Origin: Baaleninema simplex PCC 7105
GTDB taxonomy: Bacteria; Cyanobacteriota; Cyanobacteriia; Cyanobacteriales; Geitlerinemataceae
Assembly: GCF_000332355.1 (NCBI RefSeq)
Contig: NZ_KB235959.1
Location: 520,418-563,920 of the forward strand
Length of the DNA stretch: 43,503 nucleotides
Direction of reading: 5' to 3'
Position 1 is the first letter of the stretch, and every line of letters starts with the position of its first letter. Shown piece by piece: positions 1-43,503 of the stretch. Below the pieces are notes generated by a model. The model made no database searches. It was given only the letters and a program-made list of their open reading frames with translations, and was not told the DNA's origin. The position numbers were made by a program, and so were the translations under genes.

Positions 1-443
1 ACAATATGCTTGGGATCGAGTAACTTCCAACCTGAAGTTTTGTACTCGACAGAACGACTGTTTTTCTTGAACTTGGGATATCCTTCTCTTGGTGCGCGTT
101 CCCTTCGACTAAGCTCAGGGCAAGCCCTAGCGCCGTGCGACGGCGCAGGGTCGCACCGCTTTTTGCCAGGAACAGACTTGCGACAGTTCTCGAAGAAACG
201 AGAAATTGCCGACCAAGCGCGTTCGGCTGAGGCTTGACGAGCCGTGCTGTTGAGTTCTCGGGCAAAGCCATACTCTCGAGCCAGGACTCGACAGTATTTG
301 TTGAGGTCGTATTTGTTAACACCTCGGTTATCTATCCAATAGCGCAGTGCCTTGTTGCGAACGAACTGTGCAGTTCGGATCGCTTCGTCAATCGCTGCGT
401 ATTGGTGGGGTTTACCTTTGACTTTGAACTCGAGAACAAGCAT
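1..443 (-). CDS. tnpB: IS200/IS605-family TnpB (OrfB), C-terminal part outside the window
   Basis: Reading the minus strand from the ATG at 443, an open frame runs off the left edge. It begins MLVLEFKVKGKPHQYAAIDE and continues through FVRNKALRYW, RQASAERAWSAISRFFENC and GYPKFKKNSRSVEYKTSGWK, all typical of the N-terminal half of TnpB, the RNA-guided nuclease of IS200/IS605-type elements. The RuvC catalytic part would lie beyond the edge, so it cannot be judged whether the gene is intact. About 25 codons between PGKK and GYPKF do not belong to the family and come from an inserted repeat (84-158). This TnpB is clearly a different subgroup from the two copies at 16171 and 42355. No tnpA is seen upstream. 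Confidence 0.85.
   Translation of the reverse strand, partial: MLVLEFKVKGKPHQYAAIDEAIRTAQFVRNKALRYWIDNRGVNKYDLNKYCRVLAREYGFARELNSTARQASAERAWSAISRFFENCRKSVPGKKRCDPAPSHGARACPELSRRERAPREGYPKFKKNSRSVEYKTSGWKLLDPKHI
84..158. repeat. Palindrome-rich element inserted in frame in tnpB
   Basis: These 75 bases (25 codons) interrupt the conserved TnpB PGKK-GYPKF junction without breaking the frame. They contain a palindrome GCGCCGT-GCG-ACGGCGC near 129-147, the motif CCCTTCGACTAAGCTCAGGG at 101-120, and outer partly complementary ends (GGTGCG at 91-96, CGCACC at 152-157). The encoded insert is rich in Arg, Pro, Ala and Glu. That the junction is normally uninterrupted is from knowledge of the family; the boundaries are accurate to a few bases. 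Confidence 0.7.
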
Positions 444-500
444 TGTCGTTTAGCTTGATTGTTCTGAATATTTTAGAACAAAAAACAGGATTGTCAAAAG

Positions 501-517
501 CCGCCCTAGACGGGCGG
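501..517. mobile_element. Left-end hairpin of the IS200/IS605-type element
   Basis: CCGCCC at 501-506 pairs with GGGCGG at 512-517 around a five-base loop, about 60 bases upstream of the tnpB start at 443. A subterminal hairpin in this position is normal for the left end of IS200/IS605 elements. The exact boundary cannot be fixed from one copy. The gap 444-637 otherwise holds only this and the inverted repeat at 579-613. Confidence 0.5.
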
Positions 518-578
518 GGTTTTAGACCCAAATTTTTTGATAACACCCCCCTTCAACGATGCGATCGCCATAAACCCC

Positions 579-613
579 GTAGGGGCGTTGTACTTTACAC
601 ACAACGCCCCTAC
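579..613. repeat. Perfect 13-bp inverted repeat (GTAGGGGCGTTGT / ACAACGCCCCTAC)
   Basis: GTAGGGGCGTTGT at 579-591 and its exact complement at 601-613 flank a nine-base spacer, just downstream of the bchE stop at 638. There is no T-run, so it is not a classic terminator, though it could act as a 3' RNA hairpin. GTAGGGGCG palindromes are a common dispersed repeat type in cyanobacteria. Confidence 0.6.
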
Positions 614-637
614 GAAAACCAAATCAATATCGCCTGT

Positions 638-2263
638 CTACACCTTCATGGTTTGAGAACCCGCATCTTGAGAACTGGCGTCGTCCTCGTTATATTCCAA
701 ATCCCGAGGCGCACCACACGCCGAAACGGTTCCCGCAAAATCCACGTCGGCGGCCAGTTCCGGATGTTCCTGTTTGCGTTTGGCGATTTCTTCCCGCGAG
801 AGGATTTTCGTTTTGTCGAACCCGAGTTCGATTTCCATCCCCAACCCTTTCTGTTTGACGCGGCTGAGGTTGTAAAACCGCTTGTTCAACGTCGTTTGAG
901 CGAAGGCTTTCAAACATCCCAACAAATATTTTCGTTTAAAGGGATCTTTAACGAACCAATACTCTAACGTCTTCCACAGGTAGAAACGAGCGTAGTTCCG
1001 CAACACACCTTTGAGAACGTCTTCCCGTTCCATCGCGTCCGGTTTCATAATCGGCGTCACGAAGTTGTACTGGGAATAATCCCGTACTTCCACGCGATCG
1101 CCCAAATCTTCAAACAACTCGGAAAACGGCCAGGGCGTAAACATATTCCAGTTTGCCATGTCCGGTTTCCAATCCCGCGCCATGCGATAGGTTTCTTCGA
1201 TGGTGTCGGGGGTTTCGTTTTCCAAGCCCATGATAAACTGCGCCTCGGCAACGATGCCGTTATCTTTGAGCAGTTTAATCGCCCGTTTGTTCTCTTCAAT
1301 CGTCGTTTCTTTGCGGAACAAATTCAGCTTCAGTTGTGCGGCGGCTTCCGTTCCCAGAGACACGTGAACTAAGCCTGCTTTTCGATACAATGCCAACTCG
1401 TTTTCGTCCCGCAAAATATCTGTTACGCGGGTGTTGATGCCCCAGTGAACGTCAAGATCGCGCTTAATCATTTCCTCGCACAAAGCGATAAAGCGAGGTT
1501 TGCTGATGGTGGGTTCTTCGTCGGCGAGAATGAAGAAACCCACGTTGTAGTCTTTGACGAGTTTTTCGATTTCGTCAACGAATTTTTCGGGGGTACGAGA
1601 ACGGTATTTCCGCCAGAACTTCCACTGGGAACAGAAGCGACAGCGAAACGGACAACCTCGGGCGTAGTTAGGAACTGCCAAACGCACGTTAAGGGGCGTG
1701 TAGTAGTAATCGTTCCAATCGAGTAAATCCCAATCGGGATCTAGGGTATCGAGATCGCAAATGGGAGGATGGGCTTCGGTGGCGACGACTTGTCCGTTTT
1801 CAAAGAAGGCGATACCTTTGATGTCGTGGCGATCGCGTTTGTCGGAACCGCTTTCGATCGCCTGCATCAAATTCACAGTGACTTCTTCTCCTTCACCGCG
1901 AATAATGTAGTCCACCCAGGGCGCTTCGTGCAGCACCTCGGAATACATATACGTCGGGTGAATGCCCCCCATAATCGTAACGGCGTTGGGGCAAGCTTCT
2001 TTAGCGATTTGCAGCGTTTTTTGAGACTGGTAAATCATCGGCGTGATCGCCGTTGCCATCACCACATCGGGCTGGTTGGCTTCGATAATGGTTCCGAGGG
2101 TTTCGTCGTCAATGTACTTCGTCATCGCATCGACGAAACGCACGTTATCGAACCCGGCTTTTTTCAACGCGCCGCCCACGTAGGGAACCCAACTCGGCGG
2201 CCAGTTTCCGGCAATTTCTGCACCGCCGGAGTGGTAGTTGGGTTGAATCATTAAAATCTTCAT
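638..2263 (-). CDS. bchE: BchE-type radical SAM/B12 anaerobic Mg-protoporphyrin IX monomethyl ester cyclase
   Basis: The 541-residue product has an N-terminal cobalamin-binding-type domain (roughly residues 1-180, starting MKILMIQPNYHSGGAEIAGN, very like known BchE) and a radical SAM domain with the cluster motif CPFRCRFC (C204, C208, C211). BchE forms the isocyclic E ring of (bacterio)chlorophyll with water rather than O2. Length is close to the family norm. The gene is last in the direction ho - hemN - bchE, separated from hemN by a good terminator (2480-2503), so it may have its own promoter in 2264-2479. In the model strain Synechocystis 6803 the comparable low-oxygen operon has the O2-dependent cyclase gene chlA_II; here a BchE-like gene sits in the cluster instead. 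Related radical SAM/B12 enzymes of other function exist, so the substrate is inferred. Confidence 0.82.
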   Translation of the reverse strand: MKILMIQPNYHSGGAEIAGNWPPSWVPYVGGALKKAGFDNVRFVDAMTKYIDDETLGTIIEANQPDVVMATAITPMIYQSQKTLQIAKEACPNAVTIMGGIHPTYMYSEVLHEAPWVDYIIRGEGEEVTVNLMQAIESGSDKRDRHDIKGIAFFENGQVVATEAHPPICDLDTLDPDWDLLDWNDYYYTPLNVRLAVPNYARGCPFRCRFCSQWKFWRKYRSRTPEKFVDEIEKLVKDYNVGFFILADEEPTISKPRFIALCEEMIKRDLDVHWGINTRVTDILRDENELALYRKAGLVHVSLGTEAAAQLKLNLFRKETTIEENKRAIKLLKDNGIVAEAQFIMGLENETPDTIEETYRMARDWKPDMANWNMFTPWPFSELFEDLGDRVEVRDYSQYNFVTPIMKPDAMEREDVLKGVLRNYARFYLWKTLEYWFVKDPFKRKYLLGCLKAFAQTTLNKRFYNLSRVKQKGLGMEIELGFDKTKILSREEIAKRKQEHPELAADVDFAGTVSACGAPRDLEYNEDDASSQDAGSQTMKV

Positions 2264-2430
2264 AGGGCTTTCGATCGAAGTCTAGAATGACAAGGTTCGG
2301 ACTAACAAGTCAGAGGGTTTATCGAATTCGATCGAGATTTTGTTTAAAAATCTTTAGAAAAACTTCACAATAGAAAAGGATGGGAATCTCGATCGATTAT
2401 CTTAAAGCGATTTTGTTAAAGGAGTTTCAC

Positions 2431-2464
2431 CACAGAGGCACAGAGGACACAGAGGACACAGAGG
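2431..2464. repeat. Short CACAGAGG-type tandem repeat
   Basis: Four imperfect repeats of CACAGAGG, two separated as ACACAGAGG, lie in the hemN-bchE gap. The complementary CCTCTGTG-type motif is a frequent intergenic repeat in cyanobacteria. No function is evident. Confidence 0.6.
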
Positions 2465-2479
2465 TAGAAGGAGAAAAAT

Positions 2480-2503
2480 CGAGGCGTATCGTCATACGCC
2501 TCG
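2480..2503 (-). terminator. Rho-independent terminator of hemN
   Basis: CGAGGCGTAT at 2494-2503 (minus-strand reading) and its perfect complement at 2480-2489 form a 10-bp stem with a four-base loop. On the minus strand it is followed by ATTTTTC. It begins 13 bases after the hemN stop, so hemN transcripts probably end here rather than running into bchE. Confidence 0.8.
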
Positions 2504-2515
2504 ACTGAGAGAGGA

Positions 2516-3907
2516 TTAGATGGCTTTCGAGAACCGTTGGTGTTGGCGCTCTTTGGTGTAAGCGTCGAAGGCAAAGGCAATGTTGCGGATGAGAAGCCGT
2601 CCGCTGGGGGTGACTTCAATGCGATCGGGGAAGTTCATCAACAAACCATCGTCTTCTAAGTCTTTTAACTCGGCTTCTTCTTCAGAAAAATAGGTATCGA
2701 AATCGATGAGATATTTGTTTTCGATTTCCCGTTTGTCGAGGCGGAAGTGACACATCAATTCCATGATAATTTCACGGCGCATGATGTTGTCGTCTTCGGC
2801 GAGATGAACGCCTTTTTCGATGGGTTGTTCTTGGCGATCGATCGCGTTGTAGAAGTCTTTGAGGCGTTTGTGGTTCTGCACGTAAACGTCGTGCAGCATA
2901 CTGATAGAAGTCACGCCAAATCCAAACAGTTCGGAATCGGGCTGGGTGGTATAGCCTTGGAAGTTGCGATGCAGTACTCCTTCCCGTTGTGCGATCGCCA
3001 ACTCGTCGTTGGGTTTGGCGAAGTGATCCATCCCAATGAAGACGTAGCCGCCTTCGGTGAGTTTGTCGATCGTCATGTGGAAAATTTCCAGTTTCTCCGC
3101 CGCCTGGGGTAAAGCTTCTACCGGAAGGTTTTTCTGAACGGGTTTCATCCAGGGAACGTAAGCGAAGTTGAACACCGCCACGCGATCGGGATCGAGACGC
3201 AGGGTTTTGTCGATGGTGTCGCGGAACGTCTCGAGGGTTTGGTAGGGTAAGCCGTAAATCAGATCGACGTTGACGCTTTCAAATTTGGCTTCGCGAATCC
3301 AACTCATGACGTTGAAGAGCATTTCTTCGGGTTGGATGCGGTTGATGGCTTCTTGAACTTTGGGATCGAAATCTTGGATACCGAAGCTGATGCGGTTGAA
3401 GCCGAGTTTTCTTAAGAAGTGGATGTAGTTGCGATCGACGTAGCGGGGATTGACTTCGATCGAGATTTCGGCGTTTTCGGCAAAAGTGAAGTGTTCGTGG
3501 ATTTTGTTCCACAACATTTCCACGTGTTCCGGGGTGAGGTAGTTCGGGGTTCCGCCGCCCCAGTGCAGTTGAACCACCGGGCGATCGCGATCGATTAACG
3601 CCGCCGTCCGTTCGATATTTTTAAAGAGGTATTCTAAATAGGGATTGACCACGCGATCTTTCAATCCCGTGATAATCACGTTGCAGCCGCAAAAGTAGCA
3701 GGCACTTTCGCAAAAAGGAATGTGAAAATAGAGAGAGAGCGGTGTTTTTTTAGCGTTGCCCCGTTCGATGGCAGCTTTAAATTCTTCTTCTGTAAACTCG
3801 CCGTGTAGCTCTGTAGCGGGGGGATAGCTGGTGTAGCGAGGGGTGGGGCGATCGTATTTAACCAGTAACTCAGAATTGAAACGAACGGTTTGAGTCAGTG
3901 CTTCCAT
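2516..3907 (-). CDS. hemN: Oxygen-independent coproporphyrinogen III oxidase (HemN)
   Basis: The 463-residue product is a radical SAM enzyme that converts coproporphyrinogen III to protoporphyrinogen IX without O2, in heme and chlorophyll synthesis. The signature YFHIPFCESACYFCGCN gives the cluster cysteines C66, C70 and C73 plus the HemN-typical C75. The N-terminus (YDRPTPRYTSYPPA) and the HWGGGTPNYL segment match true HemN rather than the HemW chaperones. The ATG at 3907 is the natural start. It lies downstream of the heme oxygenase gene on the same strand with a 330-bp AT-rich gap that includes a hairpin, and fits a low-oxygen tetrapyrrole cluster. Confidence 0.93.
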   Translation of the reverse strand: MEALTQTVRFNSELLVKYDRPTPRYTSYPPATELHGEFTEEEFKAAIERGNAKKTPLSLYFHIPFCESACYFCGCNVIITGLKDRVVNPYLEYLFKNIERTAALIDRDRPVVQLHWGGGTPNYLTPEHVEMLWNKIHEHFTFAENAEISIEVNPRYVDRNYIHFLRKLGFNRISFGIQDFDPKVQEAINRIQPEEMLFNVMSWIREAKFESVNVDLIYGLPYQTLETFRDTIDKTLRLDPDRVAVFNFAYVPWMKPVQKNLPVEALPQAAEKLEIFHMTIDKLTEGGYVFIGMDHFAKPNDELAIAQREGVLHRNFQGYTTQPDSELFGFGVTSISMLHDVYVQNHKRLKDFYNAIDRQEQPIEKGVHLAEDDNIMRREIIMELMCHFRLDKREIENKYLIDFDTYFSEEEAELKDLEDDGLLMNFPDRIEVTPSGRLLIRNIAFAFDAYTKERQHQRFSKAI

Positions 3908-4206
3908 TGGTATTTGAATCTTAAAAGATCTGAAATGGTTCGATGTTTGAATTCAGTATTTTTTTGAATTCAATAAAAAATTAGTCACAATGGGTTAGAA
4001 ATTTTTTTACTCGATCGACCGGTGCTTGTCAGTTTAACGGTTAGTTTTGAAGTTTTTGTAGAAAAACCTCAAAAAAGATAGAAAAAATCGATCGAGTAAA
4101 AAATGGTCGGTGTTGGTCGAAAGCTGTGTGGAGAGGAGGGAAACGTTAACTGATGACCGAATCCCCCCAATTTCCTAGGTTGCGTTGAAACCCGTTGTAA
4201 GAAAAG

Positions 4207-4239
4207 GTAGGTTGGATCGAGAGATAAAACCCAACCTAC
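4207..4239 (-). terminator. Hairpin downstream of heme oxygenase gene
   Basis: GTAGGTTGG at 4207-4215 pairs with CCAACCTAC at 4231-4239 immediately after the heme oxygenase stop. On the minus strand it is followed by CCTTTTCTT. It may terminate transcription partially. GTAGGTTGG palindromes also occur as dispersed repeats in cyanobacteria. The rest of 3908-4206 is AT-rich with no gene seen. Confidence 0.5.
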
Positions 4240-4240
4240 A

Positions 4241-4990
4241 CTACTCCGTCGGAACTAAATTTGCAGGTTGTCCGGGGGCGCGTTCGGTACTTCCCGGTTT
4301 GTCTTGGCGCGTCACCAAATCGAAAACGTGGTCGCCGATCGCGGCTTTCACCTCGTCTTCCAAATCGTGCATGACGTTGCGGTTGAGTTCAAAGGCCAAG
4401 TTCGCTTCGTCTACAATGCGAGGGGCGATATCGTCGGACACCGGTAAGGCGTTGAGGGTGTCGCGGTAGCGGAATTTAAACGCTCGTCGCGCTTCCGGGG
4501 TGGAAATCGCATCGAATTCGTGTAACCCGGTTCCTTTGTCTTCCGGTAAATCTAACGCCGATCGCGCGATGTTTCGCAGGCTTTGTCCGCCAGACAAATC
4601 GCCCATATACCGGGTGTAAGCGTGCGCCACCAGCAATTCGGGTTGAGTTTTGGCCACTTCCCGAATGCGATCGACGTACACTTTTCCGGCTTCCACGGGG
4701 GCGATTTCCTCGCGCCAGTTGTCACCGTAGTAGTAAGCGAGATCGGCTTCGAGTTTCGCGGTACGGTTGAGTTCGGGGAAGTAAATCCCTTTGACGGCGG
4801 GATTGTCCAAATGGTTTTGGATTTCTTCCTCAAGGGCGCTATAGACCAAATATAAGTTTGCCAGGAGTTTGCGGAACGGCTCTCGTTCCACGATCCCTTT
4901 GAGGAAGCATTTCATAAAAGCGGTGTTTTCGGCTGCGGTGTGGGAGTGCTTCGTCCCTTCCCGTAACAGACTGGCTAAATTGCTACTCAT
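4241..4990 (-). CDS. ho: Heme oxygenase (biliverdin-forming)
   Basis: The product (249 residues from the ATG at 4990) cleaves heme to biliverdin IXalpha, iron and CO using ferredoxin, the first step to phycobilins. The proximal histidine lies in the N-terminal segment REGTKHSHTAAEN, and the distal-helix motif GDLSGGQSLRNIA is intact. The ATG at 4990 (MSSNLASLLREG) fits the family start; an in-frame TTG four codons upstream is less likely. Cyanobacteria often carry a housekeeping HO1 and a low-oxygen HO2. Association with hemN and bchE suggests the HO2 role, but that is context, not a sequence diagnosis. Confidence 0.92.
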   Translation of the reverse strand: MSSNLASLLREGTKHSHTAAENTAFMKCFLKGIVEREPFRKLLANLYLVYSALEEEIQNHLDNPAVKGIYFPELNRTAKLEADLAYYYGDNWREEIAPVEAGKVYVDRIREVAKTQPELLVAHAYTRYMGDLSGGQSLRNIARSALDLPEDKGTGLHEFDAISTPEARRAFKFRYRDTLNALPVSDDIAPRIVDEANLAFELNRNVMHDLEDEVKAAIGDHVFDLVTRQDKPGSTERAPGQPANLVPTE

Positions 4991-5015
4991 ATGCCTGACC
5001 AAAGCGTTTTTATAC

Positions 5016-5039
5016 TTTAATCACTTTATAGCGATTAAA
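5016..5039 (-). promoter_or_regulatory. Operator-like palindrome in the heme oxygenase promoter
   Basis: TTTAATCAC at 5016-5024 and GCGATTAAA at 5031-5039 form a nine-base inverted repeat with one mismatch around TTTATA. On the minus strand there are TATAAA boxes at 5025-5030 and about 5009-5014, so the palindrome overlaps the core promoter 25-50 bases upstream of the start codon. The comparable Synechocystis operon is activated by the MarR-type regulator ChlR; assigning this site to ChlR is a guess. Confidence 0.5.
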
Positions 5040-5120
5040 CAGAACGACAAGGGGGAGTTCTCAAAACTTTACATTTCGAGGCATTGAGGTAAGTAGAATT
5101 GCTTAACTTCGTTTCATTTA

Positions 5121-5153
5121 AGATCCCCGGCATCTCCAAGATGCCGGGGATCT
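5121..5153. repeat. 33-bp dispersed hairpin, copy 1
   Basis: AGATCCCCGGCATCT at 5121-5135 and its exact complement at 5139-5153 flank the loop CCA. The same 33 bases recur at 10873-10905. It lies between the heme oxygenase promoter and the DUF4359 gene; without a T-run it is better called a dispersed palindrome than a terminator. Confidence 0.85.
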
Positions 5154-5183
5154 GGCGATCTGGCTTGTATTCAGAAAATCGCG

Positions 5184-5546
5184 CTACTGCTTTTCCGTCT
5201 TCAACTCGTAAATGTGAAACTGACGAAACCCGCCGAGGGTGTGAGCTTCAACCGCCGGAACGCCGGGAATCGGAACCGAAAACTCCGTATGGTACAAACT
5301 GAAAAGGACAAAGTTTTGGCGATTCGTGTTGTTGGCGACGAGGCGTTGTAACTCCGGTTGACTCGACTCCACCACAGACTCACAGGTATTTTGCAACGGC
5401 CCCGCTTGACTGCACGCTTCCTCTTTTAAATAGGTTGACAGTCGATCGCCAGCGTACTCCTGATAAGCAGTTTCGCCAGGGTTCGTCACCGCCATCGCCG
5501 CTCCCACTCCGAGAACCACGACTCCAGCTCCAACAACAGCTTTCAT
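5184..5546 (-). CDS. DUF4359-type small exported or anchored protein
   Basis: The 120-residue product starts with a hydrophobic segment (MKAVVGAGVVVLGVGAAMAV), a likely signal peptide or membrane anchor. The remainder, with NPGETAYQEYAGDRLSTYL, cysteines at about 45 and 55, and NRQNFVLFSLYHTEF, resembles the cyanobacterial DUF4359 family, whose function is unknown. The two cysteines could form a disulfide outside the cytoplasm. It sits 34 bp downstream of the Ap4A phosphorylase-like gene on the same strand, so they may be cotranscribed. Confidence 0.7.
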   Translation of the reverse strand: MKAVVGAGVVVLGVGAAMAVTNPGETAYQEYAGDRLSTYLKEEACSQAGPLQNTCESVVESSQPELQRLVANNTNRQNFVLFSLYHTEFSVPIPGVPAVEAHTLGGFRQFHIYELKTEKQ

Positions 5547-5580
5547 AGATGTTTGGATTTCCTCAACACAGGGAACGAAG

Positions 5581-6510
5581 TTAAGTTGCTTCCTCTTCCA
5601 TGTTAGCCACGTGCGCCAAAATCTCGAGCGGTTTGCTGTTTTTAAGCTGCTGTAACTGGGTTTCGTCGCGCACCAGCAAAGCCCCCGCGAATCCCAAGGC
5701 GTTGACGGAAATTCCCTCGAAGCGATCGCGCACTCGGGGAACCACCATCATCCACTCTCGCGTCGCCAAGAGGTTGTAGGGTTTCGTTTGTCGCTCTGTC
5801 GTCGGTTCCCCGTCGAGGAGGTTCACGGCGTTTAACAGGCGGTAATAGGTTTGTAAGACGGTTTCGGCGTCGGTGTCGGGAGTCAGAGGTGCGATCACGT
5901 GAGGGAAGGGAAAACTCGGCGTTTGTCCGATGTCGCCGTCGTATTGCGTGCGAGCGATCGCCCGTTCGATGGGAAGTCGCCCCCCATCGGGCATCATGGG
6001 AAGGGGAACCAGTTGTAAGTGTTTGTGTTTCTGGCTGGCTCCGGCTTCTCTTCCACCGTTGTAAAACGCCAAACCGTCGATTTGCTGCAAACAGACTTGC
6101 ATCGCCTTGAAGTCAGACGTGGTGAGCCAAATTTCCTGATGCTCGAAGTGACGAGTCACGATCAGAAGATGGTGTTCGACGACGTTAAACTTGTTTAATA
6201 AGCAAAGATGAGTTTTGGAAATGTCGGAGACAAAGAGGTTTTTTTCGTAAGGAAGAAAGGGATTGAAATCTTTTTCCGTTTGTTTTAACTGCTGTTTTCG
6301 GTTTTTTTGAGCTTTTTCTTTCCTAGCCAAATTTGAGACAATTCGAACCAGAAATCGCACGTCTCCTCGTTCGAGGTATTCGTAATTCGTAGGAATCGGT
6401 TGCAGCGCACCGCAGTCGAGGGCGTATTGCGTCTGTTCGAGAGTGCGTTTCCAGAGGGTGTCGGGTTGCAGGAGAATCGGCGTCTCAAGGGTGGATTGTC
6501 CGTCAGACAT
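5581..6510 (-). CDS. Ap4A phosphorylase / ATP adenylyltransferase family protein
   Basis: The 309-residue product resembles the Apa1/Apa2-type enzymes of the HIT superfamily, which split diadenosine tetraphosphate by phosphorolysis. It shows the N-terminal substrate segment (NPFLPYEKNLFVSDI), the conserved HHLLIVTRHFEHQ strand, and the catalytic histidine triad-like motif QKHKHLQLVPLP at about residues 180-191. The C-terminal YNLLATREWMMVVPR is also family-typical. The ATG at 6510 gives the usual length. It is followed closely by the DUF4359 gene. Confidence 0.87.
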   Translation of the reverse strand: MSDGQSTLETPILLQPDTLWKRTLEQTQYALDCGALQPIPTNYEYLERGDVRFLVRIVSNLARKEKAQKNRKQQLKQTEKDFNPFLPYEKNLFVSDISKTHLCLLNKFNVVEHHLLIVTRHFEHQEIWLTTSDFKAMQVCLQQIDGLAFYNGGREAGASQKHKHLQLVPLPMMPDGGRLPIERAIARTQYDGDIGQTPSFPFPHVIAPLTPDTDAETVLQTYYRLLNAVNLLDGEPTTERQTKPYNLLATREWMMVVPRVRDRFEGISVNALGFAGALLVRDETQLQQLKNSKPLEILAHVANMEEEAT

Positions 6511-6758
6511 GGTGAATTTTTAGAGGTTCCTGTAATTTTCAATACTTTTTTTATGGTAGCGATCGCCCCTTTACAATTCTGAGGTTTTCGCAATATATCG
6601 TTACAATCTTATCTGAAGTCGAACATTAGACAGCTCATCTTCCATATTTATATGGAAATGCCGATTCAAAAATGAAATCATTTATACTCATAGAATTACA
6701 ATTTAGCATAGAAGAATTACGTGAAAAACTTTCATGAGTCAATCTATAACAATTTAAA

Positions 6759-7148
6759 TTACCTAAGCTGTCCTATAAGATTTATTGCTGTTTTAGCATC
6801 TAAGCAAGCTTGTTCTGCTTGACTTTTTGTTATCACAGTACTTATCTCATAATCAGCGTTATTTCTCTTTTTCCTTAAGCTATTTAGTTTATTGGTTATT
6901 CGTTTCCCGTTATTGCCAAATCTACTTGCATAATAATTTTTAACCTTTTTGTGAACGTTGCCTCCACGAGTTATAATATTTTGCCAATTTGTAGGATTTT
7001 TGACTTTAATATATTCTCGAGCAGTCAAAAAGACCGCGTAGTATGCACGACTAATTGACGTTCTATAAGATGCCTCACTAGGAAATTGACTATTCTTCAA
7101 GATTTTCTCAGCGAGTACCAAAAAATTTTTACCGTCAAAATTATTCAT
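6759..7148 (-). CDS. HEPN-domain-like protein
   Basis: The 129-residue basic, helical product has a HEPN-type layout: an N-terminal helix with SYRTSISRAYYAVFLTAREY (residues about 27-46) and a C-terminal helix with RKKRNNADYE (about 92-101), the Rx-ADY variant seen in UPF0332-like HEPN proteins. HEPN proteins are often RNases or helical partners in toxin-antitoxin and defence modules. The gene starts three bases after the stop of the 7152-7721 gene, so they form a two-gene unit. Both are far more AT-rich than the flanking genes, suggesting acquisition. The canonical RxxxxH is not seen, so RNase activity is uncertain. Confidence 0.7.
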   Translation of the reverse strand: MNNFDGKNFLVLAEKILKNSQFPSEASYRTSISRAYYAVFLTAREYIKVKNPTNWQNIITRGGNVHKKVKNYYASRFGNNGKRITNKLNSLRKKRNNADYEISTVITKSQAEQACLDAKTAINLIGQLR

Positions 7149-7151
7149 GAC

Positions 7152-7721
7152 CTATTCAACTTCAACACAAAATACTGAAGCTATATCGCAAGGAACATTA
7201 TTGATATACCATTCTTCTTCAAATTGATTGAGTAATGTAACTGACTCTTCCGAACTTACGTTTGTCTTAATTATCAAAAACAAACATTCGTCTATTTCTG
7301 TCAGTTCAAAACCTAAATTTTCACTTGCTACCAAGGTTTCATCCTCGTAGTTGTAGCATATATAGTCAAGGATGTATTCATCAGATTTACATCCAAATAG
7401 CTGTTTGGCTTTCTTCAAAGCATCTTCAAGAAGATCTAAAATAGCGGGATGTTTCTGCACAAAACACTTGACTTGAGAAGGATTTCGCAATTCAAAACTT
7501 TCAAGTAGTGCTACTTGTTGCTGCAAACGATTGATTTGTTGTTGGTAATCGCGAATGCTATTTAAGATTTTGTTATAATTACTATTACTGCCGATCGACC
7601 ATTCTCTTACATCACGCTTTAATTCTAAGTCAATTTTATTTTTAGAGATACGATCTCGATCTTTGTAGATATATTTTTGCCCTTTTGGAATTTCTGAAAA
7701 TGGTAGCTTGAATGTCTTCAT
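7152..7721 (-). CDS. Hypothetical protein paired with HEPN-like gene
   Basis: This 189-residue protein is not recognised with confidence. Residues about 50-80 (YNKILNSIRDYQQQINRLQQQ) predict a short coiled coil. The C-terminal half (VQKHPAILDLLEDALKKAKQ, then strands with acidic residues ending LLNQFEEEWYINN) loosely recalls a cyanobacterial family that sits beside HEPN-type genes. It is translated just ahead of the HEPN-like gene with a three-base gap, so it may be its partner or neutraliser. AT-rich composition sets the pair apart from the neighbours. Confidence 0.6.
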   Translation of the reverse strand: MKTFKLPFSEIPKGQKYIYKDRDRISKNKIDLELKRDVREWSIGSNSNYNKILNSIRDYQQQINRLQQQVALLESFELRNPSQVKCFVQKHPAILDLLEDALKKAKQLFGCKSDEYILDYICYNYEDETLVASENLGFELTEIDECLFLIIKTNVSSEESVTLLNQFEEEWYINNVPCDIASVFCVEVE

Positions 7722-7876
7722 CTCTATCTCTGTTAAAAACTCTTGATTTATTCAATCAATGCTATCTTCTTAACTGATGCGAAGAAATCATAGGAAGCCA
7801 ATACGGTTTTGTGCTATTACATTTTGTGCTATATCATGCTTCGTTTGAATCATGCAACTCAAACATCCGAGTCCGT

Positions 7877-8539
7877 TTAATCTGGATCTTTATCTATATT
7901 TGAATTAATGCAGCTAGTCCCTAATTCTTTTAATTTATCTTCGATCAGCCTCGATTTTTTGCTTGCTCTTTGGATTTGCTCTTGCAACTCTTGTAAATCG
8001 CTTCCATCCAGAGCAACGAAGAATTCTTTACTTCCCTCTTGAGAACTGTATTGAATTCTTAAACTGTGAACGACAATTACACTTTTAAAGTCATCTTTTT
8101 CAAAAACCGGTCGAATATCAGTTAATATTCTAGAACTAGAATATATTTTTTCGTACTCTTGTGTTAGTAAATTTGCCTTCAAAAAAAAGCTAATTTCTGG
8201 AATTTCTAAAAATTCTTGAATCCGATCCTTGAATACTTCTTTTTGGTTTTCTTCTAATTCTAAATTTAAAGTTAGATCTACTAAGATTTCTTCGATATCA
8301 TAGCCTCCATACTCTATAAAAGCTTTTAAGGAAAACAAAGAGCTTATGATATCTAAAACTACCCTCTCACTCAGACCAGAAGCCGCTTTTTCAAAAACTT
8401 CCCGAGCGATCGCGCCTAAGTCTAGCGATCTCTCGCCTATACTATTTAATGCGGAGACAAGGGAATCCATTTCGGATGTACTTATAGATCCTATTTGAAT
8501 GAGTCCTGGTTTGTACTTATCTGGAATTGCGATCGGCAT
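7877..8539 (-). CDS. Hypothetical protein in AT-rich islet
   Basis: The 220-residue acidic product (MPIAIPDKYKPGLIQIGSIS) is unrecognised. The N-terminal 110 residues look all-helical; the segment at about 150-205 looks like a beta hairpin (VIVVHSLRIQYSS, then KEFFVALDGSDL) followed by a long charged helix, somewhat like a COMM-type tail, but this is only a resemblance. No signal peptide or membrane segment is seen. It is separated from the HEPN pair by 155 bp, shares their AT-rich composition and has its own upstream AT-rich region (8540-8757). Confidence 0.65.
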   Translation of the reverse strand: MPIAIPDKYKPGLIQIGSISTSEMDSLVSALNSIGERSLDLGAIAREVFEKAASGLSERVVLDIISSLFSLKAFIEYGGYDIEEILVDLTLNLELEENQKEVFKDRIQEFLEIPEISFFLKANLLTQEYEKIYSSSRILTDIRPVFEKDDFKSVIVVHSLRIQYSSQEGSKEFFVALDGSDLQELQEQIQRASKKSRLIEDKLKELGTSCINSNIDKDPD

Positions 8540-8757
8540 GGCTAATGCTTTTGTTTATTTTGGGGTATTGTCTAGGTCTTCAAGAAAAAAATGAAATTTA
8601 ATTTATATTAGCTACAGAGTTTATTTTATACCTTTTACCCAAAAAAGTCAACCCCAATAATATCGATCTGAAGTTTTTTAAGATGGAGAACGATCTAAAT
8701 TAATTAATCGTTACAATAAAAAATGTTGTAGAACGATTAAGCTTAATTCGATCGAAT

Positions 8758-10233
8758 ATGCATCTTCAAAGCTGCTCGACACAAGCTATTTATAGTCGCG
8801 AAGATTGGAAACGGGGCTACCTGTCCCAAACCCAAGAGTCGGCGTACTGGATAGACGACATTGAGGGAGAAATTCCCCCAGACTTAACCGGAACCCTGTT
8901 TCGCGTCGGCCCCGGTTTGCTGAATATCGGCGACTATCCCGTCAACCACCCCTTCGACGGCGACGGAATGGCCTGTGCGATCGCCTTCAAAGACGGTCGC
9001 GCCTTTTTTCAAAACCGCTTCGTGCGTACCCAAGGGTTTGTCGAAGAACGAGAGGCGGGAAAACCCCTCTATCGCGGCGTGTTCGGAACCCAGAAACCCG
9101 GCGGTTGGCTGGCGAACCTCTTCGACTTGCGCCTCAAAAACATCGCCAACACCAACATTATCCACTGGGGCGGTAAACTGCTGGCGTTGTGGGAAGCGGC
9201 CGAACCCCATCGCCTCGATCCCCACACCCTAGAAACCCAAGGACTCGATCGCCTCGACGGACTCCTCGATACCGGAGATGCGTTTTCCGCACACCCCCAC
9301 ATCGACCCCGCCTCGCAGTTCGACGACGGAAAACCCGTTCTCGTCAACTTCTCGGTAAATCCGGGGTTGTCCACCGACATCACCATTTACGAATTCGCCC
9401 CGGACGGAACGCTTCTCCGCCAACACACGCACGCGATTCCCGGTTTCGCCTTTCTCCACGACATGGCGATTACACCGAACTACTGCGTCTTTTTCCAAAA
9501 TCCCGTCACCTTCAACCCCCTTCCTTACCTTTTGGGCTTTCGCGGTGCGGCGGAATGCGTGAAGTTCGACCCCGACGCCCCCACGAAAATCGTCTTGATT
9601 CCCCGCGACGGTTCGCGCAACGTGAAAATTGTCGAGACGGAACCTTGTTTCGTGTTCCACCACGCCAACGCTTGGGAAGACAACGGAGAGGTGGTTGTGG
9701 ATTCGATTTGTTACGAGTCGTTCCCGCAACCCGATTCGGACTCTGACTTTCGCGACGTGGATTTCAGCCAGATTCCCGAGGGTCAGTTGTGGAATTTCCG
9801 GGTGAATTTGCAGAATGAGAACGTCCGTCACGAGGTTATCGAACGCCGCTGTTGCGAGTTCCCCGTGTTACATCCCGAGACAGTGGGACGGAAAAATCGA
9901 TATTTATTCATGGGAATCGCCCACCCCGAACGAGGAAACGCACCGTTACAGGGCGTTATGAAGGTCGATCGCGAAACGGGGACATCTCAGGTGTGGAGTT
10001 TTGCGCCTCGCGGGTTTGGCGGCGAACCGGCGTTCGTTCCGCGTCCGGGTGCGACGGAGGAAGATGACGGATGGGTGCTGTTGTTGGTGTACGACGCCGA
10101 AAAGCATCGATCGAAGTTGGCGATTTTCGATGCAAAATCCATCGACGCCGGGCCGATCGCTCAGTTGAACTTAAAGTATCACATTCCCTACGGACTGCAC
10201 GGGAGTTTCACGTCGGAGTATTTCGGACGATAG
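8758..10233 (+). CDS. Carotenoid oxygenase (apocarotenoid-15,15'-oxygenase type)
   Basis: The 491-residue product is a non-heme iron carotenoid cleavage dioxygenase and closely matches the layout of Synechocystis ACO, which makes retinal from apocarotenals. The iron-binding histidines are visible as H179 (FSAHPHID), H234 (FLHDMAITP), H301 or H302 (FVFHHANAW) and H481 (PYGLHGSF). Other family motifs are GTLFRVGPGLL and NHPFDGDGM. Length equals the family's. The ATG at 8758 fits the start. It faces away from the AT-rich islet. Substrate choice cannot be read from the sequence. Confidence 0.93.
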   Translation: MHLQSCSTQAIYSREDWKRGYLSQTQESAYWIDDIEGEIPPDLTGTLFRVGPGLLNIGDYPVNHPFDGDGMACAIAFKDGRAFFQNRFVRTQGFVEEREAGKPLYRGVFGTQKPGGWLANLFDLRLKNIANTNIIHWGGKLLALWEAAEPHRLDPHTLETQGLDRLDGLLDTGDAFSAHPHIDPASQFDDGKPVLVNFSVNPGLSTDITIYEFAPDGTLLRQHTHAIPGFAFLHDMAITPNYCVFFQNPVTFNPLPYLLGFRGAAECVKFDPDAPTKIVLIPRDGSRNVKIVETEPCFVFHHANAWEDNGEVVVDSICYESFPQPDSDSDFRDVDFSQIPEGQLWNFRVNLQNENVRHEVIERRCCEFPVLHPETVGRKNRYLFMGIAHPERGNAPLQGVMKVDRETGTSQVWSFAPRGFGGEPAFVPRPGATEEDDGWVLLLVYDAEKHRSKLAIFDAKSIDAGPIAQLNLKYHIPYGLHGSFTSEYFGR

Positions 10234-10387
10234 GGAATGCGTTGAATTTCCGCCTCGGGGCGTTGTCGATCGCGTCTCGAGGCGATTTGTCGTCAAAATC
10301 AGTCGTGAGGAAGAGGATGTCGGTCGAACTGCGATCGCACGATCGAATTGAGACGAAGCCTACAGACGAGTTTTTGGAGCCAATACC

Positions 10388-10735
10388 GTGGAAAATCTCG
10401 AACACCAACGTTGCGAACCTTGTAAGGGAACGTCCCAACCACTGAGCCAAACTGAAGTTGAAGAACTTCAATCTCAGATTCCGTCTTGGGAGGCGATCGA
10501 GGAATATGGAGAGTTACATCTCCAACACACTTATCAGTTTCCAGATTTTAAAACTGCACTCAAATTTACCCAACGCGTGGGGGAGGAAGCTGAAAAAGAA
10601 GGCCATCATCCGGTGTTGTTGACCGAATGGGGAAAAGTCACGGTGACCTGGTGGACTCACGCCATTAACGGACTGCATCGTAATGATTTTATTATGGCGG
10701 CAAAAACCGATCAAATTTCTAAAGAGTTCGAGTGA
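10388..10735 (+). CDS. phhB: Pterin-4a-carbinolamine dehydratase family protein
   Basis: The 115-residue product ends with the characteristic PCD core: EGHHPVLLTEWGKVTVTWWT followed by HAINGLHRNDFIMAAKTD. Enzymes of this family dehydrate 4a-hydroxytetrahydropterin. In bacteria without phenylalanine hydroxylase the role is uncertain and may concern molybdopterin or other pterins. It follows the carotenoid oxygenase gene by 154 bp on the same strand. Confidence 0.9.
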   Translation: MENLEHQRCEPCKGTSQPLSQTEVEELQSQIPSWEAIEEYGELHLQHTYQFPDFKTALKFTQRVGEEAEKEGHHPVLLTEWGKVTVTWWTHAINGLHRNDFIMAAKTDQISKEFE

Positions 10736-10872
10736 AAAAGTATTCAAAACTAACCATCAAATTACGATCTTATGTTAAAAAATCAATAAGAACTGGCAGA
10801 TTAATATTGCGATCGCACGGCATCGTATTAATATCATCTAATTTTATGCGAAATCCATTAGGACTTACTTCC

Positions 10873-10905
10873 AGATCCCCGGCATCTCCAAGATGCCGGG
10901 GATCT
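10873..10905. repeat. 33-bp dispersed hairpin, copy 2
   Basis: Identical to 5121-5153: a 15-bp stem beginning AGATCCCCGG with loop CCA. Two identical copies 5.7 kb apart, both intergenic, point to a mobile or conserved palindromic repeat. Confidence 0.85.
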
Positions 10906-10985
10906 TATACCAGAAGTGCTAATCGGGAATTTTGCCACCCCAAACTGATGTTTTTGCAAAAGTGAGATGCACACCTCAATGTAGT

Positions 10986-11002
10986 GGTGGGCAATGCCCA
11001 CC
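10986..11002. repeat. GGTGGGC-AAT-GCCCACC palindrome
   Basis: A 7-bp stem with a three-base loop, extended by GTAG/CTAC flanks. A related palindrome with loop ATT lies at 13364-13380 between leuC and leuD. The GTGGGCA(A/T)TGCCCAC type is a common dispersed cyanobacterial repeat. Confidence 0.7.
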
Positions 11003-11885
11003 CTACTAATGATGTAAATGTGTAAATTTTGTCCGTTTTAAAACACTATTTTTTGCGATTTTTACTAAAAATTTTGGTGTATCTCAAAAATGTCTATTAA
11101 GATCGAATTGTAATGCTTTAGAAAATTATGAAGTTTCGATCGCGCAACAGAAGCACAGAAGTAATGAGAATAGTTAAGTCGAGTGTTAAATCTCTCTCTC
11201 AATATTTAGAGAGTGAGTCGATCCCGTCAGGCTGTTCTGACGAATGGTTTAGCATTCCTTTCGGAATCACAAATCGGGGGAAACGACAAAAACCCCGAAC
11301 CTCATTACTCGACTCAACTATTTTAAAAACCGTCCCGATCTTCGAGTGCGATTGCGTTTAAAATCGTTCGGACTCTAATTTTTCACTTTCTTCCTGACGT
11401 CGTTCTCCTTCGGAAGAAATATTTCTAAAGAAATACTTTGGGCTAAACAGCAAAACTCCCCAAGGTGTTTTGTTAGATCCAAACAAAACTCTATCTCTTT
11501 AGCTTTTAGTATAACGAGAATTTTTAAAAACTCCAAATCAAGACATAGACTCGAGATGCGATCGCCCTCTAGAAAATCCGATCTTGCGACGAATATAACG
11601 AGATAAACGCGACACAAATCGCTCAAACACTCAATTTGTCCGTAAAATCGAAGTGAGATCGACAGTTAGACGATAAACGTGACATCATAACAAAATCCCT
11701 TCGATTTACTATCTCCGAGCCATCGCAAATGTCCGATCGGAAATCCCCAACCCGACTTCGACTTCTAGAAAAAAGAGTCAAAAAGGCTCTAAGTTTAACT
11801 CATCTGAGCGATTAGAATTCCGATAACTCAAACGTCCCTCCGCGCGATAAAATAGAAGACTACGCTTAAACCAAGTCTGTGCGCG

Positions 11886-13289
11886 ATGAGTAAGGGAACA
11901 TTATTCGATAAAGTCTGGGAAGCCCATAGCGTGGGAACGCTGCCTTCCGGTCAAACGCAACTGTTTATCGGGTTGCATCTCATCCACGAAGTCACCAGCC
12001 CTCAAGCATTCGCCATGCTGCGAGAACGGGGTCTGAACGTCCCCTATCCTCAGCGAACCGTGGCCACCGTCGATCACATCGTCCCCACGGAAAACCAAGC
12101 GCGTCCCTTCGCCGATACCCTCGCCGAAGAGATGATTCGAGCCTTAGAAAACAACTGCAAAGAACACGGCATTCGCTTCTATAACGTCGGTTCCGGCCGT
12201 CAGGGAATCGTCCACGTCATCGCGCCGGAACAAGGACTGACCCTGCCGGGAACGACCATCGCCTGCGGTGACAGCCACACCTCCACCCACGGCGCCTTCG
12301 GAGCGATCGCCTTCGGTATCGGCACCAGCCAAGTCCGCGACGTTCTGGCCTCCCAAACTCTGGCCATGAACAAACTCAAAGTTCGTCGAGTCGAAGTTAA
12401 CGGCGATTTGCGCCCCGGTGTCTACGCCAAAGATGTCGTCCTCCATATCATCCGCAAACTGGGCGTTAAAGGCGGCGTGGGCTATGCCTACGAGTACGCT
12501 GGCACCACCTTCGAGAAGATGTCGATGGAAGAACGGATGACCGTTTGCAATATGTCCATCGAAGGGGGCGCCCGTTGCGGTTACATCAACCCCGACACCA
12601 CCACTTACGACTACATCCAAGGCCGCGAATTCGCCCCGAAAGGCGAGGATTGGAAGAAAGCCGTCGCCTGGTGGAACAGCATTCGTAGCGATGCCGATGC
12701 CGAATACGACGACGTGGTGGTGTTCGACGCGGCAGAGATTTCCCCGACGGTGACGTGGGGAATCACGCCGGGACAAGGTATCGGGATTGACGAATCGGTG
12801 CCGACGCCAGACAGCTTACCGGAGGGCGATCGCTCGATCGCCGAGGAAGCCTACAAATATATGCAGCTGTCCCCCGGAACCCCCATCAAAGGCACGAAAG
12901 TCGATGTTTGTTTTATCGGAAGCTGCACCAACGGACGCATTAGCGACTTGCGGGAAGCGGCGAAATTCGCCCAAGGCCATAAAGTCGCCAACGGCGTGAA
13001 AGCCTTCGTCGTTCCCGGTTCCGAAGAAGTCAAGCAACAAGCCGAAGCTGAAGGCTTAGATAAAGTCTTCCTCGAAGCAGGGTTTGAATGGCGCAACGCT
13101 GGATGTTCCATGTGTCTGGCCATGAACCCGGATAAGTTGCAAGGCGACCAAATCAGTGCCTCGTCCTCCAACCGTAACTTTAAAGGCCGTCAAGGATCGT
13201 CTTCGGGACGCACGCTGTTGATGAGTCCTGCGATGGTGGTTGCGGCTGCGGTCAACGGTTCCGTCGCCGACGTGCGCGAGTTGATGTAA
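11886..13289 (+). CDS. leuC: 3-isopropylmalate dehydratase large subunit (LeuC)
   Basis: The 467-residue product is the aconitase-fold subunit that isomerises 2- to 3-isopropylmalate in leucine synthesis. It starts [14 protein letters not shown]. It shows the [20 protein letters not shown] motif and the cluster cysteines in GSCTNGR and GCSMCLAMN, which bind a [4Fe-4S] cluster. The ending [12 protein letters not shown] is typical. It works with LeuD, encoded 130 bp downstream. The start at 11886 is the usual one for the family. Confidence 0.97.
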
Positions 13290-13363
13290 TCGCGTTCAAA
13301 ATCTCCGTAATACGGGCATCTTGCCTGTCTTTGAACCTGTTTCGAGAGGGTTCGTAAGCTAAC

Positions 13364-13380
13364 GGTGGGCATTGCCCACC
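13364..13380. repeat. GGTGGGC-ATT-GCCCACC palindrome
   Basis: A 7-bp stem around ATT in the leuC-leuD gap, related to the palindrome at 10986-11002. It lies 39 bases before the leuD start and could form an RNA hairpin between the two cistrons. Confidence 0.7.
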
Positions 13381-13418
13381 CGACAACTCCAGTTTTAGTC
13401 ACTCTGCGCCGAAGAAAG

Positions 13419-14009
13419 ATGAGTCAAATCAAAAACATTTCTGGACGAGGTATTCCCCTGGCTGGCGACGATATCGATACCGATCGCATCATTCCAGCCC
13501 GTTATCTGCGTTGCGTTACCTTCGACGGCCTCGGCGAACACGCCTTTAAAGACGATCGCGTGCAAACCAACGGTCAACATCCCTTCGATCGCCCCGAATA
13601 CCAAGGCGCCAACGTCCTCGTCGTCAACGCCAACTTCGGCTGCGGTTCGAGTCGCGAACACGCGCCCCAAGCCATTCGTCGTTGGGGAATCGAAGCTCTC
13701 GTCGGCGAAAGCTTTGCCGAAATTTTCTTCGGAAACTGTGTCGCGATGGGCGTTCCCTGCGTCACCGCCGACGCCGAATCTGTCGAAACCCTGCAAGGGG
13801 CGATCGCCAAAAACCCCCAAACTGCGATCGCGGTGGATTTGGAGAAAATGGAAGTGCGCTGCGGCGATCTGACGGTGTCCGTATCGATGCCCGAAGGGGC
13901 GCGTCAGAGCTTCCTAAACGGCGTTTGGGATAGCTGCGGACAGCTCGTCAACCAACGCGACGCCGTGCGAGAGACGGCCGCGAAACTTCCCTATTTGGCT
14001 TGGCGTTAA
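13419..14009 (+). CDS. leuD: 3-isopropylmalate dehydratase small subunit (LeuD)
   Basis: The 196-residue product (from the ATG at 13419, [11 protein letters not shown]) is the swivel-domain partner of LeuC. It has [33 protein letters not shown] and the [14 protein letters not shown] segment expected of LeuD. An in-frame start at 13365 would begin inside the palindrome and add 18 residues not seen in the family, so the inner ATG is preferred. The purine-rich GAAGAAAG just ahead may serve as ribosome binding site. Confidence 0.95.
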
Positions 14010-14054
14010 ACGCAATCCGAGGCAGCCTCGGGTCAGAAAAACCGTTCGTGAGAA

Positions 14055-14085
14055 AAAGACGCGGGTTGGAGCGATCCGCGTCTTT
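14055..14085. terminator. Bidirectional terminator between leuD and the 14117 gene
   Basis: AAAGACGCGG at 14055-14064 pairs perfectly with CCGCGTCTTT at 14076-14085. T-rich tails follow on both strands (TTTGTTTC on plus, TTTTTCTC on minus), serving the convergent leuD and the gene at 14117-15013. Confidence 0.8.
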
Positions 14086-14116
14086 GTTTCGAGCGTACCT
14101 GCTATTGAGCCCGTCT

Positions 14117-15013
14117 TTACTGCGACTTCGTGCGACGAACGCGAGTTTTACCCTTCGCGCTTCGAGAAGCAGAGGATTTCGTACTCGAGGTGCGCGTTCT
14201 GGATTTCGTGGTTGGCGTTTGGGTTCTCGGCGTTTGGGTTTTCGGCGTCGAACTCATAGGCATTCCCCCCGCCGCATTGCTGCGGGTCGTGCGGAACGTG
14301 ACGTTAACCCCTTCGTTGCTTTGTTCGAGAACCAACAGTGGCGTCGGTTTGGCGTTTTGATCCCAATGGATGTAAGCCACGCGCCCTTGTAAAGCGGGTT
14401 GCCAAGTGTCGTTGTCTCCCGCCGGGCTGAGATAGGTTTCGATACAGTCGATAATTTGACTGATGGTCGCGCTCGTCGGTTGAGTGGGAAGTTTGGTGAG
14501 CTTGATTTGGATACGGAACAACACCCGTTTTTTGATGTTGGCGCCCGATCCGGTTTCGTACTCCACATCGAAGATTTCGTTGACTTGACGGCCGGTACCT
14601 CGATTTTCGGCAGTCGGACGCAACGCCACAGAAATTTTGCTTTTGACCTTGACTTTGATTTGGTTGACGATGCCGAAGTGGAAGGTTTCTTCTTCCATCC
14701 GCATTCGCAAGTAGTCGAGGTTGAATTCCCGCGAGTGGATTAAGTCCGGATTGCGCTCCATCTTGGAAATCGTGTCGATGGCGCGTTTGTATTTTTTCTG
14801 AAGTTCGCGGTTTTTAAACTCTTCGGTGCGAAGTTTCTTTTGCAGGCGATCGCTCGTCACTTTATAGGCGACACCGAGGCCGATCGCGGCCACGAGGAGC
14901 AATCCCGAAGCTCCCATCCAAATGACAGGGGGAGCTGCCGATCCTTCTGTAGAGGTCGGGGGGGCAGGGGCTTGTGCCAACGTCGTTTCGACGGGGATGG
15001 CGGGAGTTGACAT
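14117..15013 (-). CDS. Conserved cyanobacterial membrane-anchored protein of unknown function
   Basis: The 298-residue product (from the ATG at 15013) has a Pro/Ala/Thr-rich N-terminus, one membrane segment (VIWMGASGLLLVAAIGLGVA), a charged helical stretch (LQKKLRTEEFKNRELQKKYK), then a soluble domain with SREFNLDYLRMRMEEETFHF and SQIIDCIETYLSPAG. The tail is a low-complexity Ser/Thr/Arg/Lys region of about 55 residues, likely disordered and nucleic-acid- or membrane-contacting. I recognise it as a widely conserved cyanobacterial family without a name. The start at 15013 is preferred over 15028 because GGAG lies nine bases ahead of it. Confidence 0.8.
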   Translation of the reverse strand: MSTPAIPVETTLAQAPAPPTSTEGSAAPPVIWMGASGLLLVAAIGLGVAYKVTSDRLQKKLRTEEFKNRELQKKYKRAIDTISKMERNPDLIHSREFNLDYLRMRMEEETFHFGIVNQIKVKVKSKISVALRPTAENRGTGRQVNEIFDVEYETGSGANIKKRVLFRIQIKLTKLPTQPTSATISQIIDCIETYLSPAGDNDTWQPALQGRVAYIHWDQNAKPTPLLVLEQSNEGVNVTFRTTRSNAAGGMPMSSTPKTQTPRTQTPTTKSRTRTSSTKSSASRSAKGKTRVRRTKSQ

Positions 15014-15367
15014 GGTCGATAACTCCATGGGTTCTTGACGGGTTCAGCAGGTAGCGCGACGGGCTTCGCCTCATTGTTAAGATGCCCGTTCGACTGAATC
15101 TCGATATCAGTTGCGATGGAAAACGATCGCTTCGACACGCCAATGCCACCCCGAGTTTGCCCGGAAGCTGGGACAATAGACTCCATAAAGCCGACTGCAC
15201 TTCACTGGGTCTAGTATAGTGGCTGGCTTGCAAGCGCCGTTTTCTGGCCAGAGCGAAATGAGAGCGCGATCGAAGGTTCTGGGTTAACCTTCAGTCTGCC
15301 TATCCAACGAGCGTTGTTGCGCTCGATCGCTCTTCACTGGATCGATCTATATTCAATTGTATTCTCT
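15014..15367. other. Divergent intergenic region
   Basis: About 350 bp between divergent genes. I see HIP1-like sites and no gene or strong hairpin. It must hold both promoters but no convincing -35/-10 pair stands out. Confidence 0.4.
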
Positions 15368-16099
15368 ATGCCGTTTCTTGCACTATCTGAGTCGGTCGCC
15401 GCGCGATTTTCCTCCAAGATTCGCCTCGTTGCCACAGACATGGACGGGACGATGACGAGCCGGGGAAGGTTCGCGTCGTCTTTGTTTCGAGCGTTGGAAG
15501 ATTTAGCCGAGCGGGATATTTCCGTTCTCGTGGTCACGGGGCGTTCGGCCGGTTGGGTCGGCGGTTTGGTGACGTATCTTCCCGTATCTGGGGCGATCGC
15601 GGAAAACGGCGGCTTGTTTTACACTCACGGCGACAAGCCTCCGGTTCCCCTGGTTCCCATTGCCGATTTCGCCGAACACCGCCGGGAACTGGCGCAGACG
15701 TTTCGCGCGTTACAAACGGACTTTCCGCAAGTTCGCGAGTCTGAGGACAATCGCTTTCGCTTGACGGATTGGGCCTTCGACTTGTCGGAACTTTCACCGC
15801 AAGAGTTAGACCGAATCGCCGCCTGGTGCGACGATCGCGGTTGGGGGTTCACTTACAGTTCGATTCAGGGACACCTGAAACTCCCCATGCAGCATAAAGC
15901 CAAAGGGGTGTTGCAGGTGTTGGGCGATCGCTTTCCCCAACTCTCCCCCAAGGAAGTCGTCACCGTCGGCGACAGTCCCAACGATGCCAGTTTGTTCGAT
16001 GCTGCCGTGTTTCCCCATTCCGTCGGCGTAGCCAACATCGCCAAATACCGCGATCGCCTGCCCTATCCAGATTCTTCGCAGTACTCCAGCCATAGCTGA
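15368..16099 (+). CDS. HAD-superfamily phosphatase (Cof/HAD-IIB type)
   Basis: The 243-residue product (ATG at 15368) contains HAD motif I ATDMDGTMTSRGRF, motif II VVTGRSAGW, and motif III/IV VVTVGDSPNDASLFDAA. The cap region in between fits the IIB subclass that includes sugar phosphatases such as sucrose- and mannosylglycerate-phosphate phosphatases. Substrate is unknown. An in-frame TTG at 15314 would add 18 residues and is less likely. The tnpB element lies just downstream. Confidence 0.88.
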   Translation: MPFLALSESVAARFSSKIRLVATDMDGTMTSRGRFASSLFRALEDLAERDISVLVVTGRSAGWVGGLVTYLPVSGAIAENGGLFYTHGDKPPVPLVPIADFAEHRRELAQTFRALQTDFPQVRESEDNRFRLTDWAFDLSELSPQELDRIAAWCDDRGWGFTYSSIQGHLKLPMQHKAKGVLQVLGDRFPQLSPKEVVTVGDSPNDASLFDAAVFPHSVGVANIAKYRDRLPYPDSSQYSSHS

Positions 16100-16170
16100 A
16101 AGCTTGGCTGGTGGTGTAGCGAAGCGCGACCGAGGGGAGTAACCTACAAAAGATTTGCTACAGTTTAGAT

Positions 16171-17502
16171 ATGCTAAACATGACGTGGGAATTTAAGCTA
16201 GAGCCAACGGCGGAGCAGGTTTCAGAGATCGAACACATTCTTGATGTGTGCCGCCATGTCTGGAATTTTGCTCTGCGGGAACGTAAAGACTGGCTAAAAT
16301 CCCGCAAGTCGCCCGTGAATGCGTGCTCAATTCGGCAAGAATTTATCTTGCCAGCAGATGCACCCTTCCCGAACTACCACGTTCAGGCTAAGCGTTTGAC
16401 CGCTGCCAAGACTGAATTTCCTCAGCTCAAGACGGTCAACGCTCAGGTTCTTCAGCAAGTCCTTAGAAAACTTGAGACTTCTTGGGAGTCGTGGCGGTTA
16501 AAGCGTTCGGGTCTTCCACGGTTCAAAAAGCCGAATCGAATGCGGTCGTTGGTCTTCCCTCAGATGCTCAAAAACTGCGTGTCTGATGAGGGTATAAAGC
16601 TGTCGCAACTGGGCTGGGTTCGGGTTCGGTGGTCGCGGAAAATTCCTGATTTATTTCAGGTTAAGCAAGCTCGAATTGTGCGTAAGGCATCCGGGTACTT
16701 TGTCATGCTTAGCCTTCAGGCTGACGTCGATATTCCTGCTGTAGCCCCTCACGGACATCCGGTAGGGATTGATGTGGGTCTGGAGTACTTTCTTTCAACG
16801 TCTGATGGAGAACAGGTCAAGCGACCTCGCTTCTTCAACAAACTGCACCGCAAGCTGAGATTGCTGCAACGCAGGCTTAAGAAAAAGCAGAAGGGGTCAG
16901 CTAACTGGCTGAAACTCCAGAAGAAAATTGCCAGAGTCCATCAACGTATTGCCGATACGCGAAAAGACTGGCATTTCAAGCTGGCTCATCACCTCTGCGA
17001 CGGTGCAGGGATGATTTTTGTCGAAGATCTCGACTTCCGCATTATGGCGAAAGGAATGCTAGGCAAGCATACCCTAGATGCCGGATTGGGTCAGTTTACC
17101 AACCAGATTCTTCCCTGGGTGTGCTGGAAGCGTGATGTGTATTACGGCAAGGTGGATGCTCGTGGCACTTCTCAGGAATGTCCCGATTGTGGGGCAGAGG
17201 TTCGTAAAGACCTCTCAACTCGAATCCATCACTGCCACAACTGCGGGTCAACAAAGCCCCGTGATGTGGCCAGTGGACAAGTCATCTGTAGCCGTGGGCA
17301 ACGGCAAATCGAAAATGCCTGTGGAGTCGAGGCGACGGGGGATCGGGTCACTGATTCTAGTTGGCTGGCTGTGAAGCAGGAAATCTTTGGGGCGACCCAA
17401 GGAATCTCCCTGCATACCCGGAACGGGTTGCTGGGAGAGGATGTCAACTGCCCCAGTACGTCACGCAAGCAGAAGAAGGGGACGGATTTTGCGAACTGGT
17501 AG
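16171..17502 (+). CDS. tnpB: Stand-alone TnpB nuclease (IS1341-type), copy 1
   Basis: The 443-residue product is an RNA-guided DNA nuclease of IS200/IS605-type elements. The N-terminus is the OrfB helix-turn-helix region. RuvC-like catalytic residues are D201 (GIDVGLEYF), E285 (FVEDLDF) and D365 (TKPRDVASG). The zinc ribbon is C337/C340 and C355/C358. No tnpA is adjacent, so this is a stand-alone type. After D365 the frame continues through ENACGVEATG and ends past the element's right end at about 17448, so the last 18 or so codons come from flanking DNA. A near-identical inverted copy lies at 42355-43503. Confidence 0.93.
   Translation: MLNMTWEFKLEPTAEQVSEIEHILDVCRHVWNFALRERKDWLKSRKSPVNACSIRQEFILPADAPFPNYHVQAKRLTAAKTEFPQLKTVNAQVLQQVLRKLETSWESWRLKRSGLPRFKKPNRMRSLVFPQMLKNCVSDEGIKLSQLGWVRVRWSRKIPDLFQVKQARIVRKASGYFVMLSLQADVDIPAVAPHGHPVGIDVGLEYFLSTSDGEQVKRPRFFNKLHRKLRLLQRRLKKKQKGSANWLKLQKKIARVHQRIADTRKDWHFKLAHHLCDGAGMIFVEDLDFRIMAKGMLGKHTLDAGLGQFTNQILPWVCWKRDVYYGKVDARGTSQECPDCGAEVRKDLSTRIHHCHNCGSTKPRDVASGQVICSRGQRQIENACGVEATGDRVTDSSWLAVKQEIFGATQGISLHTRNGLLGEDVNCPSTSRKQKKGTDFANW
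17416..17448 (+). mobile_element. Right end of tnpB element, copy 1 (probable end of omega RNA scaffold)
   Basis: ACCCG-GAA-CGGGT (17416-17428) is a subterminal hairpin, followed by GGGAGAGGATGTCAAC at 17433-17448. The same order is found at the other copy (42281-42313), and the two sequences diverge directly after GTCAAC. This places the right end there. In such elements the 3' end of tnpB and the right end encode the omega RNA, with the guide taken from the first flanking bases. Confidence 0.75.
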
Positions 17503-17701
17503 ACTACTTGCGATCGCCGATCCGAAAAACTTCATAGAAACAGTACCGTACAAACGTCCCAACAACGGGAGTTTAGCGACAATTTTTTCGACTCCCTGTC
17601 GCGATCGCCCGGAAACTGTCCGTTAAATTGTAAAATTATGTAAAGAGACCGTCTCTCAGACACTCTTGGAAACCCGGACGTTTCGAGCAAATACGGCACT
17701 C

Positions 17702-18268
17702 ATGGCCAATTCGATGACCACCTCGATCGCGATTCCCACCTTGTTACTCGCCGTGGGATTAGTCTTTTTCATCCGTGCCGCGTCCAAAGACTGCACTCAA
17801 GAAGTCAGTTTGGCTAGCGATCGCGCCCCTGAAGACCTATCGTCGTCTCTCAAACAATACTTCACCCAACGGGCTTATCGCGCCGCCGCCTTCGATCCTG
17901 ACGACAATCGAGTCATATTTGAAGGACGAGTTCGAGCGAGTTGGTTTCTCGCCATCTTTCTCAGCCTTCTCGCCGCTGTCGGACTGCTCTGTGTTGCCTT
18001 GGTCTTCTCGAGTTTGGTTCCCAAACTTTCAAACTTTGCGCCCCTACTCGTGATAGGATCTCCCCTTGCTGGGGTCTTGTACTGGAAAAGTGCCAACCGC
18101 AGCGAACGGGTGACGGTAAAAGTCGAGGCCGCCCGCGACTGCAATGCAGCCGAAGGCAGCCGTGCGACTGTAATCGCTCATCGCGACGAATTGATAGCAT
18201 TACAGCAGGCGTTGCCTGACTTACGCAGTGCCGAAGCGACGACAAACTCGAAGACCTCGAAGATCTGA
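17702..18268 (+). CDS. Cofactor assembly of complex C protein, CCB1 type (DUF3529)
   Basis: The 188-residue product has an N-terminal membrane segment (IAIPTLLLAVGLVFFIRAAS) and a pair of further hydrophobic segments (FLAIFLSLLAAVGLLCVALV, then APLLVIGSPLAGVLYW). It resembles the CCB1 family, which in chloroplasts and cyanobacteria helps attach heme ci to cytochrome b6 of the b6f complex. Motifs such as QYFTQRAYR and FEGRVRASWFLAIF support this. The ATG at 17702 is chosen over an upstream TTG at 17666; 17714 is also possible. Confidence 0.72.
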   Translation: MANSMTTSIAIPTLLLAVGLVFFIRAASKDCTQEVSLASDRAPEDLSSSLKQYFTQRAYRAAAFDPDDNRVIFEGRVRASWFLAIFLSLLAAVGLLCVALVFSSLVPKLSNFAPLLVIGSPLAGVLYWKSANRSERVTVKVEAARDCNAAEGSRATVIAHRDELIALQQALPDLRSAEATTNSKTSKI

Positions 18269-18299
18269 GTCGCTAGGTTCGTGCGACGGATCGAAGCGG

Positions 18300-18614
18300 T
18301 TACTTACCGCTGGCCGTCTGCGTCCGCTCTTGCTGCTCGATGACCAATCGCAAACTGGGAAATAGGAAATGGTTTTCCTCGACGTACTGGGCGCCAAAGA
18401 GACCTTTTTCAGCCCAAAAGTAGCGATCGGTCGTATGTTCGTTTCGCTTGACGAGGAGCAGAGCAGGCGGCGCAATTTGCGCGGATTTGATATACTTACG
18501 TGCAGCAGTGACCGGTTTGTCTTCCCCGCTTTCAATACTGTACTGAGGCACGTGTTCTAAGATTCTTCGTCCTTCTTGACGGCGACGGCTCTTTCTTTTG
18601 CGTCTTCTTGCCAA
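18300..18614 (-). CDS. DUF3155 family protein
   Basis: The 104-residue product has a strongly basic start (MARRRKRKSRRRQEGRRI) followed by LEHVPQYSIESGEDKPVTAA and NEHTTDRYFWAEKGLFGAQY, features of the cyanobacterial DUF3155 family. Function is unknown; the basic head suggests nucleic acid or membrane contact. It is convergent with the CCB1-like gene, with only 31 bp between the stops. The 18615-18927 gap before the divergent kinase gene shows no further gene. Confidence 0.82.
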   Translation of the reverse strand: MARRRKRKSRRRQEGRRILEHVPQYSIESGEDKPVTAARKYIKSAQIAPPALLLVKRNEHTTDRYFWAEKGLFGAQYVEENHFLFPSLRLVIEQQERTQTASGK

Positions 18615-18927
18615 GGTTGTCTACCTCCTCTTGTTGCCGACGGGTTGTAGTGATAGCTACCAAAACCGAGCAAAATATATCAGATCTTGACAATAATTTC
18701 AACTGTTTTTTAGGAATTCGATAAGTTATTTAAAATAGTCAAGAGACGATCGCCCTCACCGCCGCAAAAAAAATTCCAATCCTCACGACTCTCGAGCGCA
18801 ACGAAGTCATCGGCGGTTTGGTTGAGTTCGGTCGATCGTCAATCCCATTCTGTTGCTGAGGTCGGTGTTGTCCTGCCACTTCGACTTCAACATCGACCGA
18901 AACGACCTGGCTCGAGCGAAATGTCTT

Positions 18928-20280
18928 ATGACGATTTCTGTCAGCAACGAACTCCGAACTCTTTGTCGGGAGCAAGTCACGCTCCTCGAACGCAACTTAG
19001 GGGCTTCGCCGATCGTCGTCTACCTGGCCGATCGTGCGATGGGAGGTTCGCAAGGTAAGTTAATCCCCGTCGTGGCCGAACCCGAAAGCCAGCGCGATTG
19101 GGAAAGCATTGAAATTCCGATGACGTTCGACGAACCGTCTTCAGACGTGGAACGGAGTTCTTACCGTCCGTACCGACAATTGCGATCGGCTCTTCCAGTA
19201 TCGACAGACCCTTTAGTCTTCGCGCTCAGTGACGACGAGTCCCCCAAAGGAGATGCAAGCGCCAGCGAGGACGCCGTCCCCCCCGAATCCGATCGACTCG
19301 TCCTTCCGCTCGTTCACGATAACGTCGTCGTGGGGCTGCTGGTGATAGCGCGTCCGGGGCGACCCTGGAGCGAGGGCGATCGCGAAACGGTCGAACGCAC
19401 CGCCCACACCATCGCCATCGCCTGTCTGCTCGAACAACGAGGTCAGTGGGCCGAACGCAACTATCGCCAACAGCAGCAGCTTCAAACCCAGCGACACGAC
19501 CTCCTGCACGACTGGCTGCACCAGTTCCGAAATCCCCTCAGCGCCCTCCGCATTTTCGGAAAACTCCTCACCAAACGCCTCAATCCCGATGACGAACGGC
19601 GACAGTACGCCGATAACATCGTGCGAGAGAGCGATCGCCTACAAGATTTATTGCAAGATTTCCACGAGGCGATCGATACCGAACCCTTCGTCTTACCCAA
19701 GAGTGTCGATTTCGAGGCTGACGCCGACGAAGTCCCCGCGCCTCTTCCCCTACTACCCTACAGCGACGATCGCCCCGACCCCGTCGATTTACACGAGGTT
19801 ATTGCCCCGCTGGGCGTGTCCGCTCGTGCCATCGCCAGCGATCGCCACATCGACTTTCACGCCAGCCTTCCCGACGACCTTCCTACAGTACGAGGCGATC
19901 GCAAAGCCTTAATCGAAGTGGTCAACAACCTCATCGACAACGCCATCAAATACACCCCAGAAGGCGGACGAATCCGCCTCGACGCGGGAACCTTCCACCA
20001 CGATCGCCTCGGAGAAGGCGCTGCCATCGCCATCAGCGACACCGGCCTCGGCATTCCACCCCAAGACCTAGAACATCTCTTCGAGCGGCGATTTCGGGGC
20101 GTACGAGCCGACAGCAACATCCCAGGCACCGGACTCGGACTCGCGATCGCCCGCGACCTCGTGCGTCAAATGCACGGCGAAATCGAAGTGTTCAGCCCGC
20201 CCCAACATCCCTGGAACACCTTCGAGCCGTCAGATACCGGAACGACCTTCCGAGTATGGCTTCCGTTTTACCACCCGTAG
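18928..20280 (+). CDS. GAF-domain sensor histidine kinase
   Basis: The product (450 residues from the ATG at 18928) has an N-terminal GAF-like sensor region (ending RLVLPLVHDNVVVGLLVIAR), a phosphoacceptor helix with H198 in WLHQFRNPLSALR, and a HATPase_c domain with N box NNLIDNAIKYTPEGG, G1 SDTGLGIPP and G2 GTGLGLAIA. There is no membrane segment, so it is a cytosolic sensor. The phosphoacceptor motif resembles a group of cyanobacterial kinases. No response regulator is adjacent. An in-frame start at 18853 would add 25 residues without family support. Confidence 0.88.
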   Translation: MTISVSNELRTLCREQVTLLERNLGASPIVVYLADRAMGGSQGKLIPVVAEPESQRDWESIEIPMTFDEPSSDVERSSYRPYRQLRSALPVSTDPLVFALSDDESPKGDASASEDAVPPESDRLVLPLVHDNVVVGLLVIARPGRPWSEGDRETVERTAHTIAIACLLEQRGQWAERNYRQQQQLQTQRHDLLHDWLHQFRNPLSALRIFGKLLTKRLNPDDERRQYADNIVRESDRLQDLLQDFHEAIDTEPFVLPKSVDFEADADEVPAPLPLLPYSDDRPDPVDLHEVIAPLGVSARAIASDRHIDFHASLPDDLPTVRGDRKALIEVVNNLIDNAIKYTPEGGRIRLDAGTFHHDRLGEGAAIAISDTGLGIPPQDLEHLFERRFRGVRADSNIPGTGLGLAIARDLVRQMHGEIEVFSPPQHPWNTFEPSDTGTTFRVWLPFYHP

Positions 20281-20358
20281 GGTGCCGTGACGCGGGCGCC
20301 CAAATACCGCCGAAGTCCGGTCAATGGGGTTTTACCGCGTCACGCACCGCCCCCACCA

Positions 20359-20413
20359 GGAGATGGGGAGAGGGGGAGAGGGGGAGATGGGGAGAGGGGG
20401 AGAGGGGGAGAGG
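20359..20413. repeat. G-rich GGGGAGAG tandem repeat
   Basis: A 55-base run made of GGGGAGA and GGGGAGAT units, with at least seven runs of four to five G's, lies between the convergent kinase and CO2 hydration genes. It could fold as G-quadruplex on the plus strand. Such G/A tandem repeats are common near cyanobacterial gene ends. Confidence 0.85.
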
Positions 20414-20433
20414 ATGTCAACGAACACTGGATA

Positions 20434-21564
20434 TTACTGGTTAACGACTTCCACGCGGGAGGTGACAAACCGATTCATCCACTGTTCCAAAAAGGCGCGG
20501 TTGGCTTTGCGCTGCTCGATATCCGTCGTATCGAGAGGATGGGGCGCCAACCCCTGAAGCGCAGCCGTGGTTACGCAAAACATTGACTTTTGGAAACTTT
20601 GGCAAATTTGCACCCGCAAATCGTCTTCCTGTCGCTTCCCTTTTCGATAAATCTCGTGCAGGTAATCCGGTAAAAAGTGACGCATATCTTGCATCAGTTG
20701 CGTCGGTGGAATTCCCGCACCTCCAATCGGTAACGGATCGGCGTAAAGCGCCCCGTAAGTAAAATCGCCCTGTTCGGCCGGAATTTGGAACGCTTGGGCG
20801 TTATAAGACACCGTACCGGGGAAAGGAGCGCCTCGGAAAAAAATCGATTCCACGTAGGGAACCGCCGTGTCTACGAGAAAGGTTAATCCGACAGATTTGG
20901 GGATGATATCGTAGGTTTCGCCGTCGATTTCTACGCTGAAGGTAATGGGGCGGTTGGCGTCGGCCACCAAGCCATTGAGGATATGTTGGACGACTTGCGG
21001 AATCGATTGAATTTCGCCGCGATCGTAGCGATCGGACAGCGAGAGAAACATATCGCTCATGACCCGCCAAAATTGCCCCAAGCCGCTGTAATAGCAGGAC
21101 TGACGAACTTGTTCGGGGAGGAAATCGGGAAACAGCCCGTTTAACCCTTGCATAAAGGGATTTCCACGCAGTTTGGCGCGAATGGCACGAACGGCAAGGT
21201 TTTTAAATTCATCGGTGTCGAGATATTCGTCTAAACCATTTCCTCCGTGCCAGAGCATCGATCGCATACAGTATTCGGCATATTCGTAATTGATGCGATC
21301 GTGCCACCAAAATTTCAACAATTTCGAGAGCGTGACCTCGCCGTTGAAATATTTAAAAAAGGGAAACAATCTTAAAAATTGATGTTCGGCAATGTAAATC
21401 AGATTGCGAGAATAAGCATCGAGAACGACACCGTAACTCTTTAAAATTCCGACGACTTCAACCACGTTTTTGGGCGTATCTTTCAATAACGCCTGACCGC
21501 TTTCAAGGCGGTGAACGTATTCAGCCAGGGGATGGCTCGACGGAGCCAGAGGTGTACTAACCAT
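20434..21564 (-). CDS. cupB: CO2 hydration protein of specialised NDH-1 (CupB/ChpX probable)
   Basis: The 376-residue product belongs to the CupA/CupB family (e.g. PKNVVEVVGILKSYGVVLDA, KFWWHDRINYEYAEYCMRSM, GNPFMQGLNGLFPDF), soluble proteins that bind the peripheral end of NDH-1MS complexes and convert CO2 to bicarbonate. It is the last gene of an ndhF-ndhD-cup transcription unit. The shorter length and the lack of a nearby LysR gene favour the constitutive CupB/NdhF4/NdhD4 type over the inducible CupA type, but this is not proven from sequence. Confidence 0.8.
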   Translation of the reverse strand: MVSTPLAPSSHPLAEYVHRLESGQALLKDTPKNVVEVVGILKSYGVVLDAYSRNLIYIAEHQFLRLFPFFKYFNGEVTLSKLLKFWWHDRINYEYAEYCMRSMLWHGGNGLDEYLDTDEFKNLAVRAIRAKLRGNPFMQGLNGLFPDFLPEQVRQSCYYSGLGQFWRVMSDMFLSLSDRYDRGEIQSIPQVVQHILNGLVADANRPITFSVEIDGETYDIIPKSVGLTFLVDTAVPYVESIFFRGAPFPGTVSYNAQAFQIPAEQGDFTYGALYADPLPIGGAGIPPTQLMQDMRHFLPDYLHEIYRKGKRQEDDLRVQICQSFQKSMFCVTTAALQGLAPHPLDTTDIEQRKANRAFLEQWMNRFVTSRVEVVNQ

Positions 21565-21635
21565 AACGAGCGATTACATTAAAGTTGGCGATCGGGGAAT
21601 CAAAAATCTTGCAAAAAATTCCGAAACTCGATAGT

Positions 21636-23153
21636 TTAGAAGACTTCCTTTGAGGGGGGAATTTCAATCGCCGAAGTTTGTATCGTTTGGACGATCGAAT
21701 AACCCGGCACTAAGGTCGCGGCTTCGGCATCGCTCCAACGGACGAGCCAGTTCGGTTGTATGCCAAAGATAACGAGTAACAGTGCCAACACGATCGCCGG
21801 AACGCGATCGCCCCACTGTACGGGGGGTAAATCGGTCACGATGTCAGACAAACGACCGAAAAATACTCGGTTGACCATCAGCAAGAAGTACACCGCCGTC
21901 AAACCCGTTCCCACCAAACAGAGTAACGTGGCGATGGGGAATACGGGGAAGCTGCCGCGAAACACCATAAACTCGGCGATGAAGCCCACCATACCGGGAA
22001 TTCCCGCACTGGCCATCACCCCTACAATGGTCAAACTTCCCACGAGGGGCAATCCTCGCTCGGGGTTGAGCAACCCTTGCAGTTTGTCGATATCGCGAGT
22101 TCCCGTCTTTTTACCCACCACGCCCACGAGTAAGAACAGCATCGCAGAAATCAGACCGTGACTGACCGATTGGGCGATCGCCGCCAACAAACTCAGATGG
22201 GTTGCAGCAGCGGCGGCTAGGAGGATATATCCCATATGGGCGATCGACGAATACGCCACCATTTTCTTCATATCCTGTTGGGAAATCGCCGTCAGCGCCC
22301 CGTACAATACGCTAACAGACGCCCAAATCGCCAGTGTCGGCGCGGCGACCGACCACCCTTCGGGAAACAAGCCGACGCAGAACCGCAACAAACCGTAAGT
22401 ACCCAGTTTCAGCAACACCCCCGCCAACAAGACCGATACGGGGGTCGAAGCTTCTACGTGAGCGTCGGGAAGCCAAGTGTGAAACGGGAAAATGGGGATT
22501 TTGATACCGAAGCCGACAAGCAATCCGGCTAACAGAATCAGTTGCGTCGTTACCGGAAGACTCGCGGTTAAATTCGGGTTGTAATCGAAGTTTTGCGCTC
22601 CCGTCAGCCACACCCATCCCAGGAATGACGCCAGGATAAAAATGCCCGATACCGCTGTATACAGCAGGAATTTCGTCGCTGCGTAGCCTCTGCGTTTTCC
22701 GCCCCAGATCGCAATCAAGAAATACAGGGGAATCAGTTCGATTTCGTAGAACAGGAAAAACAGCAGTAAGTCTTGGGCGAGGAACGCTCCTGAAACCCCG
22801 GCGTTGAGGAGTAACAGCAGAGAATAGTAAAAGCGAGGACGTTCGATATTCGACGCACTGGCGAAGACGGCGATAAGGGTCAGTCCCGCGTTGAGAACCA
22901 GTAGCGGTAACGAGATTCCGTCAACGCCTAAGTGATAGTTCAATCCCAACCACTCCACCCAAGGGAGGCGTTCGGTGAACTGCATCCCGGTTTGGGTCAG
23001 GTCGAACTGTGCGGCGATCGCGATCGTCCACAGAAGCAATCCAGCCAGCGGAACGAGGGTAATGCTACGAAATCGCGACGAGGGAAGCGTCGTGGGTAAC
23101 AGAAAAATGAGACCAGCCCCGAGAACGGGAACGAAAATTAACGCGCTGAGCAT
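21636..23153 (-). CDS. ndhD: NADH dehydrogenase-like subunit NdhD (CO2-uptake type, NdhD4 probable)
   Basis: The 505-residue product is a polytopic membrane subunit, the antiporter-like ND4 type of NDH-1, with roughly 14 hydrophobic segments. Typical landmarks are YHLGVDGISLPLLVLNAGLT, LFFLFYEIELIPLYFLIAIW, PIFPFHTWLPDAHVEASTP and SSIAHMGYILL. It lies between ndhF and the CO2 hydration gene, so it belongs to a CO2-uptake (NDH-1MS) complex in the thylakoid membrane. The choice between D3 and D4 is by context only. Confidence 0.9.
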   Translation of the reverse strand: MLSALIFVPVLGAGLIFLLPTTLPSSRFRSITLVPLAGLLLWTIAIAAQFDLTQTGMQFTERLPWVEWLGLNYHLGVDGISLPLLVLNAGLTLIAVFASASNIERPRFYYSLLLLLNAGVSGAFLAQDLLLFFLFYEIELIPLYFLIAIWGGKRRGYAATKFLLYTAVSGIFILASFLGWVWLTGAQNFDYNPNLTASLPVTTQLILLAGLLVGFGIKIPIFPFHTWLPDAHVEASTPVSVLLAGVLLKLGTYGLLRFCVGLFPEGWSVAAPTLAIWASVSVLYGALTAISQQDMKKMVAYSSIAHMGYILLAAAAATHLSLLAAIAQSVSHGLISAMLFLLVGVVGKKTGTRDIDKLQGLLNPERGLPLVGSLTIVGVMASAGIPGMVGFIAEFMVFRGSFPVFPIATLLCLVGTGLTAVYFLLMVNRVFFGRLSDIVTDLPPVQWGDRVPAIVLALLLVIFGIQPNWLVRWSDAEAATLVPGYSIVQTIQTSAIEIPPSKEVF

Positions 23154-23210
23154 TCGTCTTTTTAAAAATTGAGCATTGACAATCGATCGTTGATAAGGCG
23201 GCCGTAGGGT

Positions 23211-23431
23211 GCGTGACTTGAAAAATCGGGTATAAATCCTGAGACCGAGAAATCGTCACGCACCGACAATGTACACCGCCAACATACAAGGCTGCGTGAC
23301 TTGAAAAATCGGGTATAAATCCTGAGACCGAGAAATCGTCACGCACCGACAATGTACACCGCCAACATACAAGGCTGCGTGACTTGAAAAATCGGGTATA
23401 AATCCTGAGACCGAGAAATCGTCACGCACCG
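23211..23431. repeat. 83-bp tandem repeat between ndhF and ndhD
   Basis: Units start at 23211, 23294 and 23377, exactly 83 bp apart; the third stops matching after 55 bases. Each begins GCGTGACTTGAAAAATCGGG and contains GTCACGCACCG about 45 bases on, so GCGTGAC and GTCACGC form the ends of an imperfect hairpin. The block is inside the ndhF-ndhD-cup transcription unit. Direct repeats of this length suggest a duplicated dispersed palindrome, not a CRISPR. Confidence 0.9.
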
Positions 23432-23482
23432 CCCTCAACCAGGAGATGAGGAGATGGTGTGAAATCTCCTCATCTCCCTATC

Positions 23483-25342
23483 TCAGAACGGCCAGGTCAA
23501 GGCCAGAAAGACGAGAACGCCGGTTCCGACGAGAATCGTCAGGACGTAAAACTGAGACTGACCGGAAACGCTGTATTTGAGGGCTTGACCGCTGAAAATG
23601 GCGACCCATCCGACGAGGTTCACAGCGCCATCGACAATGTATCGATCGAAGGTGGAGGCGAGGCGAGAGAACAGTGCGACTAAGGCAACGACGGTCACGC
23701 GATAGATGCGATCGATATAGAAGTCATAAGCGAGCAAGTCTTGCCAAAACCGCACGAGAATGCGGCGCGATCGCGCCCCAGTCCGCTCGAGGGGGATGAT
23801 ACTTCCCGCCATGACACCGAGGAAGCCGCTTAACACCAGCAAGGGAACGCCGAACTGAACCAGGGGATTGTGAGAATATTCCCAAGGGCCAGTCCAAGTT
23901 AAGAGCAGTTGCCAACGTTGCAAAATTAGCGGAACCAACAGCGTCACGACGATGAGAGACACCATCGGAACGGCCATCGGCCAGGGGGCTTCGGGAGCGC
24001 GACGGGTTTTCGGTTGGGCAGACCCTAAGAAGATCGATCGAAACACCCGCGTCAAACTCAAGGCGCTCAGTCCGTTGACCACCAGTAAAATCGATACCGC
24101 CCACCAGGGGATATCTTGAAAGCCGTTGACCCAACGGCGCAGCGTCCAGAACCCACCCAAAGGAAGCAAGGCGACGAGTCCGGCGGAACCGACGACAAAA
24201 GAAGTCGTCGTGGCGGGCATTCGCGACCACAGACCGCCCATTTCGGTGATGTTTTGGCTGTTCGTAGCCAGAATCAAAGAGCCAACGCTCGTAAATAGCA
24301 ACGCTTTGGCAATGGAGTGGGTAAATAGCAGCAACAGGGCGATATCGACTTGTCCGAGACCGACTGCGATAAACACCAGACCCATGTAGGCGCTGGTGGA
24401 GTGGGATAGAGTCCGTTTAATATCGATTTGAGCGATCGACATTAGGGACGCGCCGATGGCGGTAATCGCACCGATGACGATGAGGCTGTCAGCTACGACG
24501 GGAGACAGCGTAAAGACGGGTTGTAGGCGAATGAGAACGTAGGCACCGGCCGAGACGACGACGGAGTTTCGCAAAATCGAAGCGGGACTCGGGCCTTCCA
24601 TAGCTTCGTCGAGCCAGAGGTTGAGGGGAAATTGGGCGCATTTTCCAAGCGGCCCGGCAATCAGTCCCAAGCCCAGCCAGGTGGCCGTCCAGAAGGGCAG
24701 GGGGTTGGTTTCGGCCCAGGCTTCGAGTTCGCTGAAGGTCAAGCCGGTTCCGTAGCTCGAGAGGGCGACTAAGCCCATTAATAGCAAGATATCGCCGACG
24801 CGCTTGGTGAGGAAAGCATCGCGCGCGGCAGTGACAACCAGGGGTTGAGCGTACCAGAAGCCTACCAGGAGGTACGTCGACAGGGTGAGCATTTCGAGTA
24901 AGCCGTAACTGAGGAAGAGAGAATCGCTCAGGGCAATTCCACTCAAGGCGGCTTCAAAGAAGCCCATCATGCCGAAAAACCGCGCCAGAGACCAGTCTTT
25001 TTCCATGTAGCCCAGGGCGTAGAGTTGGGCGACGAGGCTGATTCCCGTCACCAGTTCCATCGCCCCCAGGCTGACTTGGGAGATTTCGATCGCTAGGGAC
25101 AAGTCTAAGTCTGCCGCTTGCAGCCACGGAAATATAAGTTGTTGGGGTTCGCGATTCCAGGTTTGGAAATAGGCGATCGATCCGTGGACGAACGCCGCCA
25201 GCGTCATCAGTAAGTTGATGTAGGCCGCCGGACGCTGTCCGGTGCGCTGCACGATACTGAGAGACCACGGTAACGTTAAAATTGCACCGAGCAGCCCGTA
25301 AATGGGGACGAACCAACAGGTCTCCAAAAGCAAACGAGTCAT
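23483..25342 (-). CDS. ndhF: NADH dehydrogenase-like subunit NdhF (CO2-uptake type, NdhF4 probable)
   Basis: The 619-residue product (ATG at 25342, MTRLLLETCWFVPIYGLLGA) is an ND5-like membrane subunit with many hydrophobic segments, including APLGKCAQFPLNLWLDEAME-like and SPASILRNSVVVSAGAYVLI-like regions and DIKRTLSHSTSAYMGLVFIA. It is first in the ndhF-ndhD-cup unit that powers CO2 hydration. An alternative in-frame start at 25378 is possible. The divergent partner is the carboxysome operon, with a 620-bp gap between them. Confidence 0.88.
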   Translation of the reverse strand: MTRLLLETCWFVPIYGLLGAILTLPWSLSIVQRTGQRPAAYINLLMTLAAFVHGSIAYFQTWNREPQQLIFPWLQAADLDLSLAIEISQVSLGAMELVTGISLVAQLYALGYMEKDWSLARFFGMMGFFEAALSGIALSDSLFLSYGLLEMLTLSTYLLVGFWYAQPLVVTAARDAFLTKRVGDILLLMGLVALSSYGTGLTFSELEAWAETNPLPFWTATWLGLGLIAGPLGKCAQFPLNLWLDEAMEGPSPASILRNSVVVSAGAYVLIRLQPVFTLSPVVADSLIVIGAITAIGASLMSIAQIDIKRTLSHSTSAYMGLVFIAVGLGQVDIALLLLFTHSIAKALLFTSVGSLILATNSQNITEMGGLWSRMPATTTSFVVGSAGLVALLPLGGFWTLRRWVNGFQDIPWWAVSILLVVNGLSALSLTRVFRSIFLGSAQPKTRRAPEAPWPMAVPMVSLIVVTLLVPLILQRWQLLLTWTGPWEYSHNPLVQFGVPLLVLSGFLGVMAGSIIPLERTGARSRRILVRFWQDLLAYDFYIDRIYRVTVVALVALFSRLASTFDRYIVDGAVNLVGWVAIFSGQALKYSVSGQSQFYVLTILVGTGVLVFLALTWPF

Positions 25343-25963
25343 TATAAAAAAATCTGTAAAACGGACAACCATTACCAACGCACGCCGCGATCGAGGCCAA
25401 CTGCACCGATCGCCCGCTTCGGGAATCTCCCGCGCGGAAGAACGATTGTTGTCGGTTTCGCAAACGATCGGTTCGGGTGTCGGTTCGATCGATCGAACAC
25501 AGCAACTTTATCGCCTCTGCAATAGCTGGCAGGGGCGAAAGTCAATCGATCGATGAAAGGATAAAGAAATTATAAGGCAGTTCAGAACGCCCGACCGAGA
25601 ATCGTCGCGATCGCGAGAACCTTGTCCGAGAAATTCGGCCGTTAACTTTTATTAAACCATCCGATTTAAAAATATCATCTTGATTTATATTGTCAAAGGT
25701 GCCAAAGTTTCCTACCCTTTGTATTGGGATTGAATAATTTAGCCTTCCCCGTCCAAAAATTGCTGGGTTACTTGTTTTCGGTACTCTGAGAGGAATCGAC
25801 TCGCCGGTCGAAGAAGCCAACAGTCTTGTCCGAGACACCGCCATGGCGAGAACGAAACCGAACCGTCGAACAGAGCTGAAACACAATAACCGGGCTGTTT
25901 TTGCATCGATTGTATTTTGTCCGCGTTTTCGATCGTGGCTCAGGAATATTAAGGAGCGTCAAT
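25343..25963. promoter_or_regulatory. Divergent promoter region between ndhF and ccmK
   Basis: About 620 bp separates the CO2-uptake and carboxysome operons. No gene is convincing here. The segment must hold both promoters. No confident sigma-factor or NtcA/CcmR-type box was identified by eye. Confidence 0.4.
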
Positions 25964-26275
25964 ATGTCAATTGCGGTAGGAATGGTGGAAACGCTGGGGT
26001 TCCCGGCGGTGGTTGAAGCGGCTGACTCGATGGTGAAAGCGGCTCGCGTCACCTTAGTCGGATACGAAAAAATCGGCTCGGGTCGCGTGACGGTCATCGT
26101 GCGTGGCGACGTGTCGGAAGTGCAAGCCTCCGTGGCCGCAGGGATCGATGCAGCCAACCGCGTCAACGGCGGTCAAGTGTTATCGACGCACATCATCGCC
26201 CGTCCTCATGAGAACTTAGAATACGTCCTGCCGATTCGCTATACCGAGGAAGTCGATCAATTCCGCACTTATTAA
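25964..26275 (+). CDS. ccmK: Carboxysome shell hexamer protein CcmK (first copy)
   Basis: The 103-residue BMC-domain protein starts [20 protein letters not shown] and has the pore motif [16 protein letters not shown] (about 35-50). Hexamers tile the facets of the carboxysome shell. The start at 25964 is fixed by a strong AAGGAG ribosome site ten bases before it; the frame is open farther upstream but not family-like. The short C-terminus (DQFRTY) matches the CcmK2 type. First gene of ccmK-ccmK-ccmL-ccmM-ccmN. Confidence 0.96.
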
Positions 26276-26412
26276 GTTCGTGTCGTTCGATCGAGTTGGT
26301 CTGCGATCGCGGCACGAGCGAAAGTTCGTTAGCTGAGGTTTGCATCACAGACCAACTATAAAGACGGCCGTTGACCCAACGGAATCAGAAATTTCAGGAG
26401 TTTGAGAATATT

Positions 26413-26751
26413 ATGTCGATTGCAGTAGGAATGATCGAAACCCTCGGGTTTCCGGCGGTCGTCGAAGCCGCCGATGCGATGGTGAAAGCAGCCCGCGTAA
26501 CCTTAGTCGGATATGAAAAAATCGGTTCGGGTCGCGTGACCGTAATCGTGCGTGGTGACGTGTCGGAAGTGCAAGCTTCCGTCGGTGCGGGTGTCGATAA
26601 CGTCAAACGCGTCAACGGCGGTGAAGTTCTCTCGACCCACATTATCGCGCGTCCCCACGAAAACCTAGAGCACGTGCTGCCGATCCGCTATACCGAGGCG
26701 GTCGAACAGTTCCGGGAAAGCGTCGGTTCGCCGCGCACCATCCGCCGTTAA
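26413..26751 (+). CDS. ccmK: Carboxysome shell hexamer protein CcmK (second copy)
   Basis: A 112-residue paralogue of the preceding gene, nearly identical through the BMC domain ([20 protein letters not shown], pore KIGSG), with a longer basic C-terminus ([13 protein letters not shown]) as in CcmK1. The start at 26413 is supported by AGGAG about 12 bases upstream (TTCAGGAGTTTG). It is 137 bp after the first copy, consistent with one operon and mixed-hexamer facets. Confidence 0.95.
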
Positions 26752-26767
26752 ACGGAAAACTTAGCGA

Positions 26768-27067
26768 ATGCAGATTGCAAAAGTGTGCGGCACCGTTGTC
26801 AGCACCCAAAAGCTCGATAGCATGAGGGGTTTGAAGTTATTGGTGTTGCAGACGATCGACAGTGACGGCCGAGCTCGACCTCAATACGAAGTGGCGGCGG
26901 ATTTGGTCGGCGCTGGCGTGGGAGAGTGGGTTCTCGTCAGTCGCGGGAGCGCGGCGCGAGTGGAATCGGGTCGCGAAAATTGTCCGATCGACGCTTTGGC
27001 CATCGGCATCATCGACACCGTTAGCGTGGAGAACGGGCAGCTCTATAACAAAAAAGACCAATACTAA
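26768..27067 (+). CDS. ccmL: Carboxysome vertex pentamer protein CcmL
   Basis: The 99-residue product starts MQIAKVCGTVVSTQKLDSMR and carries the CcmL/EutN signature LLVLQTIDSDGRARPQYEVA and GAGVGEWVLVSRGSAAR. Pentamers cap the twelve vertices of the shell. It starts 16 bp after the second ccmK. Confidence 0.96.
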   Translation: MQIAKVCGTVVSTQKLDSMRGLKLLVLQTIDSDGRARPQYEVAADLVGAGVGEWVLVSRGSAARVESGRENCPIDALAIGIIDTVSVENGQLYNKKDQY

Positions 27068-27161
27068 ACAACGAGGTGACGGAATCTCCGTCAGGAATTA
27101 ACCCGATCCGCTCCGGAGTGGCTCGAGTTGGAAAGGTTGAATTGGGAGGATCGAAATAGTT

Positions 27162-29183
27162 ATGGTTGTTCGCAAGCGCGCGGCTCCACCGCCATCGCGG
27201 TCGCGGGAGCTTGGCGAACCGAAAATTCAAGAAACGGCTTACGTCCACTCCTTTGCAAATCTCATCGGAGACGTGACCGTCGGCGAAGGTGTCGTTATCG
27301 CTCCAGGTACGTCTATTCGAGCGGATGAAGGGTCTCCGTTTTATATCGGAGATCGCAGCAACATCCAAGACGGTGTCGTCATCCACGGATTAGATGGCTC
27401 CAAAGTCCTCGGCGACCGACAAAAAGAATATTCGGTTTGGATCGGTCGAGACACCTGCATCGCGCACATGGCCTTGATTCACGGCCCGGCTTACGTGGGA
27501 GACGACTGTTTTATCGGGTTTCGATCGACCGTCTTCAACGCGCGAGTCGGGAAAGGCTGTATCGTCATGATGCACGCTTTGATTCAAGACGTGGCGATTC
27601 CACCGGGGAAATACGTTCCGTCGGGGGCAACGGTAACGACGCAGGCTCAAGCCGATCGCTTGCCGGACGTGCGAGATGTCGATCGCGCCTTTGCCGCTCG
27701 CCTCTTGGAAATCAACGCGGCACTGCGCGAGGAAGCCCAGCAATCCAACGGCACGGGCGAAATGTCGCCTGTACGAGATCTTAAAAGTGACGAGCTTCGA
27801 CGAGCTGTATCCAGCGATACGTCAGTAGGGAAGATGACTTTCAATCGAGAAACGACCGAGCAGGTCAGAAGACTGCTCCAACAAGGATATCGAATCGGTA
27901 TCGAACACGCCAACGCCCGTCGGTTCAAAACCAAATCCTGGCTGACGGCCGGCACGCTATCGAGCAACCGCCCCGATCGCGCGTTAGCCGAACTGCAAGG
28001 CGCTTTAGCCGATTATGAAAATGAATACGTGCGCGTTGTGGGTATCGACCCCGACGCCAAACGCCGCGTGGCTGAAATTATCGTCCAACGGCCGGGAGAA
28101 TCTGCCCCGACGGGGAACGGATCTTCCGGTGCGTCCTCTTATCGGGCTAGCCGTCCGGCCGCGTCTCGCGGCGGAGGCACGACGACCGCCAGTGGTGACT
28201 TGGATGGCGATGCGGCCGAACAGGTGCGATCGCTGTTGCGGGCTGGCTACCAAATCGGCGTCGAACGCGCCAACGCCCGTCGGTTCAAAACCAAGTCTTG
28301 GTTGACCGTCGGAACCCTCGAAAGTAAGCGGGAAGCCGACGCCATCGCCGAACTGAACGAGATTTTAACGCAGTGCCAGGGCGAATACGTGCGGGTTATC
28401 GGGATCGATGCCGAGGCCAAACGCCGCGTCGTAGAAACCATCGTGCAACGTCCTGACGGGTCTTCGACCCCGACGAAAACCGCCGCGACGAAAGTGGCTG
28501 CGGTGACGGGGAACGCTGGCGTCGCCTCCTACGGTCGCAGTGGTAGCACGAGCCTGAGTCCCGAAACGATCGACCAAGTGCGATCGCTGTTGTCTCAGGG
28601 CTACCGCATCGGTACGGAACACGCCACGCCGCGCCGCTTTAAAACCAAGTCTTGGAAAAGCTGCGCTCCCATTCAAGCGACGCAAGAACGGGAAGTGTTG
28701 CGGGAACTCGAAGCCTGCATGGCCGAACACGCTGGGGAATACGTGCAGTTAATCGGTATCGACCCCGGCGCCAAACGCCGCGTGTTGGAAACGATTATTC
28801 AACGCCCCGACGACAAACCCGCACCGTCGAGTGGATCTCGAACGGCTGCAAGTTCGACCGGCCAAGGGTTCGGCGCGAGTGCCGCGAGCTACCAAGCCTC
28901 GAAAAACGGCGCGTCGAGCGATCGCCTCGATCGCGAAACCCTCGACCAAATTCGATCGCTGTTGGCGCAAGGTTGCAAAATCGGTACGGAACACGCGACG
29001 CCCCGTCGGTTTAAAACTAAATCCTGGCAAAGTTGTGCCCCCATCGACAGCACTCGCCTGTCGGATGTGGTTCCCGCCCTCGAAGCCTGTTTGCAAGAAC
29101 ACGATGGCGAATACGTGCGGCTGATCGGTATCGATGCCGCTGCCAAGCGTCGGGTGGCCGAAACGATTATCCAACGTCCGTAA
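27162..29183 (+). CDS. ccmM: Carboxysome assembly protein CcmM (gamma-CA domain plus four SSUL repeats)
   Basis: The 673-residue scaffold has an N-terminal gamma-carbonic-anhydrase-like domain (about 20-200) with candidate zinc ligands H75, H102 and H107. Four RuBisCO-small-subunit-like repeats follow at about 226-311, 347-431, 465-549 and 588-673, separated by Ser/Thr/Ala/Gly-rich linkers. CcmM nucleates RuBisCO condensation. SSUL3 and SSUL4 each have a cysteine pair 18 residues apart (C501/C519 and C625/C643), as in the redox-controlled SSUL of Synechococcus elongatus. SSUL1 has no cysteine and SSUL2 only one. No cysteines occur in 180-224. Confidence 0.97.
27826..27836 (+). promoter_or_regulatory. 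Candidate internal start for the short CcmM isoform
   Basis: An in-frame ATG at 27834 (residue 225, [10 protein letters not shown]) lies just ahead of SSUL1, preceded by AGGGAAG. Other beta-cyanobacteria make a short SSUL-only CcmM by internal initiation. The spacing to AGGG is short, so the site is only a candidate; it would give a four-SSUL, 449-residue form. Confidence 0.4.
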
Positions 29184-29324
29184 AACCGCGACTCGTTCAG
29201 TTCGAGATCGGGAGAAATCGACGCGGACGCATACTGACTGAAGCGAACGGGAGATAACTGTCATCCCTCGATTTCTCCTGCCTGAAGACGAGACGCGTTG
29301 GTAAACCTCTGACCGATTACCCGA

Positions 29325-30056
29325 ATGCAACGGCTACCGATATCTAGTTTCGATCGCGTCAGCGGAGCAGAATTCTCTCGCGACGATCTCTATATTTGTG
29401 GGGAGGTCGCGATCCATCCGAGTGCCGCCATCGCAACGGGCGTGGTTTTGCAGGCCGGAGCGAACAGTCGAATTTCGATCGCGGCGGGGGTGTGTATTGG
29501 CTTGGGAACGGTGATTCACGCCCACAACGGGGCGATCGATATCGAAACGGGGGCGAATTTAGGGGCGGGCGTGCTGTTGGTGGGCGCGTGTAAAATCGGC
29601 GCTCACGCTTGCGTCGGCGCGGCGTCGACAGTCATCGATCGCGATATTGCTGCCAATTGCATTTTGCCGACAGCCTCCATCGTCGGCGATCGCAGTCGCC
29701 CCATCGTTGGAGAAACGCCAGTCGAGGACGAGACTTCCGAAATTTCGCCATCCTCGGATCGCGATCGACCCCGTTCTCTCGAAACCTCCGAAGACCCGAC
29801 TCCGCCGACACCGGAACCTGAAGCGGAGCCAGATTACTGGCAAGACTCGCCCGAAGGAGATGCCGCGACCACTCCAACAGATACCCTGGAGAATTCCGAG
29901 CGATCGCCCGAAGACGTTCCTGAAAATTCGTCAGAGCCACCCGCTGAGGTCAGTCAAACGCGAATTATCTATGGAGAAGTCCATCTCAATCGGATTTTGA
30001 CCACGTTATTTCCCCATGCCAAGCGTTCTGAGTCTGAGGGTGAGAACACTCCCTAA
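29325..30056 (+). CDS. ccmN: Carboxysome assembly protein CcmN
   Basis: The 243-residue product has a left-handed beta-helix (hexapeptide repeats, about 20-120, e.g. AIATGVVLQAGANSRISIAA), an acidic Pro/Ser/Glu-rich linker (about 130-205), and a C-terminal encapsulation peptide-like helix (IIYGEVHLNRILTTLFPHAK, about 211-230). CcmN bridges CcmM and the CcmK shell through that peptide. About 13 residues follow the peptide. It is last in the ccm series before a 776-bp gap to rbcL. Confidence 0.9.
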   Translation: MQRLPISSFDRVSGAEFSRDDLYICGEVAIHPSAAIATGVVLQAGANSRISIAAGVCIGLGTVIHAHNGAIDIETGANLGAGVLLVGACKIGAHACVGAASTVIDRDIAANCILPTASIVGDRSRPIVGETPVEDETSEISPSSDRDRPRSLETSEDPTPPTPEPEAEPDYWQDSPEGDAATTPTDTLENSERSPEDVPENSSEPPAEVSQTRIIYGEVHLNRILTTLFPHAKRSESEGENTP

Positions 30057-30832
30057 TGGGCGTAAATTTTACCGTCCCTCGGCAGTGTTTCCTCGGTCAA
30101 TTTGCAGTCGCTCCTACTTAAATTGTAAATATTTTTATCGGGACGTGCAGCAATACCCTAATTTTCTTTTCTAAATGTAAAAAAATCTCCCCGAGTCTTG
30201 AAAGATCTGACAGAAGTGAAGTCGGATATCCGAGGAGAAACTGTCAAAATTAAAGGGTTTTTCGTCCGTTCTTTGTAGCGATCGGGCGGGTTTTTCCGTG
30301 TTTTTATTCTTTACTTTTTGTGATATTCCTTTACAAGTAAATTTGCATTAGTTAAACTAATCCGACTCAGAAAAAAAAGAAATCTAGATATCTTCATAAA
30401 CGCGAGATTTTTTTAAGAAAAAATCCCGAACCGTGTTAAGATATGTCTCGGTAAGGAAACATTCAATCCAAACTGTTGGCTTCAATAACTTCTCGACTCT
30501 CGATCGCTTTTCGAGCGATGCGCTCGCGGCAGTAAAATTCCGTTAAAAAGCGGCAACGGAGAGCGCCAAAAAGTTTTGACCAGTCAAGCGGTTCGCTGGG
30601 GACGGGTTTTCACCCAGAAAGACTGTCGAGACCGAGAAGCAAACAGGCTTAGCCTGTACAGTGCGACCTGACAAAGCAAGTCTCGCTTCGTGGCGATCGT
30701 GCCGAACGGCGGTAGGCACGACTCTGACATCGGCAGCGATGGAAGAGCAGACGACGGGACAGACGCTTACGACGGTCAACGGTCGCGTTCTGTCGATATT
30801 GAACCTCTGATATTAAGGAGATAGCTGAGGAA
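30057..30832. promoter_or_regulatory. rbcL upstream region and probable structured leader
   Basis: The 776-bp gap begins AT-rich and becomes structured. Possible -10 TAAGAT lies at 30437-30442 without a strong -35. Downstream are hairpins CGAGCG-ATG-CGCTCG at about 30514-30528 and ACAGGCT-T-AGCCTGT at 30643-30657. The rbcL start has GAGGA four bases and AAGGAG about 13 bases ahead of the ATG. No gene is convincing here. Confidence 0.45.
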
Positions 30833-32248
30833 ATGGTACAAGCGAAATCAGCCGGGTTTGAGGCAGGCGTTAAGGACTATCGCCTGACGTATTACACCCC
30901 CGACTACACCCCCAAAGACACCGACCTGCTGGCGTGCTTCCGCATGACCCCGCAGCCTGGCGTTCCCGCCGAAGAAGCAGGTGCAGCAGTAGCCGCTGAA
31001 TCCTCCACCGGAACCTGGACGACGGTGTGGACGGACGGACTGACCGACCTCGATCGCTACAAAGGTCGTTGCTACGACATCGAAGCCGTCCCCGGCGAAG
31101 ACAACCAATACTTCTGCTTCGTCGCCTATCCGCTCGATCTGTTCGAGGAAGGTTCGGTCACGAACATTCTGACCTCGATCGTGGGGAACGTTTTCGGATT
31201 TAAAGCTCTCAAAGCCCTGCGCCTCGAAGATATCCGCTTCCCGGTCGCCCTCGTCAAAACCTTCCAAGGACCGCCACACGGTATCACCGTCGAACGGGAC
31301 AAACTGAACAAATACGGTCGTCCTCTCCTCGGTTGCACCATCAAACCGAAACTGGGTTTGTCTGCGAAGAACTACGGTCGCGCCGTCTACGAATGTCTGC
31401 GCGGTGGTTTGGACTTCACCAAAGACGACGAAAACATCAACTCTCAGCCCTTCATGCGCTGGCGCGATCGCTTCTTGTTCGTCCAAGAAGCCATCGAAAA
31501 AGCACAGGCTGAAACCAACGAAATCAAAGGTCACTACCTCAACGTGACCGCCCCCACCTGCGAGCAAATGATGCAGCGGGCCGAATTCGCCAAAGAAATC
31601 GGCACCCCCATCATCATGCACGACTACCTCACCGGTGGTTTCACCGCCAACACCACCCTGGCGCGTTGGTGCCGTGACAACGGTGTTCTGCTGCACATTC
31701 ACCGTGCAATGCACGCGGTTATCGACCGTCAGAAAATCCACGGTATCCACTTCCGCGTCCTCGCTAAGTGCTTGCGTCTCTCTGGTGGCGACCACCTGCA
31801 CTCTGGAACCGTCGTCGGTAAGCTCGAAGGTGAAAAAGGCATCACCATGGGCTTCGTGGACTTGATGCGCGAAGATTTCGTCGAAGAAGACCGTTCTCGC
31901 GGTATCTTCTTCACCCAAGACTGGGCGTCTCTGCCCGGCGTAATGCCTGTGGCGTCCGGTGGTATTCACGTGTGGCATATGCCCGCACTGCTGGACATCT
32001 TCGGTGACGATTCCTGCTTGCAGTTCGGTGGTGGAACCCTCGGACACCCCTGGGGTAACGCGCCGGGTGCAACCGCCAACCGTGTCGCGCTCGAAGCTTG
32101 CGTCCAAGCCCGTAACGAAGGCCGCAACCTCATGCGCGAAGGTGGCGACATCATCCGCGAAGCTGCCAAATGGTCTCCCGAACTGGCCGTGGCTTGCGAA
32201 CTGTGGAAAGAAATCAAGTTCGAGTTTGAAGCGGTCGATACCCTCTAA
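30833..32248 (+). CDS. rbcL: RuBisCO large subunit, form IB
   Basis: The 471-residue product is the catalytic subunit for CO2 fixation. Landmarks are [60 protein letters not shown], the carbamylated lysine in [27 protein letters not shown], and loop 6 lysine in [12 protein letters not shown]. The sequence matches cyanobacterial form IB. Codon use is strongly biased to frequent codons, as expected for a highly expressed gene. It is followed by rbcX and rbcS, and preceded by the carboxysome operon. Confidence 0.99.
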
Positions 32249-32261
32249 TCGCTGAAAAGCT

Positions 32262-32310
32262 GCTAGTGGTAGTAACGAGCGTTCGAGTAGCGATCGTTAC
32301 GACTACTAGC
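32262..32310 (+). promoter_or_regulatory. rbcL-rbcX intercistronic stem-loop
   Basis: GCTAGTGGTAGTAACGA at 32262-32278 is complementary at 15 of 17 positions to 32294-32310, with a 15-base loop, starting 14 bases after the rbcL stop. There is no T-run. It may stabilise the rbcL transcript or attenuate read-through into rbcX-rbcS. Confidence 0.65.
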
Positions 32311-32347
32311 ACCGCAAGACGAGGCGGTTGAGGGAGGGTTAGGTTCG

Positions 32348-32752
32348 ATGTATCCGAAAAAAGTCGCAAACCAAACAGCCGAGGTCTTACAAAGTTATTT
32401 GACCTATCAGGCCGTTCGGACGATTATCGACCAGTTATCGGAGACGAACCCGTCTCAGGCAATTTGGCTCAGTCAGCGTTCGGCAGAAAACCGGATCCAA
32501 AAGGGCGAAGTTTTCCTGCAAGAATTGATGCAGGACAATAAAGAGTTGGTGTTGCGGATTTTGACCGTTCGCGCCCACTTAGCCGAGGAAATCTTGGATT
32601 TTCTTCCGGAGATGGTTCGAGCGAACATCGCCAACTCGAATACTGACTGTCGCCGCCAAATTCTGGAACGTTTGACCCAAACCGCTGACTCGTCCTTGGA
32701 GTCTTCTACGGAAACTCATCCAGAAATCGAGTCCAACGACTCTCAAGATTGA
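32348..32752 (+). CDS. rbcX: RuBisCO assembly chaperone RbcX
   Basis: The 134-residue helical product starts MYPKKVANQTAEVLQSYLTY and contains YQAVRTIIDQLSETNPSQAI, the surface that clamps the RbcL C-terminal peptide. RbcX stabilises RbcL dimers during assembly. The C-terminal 25 residues are Ser/Thr/Glu-rich and likely disordered. It sits between rbcL and rbcS, the usual cyanobacterial order. Confidence 0.96.
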   Translation: MYPKKVANQTAEVLQSYLTYQAVRTIIDQLSETNPSQAIWLSQRSAENRIQKGEVFLQELMQDNKELVLRILTVRAHLAEEILDFLPEMVRANIANSNTDCRRQILERLTQTADSSLESSTETHPEIESNDSQD

Positions 32753-32783
32753 ATTCCGACACGACCTTTAGGAGTTATTTGAG

Positions 32784-33125
32784 ATGAAAACGCTGCCGAA
32801 AGAGCGCCGCTACGAAACGCTGTCTTACTTGCCCCCGCTGACCGACCAGCAAATCGCCGCCCAAATCCAATATATGTTGGATCAAGGGTTCATCCCGGCG
32901 GTGGAATTTGAAGCCGATCCCCTCCCCGGCGACCACCACTGGACGCTGTGGAAGTTGCCCCTCTTCGACGCTCGCACCCCCCAAGACGTTCTCAACGAAG
33001 TCCGCGAGTGCCGTTCTGAGTACTCCAACTGCTACATTCGCGTCGTCGGTTTCGACAACATCAAGCAGTGCCAAACGGTGAGCTTCATCGTTTACAAACC
33101 CGGTCAAGGTATCGGCCGTTACTAA
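32784..33125 (+). CDS. rbcS: RuBisCO small subunit
   Basis: The 113-residue product starts [20 protein letters not shown] and has the family features [20 protein letters not shown] and [20 protein letters not shown]. RbcS caps the RbcL octamer. The ribosome site AGGAG stands about 11 bases before the ATG. It is 31 bp after rbcX and followed by a terminator. Confidence 0.98.
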
Positions 33126-33169
33126 GGTTCTCGCGAATCTTTAACGCTGGGACTTTAGGCTAGTGAAAC

Positions 33170-33207
33170 CCCATCGATCGCTTTATAAAGTGCGATCGAT
33201 GGGTTTT
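33170..33207 (+). terminator. Terminator of the rbc operon
   Basis: CCCATCGATCGC at 33170-33181 pairs perfectly with GCGATCGATGGG at 33192-33203 and is followed by TTTT on the plus strand. It lies 45 bp after the rbcS stop. Confidence 0.88.
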
Positions 33208-33385
33208 GTATAAAATAGTAAGATTATTTTAGGTTGTTTTTGTATGCAATAGTCGCGTAAGTTGGGTTTCGTCATCTCAACCCAACCGCCGTAAACATAG
33301 GCGCTTTTCGTTGGGTTGAGCGAAGTCGAAACTCGATCTACGATTTCATGACAAGCGATCGGTGTGTTTTGTATGGAATAGTAAG
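33192..33385. repeat. Spaced TTTTGTAT-AATAGT direct repeats
   Basis: Three short direct repeats lie downstream of rbcS: 33204-33222, 33237-33253 and 33367-33385, each reading TTTTGTAT, two variable bases, AATAGT. The first and third share the longer context GCGATCG, four to five bases, then the core and TAAG (about 31 bases). Function unknown. Confidence 0.6.
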
Positions 33386-33404
33386 GCAGCGATCGCGCCA
33401 GATT

Positions 33405-33707
33405 TCACGCCAACATCGGATCGAGTTTCCCCTGACTGTCTAACTCGTAGAGATCGTCACAACCGCCGATATGCTGGTTGTTGATAAAAATCTGCGGCAC
33501 CGAACGGCGTCCGTTCGCGCGTTCTGCCATTTTCGCACGCGCTTCCTCATTACCGTCGATTTTATACTCTGTAAACTTCACCCCTTTCCACCACAGCAGC
33601 AACTTCGCGCGAATACAAAACGGACAAGTCTGCCAAGTATAAATTTCAACATCAGCGTTGACGCGCTCGGGATGGCGTCCTAATAGAGAATTGAGCCAGT
33701 CAAACAT
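33405..33707 (-). CDS. grxC: Glutaredoxin 3 (GrxC type)
   Basis: The 100-residue product has a thioredoxin-fold dithiol active site TWQTCPFCIRAK (C28, C31), the cis-proline segment RSVPQIFINNQHIGG and the glutathione-site GGCDDL. It reduces disulfides with glutathione. A longer N-terminal head of about 20 residues precedes the fold. It is downstream of sufS on the same strand, beyond a terminator. Confidence 0.94.
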   Translation of the reverse strand: MFDWLNSLLGRHPERVNADVEIYTWQTCPFCIRAKLLLWWKGVKFTEYKIDGNEEARAKMAERANGRRSVPQIFINNQHIGGCDDLYELDSQGKLDPMLA

Positions 33708-33845
33708 TGGAAGTTCTCCTAAAATTTTTATTTTTTTAATGTTGTGGTTACTTTTAGTTTTACTGTATCGAACTCAAGTCCCGACGACAACTCGTCAATG
33801 GCTATAGGAAATAGGAAACCACAGAGATACAGCGTCAAACAAAAA

Positions 33846-33865
33846 GGATAGGCGATCGCCTACCC
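33846..33865 (-). terminator. Terminator downstream of sufS
   Basis: GGATAGGC at 33846-33853 and GCCTACCC at 33858-33865 form an 8-bp stem with one mismatch around GATC (the HIP1 core). On the minus strand it is followed by TTTTT. It is about 45 bases after the sufS stop and would end the suf unit before grxC. Confidence 0.7.
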
Positions 33866-33911
33866 TCTTAATGTACCGATAATGTACCGAATGTCTGAAT
33901 CGCGGACTCTC

Positions 33912-35174
33912 CTAACCCATGATGTTCTTGAAAAACGCGATCGTCTCCTTCAACGCCGCCACAAAGCCATCGATTTCCTCGCGAGTATTATAAAAATACA
34001 AACTCGCCCGCGCCGTCGAAGACTGCCCTAAAATCTTATGTAACGGCTGCGTGCAGTGATGCCCCGTGCGAATGGCAATGCCCGCCTCGTCCAACAACGT
34101 CGAAAGGTCGTTGGCGTGAACGTCCGCCGACGTAAACGACGCTAACGCCGCCCGTCCGCTGCCGTCGGCTTTCGGTTGCGGGCCGTACACCGTAATCCCC
34201 GGAACCGTCGAGAGTTTGTCGAACAAATACCGACAGAGTTCGTGTTCGTACTCGGCGACTTTATCCATCCCGAGATTCATCAAATAATCTACCGCCGCAC
34301 CGAGAGCGATCGCTTCACCAATCGCCGGAGTTCCCGCCTCAAACTTATGGGGAAGTTCGGCATACGTAGACGCTTCCAACTCCACATCAGCAATCATCTC
34401 GCCGCCGCCCAAAAACGGAGGCATGGCTTCGAGAATCTCCAATTTGCCGTATAAAAACCCGATTCCCGTCGGCGCACACATCTTATGTCCCGACGCCACC
34501 AGCCAGTCACAGCCGATTTCCTGCACGTCGATGGGCATATGCGGCACACTTTGGCAGGCGTCGATTAACACCTTCGCCCCCCGTTGGTGCGCCAGTTCGG
34601 TAATGTCGCGAACCGGGTTGATGCAGCCGAGGGTGTTGGAGACGTGAACCACGGCGACGAGTTTCGTTTTCTCCGACAGCAGGCTTTGATACTGCTCGAA
34701 ATCGAACTCTTGCGTCTCCGTCATTTCGACGAATTTCAACACCGCCCCGGTACGCTGCGCCACCAACTGCCAAGGCACAAGGTTACTGTGGTGTTCCATC
34801 ACCGAGAGGATAATTTCGTCTCCCAGTTGCAGCGTGTTCGCCCCCCAGGAATACGCCACCAAGTTGATGGCTTCGCTGGCGTTGCGGGTAAAGACGATTT
34901 CGTTGCGAGACGCGGCGTTGACGAAGGCTGCCACTTTATCGCGGGCGGCTTCGTAGTTCTCCGTGGCGCGGGCGCTGAGGGCGTGGACGCCTCGATGAAC
35001 GTTGGAGTTATCGAATTTGTAATAGTGTTCTAGGGCGTCGAGAACCGCGTTCGGCTTCTGGGATGTCGCCGCGTTGTCCAGGTACACCAGGGGTTTACCG
35101 TGAACCTGCTGGTGCAGGATTGGGAATTCTTCCCGCACGCGATCGGCTAAGGTTTTTTCAGTAGCAAGAGTCAT
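33912..35174 (-). CDS. sufS: Cysteine desulfurase SufS
   Basis: The 420-residue PLP enzyme takes sulfur from cysteine for Fe-S cluster assembly. The PLP lysine is K231 ([15 protein letters not shown]) and the catalytic cysteine is C374 ([11 protein letters not shown]), typical of group II desulfurases. Family motifs [11 protein letters not shown] and [15 protein letters not shown] are intact. It is last in the suf unit, 94 bp after sufD. No sufE or sufU is in the window. Confidence 0.96.
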
Positions 35175-35268
35175 GTTGGGGCTTCAGCGTTCGGACGTTC
35201 GCTCGGTATAGTGCTAGATAGTTCTAGATTAACGATTAACGAGTCGTTGGAGAACCCAGACTTCGAGA

Positions 35269-36603
35269 TTACAACTCGACGCGACAGGCGACGCATTGGG
35301 CGATCGCTTTCCGCAGGGACTCTAAAGGAACCTCTTGCAGAATTTCCGCCGCAAACGCATCGACGAGGAGGTTTTCGCTGGTGGTTTTGTCCAACCCGCG
35401 ACTTTGCAGATAAAACACCTCGTCCGCTTCGAGTTGACTCACCGTCGCGCCGTGGCTGCACTTGACGTTATCGGCCACGATTTCCAACTGCGGTTTCGTG
35501 TTAACTCGCGCCTTCGGCGACAGCAACAGGTTGCGGTTGAGTTGGCTGGCGTTGGTCATCTGCGCCGCTTGGGGGACGACGATACGCCCGTTGAAGACGG
35601 CGTGGGCTTTATCGCCGACAATGCACTTGTGCAGTTGGTTCGCCGTTCCGTTGGGATAGTTGTAAGCAACAGTGCTGTGGGTATCGGCGGTTTGCGTTTT
35701 GCCGATGAGAGTCAACCCGTTTAAGGTGGTGGTCGTCCCTTCCCCAATTTGATGAACTTCGATGTTGTGTCGCGAAAGCTGCGCCCCCAGCGTCAAAGCG
35801 TGGAAGCGATAGCGACTGTCGCGGGCTTGGGTGACAGCGGTAGTGCCGATGTGGAACGCCGAACCGTTGTCCCGTTCGAGGCGCACGTGATTCACGTCCG
35901 CGTTTTCGTGCAGCCACACTTCCGTCACGGCGTTGTTGAAATAGGCGACACCTTGGGAATCGGGACAGCCTTCAGTGGTGGCAATATACTCTTCAACCAG
36001 CGTCAGGCTACTGTTGCTTTCCGCGACGACGAGACAGCGGGGTTGCGTCAGCATTGCCTTATCCGTTGGAGACGCCACAAACATCAGTTGCAGCGGCGTT
36101 TCGACGATTTTTCCGCGCGGAACCCAGACGATCGCCAAATCGGTAAAACTGGCGGAGTTCAACGCGGTAAAGACTTCACCGTGGTTCGGATGTCGGGCGA
36201 GATAGTCGCCCAGTTGCTCTTGTTTTTCCGGGGGAAGTGCGCTGACGTTCCCCGCCCAAACACCCTCTGGCAACGCCCGAACGTCCGATAGACTTTCAGT
36301 GTACGCACCGTTGACGAAAACGAGCCGACTTTGCGGCGCTTCCGGAAGCAGACAAGTTTCGATGCGCGACTGCTTGACGTCTACCGACGGCGCGGTGTTG
36401 AACTCCACGTTCAGCAGCGGCGACAAATCAGTAAAGCGCCATTCTTCATCGCGCGTCGTGGGAATCGCCAGTTCTCGCACCCAGGCTTCCGATCGATCGC
36501 GCAGGGTTTTCAGCGCCGTCACCTCTGTAGCGAGGGGTTCTCGCAGGTTCAGCAGTTGGGTGAGCGACGAAACTTGTTGTTTGGTAATCGTTTCAGGACT
36601 CAT
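35269..36603 (-). CDS. sufD: Fe-S cluster assembly protein SufD
   Basis: The 444-residue product is the SufB paralogue that completes the SufBC2D scaffold. It has the beta-helix core and the C-terminal CSHGATVSQLEADEVFYLQS motif, whose histidine is important in SufD. The start codon ATG at 36603 directly follows the sufC stop TAA without a spacer, so translation is probably coupled. Confidence 0.95.
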   Translation of the reverse strand: MSPETITKQQVSSLTQLLNLREPLATEVTALKTLRDRSEAWVRELAIPTTRDEEWRFTDLSPLLNVEFNTAPSVDVKQSRIETCLLPEAPQSRLVFVNGAYTESLSDVRALPEGVWAGNVSALPPEKQEQLGDYLARHPNHGEVFTALNSASFTDLAIVWVPRGKIVETPLQLMFVASPTDKAMLTQPRCLVVAESNSSLTLVEEYIATTEGCPDSQGVAYFNNAVTEVWLHENADVNHVRLERDNGSAFHIGTTAVTQARDSRYRFHALTLGAQLSRHNIEVHQIGEGTTTTLNGLTLIGKTQTADTHSTVAYNYPNGTANQLHKCIVGDKAHAVFNGRIVVPQAAQMTNASQLNRNLLLSPKARVNTKPQLEIVADNVKCSHGATVSQLEADEVFYLQSRGLDKTTSENLLVDAFAAEILQEVPLESLRKAIAQCVACRVEL

Positions 36604-37389
36604 TTACACCCCCACCGTTGCAAATTCTTCGATCGCCCAATCGTAACCCTGCTCTTCCAGTTTCAGGGCTAAATCTTTATCGCCGCTGGTGATAATGCGT
36701 CCGTCGTACATCACGTGAACGAAATCCGGAACGATGTAGTCCAGCAACCGCTGATAGTGAGTAATCATCAGCGTGCAATTGTCTTCTGTGGCGAGTTGGT
36801 TCACCCCGTTGGCAACGATTTTCAGCGCGTCGATATCCAACCCGGAATCCGTTTCGTCGAGAATGGAAAGGGTGGGTTCGAGGAGCGCCATTTGCAAGAT
36901 TTCGTTGCGTTTTTTCTCCCCACCGGAAAAGCCTTCGTTGACACTGCGGTTGAGGAACTCGGCTCTCATTTTCACGACGTCGAGTTTTTCTTCAACGAGA
37001 TCTTCAAAATCGAAGGTGTCGAGTTCTTCTAAGCCTCGAGCTTTGCGGTGGGAGTTATAAGCGACGCGCAGAAAGTCCAGGTTGCTAACGCCAGGGATTT
37101 CAATGGGGTATTGGAAGGCGAGGAAAACGCCTGCGGTGGCGCGATCGTCGGCTTCGAGTTCGAGGAGGTTTTCTCCTTTATAAATGACTTCGCCCCCCGT
37201 TACTTCGTAGTCGGGATGTCCGGCGAGAATTTTGGAGAAGGTGCTTTTTCCGGAACCATTAGGTCCCATAATGGCGTGGATTTCTCCGGCTTTGATTTCT
37301 AGGTTCAAGCCTTTGAGAATTTGGGTTCCCTCGACGTTGGAAGTGAGGTTTTTGACGGATAGAATGGTGGGTGCGTTTTCGACAATCAT
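36604..37389 (-). CDS. sufC: Fe-S cluster assembly ATPase SufC
   Basis: The 261-residue ABC-type ATPase has Walker [10 protein letters not shown], signature [11 protein letters not shown], Walker [13 protein letters not shown] and the H-loop MITHYQRLL. It powers the SufBCD scaffold. The ATG at 37389 ([15 protein letters not shown]) is chosen; a TTG six codons upstream is in frame. Unlike the usual sufBCDS order, two other small genes and repeats separate it from sufB. Confidence 0.96.
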
Positions 37390-37558
37390 GGGTTTAGCGG
37401 TTGACAAAGTTTGAATTTTGAAACGACCGAGATAGATTTTATTTTATCTCGTTTGGTGCTTCAGGATTTTGGCTCTTCGGAATTTAGGGTGACAGAAAAA
37501 CTAACTTCACGAGATTTCAAGGGTTTTGGCTCTCGAATTTTCGATTTTTTGTATCATT

Positions 37559-37888
37559 TTATACGTTTTTAACCACAAACTCCGAAGACCCAGGATTTTC
37601 GATTTTTTCTAAAGCGTCTAAGCTTTCTTGGATTGAGACTTGAAGTTCGCTCGATCGAGCCTGTAAACTTTGAAGATATGCCCGAATGCTTGCCATTTTA
37701 ATTTTTGGAACGCGACTGGTCTGTTTGAGGATATCGCTTTTTCCTGAAAGAAAACTTTGAATTTCATAGATTTCTTGTTGAATTTGATCGACCTCTAATT
37801 TCATTGCCGAAATTTGTATCTCAACCTTTTCGGCTATAAACTTTCTTTTGTAAATTTCGAGTTTTTGACTAATATCTGATTCACTCAT
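37559..37888 (-). CDS. Small coiled-coil protein, unknown (second of pair inside suf cluster)
   Basis: The 109-residue product (MSESDISQKLEIYKRKFIAE) is almost wholly helical with heptad-like spacing, notably KLEVDQIQQEIYEIQSF and ARSSELQVSIQESLDALEKI. It overlaps the preceding gene by four bases (ATGA), so the two are translationally coupled. The two proteins share size, start (MSE) and a helix-basic break-helix layout and may be paralogues. The DNA is more AT-rich than the suf genes. No family is recognised. Confidence 0.65.
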   Translation of the reverse strand: MSESDISQKLEIYKRKFIAEKVEIQISAMKLEVDQIQQEIYEIQSFLSGKSDILKQTSRVPKIKMASIRAYLQSLQARSSELQVSIQESLDALEKIENPGSSEFVVKNV

Positions 37889-38151
37889 TTGGATTCCTCT
37901 AAACCTTTTTTTACATCTTTGGCTGCATTAAAAGCCTCTAATAGGCTTGTATTTACACTTTTTAAATACTCAATCACCGCTTTGGTTTTAACCGATGCAA
38001 CGTTACTCCGAGTCAAAGCATTATTGGAAGATATAATACTTTGAACGCGATTTGCTTCAGTTTTTGCTTCGTTTAATTCGGTAATCGCTGCATTAATAGC
38101 AGCTTGGATAGCTTCTAATTGCTGTTTTAGCTTTTCAGACTCTTCAGACAT
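37885..38151 (-). CDS. Small coiled-coil protein, unknown (first of pair inside suf cluster)
   Basis: The 88-residue product (MSEESEKLKQQLEAIQAAIN) predicts two helices, AAITELNEAKTEANRVQSII and YLKSVNTSLLEAFNAAKDVK, separated by a Ser/Asn-rich turn. It has no cysteine and no membrane segment. It is the first of a coupled pair located between sufB and sufC. No role in Fe-S assembly can be inferred from sequence; the pair may be a late insertion. Confidence 0.6.
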   Translation of the reverse strand: MSEESEKLKQQLEAIQAAINAAITELNEAKTEANRVQSIISSNNALTRSNVASVKTKAVIEYLKSVNTSLLEAFNAAKDVKKGLEESK

Positions 38152-38219
38152 TTCCTTAATTTGAATTGCCAGAAATTTAATTCGTAGTGACGGCGGTTCA
38201 ACCCGTTTCGCTGAATTTT

Positions 38220-38480
38220 CAAAAATTTAATTCCGCCGTTACGCACCGATGTTTGGATTTTTCCGACACATCAATACAAAAATCAAACGGAATTGAATTT
38301 ACCTCAACAAGGGGGTGGTGCGTGAGGGTAAAAATTCCCTTTGGGCGGTTTCCCGAAGCTTCTTCACCGCCGTCACACACCCTACCTTTCATTGCTTGGG
38401 TGGCGCGCGGTGCGTGACGGCGGAAATTCCATTTTTTGGATATTGCCGAAACTTCTTCACCGCCGTCACACACCCTACGG
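38220..38480. repeat. Dispersed repeat cluster (GCGTGACGG / CACCGCCGTCAC type)
   Basis: CTTCTTCACCGCCGTCACAC occurs twice, starting near 38359 and 38452 (about 93 bp apart), each followed by ACCCTAC. Complementary GTGCGTGACGGCGG motifs lie between them (about 38409-38424), so the stretch can form alternative hairpins. It is related in type to the GCGTGAC/GTCACGC repeats at 23211-23431. It fills much of the 38152-38596 gap between sufB and the coiled-coil pair. Confidence 0.75.
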
Positions 38481-38559
38481 AAACTCGGTACATGATTTGT
38501 TGGTTATACCCGAAAGTTTTGCGCCGTCGCGTACCTCACCGATCGCATCGGAGAGAAGA

Positions 38560-38587
38560 ATCAGGTGGACCGCAGCGCCCACCTGAT
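38560..38587 (-). terminator. Hairpin after sufB (possible attenuator)
   Basis: ATCAGGTGG at 38560-38568 pairs with CCACCTGAT at 38579-38587 with a ten-base loop, about 10 bases after the sufB stop. On the minus strand it is followed by TCTTCTCTCC, a weak T-rich tail. It could limit read-through from sufB into sufC. Confidence 0.55.
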
Positions 38588-38596
38588 GCGATTGAA

Positions 38597-40039
38597 TTAA
38601 CCGACGGTTCCTTCGAGTTTCAAGCTCAACAATTTATCGGCTTCCGCCGCAAATTCCATCGGTAACTCGTTGAAGACATCTTTACAGAATCCGCTGATAA
38701 TCATAGACACCGCGTCTTCTTCCGAAATCCCCCGCTGCGCGAAGTAGAACAACTGATCCTCACCAATTTTGGAGGTGGAGGCTTCGTGTTCGACTCGCGC
38801 CTTGTTGTTACTCACGTCGATGTAGGGGAACGTATTCGCTTCCGCGTTGTCCCCAATTAACATCGAGTCGCATTGGGAATAGTTCCGGGCGCCGGAGGCT
38901 TTCGGCCCCATTTTCACCAAGCCGCGATAGCTGTTTTTCGACTTCCCAGCCGAAATCCCTTTCGAGATAATGGTGCTTTTGGTGTTTTTGCCGATATGCA
39001 CCATTTTCGTGCCGGTGTCGGCTTGCTGGCGGTTGTTGGTGAGGGCTACGGAATAAAACTCACCCACGGAGTTGTCGCCAACTAAGACGCAACTGGGATA
39101 TTTCCAGGTGATGGCGGAACCGGTTTCTACTTGCGTCCATGAGATTTTGGAGTTCTTGCCTTTGCACAACCCCCGTTTGGTGACGAAGTTGTAAATTCCA
39201 CCTTTGCCTTCTTCGTCTCCGGCGAACCAGTTTTGTACCGTGGAGTACTTGATTTCGGCGTCGTCGAGTGCCACCAGTTCCACCACCGCAGCGTGAAGCT
39301 GGTTGGTGTCGAACATGGGAGCGGTGCAGCCTTCGAGATAGGTGACGGATGCCCCTTCTTCGGCGACGATGAGGGTACGCTCGAACTGTCCCGCTTCTCC
39401 ATTATTGATGCGGAAGTACGTCGACAAGTCCATCGGACATTTCACGCCTTTGGGAATGAAGACGAAGGAACCATCGGTGAAGACAGCGGAGTTCAAGGCG
39501 GCGAAGTAGTTATCGCCCACGGGAACCACGCTTCCGATGTATTTTTTCACCAGTTCGGGGTGTTCTTGCAAGGCTTCTGAAATCGAACAGAAGATAACCC
39601 CGGCTTCGGCGAGTTTTTCTTTGAACGTCGTCGCCACCGATACGCTGTCGAAAATGGCATCGACGGCGACGTTGGCGAGGCGTTTTTGCTCCGAAAGGGG
39701 AATTCCCAGTTTCTCGAAGGTGTCGAGAAGGGCGGGATCGACTTCGTCGAGGCTTTGTTTTTTCTTGTCGCCTTTTACTTTCGGAGCTGAGTAATAGACG
39801 ATATCTTGATAGTTGATGGGGGGATAGCTGGCGTGTTGCCAGTTGGGTTCTTCCATCTTCAGCCATTGGCGATAGGCTTTCAGACGGAATTCCAACATGA
39901 ATTCCGGTTCGTTTTTCTTGACGGAAATGGCACGGATGACGTCTTCGTTTAATCCGGGCGGTACACTTTCGGTTTCGATATCGGTTACGAAACCGTATTT
40001 GTAGGGCTGGTTGACTAGGGTTTTGACGGTCGCACTCAT
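38597..40039 (-). CDS. sufB: Fe-S cluster assembly scaffold SufB
   Basis: The 480-residue product is the core scaffold of the Suf system. It starts [20 protein letters not shown], has the conserved [15 protein letters not shown] and the beta-helix with [20 protein letters not shown], and the C-terminal [20 protein letters not shown]. Length matches cyanobacterial SufB. It lies 132 bp downstream of ftrC on the same strand, so ftrC and sufB may share the SufR-controlled promoter. Confidence 0.97.
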
Positions 40040-40171
40040 CGATCGAGTTCTCTCTCTTACGAACGGGGTTGAGTGGGAAAGGTTGGGAAAAGGTGGAATT
40101 TAAAGTGGGATTGAATCGGGATCGAACAATCGAGCGGTGGCTCGGGGCGAAATCTTAAACTTCTCGAAGTG

Positions 40172-40540
40172 TTATGCACTCATGCGATCGGTCGTTTCGC
40201 GAATTTCTTCGATGCTAATGTCTTGTTGGTCGCCTGCGAAGTCGTTATCTTCAGTTAGGAACAACATACAGTGGCATTCTTTTCGTTCTCGCATGGGAAC
40301 GCAGGGGCAGTTCCAATAGGTGGCTTTGACTTCGGCTTCTTTATCTTCGTAGTGGCGACAAGGACACAGCGGCGCACCTAACTCGTCTTTGTGTTTGGCT
40401 AAGCCTTCAATGACGACAGCCGTGATGCTTAAGTCCGAACAGAAGTAAGTTCCGGTGCGCTTGGCGTACTGTTCGGAAAACTTCCGCATGGCTTCTAAAT
40501 TCTTGTCGGTTGCCTGCTGGGGACTCGTCGGTGCATTCAT
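40172..40540 (-). CDS. ftrC: Ferredoxin-thioredoxin reductase catalytic subunit
   Basis: The 122-residue product has the seven-cysteine pattern of FTR beta: C34, C59-P-C61, C78-P-C80 and C89-H-C91. These bind a [4Fe-4S] cluster next to the catalytic disulfide. It passes electrons from ferredoxin to thioredoxin and so links light to enzyme regulation. It is the first gene downstream of the SufR operator region on the minus strand, divergent from sufR and ahead of sufB. Confidence 0.96.
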   Translation of the reverse strand: MNAPTSPQQATDKNLEAMRKFSEQYAKRTGTYFCSDLSITAVVIEGLAKHKDELGAPLCPCRHYEDKEAEVKATYWNCPCVPMRERKECHCMLFLTEDNDFAGDQQDISIEEIRETTDRMSA

Positions 40541-40585
40541 ATGACACTTGATTCAAACAACTTCTGTCTATAATGGAGTGTAAAG

Positions 40586-40599
40586 CAACAAGGGTGTTG
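40586..40599. promoter_or_regulatory. SufR operator 1 (CAAC-N6-GTTG)
   Basis: The perfect palindrome CAAC-AAGGGT-GTTG fits the published CAAC-N6-GTTG SufR motif. It lies 46 bases upstream of the ftrC start on the minus strand, where it would overlap the -35 region relative to a TATAGA-like box at 40566-40571. Confidence 0.85.
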
Positions 40600-40628
40600 T
40601 TTTATTCCTTACATTAAGGTTACTTTAG

Positions 40629-40642
40629 CAATACCCTTGTTG
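40629..40642. promoter_or_regulatory. SufR operator 2 (CAAT-N6-GTTG)
   Basis: CAAT-ACCCTT-GTTG differs from the consensus at one base. Two sites in this intergenic region match the arrangement known from Synechocystis. It is nearer to sufR and probably serves autoregulation. Confidence 0.75.
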
Positions 40643-40665
40643 TCAAAGTCGAAATCGATAATTCT

Positions 40666-40671
40666 TATAAT
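40666..40671 (+). promoter_or_regulatory. sufR -10 box TATAAT
   Basis: A perfect TATAAT with TTGTCA 20 bases upstream (a long spacer; TTGTCA overlaps operator 2). Transcription would begin near 40678, too close for the ATG at 40683 to be a normal start, which supports 40701. Confidence 0.55.
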
Positions 40672-40700
40672 ACGTTGCTGCAATGGGTTTGGGGATAACC

Positions 40701-41396
40701 ATGACGAGGGCGACCACTCAGCATAGTTCCACGAAAGGCGACATTCTGCAATACTTGCTCAAATACGGGCAAGCGAAAGCGCAGACCTTGGCCGAGGCGT
40801 TGAAAATCAGCCCGCAGGCCATTCGCCGCCATCTGAAGGATTTAGAAGGAGAAAACCTGATTCAACATCGTTCGGTGCAAGCGGGAATGGGACGCCCGCA
40901 GCACGTTTACGAACTCACGAGTGCCGGACGCGAACGGTTTCCCAATCATTACGACGAGTTTGCGGTGTCCTTGCTCGATACGCTGGCCGAAACGGTCGGT
41001 CAAGACGAGATGGGCAAGGTTCTCGGCAAGCAATGGAAACGCAAGGCTGAGTTCTATCGCCAGAAACTCGGTCGAGCGCCGCTTCGAGAACGGGTGGAAC
41101 ACTTGGTCGAACTCCGCCGCGTTGAAGGTTATATGGCGGAATTGATGGAATTGGAGGCGGAGGACGACAACGCCAAGCCGCGATTTGTGGTTGCAGAATA
41201 TAATTGTGCGATCTCTAATGTGGCTGAATCGTTTCCGAGCGTGTGCGGTCACGAATTGGATATGTTTACACGGGCGTTACCGGACTGTCACGTGCGACGC
41301 ACTCACTGGATGATTAACGGCGAGAACCGCTGCGGCTATTTGATTCAGTTGAAGGAGGGCGACGAGCCTTCGCCACCGTCGCACCGATCGCAGTGA
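40701..41396 (+). CDS. sufR: Fe-S cluster-binding repressor SufR
   Basis: The 231-residue product (ATG at 40701, MTRATTQHSSTKGDIL) has an N-terminal DeoR/ArsR-like winged helix (QAIRRHLKDLEGENLIQHRS) and a C-terminal domain with C169, C182, C196 and C211, three of which fit the SufR cluster ligands. SufR with its cluster represses the suf genes. An earlier in-frame ATG at 40683 adds six residues and lies almost on the predicted transcription start. It is divergent from ftrC-sufB across two operator sites. Confidence 0.95.
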   Translation: MTRATTQHSSTKGDILQYLLKYGQAKAQTLAEALKISPQAIRRHLKDLEGENLIQHRSVQAGMGRPQHVYELTSAGRERFPNHYDEFAVSLLDTLAETVGQDEMGKVLGKQWKRKAEFYRQKLGRAPLRERVEHLVELRRVEGYMAELMELEAEDDNAKPRFVVAEYNCAISNVAESFPSVCGHELDMFTRALPDCHVRRTHWMINGENRCGYLIQLKEGDEPSPPSHRSQ

Positions 41397-41599
41397 AGCG
41401 ACTTCGAGAGACAGTTCAATGCCGAAAACGAAATATCGCTCGGCGCGATCGCACGTCGCGGACAGTCTGAGTGAGGGGTTCAGTAAATCCCATCTCTCGA
41501 ACGTGCGATCGCTTAGATTGCTTATACGCTTACGGCTGTACTCGACCACAAGCGCCGAGCGAAGGAGTATTGTTGTCGTCTAGGTATCTCTGTCTTGAC

Positions 41600-41833
41600 T
41601 CAAGCACCAACGGGTTGGAAACCGTCGCAAGACATGACGGGGGATTCCAACGTGCCGTTGAGAGCGCAAGATTTGTTGACACACAGGGCGCAGTTTGCGG
41701 TACGATAACTGCTACACATCGTCACGGGAAAGTCCGCAGAACCGCTCAGAGGGCAGTTGAGCGACAAGCAAGCTTGACAATTAGCTGTTTGCAGTTGTTG
41801 CGATTGGACTTCCCGAACAGTAGTCGTAGCCAT
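41600..41833 (-). CDS. Small protein with duplicated CX2CX4CX12C motif
   Basis: The 77-residue product has two repeats of identical spacing: C19, C22, C27, C40 and C48, C51, C56, C69 (offset 29). Shared residues around them include N-C, P/A-L-(S/N)-G, P-V and a final Y/F (e.g. NCQACLSLNCPLSG and NCALCVNKSCALNG). Eight cysteines in this arrangement suggest metal or Fe-S binding, or disulfides. No signal peptide is seen. GGAG about ten bases upstream of the ATG at 41833 is a good ribosome site. It is convergent with sufR. I do not recognise a named family; the function is unknown. Confidence 0.8.
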   Translation of the reverse strand: MATTTVREVQSQQLQTANCQACLSLNCPLSGSADFPVTMCSSYRTANCALCVNKSCALNGTLESPVMSCDGFQPVGA

Positions 41834-42280
41834 GATGCTTCTCCAAGGTAGATAGTTGATGCTAAGGAAAACCCAGTCGGCGATCGGGTGACGTGGAATC
41901 GCAGCACGAGTTTCAGAGGCGATCCTTCGTAATACCGATGCTTGAGTGCGTTCTTCCTCTAGCTGTCATCAGCTTACTACTCTCAACAAAATATGTCTAT
42001 TGACTTTCAATAAGCCAATCTTGCTGCAAATTCTCAATAAGCATACTCTCCTGCGCCCGATCTCAAAGATCCACAGGGGTGAACTTTTAAAGCCTACAGT
42101 CGAGGCTTATCTATTTAACTGATAACAATCTTCAAGTGTAAGTAACAAAACTTTACATTAAAGGATAGATCGGCTTTGGCAGCGATCGGTGTTTGAGCTG
42201 CGCGTCAACTGTGATAAGACGCGTCAGTTCGCTGCGTTTCCTCTGTTTTTCGGGTTTCCAACGCTTCGCGAACGACGTGC
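41834..42280. other. Intergenic region upstream of the cysteine-rich gene
   Basis: About 450 bp, AT-rich in its right part, with a direct repeat TCAATAAGC near 42007 and 42033. No gene is convincing. It must contain the promoter of the 41600-41833 gene and ends at the right end of tnpB copy 2. Confidence 0.4.
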
Positions 42281-42313
42281 GTTGACATCCTCTCCCAGCA
42301 ACCCGTTCCGGGT
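42281..42313 (-). mobile_element. Right end of tnpB element, copy 2
   Basis: On the minus strand, the subterminal hairpin ACCCG-GAA-CGGGT (42301-42313) is followed by GGGAGAGGATGTCAAC (42281-42296). This is identical to 17416-17448, and the flanks diverge afterwards, which marks the boundary at about 42281. Confidence 0.75.
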
Positions 42314-42354
42314 ATGCAGGGAGATTCCTTGGGTCGCCCCAAAGATTTCCTGCT

Positions 42355-43503
42355 TCACAGCCAGCCAACTAGAATCAGTGACCCGATCCCCCGTCGCCTC
42401 GACTCCACAGGCATTTCGATTTGCCGTTGCCCACGGCTACAGATAACTTGTCCACTCGCCACATCACGGGGCTTTGTTGACCCGCAGTTGTGACAGTGAT
42501 GAATCCTGGTTGAGAGGTCTTTATGAACCTCTGCCCCACAATCGGGACATTCCTGAGAAGTGCCCCGCGCATCCACCTTGCCGTAATACACATCGCGCTT
42601 CCAGCACACCCAGGGAAGGATCTGATTCACAAATTGACCCAATCCAGCATCTAGGGTGTGCTTGCCCAGCATTCCCTTGGCCATAATGCGGAAGTCGAGA
42701 TCTTCGACAAAAATCATCCCTGCACCGTCGCAGAGGTGATGAGCCAGCTTGAAATGCCAGTCTTTTCTCGTATCGGCAATACGTTGATGGACTCTGGCAA
42801 TTTTCTTCTGGAGTTTCAGCCAGTTAGCTGACCCCTTCTGCTTTTTCTTCAATCGACGTTGCAGCGATTTCAGCTTGCGGTGCAGATTGTTGAAGAAGCG
42901 AGGTCGCTTGACCTGTTCTCCATCAGAAGTTGAAAGAAAGTACTCCAGACCCACATCAATCCCTACCGGATGTCCGTGAGGGGCTACAGCAGGAATATCG
43001 ACGTCAGCCTGAAGGCTCAGCATGACAAAGTACCCGGATGCCTTACGCACAATTCGAGCTTGCTTAACCTGAAATAAATCAGGAATTTTCCGCGACCACC
43101 GAACCCGAACCCAGCCCAGTTGCGGCAGCTTTATACCCTCATCAGACACGCAGTTTTTGAGCATCTGGGGGAAGACCAACGACCGCATTCGATTCGGCTT
43201 TTTGAATCGTGGAAGACCCGAACGTTTTAACCGCCACGACTCCCAAGAAGCCTCAAGTTTTCTAAGGACTTGCTGAAGAACCTGAGCGTTGACCGTCTTG
43301 AGCTGAGGAAATTCAGTCTTGGCAGCGGTCAAACGCTTAGCCTGAACGTGGTAGTTCGGGAAGGGTGCATCTGCTGGCAAGATAAATTCCTGCCGAATCG
43401 AGCACGCATTCACGGGTGACTTGCGGGAATTTAGCCAGTCTTTACGTTCCCGCAGAGCAAAATTCCAGACATGGCGGCACACATCAAGAATGTGTTCGAT
43501 CTC
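42355..43503 (-). CDS. tnpB: Stand-alone TnpB nuclease (IS1341-type), copy 2, start outside window, C-terminus frameshifted
   Basis: The frame is open to the right edge and begins EIEHILDVCRHVWNFAL, so only about 19 N-terminal residues are missing. It differs from the copy at 16171 by only a few substitutions. The RuvC residues (IDVGLEYF, VEDLDF, KPRDVASG) and zinc-ribbon cysteines are all kept. A run of three A's (42414-42416 complement) replaces four in copy 1 (17312-17315). This shifts the frame after RGQRQIE, giving the short tail MPVESRRRGIGSLILVGWL. The catalytic core is intact, so activity may survive. Confidence 0.9.
   Translation of the reverse strand, partial: EIEHILDVCRHVWNFALRERKDWLNSRKSPVNACSIRQEFILPADAPFPNYHVQAKRLTAAKTEFPQLKTVNAQVLQQVLRKLEASWESWRLKRSGLPRFKKPNRMRSLVFPQMLKNCVSDEGIKLPQLGWVRVRWSRKIPDLFQVKQARIVRKASGYFVMLSLQADVDIPAVAPHGHPVGIDVGLEYFLSTSDGEQVKRPRFFNNLHRKLKSLQRRLKKKQKGSANWLKLQKKIARVHQRIADTRKDWHFKLAHHLCDGAGMIFVEDLDFRIMAKGMLGKHTLDAGLGQFVNQILPWVCWKRDVYYGKVDARGTSQECPDCGAEVHKDLSTRIHHCHNCGSTKPRDVASGQVICSRGQRQIEMPVESRRRGIGSLILVGWL

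Follow-up and report, generated by a model that had tools for sequence, protein, structure and literature searches.

A small gene on the minus strand of the window (the whole stretch of 43,503 nucleotides of Baaleninema simplex PCC 7105 DNA that was analyzed) encodes a 77-residue protein built on two exact C-x2-C-x4-C-x12-C units, and in one cyanobacterial family (f27) the same gene forms a block with feoA, feoB and feoC. Judged by sequence and conservation, it is a real gene, of a cyanobacterial family that is unnamed in the libraries searched. Our preferred reading, to which we give slightly less than an even chance (about 0.48), is that its product is a cytosolic protein that assists in the handling of ferrous iron or Fe-S clusters and has two autonomous four-cysteine sites.

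The gene and its product

The coding sequence (41600..41833, minus strand) is assigned on its open reading frame, its conservation, its relatives and its dN/dS ratio. It starts with ATG, and GGAG, the likely ribosome-binding site, lies at 41841..41844 on the same strand, 11 to 8 bases 5' of the start (spacing judged by eye), in agreement with the ribosome site that had been predicted. The cysteines are at positions 19, 22, 27 and 40 (unit 1, 41714..41779) and 48, 51, 56 and 69 (unit 2, 41627..41692); the two units, both read from the minus strand, are offset by 29 residues and have similar flanks. The original prediction of two cysteine repeats of identical spacing is thus confirmed. A 126-residue frame on the plus strand (41471-41851) overlaps the gene; of the overlapping frames, it is the minus-strand one that is conserved in relatives. 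The protein contains CxxC, lacks histidine, CC and CxC, and shows no hydrophobic span (by eye).

Searches with the window protein found no match in Pfam at E values up to 10, none in NCBIfam or the PDB, and none in PHROGs (where one protein of the ~310-residue family described below also went unmatched and the protein from locus L037 matched at E 0.03); a PDB search with a profile of ten relatives likewise found nothing. No family model or solved structure of the known Fe-S families (ferredoxin, Bfd, CDGSH, NifU-like and others) matched it. A CDGSH-like reading of the string SCDGF was considered and rejected: the residues following the last cysteine vary (DQF, GSF, SQF). An AlphaFold model made from three sequences (the window protein and the two copies at locus L033) is unusable (mean pLDDT 48, pTM 0.30), and so does not separate the iron and zinc readings taken up below. 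In the open-licence PMC literature no paper was found on the two-unit protein, on the motif string, or on a small cysteine-rich protein accompanying FeoB in cyanobacteria; NirP1 is described there with one absolutely conserved cysteine (PMC10907346).

The two-unit family

At least 13 genomes, the window's included, carry the two-unit protein in two overlapping samples, one of 388 genomes of the class and the other of 310 genomes of the order. Profile searching of the class sample located intact proteins in at least 10 genomes at 11 places (G360 holds two) and a broken remnant in G177, and of the order sample at least five carriers: the window's genome, G002, G325, G622, whose protein has all eight cysteines, and G403, whose protein shows the first four before the contig ends. 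These counts are lower bounds, because scoring was confined to the 14 or 18 best candidates of each genome and the sampled genomes represent a larger group. In families f27 and f37 every candidate was scored: the gene is present in six of 63 f27 genomes, and the 38 genomes of f37 yield one intact gene and one remnant. Two of 14 genomes of the window's own family have it. So patchy a distribution implies that the gene has been gained and lost, or transferred. No relatives were found in viral contigs, plasmids or phages; the scan of genome contigs gave one.

All eight cysteines are invariant in ten aligned proteins, as are M1, L23, G31, P36, V37, R44, N47, G60, S64, P65, V66 and F72. (The alignment leaves out the near-identical G174 copy, the second copies of G360 and G002, the remnant in G177 and the later-found proteins of G622 and G403.) With eight cysteines and 12 other residues invariant in 10 of 10 sequences, the cysteine pattern is not due to chance. 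The original prediction had looked to other cyanobacteria for homologues with conserved cysteines, and relatives are now known from 12 other genomes. All ten aligned proteins have the eight cysteines with PV before, and F or Y after, the last cysteine of each unit, the features by which the family is defined; the L038 protein, the second G002 copy and the G622 protein share them.

The gene appears to be under purifying selection. Over a 56-codon core, comparison of the window gene with its nearest relative, the first G002 copy, gives dS 1.15 and dN 0.11, a ratio of 0.10; the ratio is 0.17 against the second G002 copy and 0.05 between the two G002 copies. Within this core, silent changes are all that separates the three copies found in G174 and G360, which are near-identical. 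Low ratios and silent-only differences are the basis for that statement.

Two imperfect copies were encountered. At L033 (Geitlerinema sp. BBD 1991-9) a second tandem copy at 7668-7922 has its ATG in a different frame from its body, and is either frame-broken at the N-terminus or an assembly error. At L045 (G177) a broken remnant (9237-9350) lies beside a gene that we take to be queE-like; the intact G243 copy has the same neighbor.

The four-cysteine unit as a module

The unit also occurs singly, at the end of a longer protein of another type that is found in about 90 or more of the 388 genomes, its open frames being 197 to 400 residues long and mostly near 310. (The figure is 100 profile-matching genomes minus eight with the two-unit protein only, and minus G177 and G262.) Letter-by-letter reading showed the four cysteines in 32 of these genomes (two sets, of 19 and 15, with two genomes in both). 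In all 15 loci that were fetched, the ~310-residue proteins have a common body and the unit lies within the last 45 residues; the best profile matches of these proteins are at E about 1e-8. The unit comes in three kinds, with the consensuses ANCTACLTRNCP.AG...YPV..C.SY, ANCY.C...DCALNG.L.SPVMAC.QF and ANC..C....CPM.G..DSPV..CR.F. The last is that of the ~310-residue proteins, with its pattern of Pro, Gly, SPV and Phe between and after the cysteines. Mean identity between kinds outside the cysteines is 0.29 to 0.35.

Since a single copy ends the ~310-residue protein, the unit is an independent module, and since it stands alone at a C-terminus with its conserved pattern, its four cysteines look like one self-contained site. 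As sets of four that travel singly or in pairs, they are most plausibly interpreted as one putative metal or cluster site apiece.

The ~310-residue family (also unnamed; loci L014-L032 and L075-L089) was dropped as a guide to function. At most three of the 15 loci have any one neighbor in common, and there is no iron neighborhood. Two scanned members gave only weak Pfam matches (DUF3574, E 0.024), none of them above cut-off. One member used as query found no match in the window's genome.

The feoABC block

At five loci (L037, L038, L041, L042 and L043) the small gene immediately precedes feoA-feoB-feoC in the same orientation, 0.5 to 0.9 kb from feoA. These loci belong to five genomes (G174, G360, G200, G207 and G343) of three genera in the single family f27, of which G174 and G360 are nearly identical in this region. 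At L037 FeoA, FeoB and FeoC are confirmed by Pfam; FeoA and FeoB at the other four loci are homologous to these, and FeoC matches are present at all five. The surroundings differ. In the roughly 6 kb that precede the small gene, nine of the ten locus pairs have no protein in common and the tenth has one, at 29% identity; downstream of feoC, over up to 6 kb (counted at L043 from the FeoB frame), nine pairs again share nothing and G174 and G360 share three proteins. With outer flanks that differ, the small gene-feoA-feoB-feoC block itself is the conserved part.

Adjacency to feo is confined to f27 and may therefore be the outcome of one event. Even there, two of the seven places (G339 and one of the two in G360, which is beside a transposase gene) are away from feo, and in eight of the 13 carriers the stretch that was read has no feo gene. 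Terminator-like sequences follow the small gene at L037, L038, L040 and L041 (by eye), and cotranscription with feo is accordingly not probable. In the window's genome, the feo locus is on another contig (L091, 3724-10032), in the order feoA-feoA-feoB-feoC by BLAST; it holds a pair of feoA-like genes, and its feoC is present in two copies that are identical.

FeoC also keeps company with the small gene at the level of genomes. At E<=1e-10 it is found in 74 of 388 genomes, made up of 9 of the 10 carriers and 65 of the 378 genomes without the small gene (p 1.9e-6 by Fisher's test; the test was devised after the neighborhood had been seen, and its statistics ignore relatedness, as do those that follow). 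Within f27 the figures are 6/6 carriers versus 9/57 others (p 7e-5) and outside it 3/4 versus 56/321 (p 0.02). The strict threshold was applied since some of the weaker and partial matches are to SufR genes themselves (in G036 and G147, at the same coordinates); by the looser count of matches over the search cut-off, FeoC is in 118 of 388 genomes and in 10 of 10 carriers. Over both samples, 11 of the 13 carriers have a clear FeoC, G002 and G403 among them; G622 has none, and G018 has a weak partial match, though over the cut-off. FeoC does not require the small gene, since nine f27 genomes have the former without the latter.

The sufR neighborhood

The original prediction had leaned on a neighboring sufR, and the neighbor is indeed SufR (40683..41396, plus strand): it matches TIGR02702 with 313.9 bits against a cut-off of 178.8, its coordinates being those of the longest open frame, with a possible true start at an internal ATG at 40701. 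Beyond it are ftrC, for the catalytic subunit of ferredoxin-thioredoxin reductase (40172..40540, minus strand; PF02943), and four genes that we take, by name, to be sufB (38597..40039, minus strand), sufC (36604-37407), sufD (35269-36603) and sufS (33912-35174), the last three following sufB and all in the same order as at L034. SufR-type boxes have the consensus CAACN6GTTG. The window has exact copies only at 33647 and at 40586..40599 (CAACAAGGGTGTTG), the latter between ftrC and sufR.

As a clue to function this neighborhood is weak. Of the loci read, just two, those of the window and G002, have the small gene convergent (tail to tail) with sufR and near ftrC and the suf genes; at the other ten intact-gene loci compared, and at the remnant locus L045, the stretch taken contains no relative of the window's SufR. 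The co-occurrence with sufR that the prediction proposed to examine is uninformative, because SufR is over cut-off in 335 of the 388 genomes and the intact small gene is in at least 10. No SufR box is present in the 350 bases upstream of 13 small genes at 12 loci, the window's included (at L043 the distance was counted from an ATG that lies 36 bases into the gene). Upstream of the small genes, the best fit to the 19-base Fur-box consensus has 12 matching positions and was rejected.

Ferrous iron is thus a stronger contextual clue than sufR, and the link of the family to iron is moderate. What had been predicted, an unnamed metal- or Fe-S-binding protein, is supported in that the protein is unnamed, conserved and cysteine-based; its connection with iron is supported too, mainly by way of feoABC in relatives, and sufR as the clue to it is not.

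Other neighbors and the leader

The loci offer a scatter of other neighbors. Fur is about 1.3 kb upstream of the small gene at L039, with a single intervening gene, for a hydrolase; a superoxide dismutase of the Fe/Mn type is about 0.6 kb upstream at L041, a flavodoxin about 6 kb away at L043, and plastocyanin about 0.8 kb downstream at L108 (G622). Genes of the suf group are nearby in the window and at L034. No evident iron gene adjoins the small gene at L035, L036, L040, L044 or L109. Within 10 kb of the L042 block are AcsF cyclase (TIGR02029) and relatives of the HemN and heme-oxygenase-like proteins of the window, the HemN relative being a fragment at the edge of the stretch; chlAII-ho2-hemN is described as a low-oxygen cluster activated by ChlR (PMC4500134). 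L042 alone thus hints at a low-oxygen, ferrous-iron setting.

The window has two other features of note. A reading frame that we presume to be TnpB-like occurs in two similar copies, at 42355-43482 and 16171-17502, one of them lying upstream of the small gene and codirectional with it. At 638-5002, BchE (TIGR02026, 775 bits), HemN (TIGR00538) and a presumably heme-oxygenase-like frame lie in a row; this is a low-oxygen tetrapyrrole cluster. BchE is recorded in only two of the 37 cyanobacteria tabulated in PMC4500134.

The f27 leaders of the small gene carry TACTGTATAGGAG, or something close to it, followed by a hairpin (L037, 9884-9957; also L040, L041, L042 and L043). The arms covary (GATAGCT/AGCTATC, GGTAACT/AGTTACC, GATGACC/GGTCATC), with changes on both sides in four of seven pairs among the five leaders; L036 fits six pairs. 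Of 300 shuffled sequences, between 1 and 22 attained the best-stem score of the seven f27 leaders (at L042 the best stem used other arms); L039 and L044 gave 8 and 10, and L036, the window, L034 and L108 gave 104, 211, 228 and 221, respectively. The hairpin is a candidate 5' regulatory element of these leaders and is not seen in the window.

Comparison with known systems

Among the systems compared, FeoC is the closest analogue in working. The FeoC of K. pneumoniae carries a [4Fe-4S] cluster, and FeoC is described in the same source as having an O2-labile Fe-S cluster and, in Salmonella, as a protein whose loss leads to FtsH-dependent loss of FeoB (PMC10710835). Both FeoC and the two-unit protein are small and cysteine-bearing, and the cyanobacterial FeoC beside the small gene also has a cysteine cluster. 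The two-unit gene is in the feo locus at five f27 loci and away from it at the others that were read. In contrast to FeoC, the two-unit protein lacks PF09012; FeoC having a gene of its own in the same block, the two-unit protein comes in addition to it and is encoded upstream of feoA.

The metallothionein SmtA is also small, cysteine-rich and cyanobacterial. It is described as holding a Zn4Cys9His2 core in 56 residues, metallothionein cysteines being clustered in CC, CxC and CxxC (PMC10119931). The two-unit protein differs in its two exact four-cysteine repeats and in having no histidine, CC, CxC or Pfam match; by the two features tested, it is not an SmtA-type metallothionein. The ~310-residue proteins share a homologous CX2CX4CX12C unit, but have only one, and a long body that the two-unit protein lacks. 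At the feo loci of other bacteria there is a small cysteine-rich protein, the FeoB-associated Cys-rich membrane protein; the window protein differs from it in lacking a hydrophobic span and has no Pfam or NCBIfam match.

A proposed role and its alternatives

As we picture it, the protein would be small and soluble, with an autonomous module of four cysteines that occurs twice, each copy most likely holding one metal center: an Fe-S cluster or an iron ion (or, alternatively, zinc). As an accessory of ferrous-iron handling, it would bind iron, either as such or in a cluster assembled from iron just imported, and would then pass this on, or report the state of iron or oxygen to the Feo uptake machinery and its clients. 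We infer metal binding by the cysteines, the identity of the metal (iron) and the part played by the protein, as a carrier, sensor or buffer and not as a structural element.

The main rival makes each unit a structural zinc site, in effect a new kind of small zinc-binding module, in an adaptor for proteins or nucleic acids, the feo neighborhood in f27 being incidental. A folded zinc module accounts for four cysteines accompanied by conserved P, G, PV and aromatic residues no less well than a cluster site does, the loci of the ~310-residue proteins have no neighbor common to more than three of 15, and eight of 13 carriers are without feo in the stretch read; what speaks for iron is that the feo block is kept while both its flanks change, and that FeoC and the small gene co-occur, so that we hold the zinc reading to be unlikely, if by no means negligible. 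That the protein might be a metallothionein-like buffer of Zn, Cu(I) or Cd, as was originally entertained, seems improbable: eight cysteines in 77 residues are in keeping with it, as is the proximity in G622 of plastocyanin, a copper protein, but Pfam, searched to E 10, gives no match, CC, CxC and histidine are absent, and the strict order of the cysteines, together with the conserved hydrophobic and aromatic residues, argues for a defined fold rather than a flexible thionein.

The neighborhood in the window lends itself to two further readings. The even number of cysteines would allow a metal-free thiol/disulfide redox switch with up to four disulfides, ftrC is two genes away in the window (ftrC and sufR are near in G002 as well), and CP12, a small cyanobacterial regulator, is described as working through cysteines that form loops when oxidized (PMC7760959). 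However, proximity to ftrC is limited to these two genomes, and exactly repeated spacing, with single use of the unit elsewhere, is more like a metal site; we give this reading as low a probability as the metallothionein one. Fainter still is the prospect that the small gene belongs to the SufR regulon and that its product supplies or relays Fe-S clusters to SufR or SUF. It adjoins sufR in the window and G002, but the two genes are convergent, the 350 bases upstream contain no SufR box, and the adjacency extends to two of 13 carriers, with SufR in 335 of 388 genomes and the small gene in at least 10. A general part in ferrous-iron/Fe-S handling remains our preferred reading. That the protein is, beyond this, a dedicated iron or Fe-S relay, taking ferrous iron, or a cluster made of it, from FeoB under low oxygen to the SUF assembly machinery, or reporting it to FeoB/FeoC, is in our estimate a long shot.

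Significance

Annotation readily overlooks small cysteine proteins that take part in iron handling. The two-unit family has a strong cysteine signature and a moderate link to iron; an unnamed two-site protein found at feoABC in one family and beside suf in another is a concrete and testable candidate for iron handling, and its four-cysteine module is reusable, being common to a second unnamed family of ~310-residue proteins. The iron donor for cyanobacterial cluster assembly is described in a review as remaining elusive (PMC7058544). If the relay reading were true, the two-unit protein would fill this iron-donor step in the lineages that carry it.
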